Position numbers and translations under genes: made by a program
The notes under the pieces: model-generated
Databases searched by the model: none
What the model was told of the DNA's origin: nothing
The model's input: only the letters and a program-made list of their open reading frames with translations
In this document: positions 1 through 64,000 of the stretch, piece by piece
Numbering within the stretch: the stretch's first letter is position 1
Layout of the letters: every line of letters starts with the position of its first letter
Assembly: GCA_009746045.1 (NCBI GenBank)
Contig: RPFO01000026.1
Span: 3,040,676-3,104,675 of the forward strand
Direction: 5' to 3'
Length of the DNA: 64,000 nt
Source: Mesostigma viride
Taxonomy: Eukaryota; Streptophyta; Mesostigmatophyceae; Mesostigmatales; Mesostigmataceae

Positions 1-1178
1 CCCCCCACATTCATTTATTCATGCCAGCAACCCCCCACATGCATGTATACGTAGCAGCACCCCCCCACATTTAATAATTCATGCCAGCAACCCCCCACAT
101 TCATTTATTCATGCCAGCGACCCCCCACATGCATGTATACGTAGCAGCACCCCCCACATTTATTTATTCATGCCAGCACCCCCCAACATTTATTTATACG
201 TAGCAGCACCCCCCCACATTTATTTATTCATGCCAGCAACCCCCACATGCATGTATACGTAGCAGCACCCCCCCACATTTATTTATTCATGCCAGCAACC
301 CCCCACATTCATTTATTCATGCCAGCAACCCCCCACATGCATGTATACGTAGCAGCACCCCCCACATTTAATTATTCATGCCAGCACCCCCCCACATTCA
401 TTTATTCATGCCAGCAACCCCCCACATGCATTTATACGTAGCAGCACCCCCCCACATTTAATTATTCATGCCAGCACCCCCCCACATTTATTTATTCATG
501 CCAGCAACCCCCCACATGCATTCATACGTAGCAGCACCCCCCACATTTAATAATTCATGCCAGCAACCCCCCACATTCATTTATTCATGCCAGCAACCCC
601 CCACATGCATTTATACGTAGCAGCACCCCCCCACATTTATTTATTCATGCCAGCACCCCCCCACATTTAGTTATTCAGGCCAGCATCCCCCCACATTCAT
701 TTATTCATGCCAGCAACCCCCCACATGCATGTATACGTAGCAGCACCCCCCCACATTCATTTATTCATGCCAGCAACCCCCCACATTCATTTATTCATGC
801 CAGCGACCCCCCACATGCATGTATACGTAGCAGCACCCCCCCACATTTATTTATTCATGCCAGCAACCCCCCACATTCATTTATTCATGCCAGCGACCCC
901 CCACATGCATGTATACGTAGCAGCACCCCCCCACATTTAGTTATTCATGCCAGCAACCCCCCACATTAAATTATTCATGCCATCACCCCCCCCACATTTA
1001 TTATTCATGCCAGCACCCACACCACATGTATTGATACGTAGCAGCACCCCCCCACATTTATTACTCATGCCATCACCCCCCCCCACATGCATTTATACGT
1101 AGCAGCACCCCCCCACATGTATTCATTCATGACAGCACCCCCCACATTTAGTTATTCAGGCCAGCATCCCCCCACATG
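1..1178. repeat. 30-bp minisatellite with a 90-bp higher-order unit
   Basis: About 39 tandem units of roughly 29-30 bp, each starting with a run of C then ACAT. There are two main types. Type A ends TTATTCATGCCAGCAA, with sub-variants ATTCATTT and ATTTATTT. Type B reads ACATGCATGTATACGTAGCA. Over much of the array they alternate A-A-B, giving a 90-bp higher-order period. Type B contains three overlapping palindromes: ACATGCATGT, GTATAC and TACGTA. A hybrid unit near 181-209 joins an A-type front to a B-type back, as expected from unequal exchange. The last units (about 960-1178) are more diverged. Short open frames here are only the repeat translated. Confidence 0.95.
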
Positions 1179-2590
1179 TAAACGCCGTTTTGATAGAACA
1201 ATTTTAGTCAGCCTACCATCCACGTTGCGGCAAAAGATCACCTTTTTGTGTGTTTCGGCAAAATGAAGATTTCTTGCAAACTATCATTATGCAGGCAGGT
1301 AGCAACGTCCGATGTTATAATCCGGCAGGTAGCATGCAAACAGCGAAACGATATGAAGGGGGAAAAAAGCATCAAACAGGAGCACCGATTAGAAACGCGG
1401 CAAATGCAGTATGTGCACATCTACACCTATAACCTCACCAGACCAAAGGCATAGCAAACATGGAAAGGGTGACCCAAGTGAAAGCCTAGCACCACCATGA
1501 TCGACATGTGCGAGACCAAGAAACGCTCCATGGCAACTAGACTAAAGGGATGGATGCCAGATGTGGATTAGGATCGGCTTAGCTGACTCTACCGAGATGT
1601 CTGCAGGGTTTAGCTAGCAACAAAAAGAAGGAAGCCAGACAGATTTATCACTCTTGCTGCAACATAAAGAGTTTCTTGCGATGGCAACAAAGACATAGTC
1701 GTCGCCCAGCTGGCTAACTGTGTCGTCGGCTTGGATGCGCTGTTTAGTTGCCGTTTTTGATATAGAACAAATTTTGTCAGCCTACCATCCACGATGCGGC
1801 AAAAGCTCACCTTTTTTCTTTATGCGGAAGACCGATTTCCTTTCGTTATGCAGGGGTATCGTTATGCAGGTATTGTTATGCAGGTATCGTTATGCAGGTA
1901 TCGTCATGCAGGTGGCAGCTTACCCTCTTTCAGCTATGGGGTCTCTCTGCGGCTGCGCTTCTTTTTCGATGGGCAATGGGACGGTCGCAATTCGCAAACC
2001 GGACGCGGCGTCACAGGGCTGAACGGTATTGAAAAAATTGGAAACGTGGCATCCTCGTTCCTCCCCACGGAACTGAAAACTGGAAGCGCGGCGCTGGTGC
2101 AAAGGCTCGATCCCATTTTTTGGACACCAAGCTAGCGGATTGGACGACATCCAATATGCCGTCACCCGTGCTTGTGGCCGCAGGTATAAAAAGAGACGAC
2201 CTCCAGCCAATTTACCCCGGAACATTCGGATGTTTGGTTGACATCGTTACCATGCAGAAATGTACAATGAGGTTCTGGGTTCGATTCCTGGTGTGGTCAT
2301 GGTAATAAATTTTTTCCTGCACATCTACTGAAATCAGTCATAGCACCAAACGGTCACGCTGCAGCGAGACGCTATAGCCCTGGAGGCCGCTGATAAACCT
2401 GCCATCCGGTATGTCTTACTATTATAGATTGCCGAACTATAAAATAATAATACTGTATACCACTTTTTCTTGTAAATGATTTCCTAAATAATGATTCTAT
2501 ATACTTTAACATACCATATTATTAAAGTATGTGGAAATTAATCCATGCTATTCACAATATATTATAAAATCTTTTGCAAAATGTATTAGT
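1179..2590. other. non-coding stretch with diverged direct repeats
   Basis: No convincing gene. A block of about 65 bp around 1187-1253 (ending in a CAGCCTACCATCCACG motif and a GCGGCAAAAG motif) recurs in diverged form at about 1750-1820. Half-matches to the CTGCAG-centred palindrome family found around the downstream gene lie near 1939 and 2359. The segment near 2271-2300 contains a GGTTCGATTCC box-B-like sequence, but no foldable tRNA around it. From about 2430 the sequence becomes AT-rich and runs into the (TA)n target of the first LINE copy. Confidence 0.6.
1843..1913 (+). repeat. 14-bp tandem repeat
   Basis: Five consecutive units of TCGTTATGCAGGTA with small changes. A similar single unit lies near 1288. 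The array lies directly after the second copy of the 65-bp direct repeat. Confidence 0.8.
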
Positions 2591-2606
2591 ATATATATTT
2601 TCTGAT

Positions 2607-4439
2607 GTGTGCTACGGCCAGCCCGGCCAACTGGTTCACATCATGGAGGACGGCACTCGCGGCGGCCTGCTGTCGCGGTCGGGCACCCAGCAAGGGGACC
2701 CCCTGGGACCCCTGTACTTTGCCGCCCCCCTCCAGGGTTGCCTCCAAGCGGTCCATGCTGCCCACCCGGCGGTCGCTATTCAGGCCTACTTGGATGATAT
2801 CTACCTTCTGGGCCCTGTGCCGGACACCACCGCGGCTCTGCTGGCACTGCAGACCGCGGTGGCCGACATCAACCTCCAGTTGACCCTTGCCAAGTGCGCG
2901 GTGTACTCGCCCCAAGGTGATTGCTCCGGCTTTCCGCCCCAGCTCTTGGGCCGGGACGAGCGCCTCCATGGGTTGGATGTCCTCGGCGTTCCGGTTGGCG
3001 ACCCCGCGTTTGTCATCGATGCTCTGCGGGCCGCCCTCGAGGCACGCACTGAGGTACTGCCCTTGATTGCGCGCCTTCATGATTCGCAGACCAAGGGTCT
3101 GCTTCTGTGGTTTTGCGCTCACCCTCGCGTCGTTCACTGGCTCCGGGGCGCTCTTCCGTCTCAGGTCCGGCTGGCCGCCGAGGGCCACGACGAACGCATC
3201 CAGTCGGCCTTGGCGCAGCTGGTCCCGGGCCCCGACCTCCCGCCACATGCTATTCGCATTGCCTCCCTGCCTGCACGGATGGGTGGCTGCGGTCTGACTC
3301 GTGCCGCCCGGCTGGCCCCAGCAGCCTTTTTGGGCTCCGTCGCTCAGTCGTGGGCGGAAAGCTGCCGGCTCCTGCCCCTTTTGGCAACGGCAGCGCCTGA
3401 CCTCCTGGACCCCAGCAGCCCTTTGCCCTTCGTCACCGCCATCCAGGAGGCCTATGCTGAGATCCAGCAGGCCTGTTCTCCCGTCCGTGCCGCTCAGGCG
3501 GTACAGCGCCACCTCCCTCGCGGCACTCCCTCGGTCGCCTCCGTTCAATCTCCCGCCGCATTCCCTGCTCGCGTCATCGATAAACACCAGAAAACCTACG
3601 CGGGTATTCTGCACACGGCTGATTGGATTGCTCTTTTCGCGGACCTCAACACCCAGGGACGTGCGTGGCTGTTCTCGCTTTCCTTGCGGAGTGTGGGCTC
3701 GGCGTACCTTCGTGCTCTTCCCATGGCCCCCCCATTCGCCTTGGCTCCCAGCCACTACTCGGTGGCGCTCCGGCACCAGCTATTTGCCCCGCAGCCTCTT
3801 GTTCCGGCCGGGCGGCCTTGTGGTAGCTGTGGGCAGCCGCTGGATCCCACGGGGACTCACTACCTTGCCTGCATGGGGGGCCAACAGAATCAGAATTGGT
3901 ATTTGTATTTGCACACTGTCCTCCTGACGGTGGTGCTCGCCATGATTCGGTCGGTTTTCCCCCACGCGAACATCCGGTCCGAGGATGCGGATGGCGCTGC
4001 CTTCTATTCCCCCAACCACCGGCCTGACATCGTGGTGCTGGACTTTGAGGGGGGTGGCCGGCATCTGCTTATTGACGTTTCGGTGGCGCGGCCCTTGGCT
4101 CTTAGCCACGTGGCTGGGGCCTCCCTCACGGCAGGTTACACGGCGGACCGGGCGGAGCGGGCCAAGCTCCTGGCCTACGGCGACGTCGGGCACCATCGTG
4201 TGGTGCCCTTTGTCCTGGAGGAGTTTGGGGCCATGGGGCCCCTGACCTCCGCCTTCTTCAAGGAGTGTTGCCGGCTCCGGGAGGACCGGCTGGACCTGGA
4301 GGGCCAGCGGGCCCCATGGTCGGCGCGGACCTGGACGTCATATTGGCGTCAGCGCTTGTCGGTGGCGCTGACTCGGGCCATGGCTGACATCATGCTCCGC
4401 CGTACGCGGGCTGATTTTGCGGTGCAGCAGGGCTATTAG
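2607..4439 (+). pseudogene. LINE ORF2 C-terminal part (RT, CCHC finger, restriction-like endonuclease)
   Basis: One open frame of about 610 codons that enters from flanking DNA and has no start of its own. It holds RT motif B (GTQQGDPLGP) and motif C (AYLDD), but motif A is missing because of the 5' truncation. About 400 residues later there is a Cys/His finger (CGSC then THYLAC). Next comes RPD followed about 15 residues later by LLIDVSV, the PD-(D/E)XK pattern of the restriction-like endonuclease in R2/Dong-group LINEs. The frame is open to the stop at 4437-4439, better preserved than copy 2, but without the N-terminal RT half it cannot be active. The opposite-strand open frames are shadows. 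Confidence 0.88.
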
Positions 4440-4572
4440 GTTCCTCCCGTTAGGCGTTTCCATTGGTCTTATCGTAGTATAGAGCTTTGACATGGCTCTG
4501 TCTATAGGTTTATAGCTGGGCGTTTGCTTTGGTTTGAGTGATTTCACTCTGCTGTAAGTAATTATATTTTTA
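2607..4572 (+). mobile_element. RLE-type non-LTR retrotransposon, 5'-truncated copy 1
   Basis: The sequence is nearly identical to 11442-13405 and begins abruptly inside the RT domain, the usual 5' truncation of a LINE. A 16-bp sequence, ATATATATTTTCTGAT, occurs on both sides (2591-2606 and 4573-4588) and is the target-site duplication. The element ends in a short 3' UTR and an AT-rich tail without a long poly(A). Near identity to copy 2 indicates recent insertion. Confidence 0.9.
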
Positions 4573-4991
4573 ATATATATTTTCTGATAAACAATTTTAT
4601 CAATGCTACTGTGTTATTTTTGTTATTCCGCCATGCAGGTATCTGAGTGTTCTGGGAGAACTAATAAGAGAATGAGCCGCGAAGGTGAGGAAAACCTGAA
4701 ATCTTTTCGTCCTTATTGGGGTCTCTCTGCAGCTAGACCATTTATAACCACAAGCAATAGCTTAAATTCAAGGGTCTCGCTGCAGCTAGACCCTCTTTAT
4801 GGTTGCTATAAAATTAATGAATCAGAAGTCTGTGATTTAACAATCGCACGCCGCAATGAAGGGTCTAGCTGCAGCGAGACCCCAATCTTGGTCGGGGTAT
4901 GCTAAGTTCACCACATCAGGTAATCTTTTCGTCTAACGGAAAAAGCCCCTCTAAGGGTCTAGCTGCAGCTAGACCCCAATCGTGGTAAAAA
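4573..4991. other. upstream region of the DDE-like gene
   Basis: After the right LINE target duplication this 400-bp stretch holds no gene. It contains four close copies of the CTGCAG-centred palindrome, annotated separately, spaced about 54, 89 and 94 bp apart. They may mark the promoter or 5' leader of the gene that starts at or after 4992. No clear TATA box was seen. Confidence 0.5.
4718..4976. repeat. cluster of four CTGCAG-centred palindromes
   Basis: Copies at about 4718-4740, 4772-4793, 4861-4882 and 4955-4976. The most symmetric one (4955-4976) is a perfect 22-bp palindrome with core GTCTAGCTGCAGCTAGAC and GG/CC ends. The others replace one arm with GTCTCTCTGCAG or GTCTCGCTGCAG. Both orientations occur. 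Related copies lie at about 6615, 7563-7903, 8731 and 9437, all outside exons. Confidence 0.85.
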
Positions 4992-7900
4992 ATGATACAC
5001 TTTCGAACTTTGTCTGTAATTGTCGCTTTTCCCAACGATACTCGATTTGCATGGATTTCGTTATGCCGGTCGTCATGGCATGCAGCACGCGAACGGGTGG
5101 GAGTTTTCGCCCTTGCGTCCGGTCGTCCAGGATTCAGTGCAATTAAGTTGAACACCGGGACGAAGCAGCCAACTGGCGCAAAAAGGGTTTTCGGAGATGA
5201 GAACCAGAATCCAGCGCAGCCTGAAGCCAAGGAAGTCAAGCGGCCGGGAGAATACAAGAAATCAAAGAGGGTTATTGGGGAATATTTCGCTGACCAGGCG
5301 TTTGAAGCGGCTCAGGCGATGACAAAACCCGAGGGGCGGGGGCCGGCTTTCGACCAGATGATTGCTGGCTTTAACTCTAGGGCCGCTGAACTAGGTCACG
5401 GGCTGTATCATGAGGAGGCGAAAAAGCTTTACAATCAGGAGCGGATGGCAGAACTGAACAGGTTCTGGGTGGCTCGGATTAACGGCTTTTTTGATGGTCT
5501 GACCAAAAGCGACGCAGACAGAGACGTCAGGATGGTGCTGATGTCCACGCTTTACTGTGGTGACGACTTGGAGAAGGAGTTTTCGGCCGCGGAGTTGGAG
5601 AACCTGACGGGGATGGACGCCAAGAAGATTCGCGGAATTCGCGCGATTCGAAGGCAGCAGAAGTTGGACTACCTCAGACACGCGCAGGCTCGCAAGGGGC
5701 GCCCTTTGCCGCAATTCGTGATTGACGCGATAGTGGACGCGTGGATGCACGATGATGAGTCGCGCGCCTCCTCCCAGATGAAGGATGTCAAGCGCACTTA
5801 CAGCAGGGAGGGTCGTGGCAATCGCGGGGTGCTCGTCGCCGTTGAGGGAGCGCGCTATTACATGACCTCCAAGGAGGACATGTACAATCACTTTCTCGAA
5901 AAGCATGCGTACTGGAACAAAAGGAGTGACCAGTATGATAAGGACGTGGGCATTCACGTGGGCTACACGACCTTCTGCAAATACGCGCCCGATTGCATCA
6001 AGGGCAAGTGGAAGGAGAGGAACCTGTGCGCGTGTGAGAAGCACGTCACCATGCAGTCGGCCATGGGGGCGTGGACCAAGCACTGCAATGCGAACCACGG
6101 CAAGAACTGCAAGTGTGGCGCGGAGTGTGCGGGATGCTCCAAGTACAGAGCCGGACGGTACTTGCGGAATGTGGAAAGCCATTCACTCGACGGACTGGAT
6201 CAAGCACTTTCACTGCCCGGTGTCCGCCGAGACTGACGGCAGGGATAACGGGCTGCGTGAAGGGGGCGGAATGGGCGGGGGGATGGAAGAGGGGGAGGGG
6301 GAAGATGAATGGCGGGGACGGGACCTGGAAGACCTCGACATTTCTGAGAGGCTGGTGGAGGACGAAGATGGGGTGCCGAGGACGGAGAGGGTTCACCGCA
6401 TACTGAAGATGGCGTGTGTGGAGGGGTTCTGTCCTGAGGAATCATGCGGCATCCATAATAACTGGGTGCAGTGTGATCGGGACAAGAATTCCACGGAGAT
6501 TCTGAATTGGTTCAAGTTCGAGATGGTGGAGCAGACTGTGACCCGAGGGGTGAGGGTGAGTAGGTTTCGATTTTATTTCTCCGTTAAAATGTTGTTGACT
6601 TTTTTTTTTTGTGACCTATAGCTGCAGCGAGACCCTTTGTGAGTTGCAGTTATCTGATCGAAATGCGATTTTATTGCAAATCGAAACTGTCTGCGGACCT
6701 TTGCGAAACAGGGCGAGACCGATGGCAGGGCGGCGAAGAAGGTGAAGCGGCCCGAGCAAGTCCAAATGAGGTCCACCCCAGCTGAGCTGCGGGACGAGAT
6801 TCTTAAGAGGTGGGACAAGTTCACCGTGCACTGCTTTACGGCCTGGTCGCAGGCGGATACAATCAAGGATCGGGAGAAGAATCTGAGAGAGGGGGACGTG
6901 CTCGTGCACGGCGACTGGGCCGAGAACTACGAGAACAGCAGCTACGTCCAACTGCAGTCGCAGTACTTCCACAAGCGCAGCCACATCCTGATGCCCATGA
7001 TCGTGCGTTATCGGCTCAACGGCGAGCTGGAAAAGCGCGTCTTCTTTTTCCTGGGGGATTCCAGTATCAAGCGGGGCGAGCGCGCACTCGTATACGCTCT
7101 TCGCAAGATTCTGGAAACCCTGCGGGTAGAAGTAGGGGTAGAGGTGCGAAACCTGTACATGTGCTCGGACAACTGCGCGGTGCAGTTTAAGTCCAGGTAC
7201 GTGATTAACCAGATTAACGGTCTGCTCATGGGGGATCCCGACCTGCAGGCCTTTGAGTTCCACTACATGGGGGAGCAGCATGGGAAGGGGGAGGTGGATG
7301 GTCAAGGAGCGAAGTGCAAGTGCGTCTTGAGGGAAATGCAGAGGATTCCCGAAAACCAGCACATACTTGAGACCCACCAGCTAGTCGCCTACTTGAACCA
7401 GAACTGGCAGGGCGGCAAGACATCGAGCAGGGAGTCGGCCCGCGCGCGGGCCGAGAACGTCACTCGCCACTTCTTCCTTTTACCCCCGGTACGGAATTTT
7501 GTGTTATTTCAGGTTTTAAGACGTCAACTGCCGCTGTTCTATAAAAATTCAAACCCAATAAAGGTATCTCTGCAGAGAGACCCTATATACTGTCCATGGG
7601 TTGCTTTTCTTTTAGGTATGAAATTTCGCTTGTTCTATCGGTATGAAGGGGTCTCTCTGCAGCTATACCCTGTGTCGAATTTCGATCACTTGATATCTTG
7701 TCGTACGTTGTTATTATGATTCGAATGGGGTCTCTCTGCAGCTATACCCTGTGTCGAATTTCGATCACTTGATATCTTGTCGTACGTTGTTATTATGATT
7801 CGAATGGGGTCTCTCTGCAGCTATACCCTGTGTCGAATTTTGATCACTTGATGTCTTGTCGTTAATTTTTTTTTTTGTAAGGGGTCTCTCTGCAGCTATA

Positions 7901-8721
7901 CCCTGTTTTATTGGTTTTTGGTCAATTTTGCTAACTTGAACGGTATTCTTTTTGTCCTAACTATTTGATGACAGGACGTCGAGTCCGGCCGACGCGCGGA
8001 GGTTGAGGAGGTGCCTGGCATCAAGAAGGCGCATTGGTGGCGACTGGACAAGTCCGACCCTGGCCTTTTGATGATTAGGCGCTATTCCTGCTACTGTCCG
8101 CCCTGTTTGGCTGGGCGGTTTGAGGGATGTCTAAGCGAGTGGTCGTTTATCATCGAGTTCAATGATGCAGGAAGCTCGATGAAAACTGTCCGTTTGCTGC
8201 CACCGAGCCAGCCCAACCCTCCGGTTCGCATGGTGACGCGGGGGGAGCAGCTGAAGGACAAGCGGGAGGCGATGGGCCGGCAGATGAGACTCCACGACTA
8301 TGTGGCAGTTCCATCGGACAAGGACACGGATCACGATCCCATCCACCCGTTCTGGTTGGCTGAGGTTGTAAGCGAAGCCGGGCCGATCGTGTTAGACGAG
8401 AACTTCGAGAGGTGGGTCGAGGGCCGGAACGGACGGGAGAAGGAGCTGTTCCTCGCCGGGAACGGCATTCTTCCCGTTCGGATTTGGAAGCGGGATAAGC
8501 ATGACCCCCCGCATTTCACGCTCAACGTTGAGGATTGGCCACCGTCACGCCAGCCCGAGCTTGTGAATTGCTATCTCTGCGTCGCTCCGGCTCTCCGGCT
8601 AGAAGCACGCGTGCGCAGCGACGGAATGTGTGCCGACATCAGGATGAGCAAGGAGCTCGACAAGTGGCTTACTACGCTGGTGATCAAGGATGAAGCCCCG
8701 GAGGGGCCGGCACCGACTTAA
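4992..8721 (+). CDS. three-exon gene for an uncharacterised DDE/RNase-H-like (transposase-like) protein
   Basis: Exons: about 4992-6555, 6712-7488 and 7975-8721. Both introns have GT-AG ends and lengths divisible by three. Exon 1 encodes a basic helical region, then a Cys/His-rich stretch (CACEKH, CKCGAECAGC). Exon 2 has GDWAENY (Asp codon at 6912), MCSDNCAVQFK (Asp codon at 7168) and HGKGEVDGQGA (His codon at 7279), spaced like three acidic sites of an RNase-H-fold DDE enzyme. Exon 3 starts with a CYCPPC cluster. I recall the same order (Cys/His domain, DFAENY, SD, HGKG-DG-G, C-x-C) in uncharacterised animal proteins, but cannot verify it here. The reading frame changes by one base near 6150-6180, so this copy has an indel there or is broken. 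The true start may lie upstream or downstream of 4992. Confidence 0.6.
6556..6711 (+). other. intron 1 of the DDE-like gene
   Basis: GTGAGT donor at 6556 and a CGAAACAG acceptor ending at 6711; 156 bp, a multiple of three. It contains a T-run and one palindrome copy at about 6615-6635. An alternative GTGAGG donor six bases upstream also keeps the frame. Both flanking frames are open and sit in the same register. Confidence 0.7.
7489..7974 (+). other. intron 2 of the DDE-like gene, loaded with palindromes
   Basis: GTACGG donor at 7489 and a GATGACAG acceptor ending at 7974; 486 bp, a multiple of three, splitting the frame between codons. It contains five palindrome copies. The frame is closed by a TGA at about 7717, so the intron must be removed for exon 3 to be read. 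Confidence 0.72.
7563..7903. repeat. five palindromes, three in a 79-bp tandem repeat
   Basis: Copies of the GGTCTCTCTGCAGCTATACC-type sequence begin at about 7563, 7648, 7727, 7806 and 7881. The 7648, 7727 and 7806 copies lie in a 79-bp tandem repeat that also carries GATCACTTGATATCTTGTCG. The repeat lies wholly inside intron 2. Confidence 0.85.
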
Positions 8722-9006
8722 ACTAGAAATTGGGGTCTCGCTGCGGGTAGACGACGCCCTAGTTTCGGCTCGTATTATCTATATTGTGGGGCTTCAGTAG
8801 GCTGTTAAAAGGTGCCCGCATATATTGTTTATATTTTTCGAGATCTTTCTGTGGTCAAGTTTAAGCGTAGTTGATAATTTTTTGCGGCCTTCAATTAACA
8901 GTTATTTTTTACTGCAACATAATTTTATGCTGTATATTTAAATAATGATAAGGATTTCGATATTTTTTTGCACAATCTATTCGACATTTGTTTCTGCATG
9001 TCGAGA
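8722..9006. other. 3' flank of the DDE-like gene
   Basis: One degenerate palindrome copy directly after the stop (about 8731-8750), then AT-rich DNA with no open frame. No clear polyadenylation signal could be chosen. Confidence 0.5.
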
Positions 9007-9219
9007 ATTTATTGCTCCACCCCCCAAAAAAAATCGTTCCGGAACTGTTCGAAGCGAATAGCACTGACAGGATTCGAACCCGGGTCCACATTAATGTTCG
9101 GAGTGAGGTAGGCCAGCCATCATGTTCCGCACTCAAATCTGGCTCGGGTCCGATCCCTTCCATTGCTCTTCGCTTCGAACAGCTCCGGAACAAGTTTTTG
9201 TGGGGTTGGAGCAATAAAT
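9007..9219. mobile_element. 213-bp TIR element (MITE) with a tRNA-like core
   Basis: Inverted arms of about 52 bp: 9007-9060 (ATTTATTGCTCCA through TTCGAAGCGAA) and 9168-9219 in inverse. Both contain the GTTCCGGA(A/G)C motif. The centre, read on the minus strand, has a TGGCTGGCCTACC box-A-like motif and a perfect box B (GGTTCGAATCC, about 9070-9080) roughly 40 bp apart. That resembles a Pol III internal promoter of tRNA origin. There is no room for a transposase. No confident target duplication was found. Confidence 0.75.
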
Positions 9220-9337
9220 ACTTATTTGCCGGGCGCAGTTGTCATTCCGCCTAGTACAATTGCGTCACTAGTACAATTTTTGTCTGGGTACGGTACGAAC
9301 CAATAACGCAATATTTAGTATCTAATCGCCGCTGCTC

Positions 9338-9976
9338 TTGCTGAATTTTATCCGGAAGCTGAAAAAGGTGTCCGGTGAAGCGAATACTAGTGACTGGTGG
9401 TCGTGCCCTTCCATTACTCCTTATCGACAAATTTTGGGTTCTACCTGCAGTTATAACCCTTGCGCGTCTGGCTGTCGGGGTCACCAATTTCCTGTCGATT
9501 GCAAGCAGCCAAGCTTGCCGAAATTTAACACTGTCACAAATGGAGCAGAGCATATTTTCGGTTCTCAGCATACCTATGTGATGGTCGACAAAAATGAGCA
9601 CGCTGCAAACATCAGAATTGATGTAGAGTTGCTCGGACCTTCTGCACAGTGGGGTGCAGGTGTCATTGCGTTCGGCAATGGCATGATCGATCTGGTGCCA
9701 CCCGATTCAGATTTGAACCCTGCTTACCAATGCGTGCCTGACAATCAGGCGAGAGTGGTGGTGGAGAGCACGGAAATTCCGGGCTCTCCCAATGTATCAA
9801 TGATGCGCCTGAGGGCTGAGGCCCAGCAGGAGTTCCTGGCTGCTGCGGAGAACGGCGGGGCCAAGTGGAACACCAAAATGTATACAGGCGAGCCTCCCAA
9901 CTACAGGGGAGACCTGTACCAGGGAGTGTACTCCTTCGGCGATTTTGACATCGACGGATGGGGCACCTTTTTCTAG
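9338..9976 (+). CDS. unidentified protein or exon
   Basis: An open frame of 212 codons ending in a TAG. The first in-frame ATG is at 9581, which would leave about 131 residues. The part from about 9510 on looks like real protein (balanced composition, no repeats), with an acidic-aromatic end GDFDIDGWGTFF. I recognise no family. The 5' part overlaps a diverged copy of the palindrome family (about 9437-9459), so the real exon may begin after it, near the AAGCAGCC at about 9505. It lies 1.25 kb downstream of the DDE-like gene on the same strand and may or may not belong to it. Confidence 0.4.
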   Translation: MLNFIRKLKKVSGEANTSDWWSCPSITPYRQILGSTCSYNPCASGCRGHQFPVDCKQPSLPKFNTVTNGAEHIFGSQHTYVMVDKNEHAANIRIDVELLGPSAQWGAGVIAFGNGMIDLVPPDSDLNPAYQCVPDNQARVVVESTEIPGSPNVSMMRLRAEAQQEFLAAAENGGAKWNTKMYTGEPPNYRGDLYQGVYSFGDFDIDGWGTFF

Positions 9977-10078
9977 GCGCAATGCCTAAGTTGTCAAATA
10001 CTCGACAATGTCGACTTTATGTGCACATATTTATATTCATGGAGAATGATAAAATTACGGACATGTGCACATATATAT

Positions 10079-10309
10079 TTTAAAAATATAATTACTTACA
10101 GCAGAGTGAAATCACTCAAACCAAAGCAAACGCCCAGCTATAAACCTATATACAGAGCCATGTCAAAGCTCTATACTACCATAAGACCAATGGAAACGCC
10201 TAACGGGAGGAACCTAATAGCCCTGCTGCACCGCAAAATCAGCCCGCGTACGGCGGAGCATGATGTCAGCCATGGCCCGAGTCAGCGCCACCGACAAGCG
10301 CTGACGCCA
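10079..10309 (-). mobile_element. LINE 3'-end fragment, inverted
   Basis: Reverse complement of the last 230 bp or so of the RLE-type LINE: the 3' UTR and the final 20-30 codons of its ORF. It is severely 5'-truncated. ACATATATAT on both sides (10069-10078 and 10310-10319) fits a target duplication. It lies head-to-head with LINE copy 2, whose own duplication starts inside the same (TA)n run. Confidence 0.85.
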
Positions 10310-10324
10310 ACATATATATACTGA

Positions 10325-13273
10325 ATCGGTTTTCCAGCCAGCCCCCGCCGCCCGACTACTCGGCCAGTTGGCGTTGGCTTGACACGGTTCCCTGGGATGC
10401 ATGCGCCATCAACCCGACGTCTACCCTGACCGACCTCCCCCACCGCGCGCGTAGCCTTTTCGCGCAATGTGCAATCGTTTCTCTCCGGCGCATGCACGCC
10501 GCTCCGGACGACCCGCTGGGCTTTAAACTGCACATGGTGACCCCCCGCCTGCTCCTCACCCCTCTCGGGCGTGGTGTGCGCGGCCTCCAGGGTGCGGTTA
10601 TTGCCCGTTGCCGACGCTTTCTGCAGGGGGACTGGGAGGGGCTGTTTGGCGTGCCGCCCCCGCGCACGGCCCGGCTGTCGGGGGAGGTCAACTTCGAGCG
10701 GGTGGCCGCCGACGTCATCCGCCTCGTCCGCGAGGGGCAGCTCAGCCGGGCCATGACCCGCTTGGAAATGGCCAAGCTCGCCCCCGCCAATGCGGCTACC
10801 CTGGCGGCCTTGGAGGCTCTTCACCCTGCGGAGCCCGGATTCCAGCTGCCCGTGCCGGACCCCCTGCCGGCCCCCCTCCGGCTGGACCGCGACTGCTTCC
10901 TGGAGGTGATGCGTGCGGTCCCGCGGGCTTCCTCTACCGGGCCGTCGGGCTGGCGCTACGAGCACTTGGAGGTCCTGGTGGGGCATGGGGGCGAGGACAT
11001 TCTCTTTGACACCCTCATTGACCTGGCGGCTGGTCGCGTTCCTCCCGCTGCGCGCGAGTGGTTAGCGGGCGCTCGCCTCCTCGCTCTGCTCAAGGGTGCA
11101 TGTCTTGCCCCCCCCCCGAGGGCAAGGTGCGCCCGATCGCCTGCGGTGAGGTGCTCCGCAAGCTCGTGGGCAAAGTGATCTGCCGCCAAAAGGCGCCCGA
11201 GCTCCGTGCCTTTTTCTGCCCGCCCCTCGCAGCGGGTGAGACCTCGGTGGCGGCCCAGCTGGGGGTGACGACTCCAGGCGGGGCGGATATCCTCATCCAT
11301 TCGGTGCAGGCCTACCTCGAGGCCCACCCCACCCACGCTGTCGTCAAGGTCGACTGCCACAACGCGTTCAACAGTCTGTCCCGCGCCAGCATGTTTGCGG
11401 CCGTCATGGAGTCCTTCGAGGACTTGTACGCTTGGACAGCCGTGTGCTACGGCCAGCCCGGCCAACTGGTTCACATCATGGAGGACGGCACTCGCGGCGG
11501 CCTGCTGTCGCGGTCGGGCACCCAGCAAGGGGACCCCCTGGGACCCCTGTACTTTGCCGCCCCCTCCAGGGTTGCCTCCAAGCGGTCCATGCTGCCCACC
11601 CGGCGGTCGCTATTCAGGCCTACTTGGATGATATCTACCTTCTGGGCCCTGTGCCGGACACCACCGCGGCTCTGCTGGCACTGCAGACCGCGGTGGCCGA
11701 CATCAACCTCCAGTTGACCCTTGCCAAGTGCGCGGTGTACTCGCCCCAAGGTGATTGCTCCGGCTTTCCGCCCCAGCTCTTGGGCCGGGACGAGCGCCTC
11801 CATGGGTTGGATGTCCTCGGCGTTCCGGTTGGCGACCCCGCGTTTGTCATCGATGCTCTGCGGGCCGCCCTCGAGGCACGCACTGAGGTACTGCCCTTGA
11901 TTGCGCGCCTTCATGATTCGCAGACCAAGGGTCTGCTTCTGTGGTTTTGCGCTCACCCTCGCGTCGTTCACTGGCTCCGGGGCGCTCTTCCGTCTCAGGT
12001 CCGGCTGGCCGCCGAGGGCCACGACGAGCGCATCCAGTCGGCCTTGGCGCAGCTGGTCCCGGGCCCCGACCTCCCGCCACATGCTATTCGCATTGCCTCC
12101 CTGCCTGCACGGATGGGTGGCTGCGGTCTGACTCGTGCCGCCCGGCTGGCCCCAGCAGCCTTTTTGGGCTCCGTCGCTCAGTCGTGGGCGGAAAGCTGCC
12201 GGCTCCTGCCCCTTTTGGCAACGGCAGCGCCTGACCTCCTGGACCCCAGCAGCCCTTTGCCCTTCGTCACCGCCATCCAGGAGGCCTATGCTGAGATCCA
12301 GCAGGCCTGTTCTCCCGTCCGTGCCGCTCAGGCGGTACAGCGCCACCTCCCTCGCGGCACTCCCTCGGTCGCCTCCGTTCAATCTCCCGCCGCATTCCCT
12401 GCTCGCGTCATCGATAAACACCAGAAAACCTACGCGGGTATTCTGCACACGGCTGATTGGATTGCTCTTTTCGCGGACCTCAACGCCCAGGGACGTGCGT
12501 GGCTGTTCTCGCTTTCCTTGCGGAGTGTGGGCTCGGCGTACCTTCGTGCTCTTCCCATGGCCCCCCCATTCGCCTTGGCTCCCAGCCACTACTCGGTGGC
12601 GCTCCGGCACCAGCTATTTGCCCCGCAGCCTCTTGTTCCGGCCGGGCGGCCTTGTGGTAGCTGTGGGCAGCCGCTGGATCCCACGGGGACTCACTACCTT
12701 GCCTGCATGGGGGGCCAACAGAATCAGAATTGGTATTTGTATTTGCACACTGTCCTCCTGACGGTGGTGCTCGCCATGATTCGGTCGGTTTTCCCCCACG
12801 CGAACATCCGGTCCGAGGATGCGGATGGCGCTGCCTTCTATTCCCCCAACCACCGGCCTGACATCGTGGTGCTGGACTTTGAGGGGGGTGGCCGGCATCT
12901 GCTTATTGACGTTTCGGTGGCGCGGCCCTTGGCTCTTAGCCACGTGGCTGGGGCCTCCCTCACGGCAGGTTACACGGCGGACCGGGCGGAGCGGGCCAAG
13001 CTCCTGGCCTACGGCGACGTCGGGCACCATCGTGTGGTGCCCTTTGTCCTGGAGGAGTTTGGGGCCATGGGGCCCCTGACCTCCGCCTTCTTCAAGGAGT
13101 GTTGCCGGCTCCGGGAGGACCGGCTGGACCTGGAGGGCCAGCGGGCCCCATGGTCGGCGCGGACCTGGACGTCATATTGGCGTCAGCGCTTGTCGGTGGC
13201 GCTGACTCGGGCCATGGCTGACATCATGCTCCGCCGTACGCGGGCTGATTTTGCGGTGCAGCAGGGCTATTAG
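10325..13273 (+). pseudogene. LINE ORF2 with RT and endonuclease, two frameshifts
   Basis: Read in three frames. Frame one runs 10325 to about 11105 (pre-RT region, including SSTGPSGWRYEHL and RVPPAAREWL, typical of the RT finger region). The second runs to about 11565, with RT motif A (VKVDCHNAFN) and motif B (GTQQGDPLGP). The third runs to 13273, with YLDD, the CCHC finger and the PD-(D/E)XK pattern as in copy 1. The breaks fall exactly at C-runs: a 10-C run near 11108, and a run near 11562 that has one C fewer than copy 1. They are slippage mutations or sequencing errors. Confidence 0.88.
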
Positions 13274-13405
13274 GTTCCTCCGTTAGGCGTTTCCATTGGT
13301 CTTATCGTAGTATAGAGCTTTGACATGGCTCTGTATATAGGTTTATAGCTGGGCGTTTGCTTTGGTTTGAGTGATTTCACTCTGCTGTAAGTAATTATAT
13401 TTTTA
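10325..13405 (+). mobile_element. RLE-type LINE, longer copy 2
   Basis: Bounded by a 13-bp target duplication ATATATATACTGA at 10312-10324 and 13406-13418. It extends about 1.1 kb further 5' than copy 1 but is still truncated, because the reading frame is open from the first base with no leader. The 3' UTR and AT tail match copy 1. Confidence 0.9.
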
Positions 13406-13446
13406 ATATATATACTGATTCAATAAAAAATTTCCGCAATTTTGTT

Positions 13447-14046
13447 TATGACACTTGAGCTCCCAAGAAAACCAGCATTTGATTGAAAACAATGAGTAGA
13501 GCCCCTGCCAAAGGCAGGTTTAAGTAGTCATCTCGTCTCCCTCGCATGCAGGAGCAAGAGCCCCCCAAGGGTGGGATGGGTGGGAAGAAACAATTACGGG
13601 TCACAACCCGCCGACCATGCTTATCAAGCCTACCGTCAAAATGGAAAACGGCAAAACCAGAAATATCCTAACGCTGACAATTTAATAATTCAGCCAGCCA
13701 GCTCATCTGTCACACGTCTGAGCTGTCAGGCCATGTGTACTCTTCGAATGCAACCCTGAACACACTACCCAACCAAGCAGCACACCAATCAATTGGTGAG
13801 TGCTGGTTACATCAGATTTTATTACAGCTTTTTGACGCAACTTCCGTCAGCATTCCACACATGGCCGGCCGTCCAAACAAACGGCGCCTGACTTACAAAA
13901 GGCAAAGCTAGTTGCCAGTAGGATTCCCCGGTAAACAACAAGTCGTCCCCATTCGTCTAACAAGCCTCTCTGCATGTACAGCCACAAGGTTGTGGCGGCC
14001 CTTTCTCCCGCATTCTGTTTAATAAACTATTTTCAGAGAAATCCGA
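13447..14046. repeat. internally deleted 600-bp copy of repeat element XY
   Basis: The first 120 bp (13447-13566) match 14047-14166, and the remaining 460 bp (about 13585-14046) match 15122-15584. A novel 18-bp G-rich joint (about 13568-13585) replaces the central 957 bp. It lies directly against the full copy. No convincing coding region. Confidence 0.85.
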
Positions 14047-15584
14047 TTATGACACTTGAGCTCCCAAGAAAACCAGCATTTGATTGAAAACAATGAGTAG
14101 AGCCCCTGCCAAAGGCAGGTTTAAGTAGTCATCTCGTCTCCCTCGCATGCAGGAGCAAGAGCCCCCCGATCCACCCCAGTCCCTGGCGCCATTGCCCTCC
14201 TCCCCCGCACTGTCGCCGTTCAGGAACCAAAACTTGATAGGATCACTGTTGCCCCAATAACAGTGAACAAAGAAAAGAAGAAGAATCCCCCCCCTCTTCC
14301 AGGCAGCCTCGAGGGTAGCCGCTTCCATAAAAAGACCACAAAGTGGGGCGTGTCGCAACATCTCCTTCATGGCGACTCAGCCCGCACAAGGCTATAATAT
14401 CCCCCTAAGGGGCCCGACGATAAAAGGTTAGCGAATCCGCGGAGCCGCCTCAGCAAAATATTATTCCAGATAAAAACCCAGAAAATTCGCATTCCGACGC
14501 CACCAGGGTTTGAACCGCTACCTGCCGGGTGCTGAGCAGGGAGAGACGACAAGGCCAGCCACTGCCACTGCCAGCCGAGACGCCTTTCCGATACTCGGTT
14601 CCTTTTGTGGGAATTTTGCAAATATATTTTCTTCCGGAACGCAAGAAATTAGCCGGCCGCGCGTCACCCTTATATCCCTCGCTGGCCCATAACAAAAAAG
14701 GGCCGCGCACCAAGCCGAAGGCAGCGCCATGCAGCGCCCTAGGCTGTGGGCCGCTGACTGACTACCAGCGCAGTCTCATGGAATCCAAATTAATCTATTG
14801 ACCTTCGCACAGTTTCCGCATTAGCTGCGGACTTCTTAGTCGACATGATTGGCTCCGCTGCTGGAATTACCAGCAGCCGGGGCGGGGCGCCCAGCCCACT
14901 TTCTATGACCACCGAGACGCTGCCCAGCAAGGTGCCAACCAGAACCACTTGGCACATTGGTAACGCGAAATTTCCGTTCCGTTCAAACCGCCCCTACCTG
15001 CCGTGAAGTCGCAAAGCCCGCGACTTCATAGCAGGCAAGGACGGGGTCTTTCCCTAATTTTCTTTAGCCCCGCCGCCATAATAGCAGCGAGGCCGCTCAT
15101 ACTGCTTCAGTGAGCACATTCAAAGAAACAATTACGGGTCACAACCCGCCGACCATGCTTATCAAGCCTACCGTCAAAATGGAAAACGGCAAAACCAGAA
15201 ATATCCTAACGCTGACAATTTAATAATTCAGCCAGCCAGCTCATCTGTCACACGTCTGAGCTGTCAGGCCATGTGTACTCTTCGAATGCAACCCTGAACA
15301 CACTACCCAACCAAGCAGCACACCAATCAATTGGTGAGTGCTGGTTACATCAGATTTTATTACAGCTTTTTGACGCAACTTCCGTCAGCATTCCACACAT
15401 GGCCGGCCGTCCAAACAAACGGCGCCTGACTTACAAAAGGCAGAGCTAGTTGCCAGTAGGATTCCCCGGTAAACAACAAGTCGTCCCCATTCGTCTAACA
15501 AGCCTCTCTGCATGTACAGCCACAAGGTTGTGGCGGCCCTTTCTTTCCCGCATTCTGTTAAACTATTCTCAGAGAAATCCGATC
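14047..15584. repeat. full-length 1.54-kb copy of repeat element XY
   Basis: Starts TATGACACTTGAGCTCCC and ends CAGAGAAATCCGAT, like the deleted neighbour. The middle (14167-15121) is unique to this copy and holds short open frames that look accidental. A tRNA-like segment lies inside. Class unknown: no clear LTR, TIR or helitron ends. Confidence 0.75.
14494..14580 (-). other. tRNA-like (SINE-like) segment in the XY repeat
   Basis: On the minus strand, TGGCAGTGGCTGG (box-A-like) precedes GGTTCAAACCC (box-B-like) by about 50 bp. I could not fold a complete cloverleaf with a good acceptor stem, so this is a tRNA-derived remnant and not a tRNA gene. Confidence 0.4.
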
Positions 15585-15748
15585 CCGGCATTGATAATCA
15601 AAAGCTGCTAGCAGGCCAAGGACTTCAAAAGTGGCAATAGATCGATGTAGGTCGTCGATAAACTTGTCTAGTCGTCATATTTCGGTCGCAAAATTCGTGC
15701 GTGGCCTGCAGGCATCGGACAAAGTGCACGCAACAGCAGGAGTCGGTT

Positions 15749-17619
15749 TGTCACGGACGCGAGCTATGTCATCCGGGCGCCCACTATGCACAATACCGGT
15801 GACGTGCGCAAGGAATTTTTTTTCTGCGCATTTTCGACAAAGGCTAGTGCCCGGGGGGGGGACACTAGCACTTGCAGCATAAGAGCGGACGAAAGTGCAC
15901 GTGCGCGCGCGCCGGGCCAGGCACGGCTAGGCGCGCAGCACTGACGTACTTGAGCGGACGGCAGCACAAGTGCGCAGCGTCGAGAGGATCATACGCGAGT
16001 TAGTGGACAGCTGGAGCTGGAGCTGGAAATCCCGTTTCGTTCAAGTGGCCAGCCGGAGCGGCTGCTTAGGTTTTAGCGGGCAAGTGTTCGAAGCGCGTCA
16101 TTGGTGAATTACTCGGGAACTTGGGTTTCCCCGCGAAACTCCAACCGCACGTTCAGATTTCCAAATCTCAAGTAAAGTTCGGCGCAACTTTCTGAACGGG
16201 GGCAGTTGACGAGCAGCATTCCTCCGGACGAATGAATTGCGTTCCATACTTGCGCAAAATTTTGAAAGGTAGCTTGCGTGCAGCCCTACTAAAATTTGCG
16301 CGCACGTTCAGATTTCCAAATCTCAAGTAAATTTCGGCGGAACATTCTGAACGGGGGTAGTTGGCGGGCAGCGTTCATCCAGACGAATGAAATGCGTTCC
16401 ATACTAGCGCAAAATTTTGAAAGGTAGCTTGCGTGCAGCCCTACTAAAATTTGCGCAAAGTGTGGGACTGAAAATTCGTAACGGAAACTTTTTGGTAGTT
16501 GCCGTCACTTCCTCTTGTGCAAACGTGTGGGAGTGAAAATTCGTAACGGAAACTTTTTGGTAGTTGCCGTCACTTCATTTTGCGCGAGTGTTGGGCTGAA
16601 AATTCGTAACGGAAACTTTTTGGTAGTTGCCGTCACTTCCTTTGGTTCGACTGAAAATTCGCTGAAATTCGCTGAATTCGTACCGTAGCCTAATTTTTAG
16701 TACCTCGAAGTGACGGGGCACCTAAAAATTCGCCCACAAGTACACTTGGCAGCGCGCTCACTGGGAAAAATTGTACAGCCGCTCCGGCGGGCCACTTGAA
16801 CGAATTGTAATTGATAGCGGGTCAACGTTATGAGGACTGGACAGAAAATGGAAAAGGACAATTTGCGGTGCGGAGCCAGATCGCTGGAATGAATGCGAAA
16901 TCGCTGGCAGCCCTACAAAGGGATTTCTTCTAGAAAGGAAAGATTAGAAGCAATGTTTGCTGGGCCACTCACACGCAAGGTGTGAGCGTGCAGATTGTTT
17001 GAAGGATATTATGCTTCGACCTTGGTGGTCGTGACTAAATGCCGGACATTCCCAGGGACAGAAATGCCGGAGCCTCTAGGAGACGAGATCGGCAACAGGG
17101 TAGCAATTTAGATTTGTCGGGATGCCTTCCTGTTTTTGTTGGCATGTGTGGTAGTAAGCCAGGACGGCAACTGGAATGCGGTTTCTGTTTGCATGGTTCA
17201 GGCAGCAAGATAGTTTTGGCATTCCTGGCTGGACTGACAAGTGTGGCGTGTGTCATGCGTGTGGCATGACGAATGGTTTGGTTCATAGTCGAAGAGGACT
17301 CTCACGTAGCGTGTAGTCTCTTCGAGTCTCTCATTAGTGGCCTTCGTGTTTCTCCCTTTCCTTGGGAGCAAGGCCGGTAGCATGTCATGGAGCGCTGCCT
17401 AACTGCGGGCTCGTGAGCATGGAGTGCATCGATATTGAGACTATCAACGTGTTGTAATTGTATTAACTTTCTCAATAAATTCCGCATGTGCGGCTTCATC
17501 ATCAGACTGTGCAAAGTGTGTGTTGTGAAAGCATTATTCTGTAGCAGGGGAGGAAATAAGGTGGTCATCAGGCACGAGGGACAGTTCCTTGTCCTCGGCT
17601 GAGAGCCCTCCTTACGTTA
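15749..17619 (+). repeat. left LTR of the gypsy-methyltransferase element
   Basis: Matches the right LTR before and after an insertion at 16036-16804. Around the insertion about 75 bp of the right LTR (following the AGCTGG repeats) is missing. The LTR ends at CTTACGTTA, where the two copies stop matching. It contains AATAAA at about 17473, a possible polyadenylation signal. Confidence 0.85.
16036..16804. mobile_element. 0.77-kb TIR element inside the left LTR
   Basis: Inverted ends of about 29 bp with core GTTCAAGTGGCC and GCCGGAGCGGCTG at 16036-16064, repeated inverted at 16777-16804. It is absent from the right LTR. Inside are two tandem units of 155 bp (starting about 16147 and 16302) and three units of about 64 bp (about 16460, 16525, 16588) with GAAAATTCGTAACGGAAAC. 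No coding capacity. No clear target duplication, probably because of the adjacent deletion. Confidence 0.8.
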
Positions 17620-17882
17620 CTCGAAGAGACTACCCGGTAGTCTGCTTCCTTCTGTTCGAAGCCAAGACGTTGGCTTTAGTGTTTATCAACCATCAGCAGT
17701 ACAGGGAACGGCCTGGCTGACAGTTTGTAAAGGAAGTGTCTTGAGACAGATTTCAAGAAAATAGAACTAGCCAGAATTGCTGGCTCTTGTCTTTTTCTGG
17801 CAGGCTAACCTAGGCTTGTTGGTTCTTGTTTTGCCCATCGGTCAGCTGGTGCATGCCACTGACGCGAGCGCAGACTCGAGCC
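17620..17882 (+). other. 5' leader of the gypsy-methyltransferase element
   Basis: The sequence between the LTR end and the first gag ATG at 17883. An imperfect palindrome (AGACTACCCGGTAGTCT) lies near the start at about 17627. I could not choose a primer-binding site with confidence. Confidence 0.5.
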
Positions 17883-19550
17883 ATGGCGGATGCAAATAGA
17901 GCAGATGCCAACACGTCCGCTCCGGGGTCGAATGGCGGGATTCCTCCCGCCGTACCCGCAGTGGGTGAGAGTCGCGACCAAGAAGCGCCGCTGAGTATGG
18001 TGGCGCTGTTCGCGCAGATGCAAGCGCAGATGCAGCAACAGTCGCAACAGTTGCAGCAGCAACTGGCGCTGCAATGCGGGAAGTGACCGACAGATTGGTG
18101 GCCGTAGAGGGTCGTCATCTGCAGTCCACACCATGGGACGGGCAGGCATCGATGCCGGGCCCAATGGTGTTGCCGCGGAGCCGAGGGAGCGGGACCAGCC
18201 GCCAACCTCAGGTAATGCGGCGGGAAGGGCTCCGATGGAACCGGGGGTTTTGGCTGGGTCGCTAACCCAACACGACTTGCTTGGTGAGGCGGATGGTCAG
18301 CCACGGGGCGAGTATACGCTGGCGCCCAGGCGCCTGCCTTTCGATCAAGCGCGAGACGGATTGCACGAGGAGAACGGGGCAGGGCTGGCGCGCGCGATGG
18401 ACCCACGCAGGGGTGCACCAGGACGCATGCTGCCAGGCGGGGTCTCAATTCCGTTTGGGCGAGGCGGTGGGGCGCTGACCGGCGGGTCGACTGCACGGTG
18501 GTCAAGTGTGCCAATCGGGCGCATTCCGCCCATGGAGGACATAACCACGCCGCTGGCTTTCCGAGTACGGGAGGCAGCACGCCCAAGCACGCTGGCGCAG
18601 GGACGCGCAGCTCAGCGACCGCCGGAGGATGCCGATGGGGTGCAGTACCCGCAAAGGGTGCGCCTCATACCTGAAGGCGCGAAGATGCCCACCCTACCAC
18701 GGGTGGACATGCGCGAGAAGTTCTCCACAACCGGCAATCTGGCCACGCTGGCGCAGGCCTACAACGCGTACAAGTCATGGATTGATCTGCAATACATGAC
18801 TACGCAAGGCGCTGTAATGCATGAGTTTGTGATGAACAACATGCATTTCTTCTTTCACGGCCTTACGCTGAGGCGAGTGGCTAGGCTGGTGGAGCAGTGG
18901 AGAGAGGTCTCGCTGTACACGCGTCACACGGACGTGTGGTTCGGCTTCGACGGGCGTGGCCAGCCCGACTATGACAACATCATGTATGGTGTCGACCCTG
19001 CCGAGGAACTGTGGGGCCTCCTTCGCCAGGAATACCCGGTGGAGACCATCAAGGCAGAGCGTGAGTGGCGCAGTTTCAAGATAGCCGAGGGTGAAACCCC
19101 GGAGCAATCTTACGAGCGCCTCATGGAGTTCGCCGGCGAAGTGGAGGACTGGTCCGAAAAGCTGGCGTGTCAGAAATGGCTGCAAGCGCTAGGCTCCAAG
19201 GAGATGGAGCTGCCCACGCCGCCCAACGGCCAGCCGTGGCGATTGCGGTCACTGTGCATTGAGGTCAGGGCCATGATGCGACGACACGCGCAAGGCCGGA
19301 TCTCGGTAAGCACGGTGGTGGCCGAGCTGCAGGCCAAGGTCGACGCGCTGACCAAGGCCAAGTCGGGTGAGTCGTCTGCCACAAGACAAGCGCGCCCGCA
19401 AGGCGGCCACGGTGCTAGCAGGAACCAAGGGGGGTCTCGCAACGCCTCATCGCATGATGCAACCCAGGGTAACGCCGCTGGCGGCAACAAGGACGCTGCC
19501 GCTCCGCCGACGCGAGCTGGGGGGGCACGTCCTCACAGACGGGTAGGACG
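17883..19550 (+). pseudogene. gag (capsid) of the gypsy-methyltransferase element
   Basis: ATG at 17883 begins a Gln-rich coiled-coil-like start (MQQQSQQLQQQLALQ). The frame then changes near 18072 and again between 18130 and 18200. The rest (to about 19550) runs in one frame. It contains a proline/glycine-rich linker and then a Retrotrans_gag-like helical capsid region (about 18700-19300), with WRSFKIAEGETPEQSYERLM and LACQKWLQALG. It ends in a Gly/Arg/Asn-rich tail before the zinc knuckle. The frame changes point to indels in this copy. Confidence 0.7.
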
Positions 19551-19829
19551 GATGCGCGCAAATCGGGCTGCTTCCTGTGCGGTCAGGATGGGCACATCAA
19601 ACGTGATTGTCCCAAGGCGTGTAAGAAGTCACACCCGGCAACGGTCCGCACCCATCTGGCGGGGCAGTGCCCAGCGCCGGGGGTGCACTTTGCGGACGTG
19701 GAGGACAAGAAGGTGGACGCGGGGGTGGTCATCATTCAGCCGACGGGCGAGGCGGGGGGCGTGAAAGGGAGGATGGGGGATCGCAGGTTCAATACAGGGA
19801 CGAGGACTTCTGGCGGCCAGCCGACGTGA
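19551..19829 (+). pseudogene. gag zinc knuckle segment
   Basis: In a third frame relative to the capsid, CFLCGQDGHIKRDC at 19569-19610 is a textbook CX2CX4HX4C nucleic-acid-binding knuckle. It is followed by a second Cys/His set and an acidic stretch, with a stop at about 19827. It connects capsid and protease and shows where another one-base change occurred. Confidence 0.75.
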
Positions 19830-21250
19830 TGGCGTTGGACATCCACGCAGTTGGCGCGCGAGGGAAGCAAGCACGTGCACCACCGTCGTTTCAGGTGGGG
19901 CAGCCAAGTGAGACTGTGGGGCAGTTGCCTCAGTCCTTTCGCATGGCTCCCGCTCGGACCGGCTCCACCCTGGAACACGACAATCCTGCTGGGGCAGAGC
20001 AGCGGCGCAGGTTGTTGCCATTATACCCTATGCCGTCGGTCGTGGACACGCCTGCATACACTCCCCGGCAAGTGGTCGAGTGGTTCGGTCAGCGGGCCGT
20101 GGAGGTGCTCGGGTCGCATGCGTCAGAGGTACAGCGGTACGCTGACACAATGGACGCCCGTAGGTTGCACAACGCTGAGACAGCCACATTTGTCGGGCAT
20201 CGCCCTGCATCGGCTTCGGTAATCGTGGGTCATGTCGCTCATGGTGTCTTGGACAACGCGCAGCGGGCGTGCGTAGTGCCTAGGGCACCCACTGTCACCT
20301 CATATCCGGATGGCGAGCCAGCAATGGCGTTTCAGGCGCAGGGGCACGGGGAGCCCCTGAGCAACGTGGTCTACAGTACTGACCATGAATTGGTCGTGAA
20401 ACTGGACAGCGGGGCCCAGCCACTCGTTATCAGTGCTCGGCTGGCCCAGTTGCTCAACCTAACCAGGGAGAATGGCGGGCTGCGGGACAGTCATGTGTCC
20501 GTGGCGGGCTGGCAGGGCCCTGCCGCTAAACCCTTTGCCATGACTGCGGTCCAGGTAATGGTCATCCTCAACCCGCTCAGGCCATCCGACATGGCCTGCA
20601 TCCCTGTGAATGCCCTTGTGACCGAGCAGTCATCGTATGACGTGCTGGTCGGCATGGAGGTCATGTTTCCCATGCGGCTCGAGGTACGCATGTGGGAAGG
20701 CCGCGCGGTGTACATCGTTGACAGAGACGGTGACGCCATGCGCCAAGCAAGCATCCCGGTGAGCTGCTACAGCTCGGACACTGGGGCAGTGCGTGTCTCG
20801 ACGGTCAACCGGGTCGAGGCTGGCTCGCACGACGCGGTGGTGGAGGTACGGATGGGGGAGGTCACGGCAGCTGGGGGGGCTGTGCGTGATAAGCATCGGC
20901 CGTGCATCCCAACAGCGCTGGTGGGACGGGCCTCATTGCAGAGCACGTGGGCGGCGCGACAGCAGCCGCAAGCGCGGCAGGCCCTTTTGCGTCAGCACGT
21001 CACCAACGCGGTGCGGCAGCAACAACTCTCTCATCTCCCGCGGCAATCGCAGTCCCAAGTGGCTGTCGCGACAACGAAGGTAACTTCTGTGCCGATGTTG
21101 TGGCAGAGTCGCGGGTCTTGTCCGAGGGGTTGTATTGCTAGAATTGTTTGCTGGGATGGGAGGGGGGCTGGCTGGCTTTCTCGCTGCAGGCGGTACGTGC
21201 CACACGTTGATCGCCGTAGAGCCGTCTCCTACCGCTCGGGCAGTGTATAG
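19667..21250 (+). pseudogene. pol aspartic protease region
   Basis: This frame is meaningful from about 19790. The retropepsin motif VVKLDSGAQPLVIS lies at about 20393-20434, and the flap/second half ends in YDVLVGMEVMFP (about 20638-20674). The frame probably leaves this protein near 21100, because the downstream methyltransferase frame opens at 21084. The last 50 or so codons here are then out-of-frame. It would process the Gag-Pol polyprotein. Confidence 0.7.
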
Positions 21251-22538
21251 GCATCACTGTGCCCAGCTGTCTGCCCTGTATCCATCTCAGTTCCCTCCGT
21301 CTGCGTGGACAGATCCGTTTGGGGAGTGCCCTCAGGATATCCGTGCTATTGGGGAGGTTCATGTGCGAGGCCTTTTGAGGCGGCACAAGAGGATAGACCT
21401 CGTCCTCGCGGGCTGGGAATGTCAAGGGTTGAGTCAGGCCGGCGTAGGACGCGGGCTTGCGGATCCTAGGAGCGGGTTGTTTTGGGATCTGCTTCGAGTC
21501 GTTGGACTCTTGCAGCAGCTGCAGGACCAGCCACTAGCGTATCTTTTTGAGAACGTGGTGGCCGACGACAGCCCTCACGAGGTAGTGAGGAAGGACTGGG
21601 CCCAGATCGTGGACATCTTAGGGGCACCAGTCACGTGCGACAATGCAGGATTGGGCGGGCTCACCCACAGGTACCGCGCATTCTGGACCAACCTTGCACT
21701 CACCACCACCATCCAGGCAGTGGTAGATGCGATCACACGACAGCACGACGGCATGCCCGCGGAGGTGGCGCTGCCACCACATTTGGTCACGCAGCGGGTA
21801 GACGTCGCCGATCGGCACCCTTACGCGCCCGTCAATCACGTAGGTAAGCCTATGTGCGCTCTTCCCACCTTGGTTAGTTACCAGGGGTCATCGGCCTACA
21901 GGGACCGGGGCAAGGGTTTGGTATGGGACACCGGTACGGGTTTGTTGGTGCAGCCGCCCGCTGAGTTTCGGGAGGTGAGCATGGGGTTCCATGTGGGGGC
22001 GTCCGCCGCTGAGGGGGTTTTAGAGGCCACTAGGTGGTCTCTCGTTGGGCAAGCCATGTCAGCCTTCCAGGTTGGGTATGTTCTGCGGGCCGCAATGCAA
22101 GTGCGCCAGGGTGGGGGAGATATCCCCACACCGCCACCGCCTGTCAGTGCCCACGCGGCTGGTGTCCGGCCAACAGCGTCCGGCGGCACTGGGTCGCCAT
22201 GGAGATCGCGGCTGCTTCAACTATGGAGCGTTATCCTCATGACGTCCTTGTTGTCCAGCACGGTGTTCGCTGGAGCGCCCACCCTGCAGCAATCGGTCGG
22301 TCGCGCAGTCCGTGCCATTCAGCAGGTGAGCGTCACACCCGGTGTAGCCGCATTTTCCCTTTTCCACGATGCCGCTGTCCGGGGGCCTTGTCTCGACAGT
22401 AGGAGTGCCGCAGTCGCAGATCCTGCTGCCTCTCACATATGGGCCATAGGTGAGCACCTCACCGCCACGCAACGCAAGGCTATGGAGCACTGGTTGCATT
22501 CTGCACGCTCAGTTTCGCTTTCAGCAGTGAAGAACTAG
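21084..22538 (+). CDS. C5 cytosine DNA methyltransferase domain carried by the retrotransposon
   Basis: A complete-looking catalytic domain of about 325 residues between protease and RT. Motif I is LELFAGMGGGLAGF (from 21138). The catalytic loop is AGWECQGLS, Cys codon at 21420, with Glu in place of the usual Pro. DPRSGLFWDL is motif V-like. FENV is motif VI. THRYRAFWTN is motif VIII. Also present are a short target-recognition region, REVSMGF and LVGQAMSAFQVGYVL (motifs IX-X). No ATG at the start; the frame opens after a TAA at 21081, so it was most likely read as part of Pol. The C-terminal 60 or so residues (HLTATQRKAMEHWLHS) are the normal start of a gypsy RT, so the enzyme was fused in-frame to RT. 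Predicted reaction: SAM-dependent 5-methylation of cytosine. Confidence 0.85.
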   Translation, partial: LLCRCCGRVAGLVRGVVLLELFAGMGGGLAGFLAAGGTCHTLIAVEPSPTARAVYRHHCAQLSALYPSQFPPSAWTDPFGECPQDIRAIGEVHVRGLLRRHKRIDLVLAGWECQGLSQAGVGRGLADPRSGLFWDLLRVVGLLQQLQDQPLAYLFENVVADDSPHEVVRKDWAQIVDILGAPVTCDNAGLGGLTHRYRAFWTNLALTTTIQAVVDAITRQHDGMPAEVALPPHLVTQRVDVADRHPYAPVNHVGKPMCALPTLVSYQGSSAYRDRGKGLVWDTGTGLLVQPPAEFREVSMGFHVGASAAEGVLEATRWSLVGQAMSAFQVGYVLRAAMQVRQGGGDIPTPPPPVSAHAAGVRPTASGGTGSPWRSRLLQLWSVILMTSLLSSTVFAGAPTLQQSVGRAVRAIQQVSVTPGVAAFSLFHDAAVRGPCLDSRSAAVADPAASHIWAIGEHLTATQRKAMEHWLHSARSVSLSAVKN

Positions 22539-24268
22539 GGTGCTACAACGGGGGCTGCATGGGGGTCCCACTAGATACGGATCAGCCCTTATTCAGGCGG
22601 CAGCATAGGCTGAGCTTGGCTGAGCTGGAATTCGTAGATGCTAACTGTCGAGAGCTAGAGGCAGCTGGGATCATCCGCGCTTCATCCTCCAGTTATGCAG
22701 CTGCCACGGTGGTCGCACCCAAGAAGGATACCATCACAGGCGAGTGGACAGGTATGCGCATGGCCACTGACCTGCGTCAGCTGAACGCGCACACTCCTGT
22801 TGATAGGTACCCCATGCCTCGGGTCGATGATGTTTTGGATAAAATATCTCCCCAGGTCAAGTATGTGTCGTCGCTAGATTTGCGTAGCGGCTTCCATCAG
22901 ATCAAGGTCGTAGAGGCAGATCAGCGCAAGCTGGCCTTTTGGGGTGGGACCCGTCTGTACGAGTGGGTTCGCATGCCATTCGGACATCGCAACGCTAGTG
23001 CGGTGTTCCAACGTGCCATGGACCAGGTGCTGGCAGGGTTGCCATTTGCAGCCTGCTACATAGACGATGTCATTGTCTTTAGCGAGACATTTGACCAGCA
23101 CTTAGCTCACCTCGATCAGGTTCGGATCGCCCTAGATAAGGCCAACCTGCGGCTGCACCCTGAAAAGTGCAAGTTCGCCCAACAGACCATAGGGTTTCTT
23201 GGTCATCAGATTGTACCAGGTGGCCGGACCCCTGAGGCAGCCAAAGTGGAAGCCATCAGCAACGCCGCAGTGCCCATCGACATCTCGGGGGTGCGCGCGT
23301 ATCTCGGGCTAGCTGGCTATTATCGAGGATATATTCAGAATTTCAGCACCAAAGTCAAACCCCTGACTGAGTTGTTGAAGAAGGGCAATGTCTGGGCGTG
23401 GGGTCCGGCTCAGCAGCGAGCCATCGATACCATCAAACAGGAACTGACTGCCGCTCCTATCCTACGCGCCCCCGACTATGCTCTGCCCTTCATTCTTTAC
23501 ACCGATTGGTCCAAGGTAGGCCTAGGGGCTGTGCTAGCACAAAAGGACGATGCGGGGCGCGAGCATGTTATCGCGTACGCTAGTCGGAGTAACAACTCTG
23601 CCGAGAGTCGGTACTCTTCCTACGAGGGGGAAGCGTTAGCCGTTGTGTGGGCCATCAAGCACTTCAGGCCATATCTCTTTGGGCGGGTGTTCACACTTGT
23701 CACTGATCACCAGCCCTTATTGTGGTTGATGACCAGCGACAAACTCACGGGTAAGCTGGCCCGGTGGGCAATGATCATTCAGGAGTACCACCTGACAATC
23801 GTCCATCGGCCAGGTGTGGATCACTCCAACGCGGACGTCCTGTCCAGGTATGCTCTACCAACCACTGTTGACAACACTGGTGCGCGGGCCCTAGGGGCCG
23901 AGAGCTCGCCTGGGTCTGTGGTTTTTGTTAATGCTGCAGGCTTCGCTGACGCCGACGCCGAGGCAGACTGGCGCGCAGTCGAGTATACAGTCGCAGACTT
24001 TGCGGCAAGCTGCAATGCAGTTCACCCTTCTCCCTTCACCCCTGCCGCTGGCCTCCTCGCGTTGGAGGAAGGTAATTCTCCGTCCTTTGACATTGACAAT
24101 ACCTTGGCACGATACCTAGCACTCCAGGTGGTGTTGGTTGGCCATCTCACAGTGGAATGCAACATGGGTGATGTGTGGCTCGATGGGCGTGTGTTGGAGC
24201 AGGTCCAAGGGATAGCTCTCACCCCACCCCGGTTGATTGGTCCTCAGCCCAGCGTGACGCTGAGTTGA
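22454..24268 (+). pseudogene. pol reverse transcriptase and RNase H
   Basis: The RT finger start (FAFSSEELGCYNGG at about 22514) follows in a frame one base off the methyltransferase frame, so an indel lies near 22505. RT motifs are SSLDLRSGFHQIKV (about 22868), MPFGHRNASAVFQ (about 22974) and CYIDDVIVFS (about 23056). RNase H is shown by ILYTDWSKVGLGAVLAQ (about 23494) and LVTDHQPLLWL, in Ty3/gypsy order. The frame closes at 24268, after a slip near 24230 where the integrase frame takes over. Confidence 0.88.
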
Positions 24269-25702
24269 ATAGGGTGCAACATAGGGCGGTCACCTACTCG
24301 TGGGATGCCGGGGTCCTCCACAAAATGATCGGCAAGCGCAAAGTGGTGGTGCCGCCGCCTCACAAGCGGGTCGCCATCGTCCAGCAAGCCCATGAGCGGT
24401 ATGGCCACCTGGGTGGTAACCGCACTTTGGCGCTAGTGCGCGCCTCTTATTGGTGGAACGGCATGCGTGCCACAGTCGCGCAGGTCGTCGCTAGCTGCGC
24501 GCAGTGTGCCCGGGTGAAGGCCCGGTTCAATGTGGACCACGATGCGAAAGAATTGATGAGCCTACCCATCAGAGGGCTCTTCTACCGCTGGCACGTAGAC
24601 CTGTGTGGGCCCTTTGATGAAAGTGCAGATGGCCACAAGTATGTCATGGTGTGTGTCGAAAGTTTTAGCAAGTGGGTCGAGCTCATCCCCATTGCTGACA
24701 AGCAGGCCGCCACCACCGCCAAGCACTTCGCCGACATCATCGCCAGGTTTGGCGCCCCCGCGGAGGTGGTCACCGACCAGGGCGGGGAGTTTCGGGGGAA
24801 TTTCAGGAATTGTTGGATGCATGTCTCATTGATCACCGTCGCACTTCTCGGAGCATCCTCAGGCCAATGGTTTGGCTGAGAGATTGGTGCAGACTGTCAA
24901 GCAGGCTTTGCGCAAGTGGAGCCTGCAGTCAGCATCATTCACTATGTGGGATCGTGAACTGGCGTGGATAGCCATGGGTTACCGAATGTCACCCCAGGAG
25001 TCGCTCGCCTGTTTCTCCCCGTATTTCCTGTTGTTTGGGCGCGCACCCTTGCTCCCCACGGAGGCGCAGAGTGCACACCCCACCCCTATGGCGTTTGACA
25101 ACGCCAGTCAGTTTCTGGCTGAGGTGACCGCACGGGCGGCTACTTTCCGCAAGGTTATGCCCATCGCCATGAACAACTTGTTCATCGCCCAGCACCGAGA
25201 TACCCTGCGCTACGCTCAGCGCCGGGGGGGCGCTTACATGGCCCGTCAGCTGCATTTTCGTCCGGGGCAGTTCGTATTTCTCCGCACGCAGCTGACCGAC
25301 ACTCTTGACGTGACTGCGGGGCCGACCATCTTGCGGATCGTCGCCATCAAGCCATCTGGGGTCGCCATTTTGGAGGGCGTCGACGGCAGTCGCACCACCG
25401 ATAACGTAAGCAACCTCAGTCCGTGTTCGTTGCCCAACTTATTGCCTGACCTCGCCCCGCACACGGCCAGGCGGGTCAAGGACGCACAGTGTCAGGTTTG
25501 CCATCGCGTAGACCAGGGGGATACCATGTTGCTGTGTGATCACTGTAATTGTGGGTGGCACATGCACTGCTTGCAGCCAGCGCTCACCACCGTGCCAGCG
25601 GGCCAGTGGTTTTGCCCAGTTTGTGTCGCTGCCCGTTTCGCAACCAGTAGCGTCACCATTTCCTTAGCTGCTGTGGTGTTGGCACGGTCGCTGGCCATGT
25701 GA
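24230..25702 (+). pseudogene. pol integrase with C-terminal PHD finger
   Basis: An HHCC zinc domain (HERYGHLGG ... CAQCAR, about 24390-24515) is followed by the DDE core: WHVDLCGPF (about 24591), VVTDQGGEF (about 24769) and HPQANGLAERLVQ with the Glu near 24878. The frame changes twice between about 24800 and 24853. After the core comes a GPY/F-like beta region, then a C4HC3 PHD finger at about 25498-25635: CQVC, LLCDHC, WHMHC and WFCPVC. A PHD finger takes the place usually held by a chromodomain. It ends TGA at 25702 after a hydrophobic tail. Confidence 0.82.
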
Positions 25703-25728
25703 GGAGCCATGAGAGCCAGCGAGGGGGG

Positions 25729-25870
25729 AATCATGGGACAGGTCCTCGCCCACCCCACCGGGCATGCAGTTAAGGCAGGCACGTCAGCTCAGCTCATTTG
25801 GGTTTTACCAAAGCTGAGCATGGCCAGCCGCCATGGTGGCGCCGGAGATTGTGGTACGCAGACGCGACAG
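25729..25870 (+). repeat. 142-bp repeat R, copy 1 (before the right LTR)
   Basis: AATCATGGGACAGGTCC through CAGACGCGACAG, repeated almost unchanged at 27027-27168. It directly follows the polypurine stretch of the gypsy element. The polypurine tract normally touches the 3' LTR, so R may be the true start of the LTR, lost or absent from the left copy. Confidence 0.85.
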
Positions 25871-25871
25871 C

Positions 25872-27027
25872 TGTCACGGACGCGAGCTATGTCATCCGGG
25901 CGCCCACTATGCACAATACCGGTGACGTGCGCAAGGAATTTGTTTTCTGCGCATTTTCGACAAAGGCTAGTGACCGGGGGGGGGACACTAGCACTTGCAG
26001 CATAAGAGCGGACGAAAGTGCACGTGCGCGCGCGCCGGGCCAGGCACGGCTGGGCGCGCAGCACTGACGTACTTGAGCGGACGGCAGCACAAGTGCGCAG
26101 CGTCGAGAGGATCATACGCGAGTTAGTGGACAGCTGGAGCTGGAGCTGGAGCTGGAGCTGGACTGCTGGACTTCAACAGCGCCGAGGCTATTGACAGGCC
26201 AGGTGTCTTTGTGGTGTAGAATAGCGGGTCAACGTTATGAGGACTGGACAGAAAATGGAAAAGGACAATTTGCGGTGCGGAGCCAGATCGCTGGAATGAA
26301 TGCGAAATCGCTGGCAGCCCTACAAAGGGATTTCTTCTAGAAAGGAAAGATTAGAAGCAATGTTTGCTGGGCCACTCACACGCAAGGTGTGAGCGTGCAG
26401 ATTGTTTGAAGGATATTATGCTTCGACCTTGGTGGTCGTGACTAAATGCCGGACATTCCCAGGGACAGAAATGCCGGAGCCTCTAGGAGACGAGATCGGC
26501 AACAGGGTAGCAATTTAGATTTGTCGGGATGCCTTCCTGTTTTTGTTGGCATGTGTGGTAGTAAGCCAGGACGGCAAACTGGAATGCGGTTTCTGTTTGC
26601 ATGGTTCAGGCAGCAAGATAGTTTTGGCATTCCTGGCTGGACTGACAAGTGTGGCGTGTGTCATGCGTGTGGCATGACGAATGGTTTGGTTCATAGTCGA
26701 AGAGGACTCTCACGTAGCGTGTAGTCTCTTCGAGTCTCTCATTAGTGGCCTTCGTGTTTCTCCCTTTCCTTGGGAGCAAGGCCGGTAGCATGTCATGGAG
26801 CGCTGCCTAACTGCGGGCTCATGAGCATGGAGTGCATCGATATTGAGACTATCAACGTGTTGTAATTGTATTAACTTTCTCAATAAATTCCGCATGTGCG
26901 GCTTCATCATCAGACTGTGCAAAGTGTGTGTTGTGAAAGCATTATTCTGTAGCAGGGGAGGCAATAAGGTGGTCATCAGGCACGAGGGACAGTTCCTTGT
27001 CCTCGGCTGAGAGCCCTCCTTACGTTA
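25872..27027 (+). repeat. right LTR of the gypsy-methyltransferase element
   Basis: Matches the left LTR except for the TIR element inserted there and a 75-bp segment (about 26146-26220) present only here. Near-identical elsewhere. Ends TACGTTA, then runs straight into repeat R copy 2. Confidence 0.85.
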
Positions 27028-27168
27028 ATCATGGGACAGGTCCTCGCCCACCCCACCGGGCATGCAGTTAAGGCAGGCACGTCAGCTCAGCTCATTTGGG
27101 TTTTACCAAAGCTGAGCATGGCCAGCCGCCATGGTGGCGCCGGAGATTGTGGTACGCAGACGCGACAG
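27027..27168 (+). repeat. 142-bp repeat R, copy 2 (after the right LTR)
   Basis: Second copy of 25729-25870. After CGCGACAG the sequence departs (GTTGAGTTCGAAGC) and no LTR follows. Confidence 0.85.
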
Positions 27169-27336
27169 GTTGAGTTCGAAGCACGGCAGACAAAAAATTT
27201 CGGCGCAAAGTCCGTCCGGCGAAAAATTCGCTCGGCTGCCAAATTTTCGGCAAGAATTTCGGCGCAATGTCCGGTTTTCGGACGATTGAAATTAGCGTTT
27301 TTTCTTGCAAAAATCTACCCCATTCCGCGTGGGACC
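27169..27336. other. flank before copia element A
   Basis: No gene. AAATTTTCGG-type motifs repeat here. The last five bases, GGACC (27332-27336), are the left target duplication of element A. Confidence 0.6.
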
Positions 27337-27683
27337 AGTTAAAGCCCGACCGGCTCAGCTATGGCGGTCGGTCACGTTGAGCTTGGGATAAGGTGAACAC
27401 AGAGAACTGCTGTCGGAGCTGGCCAACCACTGGTTTATGTCTTAGCCAGCAAAGGGCCTATCCGGTTAGCCGTAACCGTGGGACAAGCTAGCTGTCCGTA
27501 CCGACCCGGATAAGGCCCCGGACTGGGGCCTAGGTGGCGCCGGCCCTAGGCGCCGCCCTTAGACCGGTCGACCGCATCAAACCGCCGGATTATAGCCGGC
27601 GGCTTAGCGGACGCTAGCGGAAGGCGTGCGGACGGACATGGGGAACTTAGAGCCAGATCCTAGGGCTCTAGAGTTACTCAACT
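27337..27683 (-). repeat. 3' LTR of copia A
   Basis: 347 bp; matches 33148-33492 and both LTRs of element B. Contains several self-complementary GC-rich blocks (for example CCTAGGTGGCGCCGGCCCTAGG). Confidence 0.9.
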
Positions 27684-28060
27684 CCGACATACTCTTTTGT
27701 TCTTTGATTAATTATCAAAATAATTACATCAAATGCAGACCATACAAAACCCTCTAAGGTAGGGAACTCAAGGGGGCCTCAAGGCCGTCAAAATCACCAC
27801 GGTATCGACCCGCGCCCTTGTGATCACACATGAATAGTGATGTAATAAGTAGCGAGAAAAAAACAACTATGCCACCAGACAAAAGGTGACCCATTTATTA
27901 GGACCAGTGACCCGCCGACGGGCCCAAGGCACCGTCCAACGTGGCTAGGGTATGGTCAGGACAAGCAAAAAAACTACCACCATGATATTCGTGAATGCTA
28001 GCAACACAGGGTGAGTTATGGCTGTATTCATAAAGCGCCCGAGCCGTAACCCTGTGTGGC

Positions 28061-30379
28061 TCACGGGTGTTGCATCGTCATGCGCTTGCGCAACACTGCG
28101 TACTGCGGGGCAGCCTCCCGCGCCTCCTTGGTGAGTGCATCCGCGGGATTGAGTTCATCCGCGATGTGCTGGAGACGCGTGACGCAGGAGGCCGCCTCAG
28201 CGAGTACGAGGTAATCAACGTCCTGTGACCGCGCATAGGGATTGTCAAGGAAGGCCAAACAACTTTGTGAGTCAGTGTGCACCGTGCTAGTCCAGTGAAG
28301 AGTGAACCCACACGAGCCAAATACCCAACCCAGCAAGTACCGCAGCCACATGCCATGTGAGATAGCTGAAACAATGCCCCGGCATTCAGCCGTGTTGGGG
28401 CTAGTGGCAATGCGGCTGTGCAAGCGCGAGTACCAATCTAACAACATGCCAGGCTGTCCCTCATTGCTAATAAAGAACAGTGCCCCCATGCGGGCCCGCA
28501 CTTGGCTGACTGTGCGCGTCTCTAGATTAGCATCCGTCACTATCTCGAGGTGCACCGGCTGTGAGCAATCGAGCCCACGAAGCACAATGCCGGGCGTCAT
28601 GGCCAGCTGCCGCCGAACATGAATGGACCCTAGTCCTTCCAGCACATCATCGGGCAGGCGAGCGAGCACCGCCAAATCAGGTGCCACCGTGTCCGCCAAC
28701 CACCCGAGCTTGCCCTTAACCGAGGGCCCATGGGTTGCCAACAGCGGGGACGGGAGGTCGGCCAGCAGGTCAACCACATAGTTGCGGCTATCCTGCATGT
28801 GCATGACCCATTCGCCAGAACGCGAATCCCGCTGCAACGTAGACTGCACGCCGCAAAACACCACGGGTTTACCCTCCTCATGATCCACCGCCCTGCCCAG
28901 GGGAAACTTAGCCGCCACTGCAGCAAGAAACTGGGTAGCAAAGGTGCGAGGTGCCACCAGCTTGAAGTCATCGCCATGCCACACGAAGAGGGCTGGCTCG
29001 CCAGGGACGCCGGTGGGGACCACAAAGAAGTTAGGATCCGCGCGATGGTACGTGGCCCCTAAGCTCTGCAAGACCTCCTCCGCGGAAATGCGGAAGATGA
29101 TGGGAGAGCTCTGCAGCCCCTCCACCCCTGTCAACAGCTCGATATACTCGCTGCCAATGGTGCCATCCTGCCAGACCACCGGGACCTTCACCACGTAGCG
29201 GGTGCCTTGCCATGTTTGCTGCGCGACCCCAGCGTCGCTGTGGAGGAATGCCCGCTGAAAGTCACCGCACCACATCCCGTAGTCCTTGCCCGCGTTCCGC
29301 TTGCCCAAGTAGATGACCGTCAGTAGCCGATGCGAAACATGGTTGAGCCCAGGGGTATAAAGATCCTTGGCGTCCAGCGGGGAGGACCCCTTCGTCTCCG
29401 TGACCACGGGCCTTACCCGGAACACCACCGAAGAGTTGGTCTCGTCCGGCTTGTAGGTGAGCACGAACTTCAACCGCAACCGCGTGGCCCCGGCTGGCAC
29501 ACTCTCCAATCCTCGGTAGACCTCGCGCTCTCGCCACTGCTCCTTGGCTCGAATGAACGCGTCGCGCCACAAAGCAAACTTGAGAGGATCTTGACAGTCC
29601 AGGACAAGTTGCTCCCACGTCACAGGGCTATCCGCCGCCAGTGAGTGTGAGTGGAGGCCGAAGCTGCGCGGGTGCCAATCCTGAGGCTGAATGATGGACT
29701 GGACGAGCGGCGGTGTGGAAAACGCCGCCATCGGTAAGCGCCGCACGACGCCGGGCTGCCCGACCACCACCCCCAATGGAGCGTGGTACTCGCGAAGCGG
29801 GATGCTGCCCACCCCCGCGACTGACAGCAAGTCAGCGGACACTGAGAACCCCGGGTATGATACGAAAGGTTCGCCCAGCAAGGCCACATCCTCGTAGCCA
29901 TCCACGACGTGAAACGGCGTGTCAATGCCCAACACCGGCAGCACCACCATCCCGGTAACTTGATATGCCGAAGTGCCTGCAAAGTCGGTCACCGATTTGT
30001 ACGGCGACTCTAGCACTGGATACAGGGTGGCTGCCCGACGAGAGATAATAGACACGGATGCTTGCGTGTCCACAGCCACCAGCTGCCACGGTCTACACGT
30101 AGGAAACAAGGCTGACTTAACCGGCCTGACCCCCTGTGAGAGAGTTTTGACCTGAGCCACCCCTGATGCAGCTTTCGCTTTAAGCGCCTGAGCACGCCAC
30201 AAGGCCGTGACCGTTGAAGCCAGGTCCCTAGGTGGGCGAGGCGCATGGGCAGGACCCTGACCCTCCGGCGAGGCCACGCTAGGCGGGCCTCCCACATTAT
30301 CCGTGGCTAGCACAGGAGGTGAGTCACTACGTGCACTAGGTCCCGTCAAACCCACCCCATCCTCATCCCACCCATCCAC
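28061..30379 (-). CDS. copia A ORF2: protease, reverse transcriptase, RNase H
   Basis: 772 codons from ATG at 30379, overlapping ORF1 by 34 bases in the -1 frame. A retropepsin-like fold comes first: VAVDTQASVSIIS (DTQ at about 30062-30070), then a G-x-V-LPVLGI strand and ALLGEPF. RT follows with MWCGDFQRAFLHSD (motif A) and FVWHGDD (motif C, HGDD instead of YVDD). RNase H has LEIVTDANLETR, VHTDSQS and NPADALTK. Open throughout. In ordinary copia elements protease precedes integrase; here it follows integrase, and Gly of DTG is Gln. Confidence 0.85.
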   Translation of the reverse strand: MDGWDEDGVGLTGPSARSDSPPVLATDNVGGPPSVASPEGQGPAHAPRPPRDLASTVTALWRAQALKAKAASGVAQVKTLSQGVRPVKSALFPTCRPWQLVAVDTQASVSIISRRAATLYPVLESPYKSVTDFAGTSAYQVTGMVVLPVLGIDTPFHVVDGYEDVALLGEPFVSYPGFSVSADLLSVAGVGSIPLREYHAPLGVVVGQPGVVRRLPMAAFSTPPLVQSIIQPQDWHPRSFGLHSHSLAADSPVTWEQLVLDCQDPLKFALWRDAFIRAKEQWREREVYRGLESVPAGATRLRLKFVLTYKPDETNSSVVFRVRPVVTETKGSSPLDAKDLYTPGLNHVSHRLLTVIYLGKRNAGKDYGMWCGDFQRAFLHSDAGVAQQTWQGTRYVVKVPVVWQDGTIGSEYIELLTGVEGLQSSPIIFRISAEEVLQSLGATYHRADPNFFVVPTGVPGEPALFVWHGDDFKLVAPRTFATQFLAAVAAKFPLGRAVDHEEGKPVVFCGVQSTLQRDSRSGEWVMHMQDSRNYVVDLLADLPSPLLATHGPSVKGKLGWLADTVAPDLAVLARLPDDVLEGLGSIHVRRQLAMTPGIVLRGLDCSQPVHLEIVTDANLETRTVSQVRARMGALFFISNEGQPGMLLDWYSRLHSRIATSPNTAECRGIVSAISHGMWLRYLLGWVFGSCGFTLHWTSTVHTDSQSCLAFLDNPYARSQDVDYLVLAEAASCVTRLQHIADELNPADALTKEAREAAPQYAVLRKRMTMQHP

Positions 30380-33128
30380 GGGGTCATATTGGGGCCCAGG
30401 GGAGGGGGGGGTGTAGCTGTGTCTGCCCCTGGGAGCGACCCGTGGGGTACCACCTCAGATGCTACGACAGGCGCATTATCCTTCACTACCCACCCCAGTG
30501 CCCTGTTGGCTGCCAGCTCACTCTCCATGCTATCCCCTTGCTTATAGCCTGCCACCGATGCCCATGGTACCCTATACACCCGATCATTCCACTCTATGTC
30601 TATGACCCGCAGCGGCCAGTCTAACTTTGTGATGGCCCCAGGCCCCTGCATGGTGCCCCGTTTGCCGCTGGGCGAGCTCTCCTTGTGGAACATGACCAAC
30701 TGCCCGACCTCAAAAGCGCTAGACAAATCAGGCAGCGTGGCATCCTTGAGCCGCAGCTTGGCGGCGGTATCCTGTAGATGCTGTTGGTATGCCTCTACTA
30801 CCTCGGGTGAGTAGGTGCCCGCTGACAGCCCCCGAGGCGTGACTAGCCCAAAGCCCTTGACATCAAGCACGTGCCTATGGTTGCACACATGCATGAGCTC
30901 CTTGCACCACGCCGTCTTGACCGCGTAGGATTTGCCATGTGGGTTATCCTGTCGCTTGGCTGCCACAGTCTTGACATAGCTTACAGTGCGATCTATCATG
31001 CCCATATTGCCGTGATCCTCACGCCCCACGATGACCACGGCCTCCATCCCCGGCAAACCTTGCACACAGCGGAACTGCTGGTCTAGCATGAGCTCCACTA
31101 CGGGATGAAAGAAAGCCAGGCTGATCTTGATAGCCCTGTGCAGGTCAGCCTCAACATGTGGGGCAGCGGCTCAATGTAGGTGGCCTTGCTGAACCTATCC
31201 TTGACTATGAAATAGGTGTCCCCCCCTTCCATGTGCATGACATCCCCCACAAGGTACCCTCGCTCCAAGGGTGGAGTCTTGGCATGCCGCCTACGCGACT
31301 TCTTCCTGATCTTGATGCAGGCAGGACACTGAGCACGCACATTCTTCAGCTCGTTGTATAAAGGTGCCCCCAACATGTGTGCCCCCTCTACCTCGGCTTG
31401 GGCCTCATGCCCGTATGCACGGTGCATCTGGTATGCTAACAGTTTCAGGGTGACAGCCTGAGGTGCAGTGGCATTGTCAGGATTCTCAACAGGTGGGGTG
31501 ACTACTGGGGTAGTGACATTGGCTAACTGGGCAGCTTCAGAGGCTGCACGAAAGGCCGCCCGTGTGAGCACCTTGCCAATGTGAAGATCCACACTAGGGT
31601 GGTGTGTACCGAGAACATCTGCCCGCCCAGCATTCTCTTGCACTGTCACAACATTCCTCATAGGCCCAACCGCCCCAGTATCTAGCTGGGGTGCTGCAGT
31701 AGTGCTTGGTCGCTCGGCGTTGTACACACCCGACCTAGAAGACACCACATTGCTTAGGTCACGCATTGTAGACCCGTGCTCAGGAAGCACGTGATCCTGG
31801 CGCGACAGAGCCAGAGCAGCATCAACGGATTGCGTGAGCACATCACGGAATGAGACAGAGGATGCAGTCACGTTGCTTTTAGGAACGACGTCAGGCTCTA
31901 CGACGGCCCGGTTCAGCGTGACGCATTGAGCAAAAGAAGGGGTATCGAGCGTGCTCTCACCTGACTTTCGTGCTGCCCGTCGCTCTGCCCACTCCTCGCG
32001 TGTGCCGTGGACGACGATGCGCTTGGCCTTGCACGCCTCCACGCTGTGACCACGCAGAACGTCGTGGCACTTGCGGCAAAGGTTGTCCTCGAGCTCCAGG
32101 TCCGGGCGAACTCGGCAGTCATCCCGGACATGGCGACGTCCGAAGCAGCGCTCACAGCGTTGCTTGCGGTCAGTAGACGCCCCCTGCTGCCGCTTGGCCG
32201 GGGGATTATCACCCTGCTTGGCGTCGCCACCATGCCCGCGCTTGCGCCCTCGCTGGCCCCCGTTGTTGCCGTGGCCGACGACCTTTTTCAGGATGGCCGT
32301 AAGCTCCGACCGCGTAATTGGAGCCTCTGCGCCTGAAGAAGAAGACGCGCCGGTATCCACCTTGCGCAGGGATGGCAGAGCAGCCGAGGCAGCCGGCTTG
32401 GACTGCGCACTCTTGAAGCATGAGATCAAATACAGCATGCCCTCGTCGAAACTGACGGCACTCTTCTTTTTGAGTTCCGTCGCTATGGTCAGATGCACAT
32501 CCGACGAGAGGTCGCATTTCTTGAGAAATCGATTGCACAGGAAAATGGGCTTGAGAGTATCTAGCAGCTTGTGCTTGTGCACGAAGACCTGGAAATCACG
32601 TGCAGCCCCGGGCAAATTTGCCTTATTAACTGCATAGCCCTCGAAGTCATTGAAGGCTTGCTCGTCGGCCTCTTCCTTAGACCGCGACAAGTGGGCATCT
32701 AGACCGTTGTAAAAAACTTCCCAGGTTTGTTTGTTGTCGTCCGCAATGCGAACTAGATTGGCAATGTTTGGGTGCTTTGTTGTACTGCAGAATACTGCAC
32801 GGAACTTGCCAATCAGCTCCGAATCTTTGTCTGCGCGTCCATCGCGCAGACGCTTGAGAGCAGCTAGAAAATCTGCTGCGTCGTCCGCCGTATAGTCGGC
32901 AGGTAGATCAGCGGGCACCTCCGTTTGCTTGAGAGGGCCGCGATTCAGTGCATCGTCAGCAGCAAGCATCAGATGCTTGAACTGCTTGGCCAGTTCAGGT
33001 TGCGCCACGAGGGTTTGCATCAACCTCGTGGCCTCGTCCGCACTAAAGCGTGGCAGGACGGTCCCTGCGGCCTCGCCACTTGGCGTATCTGTGTGTTCGC
33101 CCGTGCGGCTCCGTGTACCGGAAGCCAT
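30346..33128 (-). pseudogene. copia A ORF1: Gag and integrase, one frameshift
   Basis: The ATG at 33128 lies only 20 bases from the 5' LTR. A Gag helical region is followed by a zinc knuckle CERCFGRRHVRDDC and a second Cys set (CRKCHDVL). Integrase has HRAYGHEA...CPACIK (HHCC), a GDVMHMEGG core start, LMLDQQF, and GREDHGNMGMIDR, where the usual third-site Glu appears as Asp. A single A missing near 31155, compared with element B, moves the frame, so this copy is read in two pieces (33128-31098 and about 31158-30346). The C-terminal part has a GDQV-like beta domain. Confidence 0.85.
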
Positions 33129-33147
33129 CGGGATTTTTATGAATACA

Positions 33148-33492
33148 AGTTAAAGCCCGACCGGCTCAGCTATGGCGGTCGGTCACGTTGAGCTTGGGAT
33201 AAGGTGAACACATAGAACTGCTGTCGGAGCTGGCCAACCACTGGTTTATGTCTTAGCCAGCAAAGCCTATCCGGTTAGCCGTAACCGTGGGACAAGCTAG
33301 CTGTCCGTACCGACCCGGATAAGGCCCCGGACTGGGGCCTAGGTGGCGCCGGCCCTAGGCGCCGCCCTTAGACCGGTCGACTGCATCGGACCGCCGGATT
33401 ATAGCCGGCGGCTTAGCGGACGCTAGCGGAAGGCGTGCGGACGGACATGGGGAACTTAGAGCCAGATCCTAGGGCTCTAGAGTTACTCAACT
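33148..33492 (-). repeat. 5' LTR of copia A
   Basis: 345 bp; the minus-strand start is AGTTGAGTAACTCTAG. The gag ATG follows 20 bases after its end, leaving a very short primer-binding region (TGTATTCATAAAAATCCC) that does not match the usual tRNA-Met 3' end. Confidence 0.88.
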
Positions 33493-33497
33493 GGACC

Positions 33498-33606
33498 ACC
33501 CCCCGTCCAACAACAACAAGTGAGGGAGCGGTGCCTTCTTCCACTACCTCTTCCAGCACCCCTGCCACCTCGTGACTGGTGGCAGCAGGTACGCTCAGGC
33601 CGTAGG
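33498..33606. other. host spacer between copia A and copia B
   Basis: About 105 bp of the host element that received both insertions. It ends in GTAGG (33602-33606), the left target duplication of B, and continues at 48302. Confidence 0.75.
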
Positions 33607-33953
33607 AGTTAAAGCCCCCGACCGGCTGAGCTATGGCGGTCGGTCACGTTGAGCTTGGGATAAGGTGAACACAGAGAACTGCTGTCGGAGCTGGCCAACC
33701 ACTGGTTTATGTCTTGGCCAGCAAAGCCTATCCGGTTAGCCGTAACCGTGGGACAAGCTAGCTGTCCGTACCGACCCGGATAAGGCCCCGGACTGGGGCC
33801 TAGGTGGCGCCGGCCCTAGGCGCCGCCCTTAGACCGGTCGACCGCATCGGACCGCCGGATTATAGCCGGCGGCTTAGCGGACGCTAGCGGAAGGCGTGCG
33901 GACGGACATGGGGAACTTAGAGCCAGATCCTAGGGCTCTAGAGTTACTCAACT
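33607..33953 (-). repeat. 3' LTR of copia B
   Basis: 347 bp, same AGTT...AACT termini, nearly identical to 47950-48296. Confidence 0.9.
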
Positions 33954-34333
33954 CCGACATACTCTTTTGTTCTTTGATTAATTATCAAAATAATTACATC
34001 AAATGCAGACCATACAAAACCCTCTAAGGTAGGGAACTCAAGGGGGCCTCAAGGCCGTCAAAATCACCACGGTATCGACCCGCGCCCTTGTGATCACACA
34101 TGAATAGTGATGTAATAAGTAGCGAGAAAAAAAACCAACTATGCCACCAGACAAAAGGTGACCCATTTATTAGGACCAGTGACCCGCCGACGGGCCCAAG
34201 GCACCGTCCAACGTGGCTAGGGTATGGTCAGGACAAGCAAAAAAAACTACCACCATGATATTCGTGAATGCTAGCAACACAGGGTGAGTTATGGCTGTAT
34301 TCATAAAGCGCCCGAGCCGTAACCCTGTGTGGC

Positions 34334-36706
34334 TCACGGGTGTTGCATCGTCATGCGCTTGCGCAACATGCACTGCGTACTGCGGGGCAGCCTCCCGCGC
34401 CTCCTTGGTGAGGGCATCCGCGGGATTGAGTTCATCCGCGATGTGCTGGAGACGCGTGACGCAGGAGGCCGCCTCAGCGAGTACGAGGTAATCAACGTCC
34501 TGTGACCGCGCATAGGGATTGTCAAGGAAGGCCAAACAACTTTGTGAGTCAGTGTACACCGTGCTATAGCCAAATTCACTTTGATTCCCTCTTGCATTAG
34601 CTAGTCCAGTGAAGAGTGAACCCACACGAGCCAAATACCCAACCCAGCAAGTACCGCAGCCACATGCCATGATGTCAGATAGCTGAAACAATGCCCCGGC
34701 ATTCAGCCGTGTTGGGGCTAGTGGCAATGCGGCTGTGCAAGCGCGAGTACCAATCTAACAACATGCCAGGCTGTCCCTCATTGCTAATAAAGAACAGTGC
34801 CCCCATGCGGGCCCGCACTTGGCTGACTGTGCGCGTCTCTAGATTAGCATCCGTCACTATCTCGAGGTGCACCGGCTGTGAGCAATCGAGCCCACGAAGC
34901 ACAATGCCGGGCGTCATGGCCAGCTGCCGCCGAACATGAATGGACCCTAGTCCTTCCAGCACATCATCGGGCAGGCGAGCGAGCACTGCCAAATCAGGTG
35001 CCACCGTGTCCGCCAACCACCCGAGCTTGCCCTTAACCGAGGGCCCATGGGTCGCCAACAGCGGGGACGGGAGGTCGGCCAGCAGGTCAACCACATAGTT
35101 GCGGCTATCCTGCATATGTGCATGACCCATTTGCCAGAACGCGAACCCCGCTGCAACGTAGACTGCACGCCGCAAAACACCACGGGTTTACAGTACCCTC
35201 CTCATGATCCACCGCCCTGCCCAGGGGAAACTTAGCCGCCACTGCAGCAAGAAACTGGGTAGCAAAGGTGCGAGGTGCCACCAGCTTGAAGTCATCGCCA
35301 TGCCACACGAAGAGAGCTGGCTCGCCAGGGACGCCGGTGGGGACCACAAAGAAGTTAGGATCCGCGCGATGGTACGTGGCCCCTAAGCTCTGCAAGACCT
35401 CCTCCGCGGAAATGCGGAAGATGATGGGAGAGCTCTGCAGCCCCTCCACCCCTGTCAACAGCTCGATATACTCGCTGCCAATGGTGCCATCCTGCCAGAC
35501 CACCGGGACCTTCACCACGTAGCGGGTGCCTTGCCATGTTTGCGGCGCGACCCCAGCGTCGCTGTGGAGGAATGCCCGCTGAAAGTCACCGCACCACATC
35601 CCGTAGTCCTTGCCCGCGTTCCGCTTGCCCAAGTAGATGACCGTCAGTAGCCGATGCGAAACATGGTTGAGCCCAGGGGTATAAAGATCCTTGGCGTCCA
35701 GCGGGGAGGACCCCTTCGTCTCCGTGACCACGGGCCTTACCCGGAACACCACCGAAGAGTTGGTCTCGTCCGGCTTGTAGGTGAGCACGAACTTCAACCG
35801 CAACCGCGTGGCCCGGCCGGCTGGCACACTCTCCAATCCTCGGTAGACCTCGCGCTCTCGCCACTGCTCCTTGGCTCGAATGAACGCGTCGCGCCACAAA
35901 GCAAACTTGAGAGGATCTTGACAGTCCAGGACAAGTTGCTCCCACGTCACAGGGCTATCCGCCGCCAGTGAGTGAGAGTGGAGGCCGAAGCTGCGCGGGT
36001 GCCAATCCTGAGGCTGAATGATGGACTGGACGAGCGGGGGTGTGGAAAACGCCGCCATCGGTAAGCGCCGCACGACGCCGGGCTGCCCTACCACCACCCC
36101 CAATGGAGCGTGGTACTCGCGAAGCGGGATGCTGCCCACCCCCGCGACCGACAGCAAGTCAGTGGACACTGTGAACCCCGGGTATGATACGAAAGGTTCG
36201 CCCAGCAAGGCCACATCCTCGTAGCCATCCACGACGTGAAACGGCGTGTCAATGCCCAACACCGGCAGCACCACCATCCCGGTAACTTGATATGCCGAAG
36301 TGCCTGCAAAGTCGGTCACCGATTTGTACGGCGACTCTAGCACTGGATACAGGGTGGCTGCCCGACGAGAGATAATAGACACGGATGCTTGCGTGTCCAC
36401 AGCCACCAGCTGCCACGGTCTACACGTAGGAAACAAGGCTGACTTAACCGGCCTGACCCCCTGTGAGAGAGTTTTGACCTGAGCCACCCCTGATGCAGCT
36501 TTCGCTTTAAGCGCCTGAGCACGCCACAAGGCCGTGACCGTTGAAGCCAGGTCCCTAGGTGGGCGAGGCGCATGGGCAGGACCCTGACCCTCCGGCGAGG
36601 CCACGCTAGGCGGGCCTCCCACATTATCCGTGGCTAGCACAGGAGGTGAGTCACTACGTGCACTAGGTCCCGTCAAACCCACCCCATCCTCATCCCACCC
36701 ATCCAC
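34334..36706 (-). pseudogene. copia B ORF2: protease, RT, RNase H, disrupted
   Basis: Same order and motifs as A (DTQ at about 36389-36397; HGDD; RNase H). It is open from 36706 to about 35200, then broken by short insertions near 35191 (+5), 35114 (+2), 34672 (+3), 34567 (+37) and 34367 (+4). An extra in-frame triplet lies near 35813. Cannot make full RT-RNase H. Confidence 0.85.
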
Positions 36707-38842
36707 GGGGTCATATTGGGGCCCAGGGGAGGGGGGGGTGTAGCTGTGTCTGCCCCTGGGAGCGACCCGTGGGGTACCACCTCAGATGCTACGACAGGCG
36801 CATTATCCTTCACTACCCACCCCAGTGCCCTGTTGGCTGCCAGCTCACTCTCCATGCCATCCCCTTGCTTATAGCCTGCCACCGATGCCCATGGAACCCT
36901 ATACACCCGATCATTCCACTCTATGTCTATGACCCGCAGCGGCCAGTCTAACTTTGTGATGGCCCCAGGCCCCTGCATGGTGCCCCGTTTGCCGCTGGGC
37001 GAGCTCTCCTTGTGGAACATGACCAACTGCCCGACCTCAAAAGCGCTAGACAAATCAGGCAGCGTGGCATCCTTGAGCCGCAGCTTGGCGGCGGTATCCT
37101 GTAGATGCTGTTGGTATGCCTCTACTACCTCGGGTGAGGAGGTGCCCGCTGACAGCCCCCGAGGCGTGACTAGCCCAAAGCCCTTGACATCGAGCACGTG
37201 CCTATGGTTGCACACATGCATGAGCTCCTTGCACCACGCCGTCTTGACCGCGTAGGATTTGCCATGTGGGTTATCCTGTCGCTTGGCTGCCACAGTCTTG
37301 ACATAGCTTACAGTGCGATCTATCATGCCCATATTGCCGTGATCCTCACGCCCCACGATGACCACGGCCTCCATCCCCGGCAAACCTTGCACACAGCGGA
37401 ACTGCTGGTCTAGCATGAGCTCCACTACGGGATGAAAGAAAGCCAGGCTGATCTTGATAGCCCTGTGCAGGTCAGCCTCAAACATGTGGGGCAGCGGCTC
37501 AATGTAGGTGACCTTGCTGAACCTATCCTTGACTATGAAATAGGTGTCCCCCCCTTCCATGTGCATGACATCCCCCACAAGGTACCCTCGCTCCAAGGGT
37601 GGAGTCTTGGCATGCCGCCTACGCGACTTCTTCCTGATCTTGATGCAGGCAGGACACTGAGCACGCACATTCTTCAGCTCGTTGTATAAAGGTGCCCCCA
37701 ACATGTGTGCCCCCTCTACCTCGGCTTGGGCCTCATGCCCGTATGCACGGTGCATCTGGTATGCTAACAGTTTCAGGGTGACAGCCTGAGGTGCAGTGGC
37801 ATTGTCAGGATTCTCAACAGGTGGGGTGACTACTGGGGTAGTGACATTGGCTAACTGGGCAGCTTCAGAAGCTGCACGAAAGGCGGCCCGTGTGAGCACC
37901 TTGCCAATGTGAAGATCCACACTAGGGTGGTGTGTACCGAGAACATCTGCCCGCCCAGCATTCTCTTGCACTGTCACAACATTCCTCATAGGCCCAACCG
38001 CCCCAGTATCTAGCTGGGGTGCTGCAGTAGTGCTTGGTCGCTCGGCGTTGTACACACCCGACCTAGAAGACACCACCTTGCTTAGGTCACGCATTGTAGA
38101 CCCGTGCTCAGGAAGCACGTGATCCTGGCGCGACAGAGCCAGAGCAGCATCAACGGATTGCGTGAGCACATCACGGAATGAGACAGAGGATGCAGTCACG
38201 TTGCTTTTAGGAACGACGTCAGGCTCTACGACGGCCCGGTTCAGCGTGACGCATTGAGCAAAAGAAGGGGTATCGAGCGTGCTCTCACCTGACTTTCGTG
38301 CTGCCCGTCGCTCTGCCCACTCCTCGCGTGTGCCGTGGACGACGATGCGCTTGGCCTTGCACGCCTCCACGCTGTGACCACGCAGAACGTCGTGGCACTT
38401 GCGGCAAAGGTTGTCCTCGAGCTCCAGGTCCGGGCGAACTCGGCAGTCATCCCGGACATGGCGACGTCCGAAGCAGCGCTCACAGCGTTGCTTGCGGTCA
38501 GTAGACGCCCCCTGCTGCCGCTTGGCCGGGGGATTATCACCCTGCTTGGCGTCGCCACCATGCCCGCGCTTGCGCCCGCGCTGGCCCCCGTTGTTGCCGT
38601 GGCCGACGACCTTTTTCAGGATGGCCGTAAGCTCCGACCGCGTAATTGGAACCTCTGCGCCTGAAGAAGAAGACGCGCCGGTATCCACCTTGCGCAGGGA
38701 TGGCAGAGCGGCCGAGGCAGTCGGCTTAATTGGACTGCGCACTCTTGAAGCAGGAGATCAAATACAGCATGCCCTCGTCGAAACTGACAGCACTCTTCTT
38801 TTTGAGTTCCGTCGCTATGGTCAGATGCACATCCGACGACAG
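36673..38842 (-). pseudogene. copia B ORF1, 3' part: zinc knuckle and integrase
   Basis: Open for 689 codons (38742-36673), including the zinc knuckle, HHCC and complete integrase. It shows what A lost by its one-base deletion. The third catalytic site is again Asp (GMIDR). A +4 insertion near 38728-38731 breaks the frame just upstream, and element C interrupts Gag at 38848. ORF2 starts 34 bases inside the end of this frame. Confidence 0.85.
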
Positions 38843-38847
38843 GTCGC

Positions 38848-39305
38848 AGTTGGATGGAGACTAGGGACGACGAACAACTGCTGAGGCTGAAAGCGAATGA
38901 TGATTGTATTAGCAAGAATACAATGAGAGAGCAATGGAAGCTGAGGGCTCAGAATGGAACGTCTGGGCAAACTCGGGTGCTGCGGCACTCCCCAGTGCTA
39001 CGCCTATATGCCTATGGCGGTGCTACCTGCAGCACCTCACCAGTGGACAACTGTACACTGCAATGCCATGCGACCACGTCACTAGCATCGACTACACTCG
39101 GCCCGTCCAGAACCGGATAACCCGGGTCTGGCGGGTCGAGCTAGAGTCTAGGCACAGTCTGGCACTAACCGCACATCGGTCCACATGACACCTCAGTACC
39201 GTACACCCTGCCGTACTGTACTGAGGTGTCCCGCTCAGCCGCGGTAGGCAATACGCGGCGCGCAGGCCGGAAATCCGTGTGTCAGCCTAAGCATCTCATC
39301 TAACT
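38848..39305 (-). repeat. 3' LTR of copia C
   Basis: 458 bp; starts AGTTGGATGGAGACTAGG on the plus strand and ends ATCTCATCTAACT. It matches 46851-47308 apart from small indels near the TTAGCAAGAATAC segment. Confidence 0.9.
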
Positions 39306-40420
39306 CCCATTATGTTTTCCTTTCAGGTTGAAGGCTAGCGACTTCAAGCCTGACCCTGCCCAGCTAGGAGACTGACTCCAAGCTGACTGAGGTGCTGAGC
39401 AACTGACACCCATACTGCAACATCTGGACTGAAAAAGATGGGCCCCAGAACTCGTGCAATACTTGTGATGGCATCACGTTTAGCTCAACATGCCCGGGGA
39501 GTTCCTCCTCCTCGCGAGCTCACAAGGGAGATAGCTATGCCTGTCTGCCTATCCAGGGAGTGCATCACCAGCCAAGAGAGCCATTGTAAAAAAAATGCCA
39601 AGGTAACCGTTTAAGAGGTTCCATGTTGTTCCATCATCATCGCCCACTCAGAGAAAAATACCCAGCCAGGCTGGGTCAACTGAGCTCAGGTTACCTGCAA
39701 CCTGAGGAGTGACAGTGACAGGTTTATTGCACCCTGCACTGTCCATGTTGTACCTGCACAACATGTGAGGACCAGCCACCCCTGCCCTGCACAGAGGGGG
39801 CTGAAGTCCTAGTGACAGGTGACAGGACTATGACATCCTGGACCTGGCCACGTTGCACCTGCACAACGTGTGGGGACCAGCCACCCCTGCCCTGCACATG
39901 GTGACTGAAGTCCTGGTGACAGGTGACAGGAATATTTCATCCTGCACCTGTGCTGAGCACGTTGTACTAGACAACATGACAGCACCCATGCCTTACTGCC
40001 ACTGAACAGTGAGGCCAGGTGGCCCAGGATAGCCACAGTGAACTGGGGTCCTGGGTAACCACCTGTCAAGGGAGCTTTGACCCTCCACTTGAATGGGGCA
40101 CCTGAGCCACTGAGCTCAAGGCCATTCCACCAAGGCATACGCCCTAGTGGAGAAAGAATGTGAGATACATCCCATGCCCACCTATGAAGGTGTGCATAAC
40201 GAAATTCCATGGTGTTGAAAAAATCAAAACAGATTTTATTGGGCATAGGGCACGCAGATGTATGAAAAACAGACTCCAACCAACCCCCCTTGCTGGAAGC
40301 CACAACCTACCCCTTGGACCTGCCCAAGGGGTACTGGGTGACCTAGGCGGCCCTGGTGAACAGGACCCTGCTAGGCGTCCCCCCTATGGGGCAGGGTTGC
40401 CTGCTTGCCATAGGGGTTCA
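39306..40420 (-). other. copia C 3' untranslated region
   Basis: 1.1 kb without a gene between the RNase H stop and the 3' LTR. It contains the hairpin-rich tandem repeat at 39740-39985. Confidence 0.7.
39740..39985. repeat. two-and-a-bit 108-bp tandem repeats with hairpins
   Basis: Units starting near 39747 and 39853, with a short third start near 39961. They share GGACCAGCCACCCCTGCCCTGC and GTGACAGGTGACAGGA. Each unit opens with an inverted repeat such as CATGTTGTACCTGCACAACA, able to form a short stem-loop. Confidence 0.8.
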
Positions 40421-42160
40421 TCAAGTGGTACAACAGCTGGTATTGTCAGCTGCCTGCTGAGGCACTTTAGTGAGTGCATCAGCAGCGTTGTGTTTGTCCT
40501 CCACGTGACGGGTGGACTCCCAGTAGGTGGACTCCTGTTTCAGGACCACCCAGTCAAGATCAGTGTGCACAGCATAGGGGTTAGCAAGGAAACTGAGGAC
40601 TGACTGACTGTCAGTGAGCAAGTGTGCCACCACCCCAGCATTGCTGCCTGCTTGCATCTGCAACCAAACCAGCACATGATTCAAGTACCTGGCATGAAGC
40701 ACTGCTGACACCACTGCCCTGCACTCAGCAGCATTGCTGCTGACAGCCTTGCGTCTATGCAACCGGCTGTACCATGAAATGAGAGACAAGGGTGCATCAT
40801 CATTCTGCACAAAATACAAGCCTGACTCCCTTGCCTGCAACTTGGTAATCTGCCTGGACTCCATGGAACTATCCATCATAGCTTGGATGTGAATGGTTTT
40901 GTGGAGATCCAAGGAGTGCAAGATAAGGGGAGGGCCTTCCTGGAGAGTTTTGGTGATGGCTTTGTGACCTACTTGCATCAAGACATCATCATCAACTCTG
41001 CTAACCACAGCCAGGTGAGGTGCACACGTTGAGCACAACCACCCCAGCTTGCCTCTAATGGTAGGACAGGCTCCAGGTTTGATTTTTGTTTGCAAAACCT
41101 CCAAGCAGCTGTGCATGTAATCATTGGGAGAGTAGAGTGCACACACCCACTGGTTTTGATGCTGCTGGAGTTGTAACATTGTGCCACAAAATTTTATGGC
41201 AGTGGTGCCCAGCTCTACTTGCTTGCCAATCTCAAAATGCTGTGACACTTGTTGAATAAAATCATCCACAGCACGCCTTGGCCCAGCAATCAGCTGATCA
41301 TCCCCATGCCACACAAAGGTGAGAATGCCATGAGGGTGTGGGACCACAAAGAAGCAAGGGTCTATGTCATCATATCTAGCCCCTAGCTTTTCAAACACAG
41401 CCTGAGCTGACATCCTGAAAATGCGAGGAGCTGATTGCAGCCCTTCAACACCTATGTTAGCTTTCAGGTACTGCTGAGGGATGTGTTTTGCCCAAACTCT
41501 GGGAGTGGAGACTACGTACACCTGACCATGCCACACTTGTTGTGCTATCTCAGGTGAGCCTTTCAGGAAAGCCCTTTTAATGTCTGTAGCCTTACAGATA
41601 TAGTCATCCCCATCATTGAGATGACCCACAAAGACAGACAGCAAGATTTTTAGGGATGTTTGCTGAATGCCTGGCGTGTACAACTCTGCCTCTGTCAGAT
41701 CAGTGGTGCCCTTGAACTCTGTCACACAAGGTCTAGCATGAAAGATGACTGACCCATCTGCTGCTGGCTTATGTTTACACACAAACTTCAGGCGCAAGTG
41801 CTTGCACCCTGCAGGCTTTTTGTCAATAGGTGTGACAGGTGGAGTATGAGAAGGACTAAGAGGATCTGGCACTACCCATTCTTCCCTGGCCTTGTTAAAG
41901 GCCTCCACCCATTTTAGGAATCCTATGTGTGTGCGACAGTCTTGCTCTATCTGTTCATAAGAAAGAGGAGACATTTTAGCCACATCATGCTTGCCCAATC
42001 CAAATGAGTTGGGATGAAGTTTTTGGTTGTGAACCAAGTCTGCCACACAGGGTTCTTGCCCTGGGGCATACTTGGGTGTAGCAAATTTTACAGAAGCAAT
42101 GTTGGTGTTAAGAAGTTTTTCAAGAGAAATTTTGAAATGATTCAGATCAACACCACCCAT
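40421..42160 (-). pseudogene. copia C RT and RNase H
   Basis: About 579 codons. RT motifs are KATDIKRAFLKG (motif A) and FVWHGDDQLIAG (motif C with HGDD). RNase H has HIQAMMDSSMESR, LLTDSQSVLSFLANPY and NAADALTK. It is separated from its protease by a frame change near 42150, so ORF2 is broken. Confidence 0.85.
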
Positions 42161-42840
42161 GTCCTGGATGGATAGTCTATCACTGGAGATATGACACCAG
42201 GGTAACAGAGAAAAGGATCCCCCAACAAAGCATTCCCTTTATAACCTTCCAATACCTGAAAAGGAGTGGGGATACCGAGTATAGTCAACATGACCTGACC
42301 TAATACCTTGAGGGATGACTGCCCTGAGAAATCAGCCACATGGTGCCAGGGTGAAGGTTCCAAAGGCAAATGGGGCACAGCCAGGGCACTGATAATGCTG
42401 ACCTGGGCTTGTGTGTCCACTGCAACCATAAATGGGCTATTGTCATTCTGCCCAACCTTCCCCACCTTAGCTGATCCTGCAGCAGTTTGAGCTTTGGCTC
42501 TATGAGCTGCTTGTAAAATGCGAACAGCGTCTGCTAGGCTGCGTTTGGAAGGTGCAGCTAGTGGCTGAGCTATGTTCACACTTGTAGAGGTGATAGGTTG
42601 CTGATCACCTGTTTTGCCAATGTGACCCTCTGCTGCAGGGGGCCAATCCTGCAGTGACTGCCTGCAATCATCAAGGGTGACCTGGGTGTCACAGTGGGTG
42701 TGGCTCTCACACTCACCAGTGGGTGTTCCAAACAACCACTCACTGGGCAACGCTGGGATGCCAGGCAACTGTACAGGGCTGTCGGCCAACAGCTCTTCCT
42801 CCTCTGCCACGTCTGACACAGTTGGAAAATACAATTTCAT
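42142..42840 (-). CDS. copia C ORF2 start: protease
   Basis: The ATG at 42840 overlaps the ORF1 stop as ATGA. An acidic linker precedes FMVAVDTQAQVSIIS (DTQ at about 42409-42417), KVLGQVMLTILGI and ALLGDPF, a retropepsin-like pattern with Gln in the DTG position. It sits after integrase as in A and B. The frame continues into RT only after an indel near 42150. Confidence 0.78.
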   Translation of the reverse strand: MKLYFPTVSDVAEEEELLADSPVQLPGIPALPSEWLFGTPTGECESHTHCDTQVTLDDCRQSLQDWPPAAEGHIGKTGDQQPITSTSVNIAQPLAAPSKRSLADAVRILQAAHRAKAQTAAGSAKVGKVGQNDNSPFMVAVDTQAQVSIISALAVPHLPLEPSPWHHVADFSGQSSLKVLGQVMLTILGIPTPFQVLEGYKGNALLGDPFLCYPGVISPVIDYPSRTWVVLI

Positions 42841-44126
42841 CCTGTGAGGTGAACACCTGTGAATTTTCCCGTGTCATTGTGTTTAACTAACACTGTCCTG
42901 CCAGTGGTGTTAAACTTTAGGATGGTGGCTGGCCCATGCCAGGTACCCACCTTGCCTAGTCCCGACTCCTTGTAGAATAGGACCTGATCCCCTTCTCTGA
43001 AGGTGGGACGTGGATGCTTTGCATCCTTGACAGCTAACCTGCTAGCTGTCTGTGCTCGCTGTGCGTTGTATAGGGCTAGTACCTCAGGTGGATAAATGCC
43101 TGCATGCAATCCATCTGGTGTAATGACCACCCCTTGTGGGGTTTTCATGAGTGGCCTCCTGTTGAGGACTTGGCACAACCTGGTGGACCACAGAGCTCTG
43201 TCAGCATATGACCCACTGTCAGCCAGCAGATTGCCATCTTCTTTGGCTACAAGGGTTTTAATGGACCTGATGGCCCTTTCAATAATGCCTTGCCTCTCAT
43301 GATCTTCTAGCCCAGCCAGATCAATAGCCTCACACCCTGGTTCATTGGCAAGACACGTGAACTGCTGATCCAGTAACAATGCCTCCACAGGGTAGTACCT
43401 GGCCTGAGCAATCAAGAGAGCCCTGAGCAACTGTGTCTTGTCCATTCCAGGTAATGGTTCAATGGTTGTGTACCTTGACCATGCATCTTTAAGTGCCAAG
43501 TAAGATTGTCCTTTGATATGAAAGACATCTCCTACCACCCTGCCCTTGCTCTTAGGTGGGGTAGCTACATGCCACTTAGGGGGTTTGGGTGCATTGAACT
43601 GACAATGCTGGCAGTGGGATCTGACCACCTGGCATGCACGTCTGAGTGCTGCCCCCCCTATTGCTGCTGCCACCACCTCTGCACTCACTTCATGCCCATA
43701 AAGGAAATGCAACTGCAAAGCAAGCTCCTGAAAACTGATCTGAGCATCCTCTGCTGGGGACACTCTGCACACCTTGGGAACCATAGATGTGAAGGTTGGT
43801 TTAGAGACATAATCTTCTGAAACCAGCTGTAGCACCTTTCCAGAACTGCTCACTGCTCTGACAGTGGGGCATGCAGATGAAAGAGGTGAAGCAGGCACAC
43901 TCAAGCCAGCATGAGAGGGAGACTCACACTTCTTGCCGTAAGGAGGCCGCTTGCAGTCCTTGGGGTCACCGTGGGGCGGCCCGTGGCACTTGTGGCACAG
44001 GACGTCCAAATGCCCCAGCTCGTCCACGTTCTTGCGGCAGGTGGGCCGCAGGTGGTACTTCATGCCACAGCGGGTGCACCGCTGAGAAGACTTGTCCTCC
44101 TTGTCCTGCTTGTTGTTGTTGTTGTT

Positions 44127-44171
<45 letters not shown>

Positions 44172-44640
44172 GCTGTTGTTGTTGTTGTTGCTGGAGCTGC
44201 CCCCCTTGGAGGGAGACTGCCCCTTACCCTTGCCCTTGCCCCAGCCCCTGCCCTTGCCCTTGCCCTTGCCCTTGCCCTTGCCCTTAAACATTTGTCCCAG
44301 CAGGGACTTGACTTCTGCCATAGTGACAGGTCTCTTGCTCCTGTCTTCCCTCTCCCTATCCTCCTCCTCCCTCTCTTCCCCCCTGACCCTCTTTACAGAG
44401 GTGCCCATGGCCCCCTGGCTAAGGGGAGCCAAGGCCAGCTTGATATAATCCAATGCCTCCTTCATGTCCTCCCAGTACTTTGCCATTCCTGTTGCAAGCA
44501 TAGCGTAGGTGTTTTTGTCAAGTTTGAGTTTCTCAAGGAAGGAACGCAGCAAGAACTTGTGATCTAGCTGCTGGACATCAGGACGTGCTTTGATGGCTAG
44601 CTCATATTTCTTTGTCTCAGCCACATAGTCCACTGATGTG
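42837..44640 (-). CDS. copia C ORF1 main part: Gag C-terminus, zinc knuckle, integrase
   Basis: 598 open codons. A helical Gag end is followed by an acidic/basic linker, then repeated Gly-Lys, then a run of about 26 Asn broken by one Ser, then the knuckle CTRCGMKYHLRPTC and CHKCHGPPHGDPKDC. Integrase has LHFLYGHE...CQHC, GDVFHIKG, LLLDQQF and EDHERQGIIER, with Glu kept, unlike A/B. It ends at TGA 42837, overlapping ORF2's ATG. The real start lies upstream in the broken 5' Gag. Confidence 0.83.
44107..44286. repeat. in-frame microsatellites in copia C gag
   Basis: (GTT)n at about 44112-44190 encodes the Asn run. (CCCTTG)n at about 44228-44286 encodes the Gly-Lys repeats on the minus strand. 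The long poly-Leu and poly-Cys frames on the plus strand are shadows. Confidence 0.9.
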
Positions 44641-46811
44641 ACCCTGTATTCCTCTACCCACCTGAATGCCCCATAATGTCCACAGATGAGGGGGTGGAGA
44701 GGAGGTCAGTTAGCTCCTTCATGAAAGCCTCCCAAACTGCCCTAGCCTGCGTGTCCTGCCACTTGGGATACCTACGCTGGAAGACAAGAATGAGATTCTG
44801 AATCTGAGGAGGACTGATGGTAAAAATCCCCCTGCATGAGAGATCCAAACCAATTCTTGACATTCAGTTCCTCCCTAGCCAGCTGAAGAGAGAGAAGTGC
44901 ATGATTCCCCTGCTCCCTAGTATACCCCTCAGGCAGCCCCCTGACATTAATCCTATCCACAGGACGGTTTTCATTGTAAGTGGGCAACCTAGAGGGGGAT
45001 GCAGGGGGAGAGGGAGAAGATGGTGTTGCTGCTGCAGCATTCACAGGAGAGACATGCTGAGAGGGAAGTGCTACTTGAGTGAGCTGAGCAGGATGGGCAA
45101 ACATGGGCTGTGTAGGAGGGTTAGACAACATAGGGGTGGGCTGGGTGGGGGTGTGAGTGTGTGTCACTTCCCGCCTCCTGCTGCGGGCCTCCTCCCAATC
45201 ATGGAAGGTGGGAGAGAGGGACACTTCATCGTCAGTAGGGTTAGTAAGATCATGATGCAGCCAGGTAGGCAGCCACCTACCCGCCCCTCTCAGGATGGCG
45301 TTGTGCAGGAGCTCCAGACGCACCAGGCACCCTGCTGCCCTGCACCCTCCTCCCTGAGAGGAGAGCCTGCAGGGCAGGCAGCAGGTCGTCGCACACCCTG
45401 CGTGTGCCCTGCTTGGAGGTTGGGCAGGCCCAGGATGTGCGTGATGATTGCACACACCAGGCTGCCCGCCTCCGCGACGTGCATCTGCTGGCTCCTGTCG
45501 GCCAGCCCACGGAAGGAGGCTGTGGCTGTCTGTATGGCACGCCACACGGCCTCATCACCCAGGGTGATGAAGTCGCGACCTTCCAGGTCGCCTCCAGCAG
45601 TGCTGGTTGCTGCCCAGCTGGTGGGACCCTGAGGCCCCTCCGGCCCTGCCAGGGACTTGTCCTTGTTGCGGCTAGAGGGGGCCTGCCCCCCAGAGCCGCT
45701 GGAGGTGCCCGTGACACCCTCCATGGGGGCTGCATCCCCCGCCAGCGCCGGAGGCGCCGGCGTCGCTGCCGGGGTCCCTGCGACCCCGGGCGCTTGTGTC
45801 GCCGCCGGGGTCCCTGCGACCCCGGTGGCCTCCTCAGCCACCTGGCCCCCCACGCTGGGCGGGGGAGCCTGCGGCTGAGGTTGGACCCTCTGACCTGCCA
45901 GAGGGTCCTGGGTGGCTTCACCACCCATGGGCGTGTTGGGGGCGTCTGCCGCCCCGCGCTCCGTCGCAGGCGGCATCGCAGCCGCCTCACGCCTCCGGGC
46001 CCCAGCCAACTGGCGTGACTTGGGGCCACGGCCCCAACGGAGTCAGCGCGATCTCCTGTCGGGCGACCACGCGCAGCGCCTCTCTCTGGCGCTGCCTGGA
46101 CGCCCACTGATCAACAGTGCCGGGTTGTGCCTCGGCCGATTGGCGAAACAGTACAGCCAAACTGCCACCTGAACCAGGGGAACTGCATCCTCAAACGCCC
46201 CTCGATCAGCGTTGCACCCGATGAACCTCTATCGCGTGATCCTCATCTGGAAGAACTGAAAACGTTGATGTATGATCCGGCCGTTCACCGAAATGAACGC
46301 CGGGATGTCGTCCTCCCCAATGGGGAGAAAATGGGGTGGGCGCCCGAACGCGACCGGGGGCGGAACATGTTCCCCATACCGGTCAATGTCCATGATGGCC
46401 ATCTGTCGGCCCACGGAAAGGTTGCCAGACGTCGCAGGTGTCTGCGACGAAAGCTCGAGCGAAGGCCGAGGCCTCGCAGGCGCACCTCCCATCCTCCTCG
46501 AGGAATCACTCCGCTCACGACCCCCGTCACCTGCGACGGGGGAATTACGTGCCCGGGGGACCTGCCCCCCAGGTGCCATGGCGGACGAACCGCCAGTGGC
46601 AAACGGACGACCGCTCGCCATCCCCGGGCGCCGGGCCCCACCTGCGGGGTCCGACGCCTGGGTGGTCAGCGACCACCGTGCGGAAGGTGACGTTGGGCGT
46701 CACCCTCGCATCGTTGGTGGAGGGCGTGCCCTCCGGCGAAAGGCGGGGTGAGGTGCGCCTGGCAGGCGCCTTCCCCTTGTTGTTGTTGTTGTCGCCGTTG
46801 TTGGAAGCCAT
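44641..46811 (-). pseudogene. copia C Gag 5' part, several frame changes
   Basis: The ATG at 46811 (about 40 bases from the 5' LTR) begins MASNNGDNNNNKGKAPARR. Gag-like pieces continue in changing frames: 46621-46229 (with HFLPIGEDDIPAF), 46009-45290 (Ala/Gly/Pro-rich, then a helical part with FITLGDEAVWRAI), 45400-44830 (with LLHNAILRGAGRWLPTWLHH and NVRGLPEGYTREQG) and 44830-44654 (LVFQRRYPKWQD). At least four frame changes are needed to join them. I infer one long decayed Gag. Confidence 0.6.
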
Positions 46812-46850
46812 ATTTTTTGATTTGCGAAAAAATAAAAACTTTTCAGTCCA

Positions 46851-47308
46851 AGTTGGATGGAGACTAGGGACGACGAACAACTGCTGAAAGCTGAAAGCGA
46901 ATGATGATTGTATTACAATAATACAATGAGAGAGCAATGGAAGCTGAGGGCTCAGAATGGAACGTCTGGGCAAACTCGGGTGCTGCGGCACTCCCCAGTG
47001 CTACGCCTATATGCCTATGGCGGTGCTACCTGCAGCACCTCACCAGTGGACAACTGTACACTGCAATGCCATGCGACCACGTCACTAGCATCGACTACAC
47101 TCGGCCCGTCCAGAACCGGATAACCCGGGTCTGGCGGGTCGAGCTAGAGTCTAGGCACAGTCTGGCACTAACCGCACATCGGTCCACATGACACCTCAGT
47201 ACCGTACACCCTGCCGTACTGTACTGAGGTGTCCCGCTCAGCCGCGGTAGGCAATACGCGGCGCGCAGGCCGGAAATCCGTGTGTCAGCCTAAGCATCTC
47301 ATCTAACT
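46851..47308 (-). repeat. 5' LTR of copia C
   Basis: 458 bp, pair of 38848-39305. The inner flank (minus strand) GGACTGAAAAGTTTTTATT is not a standard tRNA-Met primer site. Confidence 0.9.
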
Positions 47309-47930
47309 GTCGCATTTCTTGAGAAATCGATTGCACAGGAAAATGGGCTTGAGGGTATCTAGCAGCTTGTGCTTGTGCACGAAGACCTGGAAATCACGTG
47401 CAGCCCCGGGCAAATTTGCCTTATTAACTGCATAGCCCTCGAAGTCGTTGAAGGCTTGCTCGTCGGCCTCTTCCTTAGACCGCGACAAGTGGGCATCTAG
47501 ACCGTTGTAAAAAACTTCCCAGGTTTGTTTGTTGTCGTCCGCAATGCGAACTAGATTGGCAATGTTTGGGTGCTTGGTAGTACTGCAGAATACTGCACGG
47601 AACTTGCCAATCAGCTCCGAATCTTTGTCCGCGCGTCCATCGCGCAGACGCTTGAGAGCAGCCAGAAAATCTGCTGCGTCGTCCGCCGTATAGTCGGCAG
47701 GTAGATCAGCGGGCACCTCCGTTTGCTTGAGAGGGCCGCGATTCAGTGCATCGTCAGCAGCAAGCATCAGATGCTTGAACTGCTTCGCCAGTTCCGGTTG
47801 CGCCACGAGGGTTTGCATCAACCTCGTGGCCTCGATCGTCCGCACTAAAGCGTGGCAGGACGGTCCCTGCGGCCTCGCCACTTGGCGTATCTGTGTGTTC
47901 GCCCGTGCGGCTCCGTGTACCGGAAGCCAT
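47309..47930 (-). pseudogene. copia B ORF1, 5' part: Gag N-terminus
   Basis: The ATG at 47930 corresponds to 33128 of A. The protein is nearly identical to A's Gag N-terminal half, but a +4 insertion near 47834-47838 (GATC-like duplication) breaks the frame about 30 codons in. It is cut off at 47309 by insertion of element C. Confidence 0.88.
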
Positions 47931-47949
47931 CGGGATTTTTATGAATACA

Positions 47950-48296
47950 AGTTAAAGCCCCCGACCGGCTGAGCTATGGCGGTCGGTCACGTTGAGCTTG
48001 GGATAAGGTGAACACAGAGAACTGCTGTCGGAGCTGGCCAACCACTGGTTTATGTCTTGGCCAGCAAAGCCTATCCGGTTAGCCGTAACCGTGGGACAAG
48101 CTAGCTGTCCGTACCGACCCGGATAAGGCCCCGGACTGGGGCCTAGGTGGCGCCGGCCCTAGGCGCCGCCCTTAGACCGGTCGACCGCATCGGACCGCCG
48201 GATTACAGCCGGCGGCTTAGCGGACGCTAGCGGAAGGCGTGCGGACGGACATGGGGAACTTAGAGCCAGATCCTAGGGCTCTAGAGTTACTCAACT
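47950..48296 (-). repeat. 5' LTR of copia B
   Basis: 347 bp; ends ACTCAACT, followed by the target duplication GTAGG. Confidence 0.9.
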
Positions 48297-48409
48297 GTAG
48301 GCGCGATAGGATGAGTCGGGCTTTTAATGCACACTAGCCTGTCAGACGGTTAGGGCGTTAAACTGGATGGGGGGGGGGGCGAGACCCGCCTGCTGTAGAT
48401 TCAGCCCGT

Positions 48410-49435
48410 GTGCCCGGGCCTCTACAGCAGGCGGCCCTAGATGGGATCGATGATGCTTGCAGGTCCTTTGTCCGCCGGAACGGTGGTTCCGTAGCGGCAA
48501 TGGCAGGATCTGTAGTGGATGGGGGTGAATATGCTGAAGGAGCCCCTTACGAGCCGTTAGTGGCCGCACGCTTGGCCTTGCCTGGTCCGGGGGAAGGTGG
48601 CCAAGTGGATGTGCTGAACTTACTACCCCCCTCTTGGGGAGCAATTTTGAATGATGAGAGTAGGATGGTACGGACGCTGAGCCCAGCAGAGCGGATCTTG
48701 CAGAAGTCGATGCGGATCTCGCGGGGGTGTAGCATGGAGGAGTTCGCGCGGGTTTGCACGGTGTGTGTGGAGAGGGGGATTTTGGGTGGATTTTTTTAGG
48801 AGGAGCCGCCTATGGTGAACGGTACTTTTGGGGTCGGAAAGCCCGACGGCCGTATACGGCTGATTGTGGACAACCGGCGTGGCAACATGCCACTACCAGA
48901 TCCTATGCCCGCTTTTCTACCACACCTTGGCGTGATTTGCGATTTGCCCACGCGCGCTGGGGAGGATGTTTTTGGGGGCGTATCAGATTTGGATTCGTAC
49001 TACAACAGACTCCGCCTGCCAGTTTGGATGCGGCGGTACTGTGCGTGGATGCCGGTGTGGTCGGATCTGGTGGGCCTGAGTGGGGCTCGTCGGAAGGTGT
49101 GGCCGTGGATGTTGTGCTGGCCAATGGGAAACAAGCTGGCCGTCGCCGTGGCCCAGTGTGTGCATCAGTCTGTGTTGTACCGCTGTGGCCCCAAGCCGCC
49201 GTTGGAAGCTAGTCGTGGGCTGAGCATCAACATGTCCGCGCTGATCCTGGTGGCGGAGGCCAACGAGGCGGGGGAGACCGTCCGGCTGAGGCTGGAGGAG
49301 GACCCTGCTGCGCCCTTGGCGCCCTCGCCGTGCTTCGAATCTCGGCAGGATCTGGAAGGTATGCATGCTGTGACGATCGATGACCTCCATTTCACCCACT
49401 GTGCGTCGGTGGATGGGGTGAATCAGCAGCTATAG
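48410..49435 (+). pseudogene. DIRS-like reverse transcriptase
   Basis: A single frame with one in-frame TAG (48797-48799) after a T-run. Before the stop is a helical region ending SMEEFARVC. After it come MVNGTFGVGKPDGRIRLIVD (RT finger), VSDLDSYYNRL (motif A), WPMGNKLAVAVAQ (motif B) and VTIDDLHF (motif C). The stop may be a readthrough site, a mutation or a homopolymer error. No methionine start is certain. Confidence 0.78.
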
Positions 49436-49470
49436 ATCGTGTTCAGGCTGCCTACGCCGCTGTTGGGCTG

Positions 49471-50340
49471 GTGCAGAAGTCTGACAAGGTGGTACGGGCG
49501 ACAGCAGAGCAGACTGGTGTGCAGGCGGTGGGGGTCATTCACCAAAGAGATGGTGACGTGGTGCCTGTTCCTGAGCGTGTGGTGGCAGTTATCGCTGCTA
49601 CTCATAGAATCTTAGATCGCGGGTTCACTTACTACCGCGAACTTAGTTCTGTGCTTGGGAAGTGGGTGTGGATGCATCTGCTGTGCCGCCCCATGCTTTC
49701 GGTGTGGTCTGAGACGTACCGGCTGCTAGCAGCCATGAATGCCTCCCTGCCTGGGCGCCGCTGGCGCCTCCCTGCGGGGGCCCGCCAGGAGCTTCAGGCG
49801 GCGATCGACCTGGCCCCCTTTTTGAGGGCGGCCAGGGCCCGGCCCCTTTCTGACCGGGTCGTCGCAAGTGATGCGAGCGGCTCCGGCGGTGGGGTGGTCT
49901 ACAGGGACCTGCCTGGGGCCGATTGTGCCCGGCTGGCGACCCGGCGCGAAGCGCGGGGGTGGCGGACGACAGCTTTAACGTCTGGGGAGGACTGGGACCT
50001 GGAGCGCATGGAGGAGGGGGACTACAGCCTGCTGGATAGTGGCCACTGGCGTACGGCACTGTCCTACCGGTGGCGGGGGCAGCCTAACCACATCAACGTC
50101 AAGGAGGCGATTGCTGCGACACAGGGGGTCGAGTGGTCGTGCCGGACCAAGGCGTGTCGAGGTAAGCGAGTCGTCCGGCTCGTGGACTCCAGTGCTGTGG
50201 TGGGGGCGTTTGTCAGAGGGCGGTCGTCTTCCTACCGGCTCAACCAGCTGGTTCGGCGCTACTGCGCTCTGTCACTGTCTGGCGACATGCAGAGCCACTG
50301 GGTCTGGGCCGGGTGGCTACCGACCACAACCCAGCTGACA
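49471..50340 (+). pseudogene. DIRS-like RNase H region
   Basis: It continues the RT in another frame (shift near 49435-49470). ILDRGFTYYRELSSVLGKWVW is a typical connection helix. VVASDASGSGGGVVY carries the first Asp, HINVKEAIAA the Glu and VVRLVDSSAVVGAF the second Asp. The end (HNPADKASR, about 50316-50350) has moved to a third frame, so an indel lies near 50320. Confidence 0.75.
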
Positions 50341-50622
50341 AGGCCAGTCGGCGTGGCGCTTGGATTCCTGACTTGACCCGGTGTGGTGACGTGCATCCCA
50401 ACCCTGGGCCTGAGGGGGCGCGACGCCCTCGGGACTTGGCACTTTTGGAGGGCACAGTCAACCCTGTGTCTACCTTGCCAGCGTACCGGCGCGCGGCGGC
50501 TGTCTACGGGGCGTGGGCGCCACCTGGCCCTGTCGACCCAGCTGACGCGGAAGCCATTTTCTGTGAGTGGATTTCTGCTGTCTACCATGCCAGAGGCGGG
50601 CGGGGGCGTACCTTATGCCAGC
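50313..50622 (+). pseudogene. DIRS-like tyrosine recombinase, N-terminal piece with 2A-like motif
   Basis: After HNPADKASR comes CGDVHPNPGP (about 50382-50411), close to the D-V-E-x-N-P-G-P signature of 2A peptides but with His for Glu. The following residues (PAYRRAAAVYGAWAPPGP, FCEWISAVYHARG) look like the N-terminal SAM-like domain of a recombinase. It is cut at 50622 by a hAT-type element and resumes in frame at 51283. Confidence 0.68.
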
Positions 50623-51274
50623 TAGGGCTGGGACATCCGCCGCATACCGCACACGAACATGTTCGGGCGAATACCGAACATGTGCGGTGTTCGGGTCGCC
50701 TAAAATGTTCGGCCGAACATGTGCTGTTCGGGTTCGGGTCGCCCTGGAAACTTACCGAACATGTTCGTGTCCGTGTTCGGGTCACCCTGGGAACCGGGCG
50801 AACATGTTCGCCTCTGACCCGGTACCGAACATTTACATACTTTTCGGTTGTTGTAATTGTTTTCAGCCGATCTTTTCAGTACCAAACCGCAGAGCTTTTC
50901 ACTTATCACTCGACAGTTGAGTACCAGCCAATGAACAAGATAACAAAGTACGAAGGTCTATTTCTATCGTTTTCAGAAGTTCAGACGACAGCTAGCATTT
51001 TGCTTTCTTTTGTGACAGTTCAATTGTCCTCGATGGTGTCCGTATCCTACTCACAAGTGTATCGTTATGAATTGTTCGTGTTCGGTAAAATGTTCGGGTA
51101 ATGTTCGGGTTCGGGTTCGGGTCACCTTAAACCTGTACCGAACATGTTCGTGTTCGGGTTAATTCGGGTCACCTGGGAATGTACCGAACATGTTCGGTAT
51201 TCGGGTTCGGGTACTCTCCCCAGGTGTTCGTGTTCGTGTTCGGGTCGCGAAATGACCAGGATGTCCCAGCCCTA
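50623..51274. mobile_element. 652-bp hAT-type non-autonomous element
   Basis: A 16-bp perfect inverted end TAGGGCTGGGACATCC and an 8-bp target duplication ATGCCAGC (50615-50622, 51275-51282), both hAT hallmarks. Inside both ends are dense GTTCGGGTTCGGG repeats and the palindrome CGAACATGTTCG, likely transposase-binding subterminal repeats. No transposase gene. Confidence 0.92.
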
Positions 51275-51714
51275 ATGCCAGCACGCCAAGGCCTGTCTGC
51301 ACCTCTACTACCCCGACATTGTTCGGAATTGGGTACTGGCGGACCTCCTGCTAGCAGGTTGGCAGCGGCTTGTTCCGGCTGTCAGCCCTCCGCCTATGCC
51401 CTGGCGCCTTTGCTATTTCACTGCCCTGTTGCTAGTTTCACGTCGACAGGTGCATTTGAGTGCGTTGATTATTATTGCTTTCCAGCAGTATTTACGCATT
51501 AGCGAGGCGCTAGGGCTGCGGGTTCGGGATGTGGCGCATCCCGGCCACCCCCTTCTCGAGCCAGGGCCCATGGTCGGAGCCCTTGTGCTGCGCAACCCCA
51601 AAACTGCGCAGGGGGCGGCCCAGCACGTCCTCGTCCGGGATCCACTTTCTTTGTGGCTCCTGCTACGTCTGACGACTGGCCAGCCCCCGGATGCACTCCT
51701 TTTTCGGGGCTTAA
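51275..51714 (+). pseudogene. DIRS-like tyrosine recombinase, middle piece
   Basis: It resumes the recombinase frame after the hAT element. It contains the LRISEALGLRVRDV box (about 51493-51534), whose Arg is the first catalytic residue of tyrosine recombinases, and the following beta hairpin (VLRNPKTAQG). It stops at LLFRGL, where a TTAA (51711-51714) was used as target by the next element. Confidence 0.8.
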
Positions 51715-53061
51715 CCCATAGTCGGCCACAACTTTTTTTGCTTTTTTGACCCCCAAAAATGAAAAAAATCATAACTCCTAGACCACAACTCCAAATACCC
51801 TCAACCCAGGTGCTAGGAACATCTACACTTCAAGGGCTTTCAGAATATGCAATAATATCACTGGTTTATCAAGGCAATTGGATGATAGCTTCAGCCAAAG
51901 TTGGCCAAAAGACGATCGTTTCCGTGCAAGAAAAAGTATACCCCCCCATTTTTCTCAGCTAGGGGGGGTCAGAAACCTCAATACCAACATTGGACAATTT
52001 ATTTTGATAGTCCAATGGTCCTTTCCTTTGGTCAAACCACCCGGATACCCCGTTTGACATGTATAATGCACGCGTGTACATGTGTGGCTTACGCGCGCGC
52101 AAACAGCCAACTATGCCATGCCATACAATGAAGCAATATAATTGACCACAATAGACTGCCAAACATGCTGGAATACAAATATGACGCCACCTTGCACTCA
52201 CTGAACGGTATCCCCAAAGAAATGCCACAAATTGTACAACATAATGGCTAACACCCCTCCTTGAGCAGGCATGGAAGGCTGTTGCAATTACCACTAATGC
52301 ATCCACCATAAGACATGCATGAACGTACGAGTTTCCATACAAACAACACGAAAACGCATTGCCGTACCTGCCTTGATTATGACCTGGCCGGGTTCCGCTG
52401 GCCGCCATGCTCATACGTCACGGATACTAATGCTAGTGGCAGAGGCGGCCACAGCTGCTCTATCCATCCTTCCGTCATCGTTACCATGTTGTTTATCTAT
52501 GCAAAGATGACGTCTAACGCGTCCACATTCCCAGCAAATGGTGCCGCGGACTTTCGCAAAACATTGGAAGGCCCAGGCAGACGGAAGCTACCAAGAAACC
52601 AAAAAGAAACCGGCGATACCAAAGGGGACGTCTCGTCTGATGGTGACGACCAAGACACAGGTAATAACCACTGCGTATTTTCCCAATTCCTTGAATCTGA
52701 TCATTCTTCACGTACCAAAATAATGCATCGTCGTTCAGGGGTCATCATCTGACCCATTTCAAGCAGCGGAACCCGAAATTTCCACCAAAATGGCGCGTTG
52801 ACAGCCATATCTCGCTATGCGCGCGCTCAACGGTAACAAATGTTAGCCAATGTCACGTGACCACCAATAAAATGCACGAGGTATTTACTGGGCTATGGTG
52901 CAATTACCTGGCCAACCTTGGCATTTTCATTCGTGTCGGGTCTGCCCCCGTCCATCGGCAACATTTACGTTACGTCACTTACGTCGGAGGTCACGGATTT
53001 ACGCGTTACAGTTACGTTACGTCGGGTACCATCCATTTGGATGGCATCAGCCGACCATGGG
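51715..53061. mobile_element. 1.35-kb piggyBac-type non-autonomous element
   Basis: TTAA on both sides (51711-51714, 53062-53065) and inverted ends starting CCCAT(A/G)GTCGGC, the piggyBac pattern. The interior has only short open frames and no recognisable transposase. Removing it restores an uninterrupted recombinase frame across the single TTAA. Confidence 0.85.
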
Positions 53062-53463
53062 TTAACGTACAGCCAGGCTAGGCAGCAGTGGGAGGCTGTG
53101 CAGGCCCGCATGGGCATCCCAGGGATGTTTTCTTTTCACAGCCTCCGGCATGGGGGGGCGACGCACGACGCCATCGCTGGCGAGTCGCCGGAGGCCATCC
53201 AGCTGCGCGGCCGGTGGGCTTCGGCCCTCTCGGTCACGCGCTACATTGGCCTCCACCGTAGCCTCCTGGGGCGTGACATCCCGCCCGCCCTCTGGGCTCA
53301 GGCCCTGGGTTTTGACCCAGCGGCCTTAATTCCGGGGCCACTTCGGTGGCGTCGAGTTTTGACGCCTTCCTGTCTTTATCTCTCGTCTTTTAGCTATCAA
53401 CTGACCTCACCCTTGTGTGGGAGGTCAGGGGGGAAATGGTGCTGCAGCACCGTGGCTGCTTGA
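53062..53463 (+). pseudogene. DIRS-like tyrosine recombinase, C-terminal catalytic piece
   Basis: FSFHSLRHGGATHD (about 53130-53170) holds the HxxR box. GRWASALSVTRYIGLHR (about 53209-53258) holds the Trp/His position and the nucleophile Tyr. With the LRISEAL box upstream, all catalytic positions of the recombinase are present, though the gene is in three pieces. Confidence 0.83.
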
Positions 53464-54252
53464 CGATGAACCAGACATGAAAGCGCTTGGAAGCAATATA
53501 GTACGATTTGCGCAGCAACTCGTCAGCAGAGCTTGTGAGCTCCTGGTCTTGCTGGCTGGAATGACCCTAGGCTGCTGGCTAGCAACCTTTATTATCCTCA
53601 CACCAGGCCTACGACCCTCGATAGGCTCGCCACTCGTCGTGACGACCAAGGTTCGTGTGTGAAGAGTCACGCTCGTTGCCTCGTTGAGCCTCGAGCTATA
53701 TGCAACCTCGTTCCATCCTTGTTCCTCGGTCATGAGCAACGCTGTGCAACGCTACTTTGCCAGAGCCTCGTATCGCTGCGCTGCATCCTCGTTGCAGGCA
53801 GCATACAGGAATCTCTGGCTATCCTGTGTCTAGGACAGCACAGGACCTGCCACAGTTCTGCATGGACTTACATCCTTGCAGACCTGCCGGCTGGCTACTG
53901 GCTTCTACTAGCCCCAGGACCCTTGCGTCCTCAGTACATGCACTGTGTCCCAGTCACGTGATGGTTCAGGCTAAGCCTGTGCAGGCACTGCCTGCCACGT
54001 GTCCTGTCCACTATGCCCTGAGAGTGCACCGCCCCCGCCCGCCGGTCGGCAGTACTTCGGGACCTGATATCTCTCTTGTCCCTCGTCTGTAATTCTAGGC
54101 GGTTGACACGCGGGCGTTGGAAAGGTCTCCTCAACCTGCATCCATCTAGCACATTGGTGCCCCAATATGCTAACTCCTGTGACGATGCTTGTGAAAGTGG
54201 GGGGTCAGCATGCTTTGGCTCTCTTGAAAGTTGTAAAGTTAATTAGAGGTAC
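53464..54252. other. 3' flank of the DIRS-like element
   Basis: No supported gene. It may include the 3' terminal repeats of the DIRS-like element, but I found no matching partner in the window. Confidence 0.5.
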
Positions 54253-54920
54253 TGTTACGTCCCGGCCCTTTTGGACGGACGTAACAATGGAATAAATTAT
54301 GTAGTTTGACTTGTTGTCATAGTCCGTAGGACTTTGGGACTCATTTCGGGACTAAATGTGGGAATTGTCCCTTGGTCAGGACTTTTGTATGGAACTATGA
54401 CAGTTTGTGTGATTCGGACCAGTTATTTTGGGCCTAGGTTGTTGTATGCGTGTATCTTCTAGGGGCCGGTGCAGTCGCGCCGCGCTGCGTACTTTATAGC
54501 TAGTTGAGATATTGTACTCATGCGTGGATTCTGTAGGCGAGGGTCGATGTCGACCCGAGGATCTTGTGTGGACTGCATGCTTTGGAAGGTCGGCGCCATG
54601 TCGGCGCCCCTTGCCAGCGTAGTGGCAGACCTAGGTGAAATTGGTCCGAGGACGAGAGTCTCGTCCTCTTGGTTTGATGAATGATAAGTGCAAATACGCC
54701 TACACATTAAACCTGGGGCAACTATCCATTTGTAATTGGTATTGCTAGCCATTATAAGTGTGTATTAATTAGCTTGGCATCAAGTCGCGGTGCCAGATAT
54801 CTCACGACCCCAGTCGTGAAGCGCAATCTGCATTAGGCCACCTTGAATCTTCCTAATTCAGGCATGGTAGATCTTTCGCTACGTAGCTCAGGCTAGGTGT
54901 GTCTGGGCTGGGACGTAACA
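54253..54920 (+). repeat. LTR with primer-binding site
   Basis: 668 bp starting TGTTACGTCCC and ending GGGACGTAACA, an 11-bp inverted terminus. It is followed directly by CTGGTTATCGGAGG, which resembles the initiator tRNA-Met primer-binding site. No second copy in the window, so it is a 5' LTR of a truncated or long element. Confidence 0.75.
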
Positions 54921-55664
54921 CTGGTTATCGGAGGAAATGTGCTGGAGAGGTCAGCTAACTCTCGCGGAGAGGGTTAGGGAAGCCAATTAGGATACCAAGG
55001 CGGTGCTTGGTGTAGATAGAGGTTCCGGAATTCAACGATTGCTGACAGGTCGGCGGCCAGCCCGTAAAGGGATTCAACGACGATCTAGAAAGCAAGCGGC
55101 CAGTCTGGGATACTCGGCGGGGCCAGCCATGGCCCTGTGGTGAGGGCTATCGACAATAGCTGCCATTACCCCTGTTTTCAACGACACTTGGTGGCGGCCA
55201 GGGCTCTGCCTTCAACGACACCATGCAGGTGGCGGCCAGCTCAGGGGTCATCAACGATATTGACGATGGTACGTCCCCTAGTTTAGATTTATCCTTCTAG
55301 ACGCTTGCCTTCTCTCCGGGACTGCACGCGTAGGGGGTTTATGTTAAATGTTGTGCTCTCTGTAGGCGTTTAAATGTCGTTGGTGCCTATGAACGTCGCG
55401 GAGACGGACATCGTTGTTTGACCTGCAAGGGGTCGTGGGGGTGGATACCGTCTGGCCGTTGCCGACTATGTTGACGGTGTTTACCTCCCTGTGCTTATCG
55501 TATCGCCCTTGTTCGCGTAGAGCTGGGGCGTGTGCTGTGATAGATTCCGTCTTCTTCCTCGTTGCTTTATGTGGTAACTTCACTGCACTTAGAGGTATTC
55601 CTGGGATTCCCCTTTTCCTTCTTGCAAGCTTCTGCTAGCCTATAATGCATTACGTCCCTACAGG
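54921..55664. other. leader after the LTR with diverged repeats
   Basis: From about 55020 to 55265 the motifs TTCAACGAC and GCGGCCAG(C/T) recur six or so times at uneven spacing. No supported gene; short open frames near 55414-55638 are not convincing. Confidence 0.5.
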
Positions 55665-55898
55665 GCATGTGAGGAATACCTTAAGGATAAGGGCTCTATT
55701 GCCAGGTGGAAGGGATTTGATAATCTAGGAGATGCAGATAAGTATAGTAAGGAACACATGCCATTGCCTGAGGGTATGCACACCACTCGTGAATGCTCTA
55801 AGCCACCCACGCACAGCAAGGGAGACAGCAGTCAGGAGGTGGGGACAGCAGTTACAGTTACCTTCTCCCAGCTGACCATTGGCTCTAGCAGACAATAG
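55665..55898 (+). CDS. short coding-like fragment
   Basis: A 77-codon frame (ACEEYLKDKGSIARWKG ... TFSQLTIGSSRQ) preceded by CCCTACAG, a possible splice acceptor, and closed by TAG. Composition is that of a globular protein and unlike neighbouring frames. I do not recognise it. It may be the last exon of a displaced gene or a remnant of an element. Confidence 0.35.
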   Translation, partial: ACEEYLKDKGSIARWKGFDNLGDADKYSKEHMPLPEGMHTTRECSKPPTHSKGDSSQEVGTAVTVTFSQLTIGSSRQ

Positions 55899-55929
55899 AG
55901 GGGATTATTACTAGGGAGTAGTACTAGGT

Positions 55930-56020
55930 CCTACATATATAAGATTTATAGCACGTGTATGCCCTCTCTCCCTCTCTCTCTTTCTTTCTGGGGAGGTGTT
56001 GCCTGCAGTGTAAGGTATCA
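55930..56020 (+). promoter_or_regulatory. TATA box, CT-rich tract and possible primer-binding site before gag
   Basis: ATATATAAG at about 55936, then a CT-rich stretch (55965-55990), then GGTATCAGTACGAGC (about 56013-56027), which partly matches the tRNA-Met primer site. It could be the end of a 5' LTR belonging to the gag that starts at 56032. Confidence 0.4.
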
Positions 56021-56277
56021 GTACGAGCACCATGCCACGAAAACGGAGAGAACCTGTCAACAGAGAGATAGAACAGGTAGACAACCACGAGCAAGGTATA
56101 GAGGTGGTAGAGGTACCACCGCACGTCCAAGTAGGGACAGGTACAGGTGAGGTCATGGAGAGACCTGCGGAAGGCTCCCCACGATCCAGAGACCAGGGCC
56201 GCAGAGATTCATCAGATGAAGACAGTCCAGACTCCAGGTTGGAACAAGGGGGGGACGGGCGCAGCCAAGAGATGCTC

Positions 56278-56287
56278 CAGCAGGGTT

Positions 56288-56341
<54 letters not shown>

Positions 56342-56460
56342 GTTTCCAGCAGCAACAACGGCAGCAGCAGCAGCAGCAGCAGCAGGGTTTCCAGCAGCAG
56401 CAGCAGCAGCAGCGGCGGCAGCAGCAGCAGCAGCAGCAACCGCAGCAGCAGCAGCAACGA
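56278..56460 (+). repeat. CAG microsatellite encoding polyglutamine
   Basis: Three CAG blocks separated by GGTTTCCAG, in frame with gag. Opposite-strand poly-Cys, poly-Leu and poly-Ala frames are shadows. Confidence 0.92.
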
Positions 56461-56608
56461 CCACAGTGGCCGCCGCGGTATCCTGAGCAGACAGGGCACG
56501 AGAATGAAAACACGCAGTACTACCGTTATCATGCTCAGCTAGCCACGGAGCGACCATCGCAGCCCTGGGCTGGGCGCGGCCGCTCCATGGGACCTCCGCC
56601 GGCCACAA

Positions 56609-57374
56609 AGTTAGGTGAAATAGTGCCGGAACCTTTTTGCCGTTGGGGCAAATCGGTCCGGAACACTATTTTGCCCGGAATCACCACTTCCGAGCACCCA
56701 AGTTAATTCGGCCGAATTAACTTGGGTGCTCGGAAGTGGTGATTCCGGGCAAAATAGTGTTCCGGACCGATTTGCCCCAACGGCAAAAAGGTTCCGGCAC
56801 TATTTCACCTAACTAAAACCTGGCCCCGTGGAGGGGGAGTCGAATAGACCTGGAGACAACCGCCTAGGCTAGTGCACGCAAATGATATTGCGCCGGAACT
56901 GTCTCTGGCAGGTTTCGAACCCCTGACCTCCAGGTGCACCCAAGTTAATTCGGCCGAATTAACTTGGGTGCTCGGAAGTGGTGATTCCGGGCAAAATAGT
57001 GTTCCGGACCGATTTGCCCCAACGGCAAAAAGGTTCCGGCACTATTTCACCTAACTAAGACCTGTGCACCTTGGAGGTCAGGGGTTCGAAACCTGCCAGA
57101 GACAGTTCCGGCGCAATATCATTTGCGTGCACTAGCCTAGGCGGTTGTCTCCAGGTCTATTCGACTCCCCCTCCACGGGGCCAGGTTTTAGTTAGGTGAA
57201 ATAGTGCCGGAACCTTTTTGCCGTTGGGGCAAATCGGTCCGGAACACTATTTTGCCCGGAATCACCACTTCCGAGCACCCAAGTTAATTCGGCCAGTGGT
57301 GATTCCGGGCAAAATAGTGTTCCGGACCGATTTGCCCCAACGGCAAAAAGGCTCCGGCACTATTTCACCTAACT
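56609..57374. mobile_element. 766-bp compound foldback element
   Basis: A target duplication CACAA (56604-56608, 57375-57379) flanks AGTTAGGTG...CACCTAACT. Inside, an arm P of about 102 bp and its inverse alternate: P-P' (56609-56814), a middle M (to about 56938), P' again (to 57056), inverted M' (57057-57188), P and a shortened P'. P-P' is a near-perfect palindrome meeting at AATTCGGCCGAATT. M' contains a perfect tRNA box A (TAGCCTAGGCGG, 57133-57144) and box-B-like GGTTCGAAACC (57083-57093) and ATTCGACTCC. No protein gene. Confidence 0.88.
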
Positions 57375-58936
57375 CACAACACACCGGGGCAGGCGTCGAG
57401 TGTCCTTTGGCAGTGCTTCCCTACTACCCATGGTGTTGTGGAACTCTGAGGATGGCGGTGAGGACACCGGGGCAGATGGCGAATTCGGCGATTTGGAGGG
57501 GGCCGTGGAGGATATCGAGGAACCAGGGGCACAGGACCCGCCCTTTGGAGCTCATAGGCCATGGGCCCGGCTAGGGGGTGACAGAAGCAGCGCCACCGCA
57601 CACGACGAGGGGACTCAGACAACCGTCCAGCGACACGTCCCCCAACAACCGCAGCAACCTCGGGCGCAGGACAGCAGCATGGTCCACTCGCCTGCGGTCG
57701 TCAGCAACCTGAATTTCAGCAGGGTGGCATTGGATTACCCGGGGTATGAACACCCCTCATCGGTACAGGTGCGGCGGACTCATGGTACGCCGTCCAGATC
57801 CGGATCTCTCCCCCGGTCGCAGCCCCCCGCATTCGGCTCCATCTCCTACATTATTAGAGGTCGGTGGGCCTATTACCAACACGGTAAAGGCCCCACCGAT
57901 GCCCACTTTCAAGAATGTACCCAAGCTGCACGCGGATATGAAACCGCGAGAGGTCGACGAATGGGGACGCATGTGGCAACAGCAGTATACCATCTGGCGC
58001 AATCACAACAGCTGGGAACTTGCCACCTGTGATCTGATCCCGCATGTGGTCAACACCTGCATGGACCCCTCGGTGGTGAGCATCTTGAACTGTGAGAGCA
58101 TCGCATCCCAGTCGTACCCGCAAACCGTGGAGGAGTTGATGGACAGGGTGCGCCGCAAGATGGTACATACCCTCAGACGCGGAGATCCACGAGCGACTCG
58201 CCTTCGGCAAGCTGCGCCAGGGGACCACGCCGTATCGCGAGTTTCTGTCCAAGTTTGAGTCCAGCGCCGCTTACCTGACCGACATGACCTGGTACGAGTA
58301 CAAGATCAGATTCATTGAGGCACTCGATCAGCCCCGAGCTGCAGGACGAGGTACTAAAGCACTACGCTGAGGTTCCTTGGAAGGAGTGGGACATCTTGAA
58401 TATCCAGAGGTATCTTCTGCAGGTGGCCGACGTCGTGGCTCGCGGGCGCGCACCATCGGTGCGCCGTTTCTTCCGATCAGGTCCCCCGCACGACGGCGAG
58501 GGGAACGAGGACTCCCCCGATGACCTGGAGGACGGGAACGCTGACCATGGCCTCAACGCCATCGACGCGAGTAAAGCCCGTTGCTTCATGTGCTTAATTT
58601 GAGGTGGGTCACCTCAGGCGCGACTGCCCCAAACTCCGTAGCAGGCACGCTGGACGTGGCACGGGGGAGACCGAGCCCAGGTTTTCAGGCCCGGCGTTCG
58701 GCAGTCGCCCGGACTCCTCCGGCCCAAGGGACAAACCCCGCAACGCGGACGAGCGGGCGCCAGCAGGCCCGGCAGTTCACGACTCAGCACCAGCAGCCGC
58801 GGCCGCAAGCGATGAGTTCTACCAAGGGCGTGCCGCGCGCGGTCAATGAGATCGAGGCTCACCGACTAGCCTCCGGACAGCGTGCGACCTTTGAGTCACC
58901 AGCAGTGGCCGGTTACGAGCTTGCCGCTGGGAGTAT

Positions 58937-59000
58937 ACTATAAAATATATTATTATATTAGTATATTTAATTAATAATTATATTTTTATAATATGTTCAC
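58937..59000. other. left part of an AT-rich insertion in the gypsy element
   Basis: 64 bp of almost pure A/T after the gag frame is lost. With 63514-63890 it forms an older insertion that was later hit by the copia-type element D. The last five bases, TTCAC, are D's target duplication. Confidence 0.55.
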
Positions 59001-59808
59001 TGTTAGGGATATTATATCCACCTGGCCACAATATATCCCAGCCTGATTTATTTCTTGTTGGATTTATTCCATATGGACTGGGAATTTGATAGCTTTGATA
59101 AGCTAGATGAATTGGGCTCAATGAGCTGATCAATATTCATGTGCCATAGTCCTATACTTGGACATGGATGACTTGTAACCTGAGTCAGCCTAGTAGCATC
59201 ACGTATTTGATTGACAAGTGGTGCTATGGCCTATTGGACAAGTGTTTGGTCCATGAGCTGACAAGTGTTGGCAGCTCATGATGACACATGTTATCACTTA
59301 CATGATGACAAGTGGGTAGACTCATTGCATGACACTTGTCACTCCAAGGAGAAGAGATGTGTCACTTTATTAATCATGTTATGTGGCACATTATTACGTA
59401 GACACTTGGCATCTAGCTATTATGCCAGCTCATTGGATCATGTCTAGAATGTTCTAGGAATGTTCTAAGAATATGCCAGGAATATTCCTGGAATATACTG
59501 AGAATATGCTGGGAATATGCTAGGAATATGCTAGGATGTTTCTACAAGCTTCTGTGATGATGTCATTGCTGATGTCATCCTTCCTAGCCTAAAAGGTATA
59601 AAAGGAAACTGCCCCCTAAGGGCAGGTACCTCCATTCAACCTCCATTCAAGCTCTTCTCCAACTATTATATTCTAATAAAGCCATTTATTCTTCCACGTA
59701 AATTGTCTTCAACCTCTCTTTCTTTCAGCACCTGCAAGGTGTGTGGGTAGCAAGGCCAAGCACAAGGCATTGTGTAAAACCCATTAGTCTCCTCTCCCAA
59801 TCCAAACA
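59001..59808 (+). repeat. 5' LTR of element D
   Basis: 808 bp. It carries the regulatory cluster described separately, a TATA box and AATAAAG at about 59674 (polyadenylation signal). Confidence 0.93.
59446..59602 (+). promoter_or_regulatory. heat-shock-element-like dyads and TATA box in the LTR of D
   Basis: Three GAAnnTTC dyads, AGAATGTTCT (59446-59455), GGAATGTTCT (59457-59466) and GGAATATTCC (59479-59488), are followed by four GGAATATGCT-type repeats (to about 59535). The TATA box GGTATAAAAG lies at about 59595. The same cluster is in the right LTR near 63146-63295. GAAnnTTC is the core of heat shock factor sites. Confidence 0.6.
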
Positions 59809-59891
59809 TGGTATCGGAGGTTTGTTACTGAGGAACAAGAAGACCACTGTGAACCCAGAGACATCCAGTTCCATTGGCGACTGAAGACACC

Positions 59892-60749
59892 ATGGCTACC
59901 AAGGAAGCGTGCTACAAGCAATTCCGGGCAACAAGCAAGTCCATCACAACGTTTGATGGGCGGTCTCTGAGGAAATGGGAAGAAATCAAGGCTGTGTTGA
60001 AGGCCTTAGCATCGGCCTATTGTGACCTGGTCAAGGTCCTAACTGGAGAGGAGGATTCGCTAAAGGAGGTCAAGACTGCGCTGCTGGAGGCGGAGGAGCT
60101 ACTGCACGGAAGGCGTTCTGCTCAAGCAAAGAAGGAGGGCTCCCCTAACGGCCAGGTTTTCCACACTACTACGAAGAAAAGTGGAGGAAAGAGGCGGTGC
60201 AATTACTGCAAGAAGGCCGGGCACGTGGACACCCAGTGCTGGGAGAAGCATCCGGAGCTGAAGCAAGAACGCAAGAACAAGGCAACGCGACGGAACCAAG
60301 CGAGAAAGGAGCACTCACCAGGTGCCAGCGAGGCGCGTATCACCGAGGAGGCTGCGGAGCGGTCCGGCTTCGTCTTCGCCACCATCGCCGAGTCGCCATC
60401 GCCGTCGGATGCTGCTGCACTCACGCAGTATGAAAAGAAAGCACCGACCAGCTGGGTGCTGGATTCCGCAGCGAGCTGTCACATGACGCCATGCCCGTCG
60501 GACTTCGTGTGCCTGCACCCTCATGACAGGGAAATCGCCGGCTCAGGCGGCCAACTGAAGGCGACAGCCATCGGGACTGTCAAACTGAAGCTGCCGGGTC
60601 AGGACGCGGACGTGCACCTCCAAAACGCGCTGCTCGTTCCCAGGCTGAGCACCCGACTTCTATCAGTCGGCCAGCTCGTCAAGGATGGCCACAAGGTCGA
60701 CCTCGCCAGCGGGTTGCTGTGCTGGACAGCAGGCACTGCAGCATCGTGA
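59892..60749 (+). CDS. element D Gag and protease
   Basis: Starts at ATG 59892, 84 bases after the LTR. A Gag helical region (truncated compared with ordinary copia Gag) is followed by the knuckle CNYCKKAGHVDTQC (about 60198-60239). A basic linker leads to the copia-type protease start WVLDSAASCHMTP (about 60450-60488; DSA instead of DSG) and LLSVGQLVKDGHKVDL. The frame ends at 60749; a neighbouring frame continues the protease end (VTRNNTYFLP) after a slip near 60715. The position of protease, right after Gag, is the usual copia one, unlike elements A-C. Confidence 0.8.
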   Translation: MATKEACYKQFRATSKSITTFDGRSLRKWEEIKAVLKALASAYCDLVKVLTGEEDSLKEVKTALLEAEELLHGRRSAQAKKEGSPNGQVFHTTTKKSGGKRRCNYCKKAGHVDTQCWEKHPELKQERKNKATRRNQARKEHSPGASEARITEEAAERSGFVFATIAESPSPSDAAALTQYEKKAPTSWVLDSAASCHMTPCPSDFVCLHPHDREIAGSGGQLKATAIGTVKLKLPGQDADVHLQNALLVPRLSTRLLSVGQLVKDGHKVDLASGLLCWTAGTAAS

Positions 60750-60870
60750 CGAGGAACAACACCTACTTTTTGCCCGCGCGCGGTGCGGACGCAGCGATGG
60801 ACGCCATCCCAGAGCTGAAATCTTCGGCGACGAGCTTCAAGACGTCGACGCTGCCTGTCAAGGGCAGAAA

Positions 60871-61557
60871 ATGGCGAGCAGCGAGCGCAGCATCTCACGT
60901 GCCTCGGGACACGCGGCGGAGTGGCTGGCCGTGGGCCTAACGGTCATACTGGCCATGCTTGCCCGTGTATGCGGGATCGGGGGCGGCCTACTGGGCATTA
61001 CTCGCACACTGCGTGGCTTTTTATACTCTGCGCCGGCCCAGTGGAAGTTCACGCCAATTCGAGAAGTTTCCAGCGCAATGGAGAAGTCCGTGTCAGACGC
61101 TGAAGTACTTCCAGAAACTGCGGTCCAGAACAGCCCAGTGCAGGCGGAGCGCGTTGTCGCCGCCAGCATACCAGGTGATACTGGTGCTAGTAACCAAAGT
61201 CCGGCGACCAGACCAAAGGCGCGGCGCTCGAACGCTGCCAGCCTAACTGAGGGGGAACAAATTCGTGACGCGAGGGCGAAATCGACCAAGCTGCCAAATT
61301 TTTCTAAGTCCTGGACTGCCAAGTCCGGTGCTGGCGCGAGGCCTCGAGCGAGCCGACAACGACGTGGACAGCGACCTGTCAGCCAAAGTGCGGTCAAGCA
61401 CCAACGGTCAAGTCGACTGCAAAATGCTGCCAAGGCATCACGTCGGTCAGTTGACGGTGTTCGGCCAGGCCATGGCATTTGCAATTGCGCTAGCTGCAAC
61501 GACCCTTGGAAATTGTCGCCCAGGATGCACAGACCCCACTCCTCAAGGTTGCCCTAA
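60871..61557 (+). CDS. unknown ORF with a membrane-like segment in element D
   Basis: 228 codons from ATG 60871. A hydrophobic stretch near residues 18-46 (WLAVGLTVILAMLARVCGIG) could span a membrane, followed by a basic, Ser/Ala-rich region. It lies where integrase and RT should be. No recognised domain. It may be a captured host sequence, an extra retroelement protein or a chance frame. Confidence 0.35.
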   Translation: MASSERSISRASGHAAEWLAVGLTVILAMLARVCGIGGGLLGITRTLRGFLYSAPAQWKFTPIREVSSAMEKSVSDAEVLPETAVQNSPVQAERVVAASIPGDTGASNQSPATRPKARRSNAASLTEGEQIRDARAKSTKLPNFSKSWTAKSGAGARPRASRQRRGQRPVSQSAVKHQRSSRLQNAAKASRRSVDGVRPGHGICNCASCNDPWKLSPRMHRPHSSRLP

Positions 61558-62700
61558 TGTTTTGTCTGTGGGAAATGAACTTGTATGTCGACTTTTGTGT
61601 CGTGTTTGCTGGAAATTGTGAGGCGCCGTAAGCCTGCGTTTTCTGGTTCTTTCTTTGTGTTCTTCCAGCAATTATGTGTTTATTTTGCCATGCGTTCAGT
61701 GGCAATGGCCCACGCATTTTGGTATTGTTCCCACGAGACGTTTTCTACGTACCTGGAGTGTATATCCAGAGTTTTTGCACGCTATTTGTGGCACTAGTCT
61801 GCGGCGTAGTGAAGCGCCGTTGTATCGTCGTCTACGACTTGTTTTCGTAAGTAAAGTGCCTGTGACGCGTGTGTTATTTTGTTTTGTGCTGAGAGCATTG
61901 CTTGTATGCAAATGCTTACGTCCTTTGTGTCGAATTCGGCTGTGCATTTCGGCATAGCCTGTAATGTCGGACGTAATGTTTACTCTCGGGCACTGATTTG
62001 TGAATCGTGACGAAGTAATCGTTACTTGTGTTCGCCTTTGTGGCGGTAATGTTTTGCACGTCCTGTTTTCTTTGCTATGAAGCGTGTTTATCTGTTATGG
62101 CCACTGTGTTTTGTGTTGAAGGTTGTATTGTACCTTGTTTGTGTGGCATTTGTTGCCAATATGTTTGTTTGCTCACCCCGTTTATTTGGCGTAAAACGTG
62201 ATGTTGGTGTCATTTTTTGTGAGATGGCGTATGTTATGTTGCTCCGTGTGTGTACAGCACGTGTTGTTGCCGTTACCCTACCTCTATACCGTTTGGGTTA
62301 GCTCATAGGGACTTTCTTTGTTGGCATGTGTTGCCGTATTATATGTGTGGGACTGTGTGGCCCTATTGTGTCCATGGGCAGCCGCTTTGAGTGAGGGGGG
62401 AATGTAGCATCTAGAGCACTTTTTCCAACTAAGGGTTGGGTATCAGCCATCCAGGATGGGCAGCTAGTGCGTCGCTGCTATGGTTGGACACTCATTCGCG
62501 TTGCCGGGGGGGATCAGTGGCGGTAGTGCGGCTCATGACCGCATGTTGGAGCTTCAAGCGTTTCACGAGGACGGCATCTTCATTTTCAGTTGCACCATGC
62601 TAGCAACTGGACGGCATGCTACGAGCATGTGGTTAAGGGGGGTGTTGAGATTCCACCTACCCAGTCATCTTTTGCTTTGTGCCCATGTGGCTAAGGGGGG
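61558..62700. other. non-coding replacement of pol in element D
   Basis: About 1.1 kb of T/G-rich sequence with only short frames, ending in the polypurine tract at 62691-62700. A second near-copy of that tract sits at 62634-62645 (GTTAAGGGGGGTGTTGAG). No RT or integrase motif in any frame. Confidence 0.65.
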
Positions 62701-63508
62701 TGTTAGGGATATTATATCCACCTGGCCACAATATATCCCAGCCTGATTTATTTCTTGTTGGATTTATTCCATATGGACTGGGAATTTGATAGCTTTGATA
62801 AGCTAGATGAATTGGGCTCAATGAGCTGATCAATATTCATGTGCCATAGTCCTATACTTGGACATGGATGACTTGTAACCTGAGTCAGCCTAGTAGCATC
62901 ACGTATTTGATTGACAAGTGGTGCTATGGCCTATTGGACAAGTGTTTGGTCCATGAGCTGACAAGTGTTGGCAGCTCATGATGACACATGTTATCACTTA
63001 CATGATGACAAGTGGGTAGACTCATTGCATGACACTTGTCACTCCAAGGAGAAGAGATGTGTCACTTTATTAATTATGTTATGTGGCACATTATTACGTA
63101 GACACTTGGCATCTAGCTATTATGCCAGCTCATTGGATCATGTCTAGAATGTTCTAGGAATGTTCTAAGAATATGCCAGGAATATTCCTGGAATATACTG
63201 AGAATATGCTGGGAATATGCTAGGAATATGCTAGGATGTTTCTACAAGCTTCTGTGATGATGTCATTGCTGATGTCATCCTTCCTAGCCTAAAAGGTATA
63301 AAAGGAAACTGCCCCCTAAGGGCAGGTACCTCCATTCAACCTCCATTCAAGCTCTTCTCCAACTATTATATTCTAATAAAGCCATTTATTCTTCCACGTA
63401 AATTGTCTTCAACCTCTCTTTCTTTCAGCACCTGCAAGGTGTGTGGGTAGCAAGGCCAAGCACAAGGCATTGTGTAAAACCCATTAGTCTCCTCTCCCAA
63501 TCCAAACA
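62701..63508 (+). repeat. 3' LTR of element D
   Basis: 808 bp, nearly identical to the 5' LTR, followed by TTCAC. Confidence 0.93.
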
Positions 63509-63513
63509 TTCAC

Positions 63514-63890
63514 TCCGGTGCGCTTTTCCAGTCCTAGTGGCTGGCCACCTTAGCCATTCTGAGAATGCCCACCTGTGTAGGGCAAGGGGGGGGTGTCTGT
63601 TTTGCCCCACATCTGTACCAAATACCAAGGGTGCATTGGTCCTGCACAGTAGCAGGTCACCCTGTTATCATGATGTCAGTAGTACAAAGGGTGCATTGGT
63701 CCTGCACCGCAGCAGGTCACCCTGTTATCATGCTATCAGCAGTAAGGGAGGGTGTTTGGAATCATACACTGACCCCATGCATAGACGCCGTTGGCGGTAA
63801 TGGGAAATTACTATTAGGCGTCTAGCACTAGTGGTTTTATATAGGGTACCGTTGGCGGTAATGGGATATTTTATATGGGAATGTAATAAT
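63514..63890. other. right part of the AT-rich insertion
   Basis: Contains two 60-bp tandem units (AAGGGTGCATTGGTCCTGCAC ... GTTATCAT, from about 63625 and 63687). A 20-bp motif CCGTTGGCGGTAATGGGA also occurs twice (about 63788 and 63850). Its end (ATATATTATTACATT on the minus strand) resembles the start of the left part, suggesting short inverted ends. No gene. Confidence 0.6.
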
Positions 63891-63896
63891 ATATTC

Positions 63897-64000
63897 AGAC
63901 ACGGCCAACCAACCGTCATGGAGGTCAAGTTTTTGGTCGACACAGGCGCTTCCACGTCCTTCATCAACGCGGCACTGGTGCGCCGGCTGGGCCTGACGCC
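63897..64000 (+). pseudogene. gypsy-type protease, partial at the window edge
   Basis: Begins CDS-like sequence with VMEVKFLVDTGASTSFIN (DTG at 63939-63947), a canonical retropepsin, and runs off the window. It is most likely the continuation of the gag at 56032-58936, separated by the AT-rich insertion and element D. Confidence 0.7.

Follow-up and report, generated by a model that had tools for sequence, protein, structure and literature searches.

A Ty3/gypsy retrotransposon of Mesostigma viride with a DNA methyltransferase, a PHD finger and split terminal repeats suggestive of integration from end-joined cDNA circles

Structure of the element

The analysed window, a stretch of 64,000 nucleotides of Mesostigma viride DNA to which all positions refer, contains a Ty3/gypsy retrotransposon at 15749-27167 that is flanked by a 4-bp target duplication, GGTT. 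Based on the repeats and this duplication, the full element replaces the extent given in the original prediction (19667-25702). The following features were identified:

15745-15748, no strand: left 4-bp target duplication GGTT, adjoining the start of B1
15749-17619, plus: repeat B1 at the 5' end, starting TGTC and holding an inserted stretch (~16028-16813)
17313-17326, plus: 14 nt within B1, exact complement of the primer site
17620-17633, plus: putative self-primed primer binding site CTCGAAGAGACTAC, immediately after B1
17995-19764, plus: Gag-like frame
19569-19610, plus: CCHC knuckle CFLCGQDGHIKRDC, in a frame other than the Gag-like frame
19625-21250, plus: aspartyl protease frame (domain 20384-20662; Pfam E = 5.2e-4, under its cut-off)
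20873-20879, plus: G7 run, matching in position the ORF1/ORF2 overlap (G9) of a sister family
21129-22112, plus: C5 cytosine methyltransferase domain, with the codon for the catalytic-type Cys at 21420-21422
22718-23788, plus: reverse transcriptase and RNase H
24352-25470, plus: integrase (H2C2, DDE core, C-terminal region), spread over more than one frame in the window copy
25490-25624, plus: PHD finger (Pfam E = 1.9e-9)
25719-25729, plus: polypurine tract, by sequence and by equal location in sister copies
25730-25869, plus: repeat A1, terminating GACA
25866-25875, no strand: palindrome GACA-gc-TGTC (GACAGCTGTC), proposed integrase cut site, also in sister copies and C111
25872-27027, plus: repeat B2
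27028-27167, plus: repeat A2, terminating GACA; its border with B2 is proposed to be a fossil of the circle joint
27168-27171, no strand: right target duplication GGTT, adjoining the end of A2

The Ty3/gypsy assignment is based on Pfam matches in the window and in open reading frames (ORFs) of the sister family, where reverse transcriptase-RNase H is followed by an H2C2/DDE integrase (window element: RVT_1, 3.6e-28; RT_RNaseH, 1e-38; Integrase_H2C2, 4.5e-18; rve, 3e-10). The nearest solved structure to the reverse transcriptase was that of Ty3 (3.3e-62). The identical LTRs expected as outer ends of a Ty3/gypsy element were not found in these positions, which are occupied by B and A. Reading 15749-17619 and 25872-27027 as plain LTRs was rejected, because the A repeats, the position of the polypurine tract and the right target duplication would stay unexplained. 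Rfam and tRNA scans returned no matches.

Methyltransferase and PHD finger in Pol

That a Ty3/gypsy Pol carries both a DNA methyltransferase and a PHD finger was confirmed by Pfam, which placed the former ahead of the reverse transcriptase and the latter after the integrase. The predicted single polyprotein was found in relatives, where methyltransferase to PHD finger form one ORF, but not in the window copy: there Gag, zinc knuckle, protease, methyltransferase, reverse transcriptase and two integrase parts lie in different frames and thus do not make up one open polyprotein. Six of the 20 sister copies fetched contain an unbroken ORF of 1642 amino acids with methyltransferase, reverse transcriptase, RNase H, integrase and PHD finger (domains located by tblastn in c01-c06; Pfam run on c03). 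Given these six copies and the conservation of both domains, the fusion is real, as had been proposed, and its presence in independent copies counters misassembly at the methyltransferase joins. Gag-protease forms a separate upstream ORF in the sister family, overlapping ORF2 at G9; ORF1 encodes Gag-protease, and ORF2 methyltransferase-RT-RNase H-integrase-PHD.

Among the best 35 matches of the window family, the longest open frame measured 1415 amino acids, none being as long as ORF2, which counts against the complete account given below. Sequencing error in homopolymer runs, at first the favoured source of the frame changes, was discarded for the integrase part at least: of the 35 listed matches, window included (97-100% identity over integrase-PHD), 15 end in the same 289-amino-acid frame, and this break was therefore inherited. 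The window element belongs to a Ty3/gypsy group that is large and was active recently, and is one of its copies with broken frames.

A full methyltransferase domain between protease and reverse transcriptase was borne out, with the protease match (5.2e-4) under its cut-off. Pfam detected DNA_methylase in the frame 21084-22538 (E = 2.9e-11), and phrog_363, a DNA methyltransferase family, spans methyltransferase residues 14-341, indicating a full-length domain. The best solved match was DNMT3A (3.1e-6; profile positions 70-192 only), followed by HhaI (1e-4), and structure prediction from one sequence yielded a pLDDT of 37.6. In motif IV of C5 methyltransferases a proline usually precedes the catalytic cysteine; the window copy has a glutamate at this place (AGWECQGLS), and W-E-C instead of P-C argues against the complete account given below. 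No relatives were confirmed in viral contigs, prokaryote genomes or plasmids, and the search of phages produced a single distant match, to one phage represented by two records.

The PHD finger displays the C4HC3 zinc-binding pattern and matches that of BAZ2B (3.4e-15). Chromoviruses likewise have a chromatin-type domain, the chromodomain, directly after the integrase; here the PHD finger occupies its place, as originally suggested, with no chromodomain among the Pfam matches of the integrase C-terminal frames (window and sister ORFs). The PHD finger was present in 11/11 sister copies keeping the polypurine-tract end. The other nine of the 20 fetched comprise the 3'-truncated c09, c10 and c15, in which RNase H/integrase parts are gone together with the PHD finger and no clean loss of the PHD finger alone was seen; the remainder were cut short or not followed. 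The sample is biased with respect to absence of the methyltransferase, since the sister copies were collected via this domain. Another repeat family of the same genome also has a PHD finger.

Sequence comparison indicated that methyltransferase and PHD finger are under purifying selection, both being conserved at saturated synonymous divergence. Their combination in one Pol ORF provides a handle on mobile element versus host chromatin. Among the most speculative parts of our account, the methyltransferase would methylate new cDNA, and the PHD finger would dock the integrase on histone H3 tails. The chances are even that the two travel as separate passengers and do not act jointly as 'writer plus reader'. 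The second PHD-bearing repeat family implies that capture of a PHD finger need not accompany a methyltransferase; however, the window family, the sister family and C111 have all retained the pair.

Split repeats, self-priming and the route of integration

We consider the terminal architecture, missed in the original prediction, to be the stronger finding. Copies run B-internal-A-gc-B-A. Among the scored matches listed for two families, A-gc-B-A was found in 11/40 and 29/40 and solo B-A in 8/40 and 11/40, while a plain A-gc-B repeat was found in 0/80. Target duplications of 4 bp, all nine different, flank TGTC...GACA in every one of the nine sister copies with both ends, and the palindrome GACA-gc-TGTC is common to the window copy, the sister copies and C111. 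The B/A joint occurs in seven forms in nine sister copies, the remaining sequence of which is 99.3-99.9% identical to c03. Some joints hold primer-site bases, in the manner of 2-LTR circle junctions, and in c09, c10, c15 and c20 truncated cDNA ends are fused to the start of A.

Elements of the Tf1 type prime themselves from a site complementary to their own transcript, beside the LTR end. A corresponding arrangement was present in two families with different sequences, the primer site being complementary to the element's own sequence at 14/14 nt; controls reached a maximum of 10 matching nt among 1198 and 1152 anchors. This 14-nt self-complementary site suggests self-priming, in which minus-strand DNA would be primed by the element's own transcript.

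Two-LTR circles are mostly regarded as dead ends of retroviral replication. Our main reading, with a probability of roughly 0.65, is that of a DDE-integrase lineage which normally integrates from end-joined cDNA circles via an LTR-internal palindrome, the joint being kept as a scar, and which carries methyltransferase and PHD finger in one Pol ORF. Linear cDNA (A-B...A-B) would be circularised through end joining, and the DDE integrase would cut GACA-gc-TGTC inside an LTR; the 2-nt spacer would drop out and the TGTC...GACA ends would be inserted with a 4-bp duplication. Sequence itself shows the fused ORF in relatives, the conservation of both extra domains, the order of the repeats, the target duplications and the variability of the B/A joints; self-priming, circularisation and cutting inside the LTR are inferences. 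The genomic record suggests that joined cDNA ends are the working integrase substrate, so that a long-running debate can be put to the test in a natural system. The complete account, from gypsy element with fused ORF2 through self-priming, end-joined circle and integrase cut inside an LTR to the roles of methyltransferase and PHD finger, is more tentative, and we hold it to be slightly short of an even chance.

Several points weigh against integration from circles. Random cutting of either LTR in a 2-LTR circle predicts B-A-B-internal-A in equal measure, a product that was never seen: none of the 15 sister copies with intact 5' end (c17 and c18 share a flank) has an A ahead of B1, and the model therefore needs an extra rule. 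Moreover, joined linear concatemers would yield identical products, and the circle is deduced from genomic copies rather than observed.

Alternatively, the layout might pass from parent to daughter through RNA, with no joining of cDNA ends, as its constancy throughout the families would allow. This is very improbable, as the transcript would have to carry the second A beyond the polyadenylation signal, and joints with primer-site bases vary among otherwise near-identical copies. We regard insertion of the circle by a tyrosine recombinase supplied in trans as very improbable, too. The split repeats would be the hallmark of this DIRS-like route and equal those described for KnitGypsy-Dnmt3, and the window contains a fragment of a tyrosine recombinase outside the element (52861-53463). 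DIRS elements, however, make no target duplication, whereas 4-bp duplications flank 9/9 sister copies with both ends; an H2C2 domain and a DDE core are encoded by the element itself, and the Pfam matches of window and sister ORFs include no tyrosine recombinase. Canonical insertion followed by copy-by-copy rearrangement is least credible of all: repeats recombine easily, as the solo B-A copies illustrate, but the duplications lie at TGTC/GACA and not at A-B ends, and plain A-gc-B is missing from the listed matches.

Relation to known systems

The closest known system comes from Klebsormidium nitens: with KnitGypsy-Dnmt3 (de Mendoza et al. 2018, PMC5890265), a methyltransferase in a gypsy element is already published. 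Compared by published description, both share Gypsy domains, a methyltransferase (Dnmt3-like there, putatively so here) that is part of the Pol ORF and subject to purifying selection, and DIRS-type repeat order. The Mesostigma viride element differs in its PHD finger, which is not mentioned in the available text of PMC5890265; that text likewise gives no joint or target-duplication analysis of KnitGypsy and no circle mechanism. Retrotransposon Dnmt3s of Symbiodinium are reported there to methylate CG in yeast, which speaks for our complete account, whereas the Klebsormidium enzyme showed no methylation in yeast, a result called inconclusive by its authors that nevertheless counts against our complete account. 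SymbioDIRS-Dnmt3 (PMC5890265) resembles the present element, with its putatively Dnmt3-like methyltransferase, in having a retrotransposon Dnmt3 and split repeats, as described, but has a tyrosine recombinase in place of DDE integrase and target duplications.

Cleavage of 2-LTR junctions at a palindrome has been reported for the integrases of HIV-1 and spumavirus (PMC1905944, PMC1180852), in support of our account, and the proposed DDE cut of a palindrome in circular cDNA is shared with these systems. According to these reports the palindrome is the LTR-LTR joint itself, whereas in Mesostigma viride it would lie inside the LTR, leaving the joint in the insertion as a scar.

Reading frames of the element and its relatives

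Self-comparison and inspection of the sequence delimited the Ty3/gypsy retrotransposon in the window (hereafter the window copy):

15749-27167: whole element, with GGTT on each side

Pfam identified, in this order, a protease (weak), a C5 methyltransferase (MTase), reverse transcriptase (RT), RNase H, integrase and a PHD finger, in agreement with the MTase and PHD stretches originally proposed. The nearest solved structures were, for the MTase, DNMT3A (3.1e-6; profile of two sequences, matched at positions 70-192 only), for RT, Ty3 (3.3e-62) and, for the PHD finger, the BAZ2B PHD (3.4e-15). Over the MTase stretch the own frame contains no stop in 328 codons, the other frames 16 and 8. The domains of the window copy are spread over several frames.

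A Pfam MTase search of the genome (440 Mb, 2243 contigs), in which 123 of 415 candidates were scored, gave at least 127 matches, through which we reached a sister family with approximately 71% DNA identity to the window element over aligned parts. Twenty sister copies (c01-c20), chosen from the match list by frame length and place, were fetched. A 1642-aa ORF (ORF2) is unbroken in six of them (c01-c06), and MTase, RT and PHD were found in each; for c03, Pfam reported MTase, RT, RNase H, integrase and PHD. The original prediction of a true fusion, with intact frames in other copies, was thus borne out, and we consider the MTase-to-PHD fusion virtually certain. Gag-protease forms a separate sister ORF of up to 1081 aa (ORF1), which ORF2 overlaps in the -1 frame from a G9 run onwards; the window copy has a G7 run at the matching position. 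Slippage joining the two ORFs is our guess. Another MTase match (G000 C58:51858) lies in a 3371-aa open frame, longer than sister ORF1 and ORF2 together.

For the window family, an integrase-PHD search scored 135 of 2370 candidates. Thirty-five matches were 97-100% identical to the window; 15 of these share its 289-aa frame, and their longest frame (1415 aa) is shorter than ORF2, a pattern suggesting that broken copies were multiplied, perhaps in trans. The remaining 100 were approximately 82% identical, 27 having a 2074-aa frame. In a partial reading of one of them, C111, 900 aa of MTase-RT were open, as were the integrase end and PHD. Over 555 nt, the largely LTR-derived 3' region of C111 (L050) shows 93% identity to the window copy (25715-26264), with Pol synonymous sites near saturation. 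An exchange of ends between families is possible.

Conservation and putative roles of MTase and PHD

Between window and sister family, amino-acid identity was 66% for MTase, 83% for RT-RNase H, 68% and 79% for integrase parts, 74.5% for PHD and 45% for the protease stretch, with 67-88% of synonymous sites changed. Compared with C111, identity was 76% for MTase (284 aa) and 74% for PHD; dN/dS was 0.13 for PHD (bootstrap 0.014-0.34), while for MTase dS was saturated, the bootstrap dN/dS of 0.017-0.089 resting on capped dS. These values indicate that both domains are under purifying selection. Moreover, PHD was kept in 11/11 sister copies retaining the polypurine-tract end.

KnitGypsy-Dnmt3 of Klebsormidium, described by De Mendoza et al. 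2018 (PMC5890265), also combines an MTase with a DIRS-like layout, its repeats being called 'the same as that of a DIRS retrotransposon', so features of both types have been reported before. Neither 'PHD' nor 'chromodomain' appears in the main text of that paper. No paper on this combination was found by title or abstract start in literature that took in PMC6338049 and PMC9998398 but few subscription journals. According to PMC5890265, Symbiodinium retrotransposon Dnmt3s produced CG methylation in yeast; the Klebsormidium retrotransposon Dnmt3 produced none, a result its authors call inconclusive. We think it most likely that the MTase would methylate the element's own cDNA and that the PHD would dock integrase to H3 tails.

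A different repeat (L051; G000 C1579:7107000-7107800) has a PHD finger with 51% identity to that of the element; its score recurs in 143 of the 150 PHD matches scored among 1305 candidates, one such repeat having been read. On ten contigs, most of them short, a 364-aa Dcm-like C5 methyltransferase occurs with equal score (L002-L008 and further matches); it is not related to the element and may be viral.

Terminal layout, priming and joints

With A and B denoting terminal repeat segments and gc a 2-nt spacer, the primer site lies directly 3' of B and the polypurine tract directly ahead of A, so that reverse transcription should yield A-gc-B LTRs. The actual insertions read B-internal-A-gc-B-A in the window copy and in c01, c03, c04, c06, c10, c11, c14, c16 and c20 (c04 and c20 without 5' end, c01 and c16 with a cut last A). 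The last B-A is missing from c05, c09, c15, c19 and c02 (c02 without 5' end); c07, c12, c13, c17 and c18 showed no A within the fetched stretch, and c08 showed neither A nor B. In all nine sister copies with both ends, 4 bp are duplicated at TGTC/GACA, with a different sequence in each. In DNA searches with A-gc-B-A, the best 40 of 149 sister candidates comprised 11 A-gc-B-A, eight B-A (one beginning 17 nt inside A) and 21 B alone; the best 40 of 757 for the window family comprised 29 A-gc-B-A, the window itself included, and 11 B-A. Plain A-gc-B, the standard LTR pattern, was absent from these 80 best-scoring matches; a near-identical standard LTR would score above the lowest among the matches listed. 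Our confidence in this layout is very high. The 5' B repeat (B1) of the window copy also contains an inserted stretch (16028-16813) that has inverted ends of 15 bp and tandem repeats inside it.

In both families the 14 nt after B, although different in sequence, are fully complementary to a stretch within B, located 129 and 161 nt before AATAAA, while control anchors elsewhere in the elements (1198 and 1152) reached at most 10 nt. Tf1 is self-priming, and the complementarity fits putative self-priming of this kind.

The border between last B and last A took seven forms in the nine sister copies having it, eight of which are 99.3-99.9% identical to the ninth, c03. Extra bases either match the primer-site start (TC, TCCA) or, as a run of G, look like the polypurine tract. 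In c20, B stops at position 988 and is joined there to A; in c09, c10 and c15 it is a shortened internal region that meets A, at positions 6, 2 and 5, respectively. Split repeats templated by RNA could hardly produce such variable joints and truncated ends, whereas end joining of cDNA can account for both. In this joined-end route, cDNA ends would be joined and the circle cut at the palindrome GACA-gc-TGTC inside an LTR, giving the inserted form with the spacer removed. Cutting of palindromic 2-LTR junctions is reported for HIV-1 integrase in vitro and for the integrase of a spumavirus (PMC1905944 and PMC1180852). A cut in the other LTR would leave A ahead of B1, an arrangement seen in none of the 15 sister copies whose 5' end is intact, which weakens the simplest cut-the-circle version. 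We give the joined-end or circle route a probability of roughly 65%; the whole chain, including function, is tentative, at slightly less than even odds.

Elsewhere in the window we noted two 4.2-kb copies (28286-32516 and 34600-38848; 98.9% identical) with Copia-like frames nearby, a frame weakly matching a tyrosine recombinase (52861-53463) and a 30-bp minisatellite of approximately 39 copies (1-1177).
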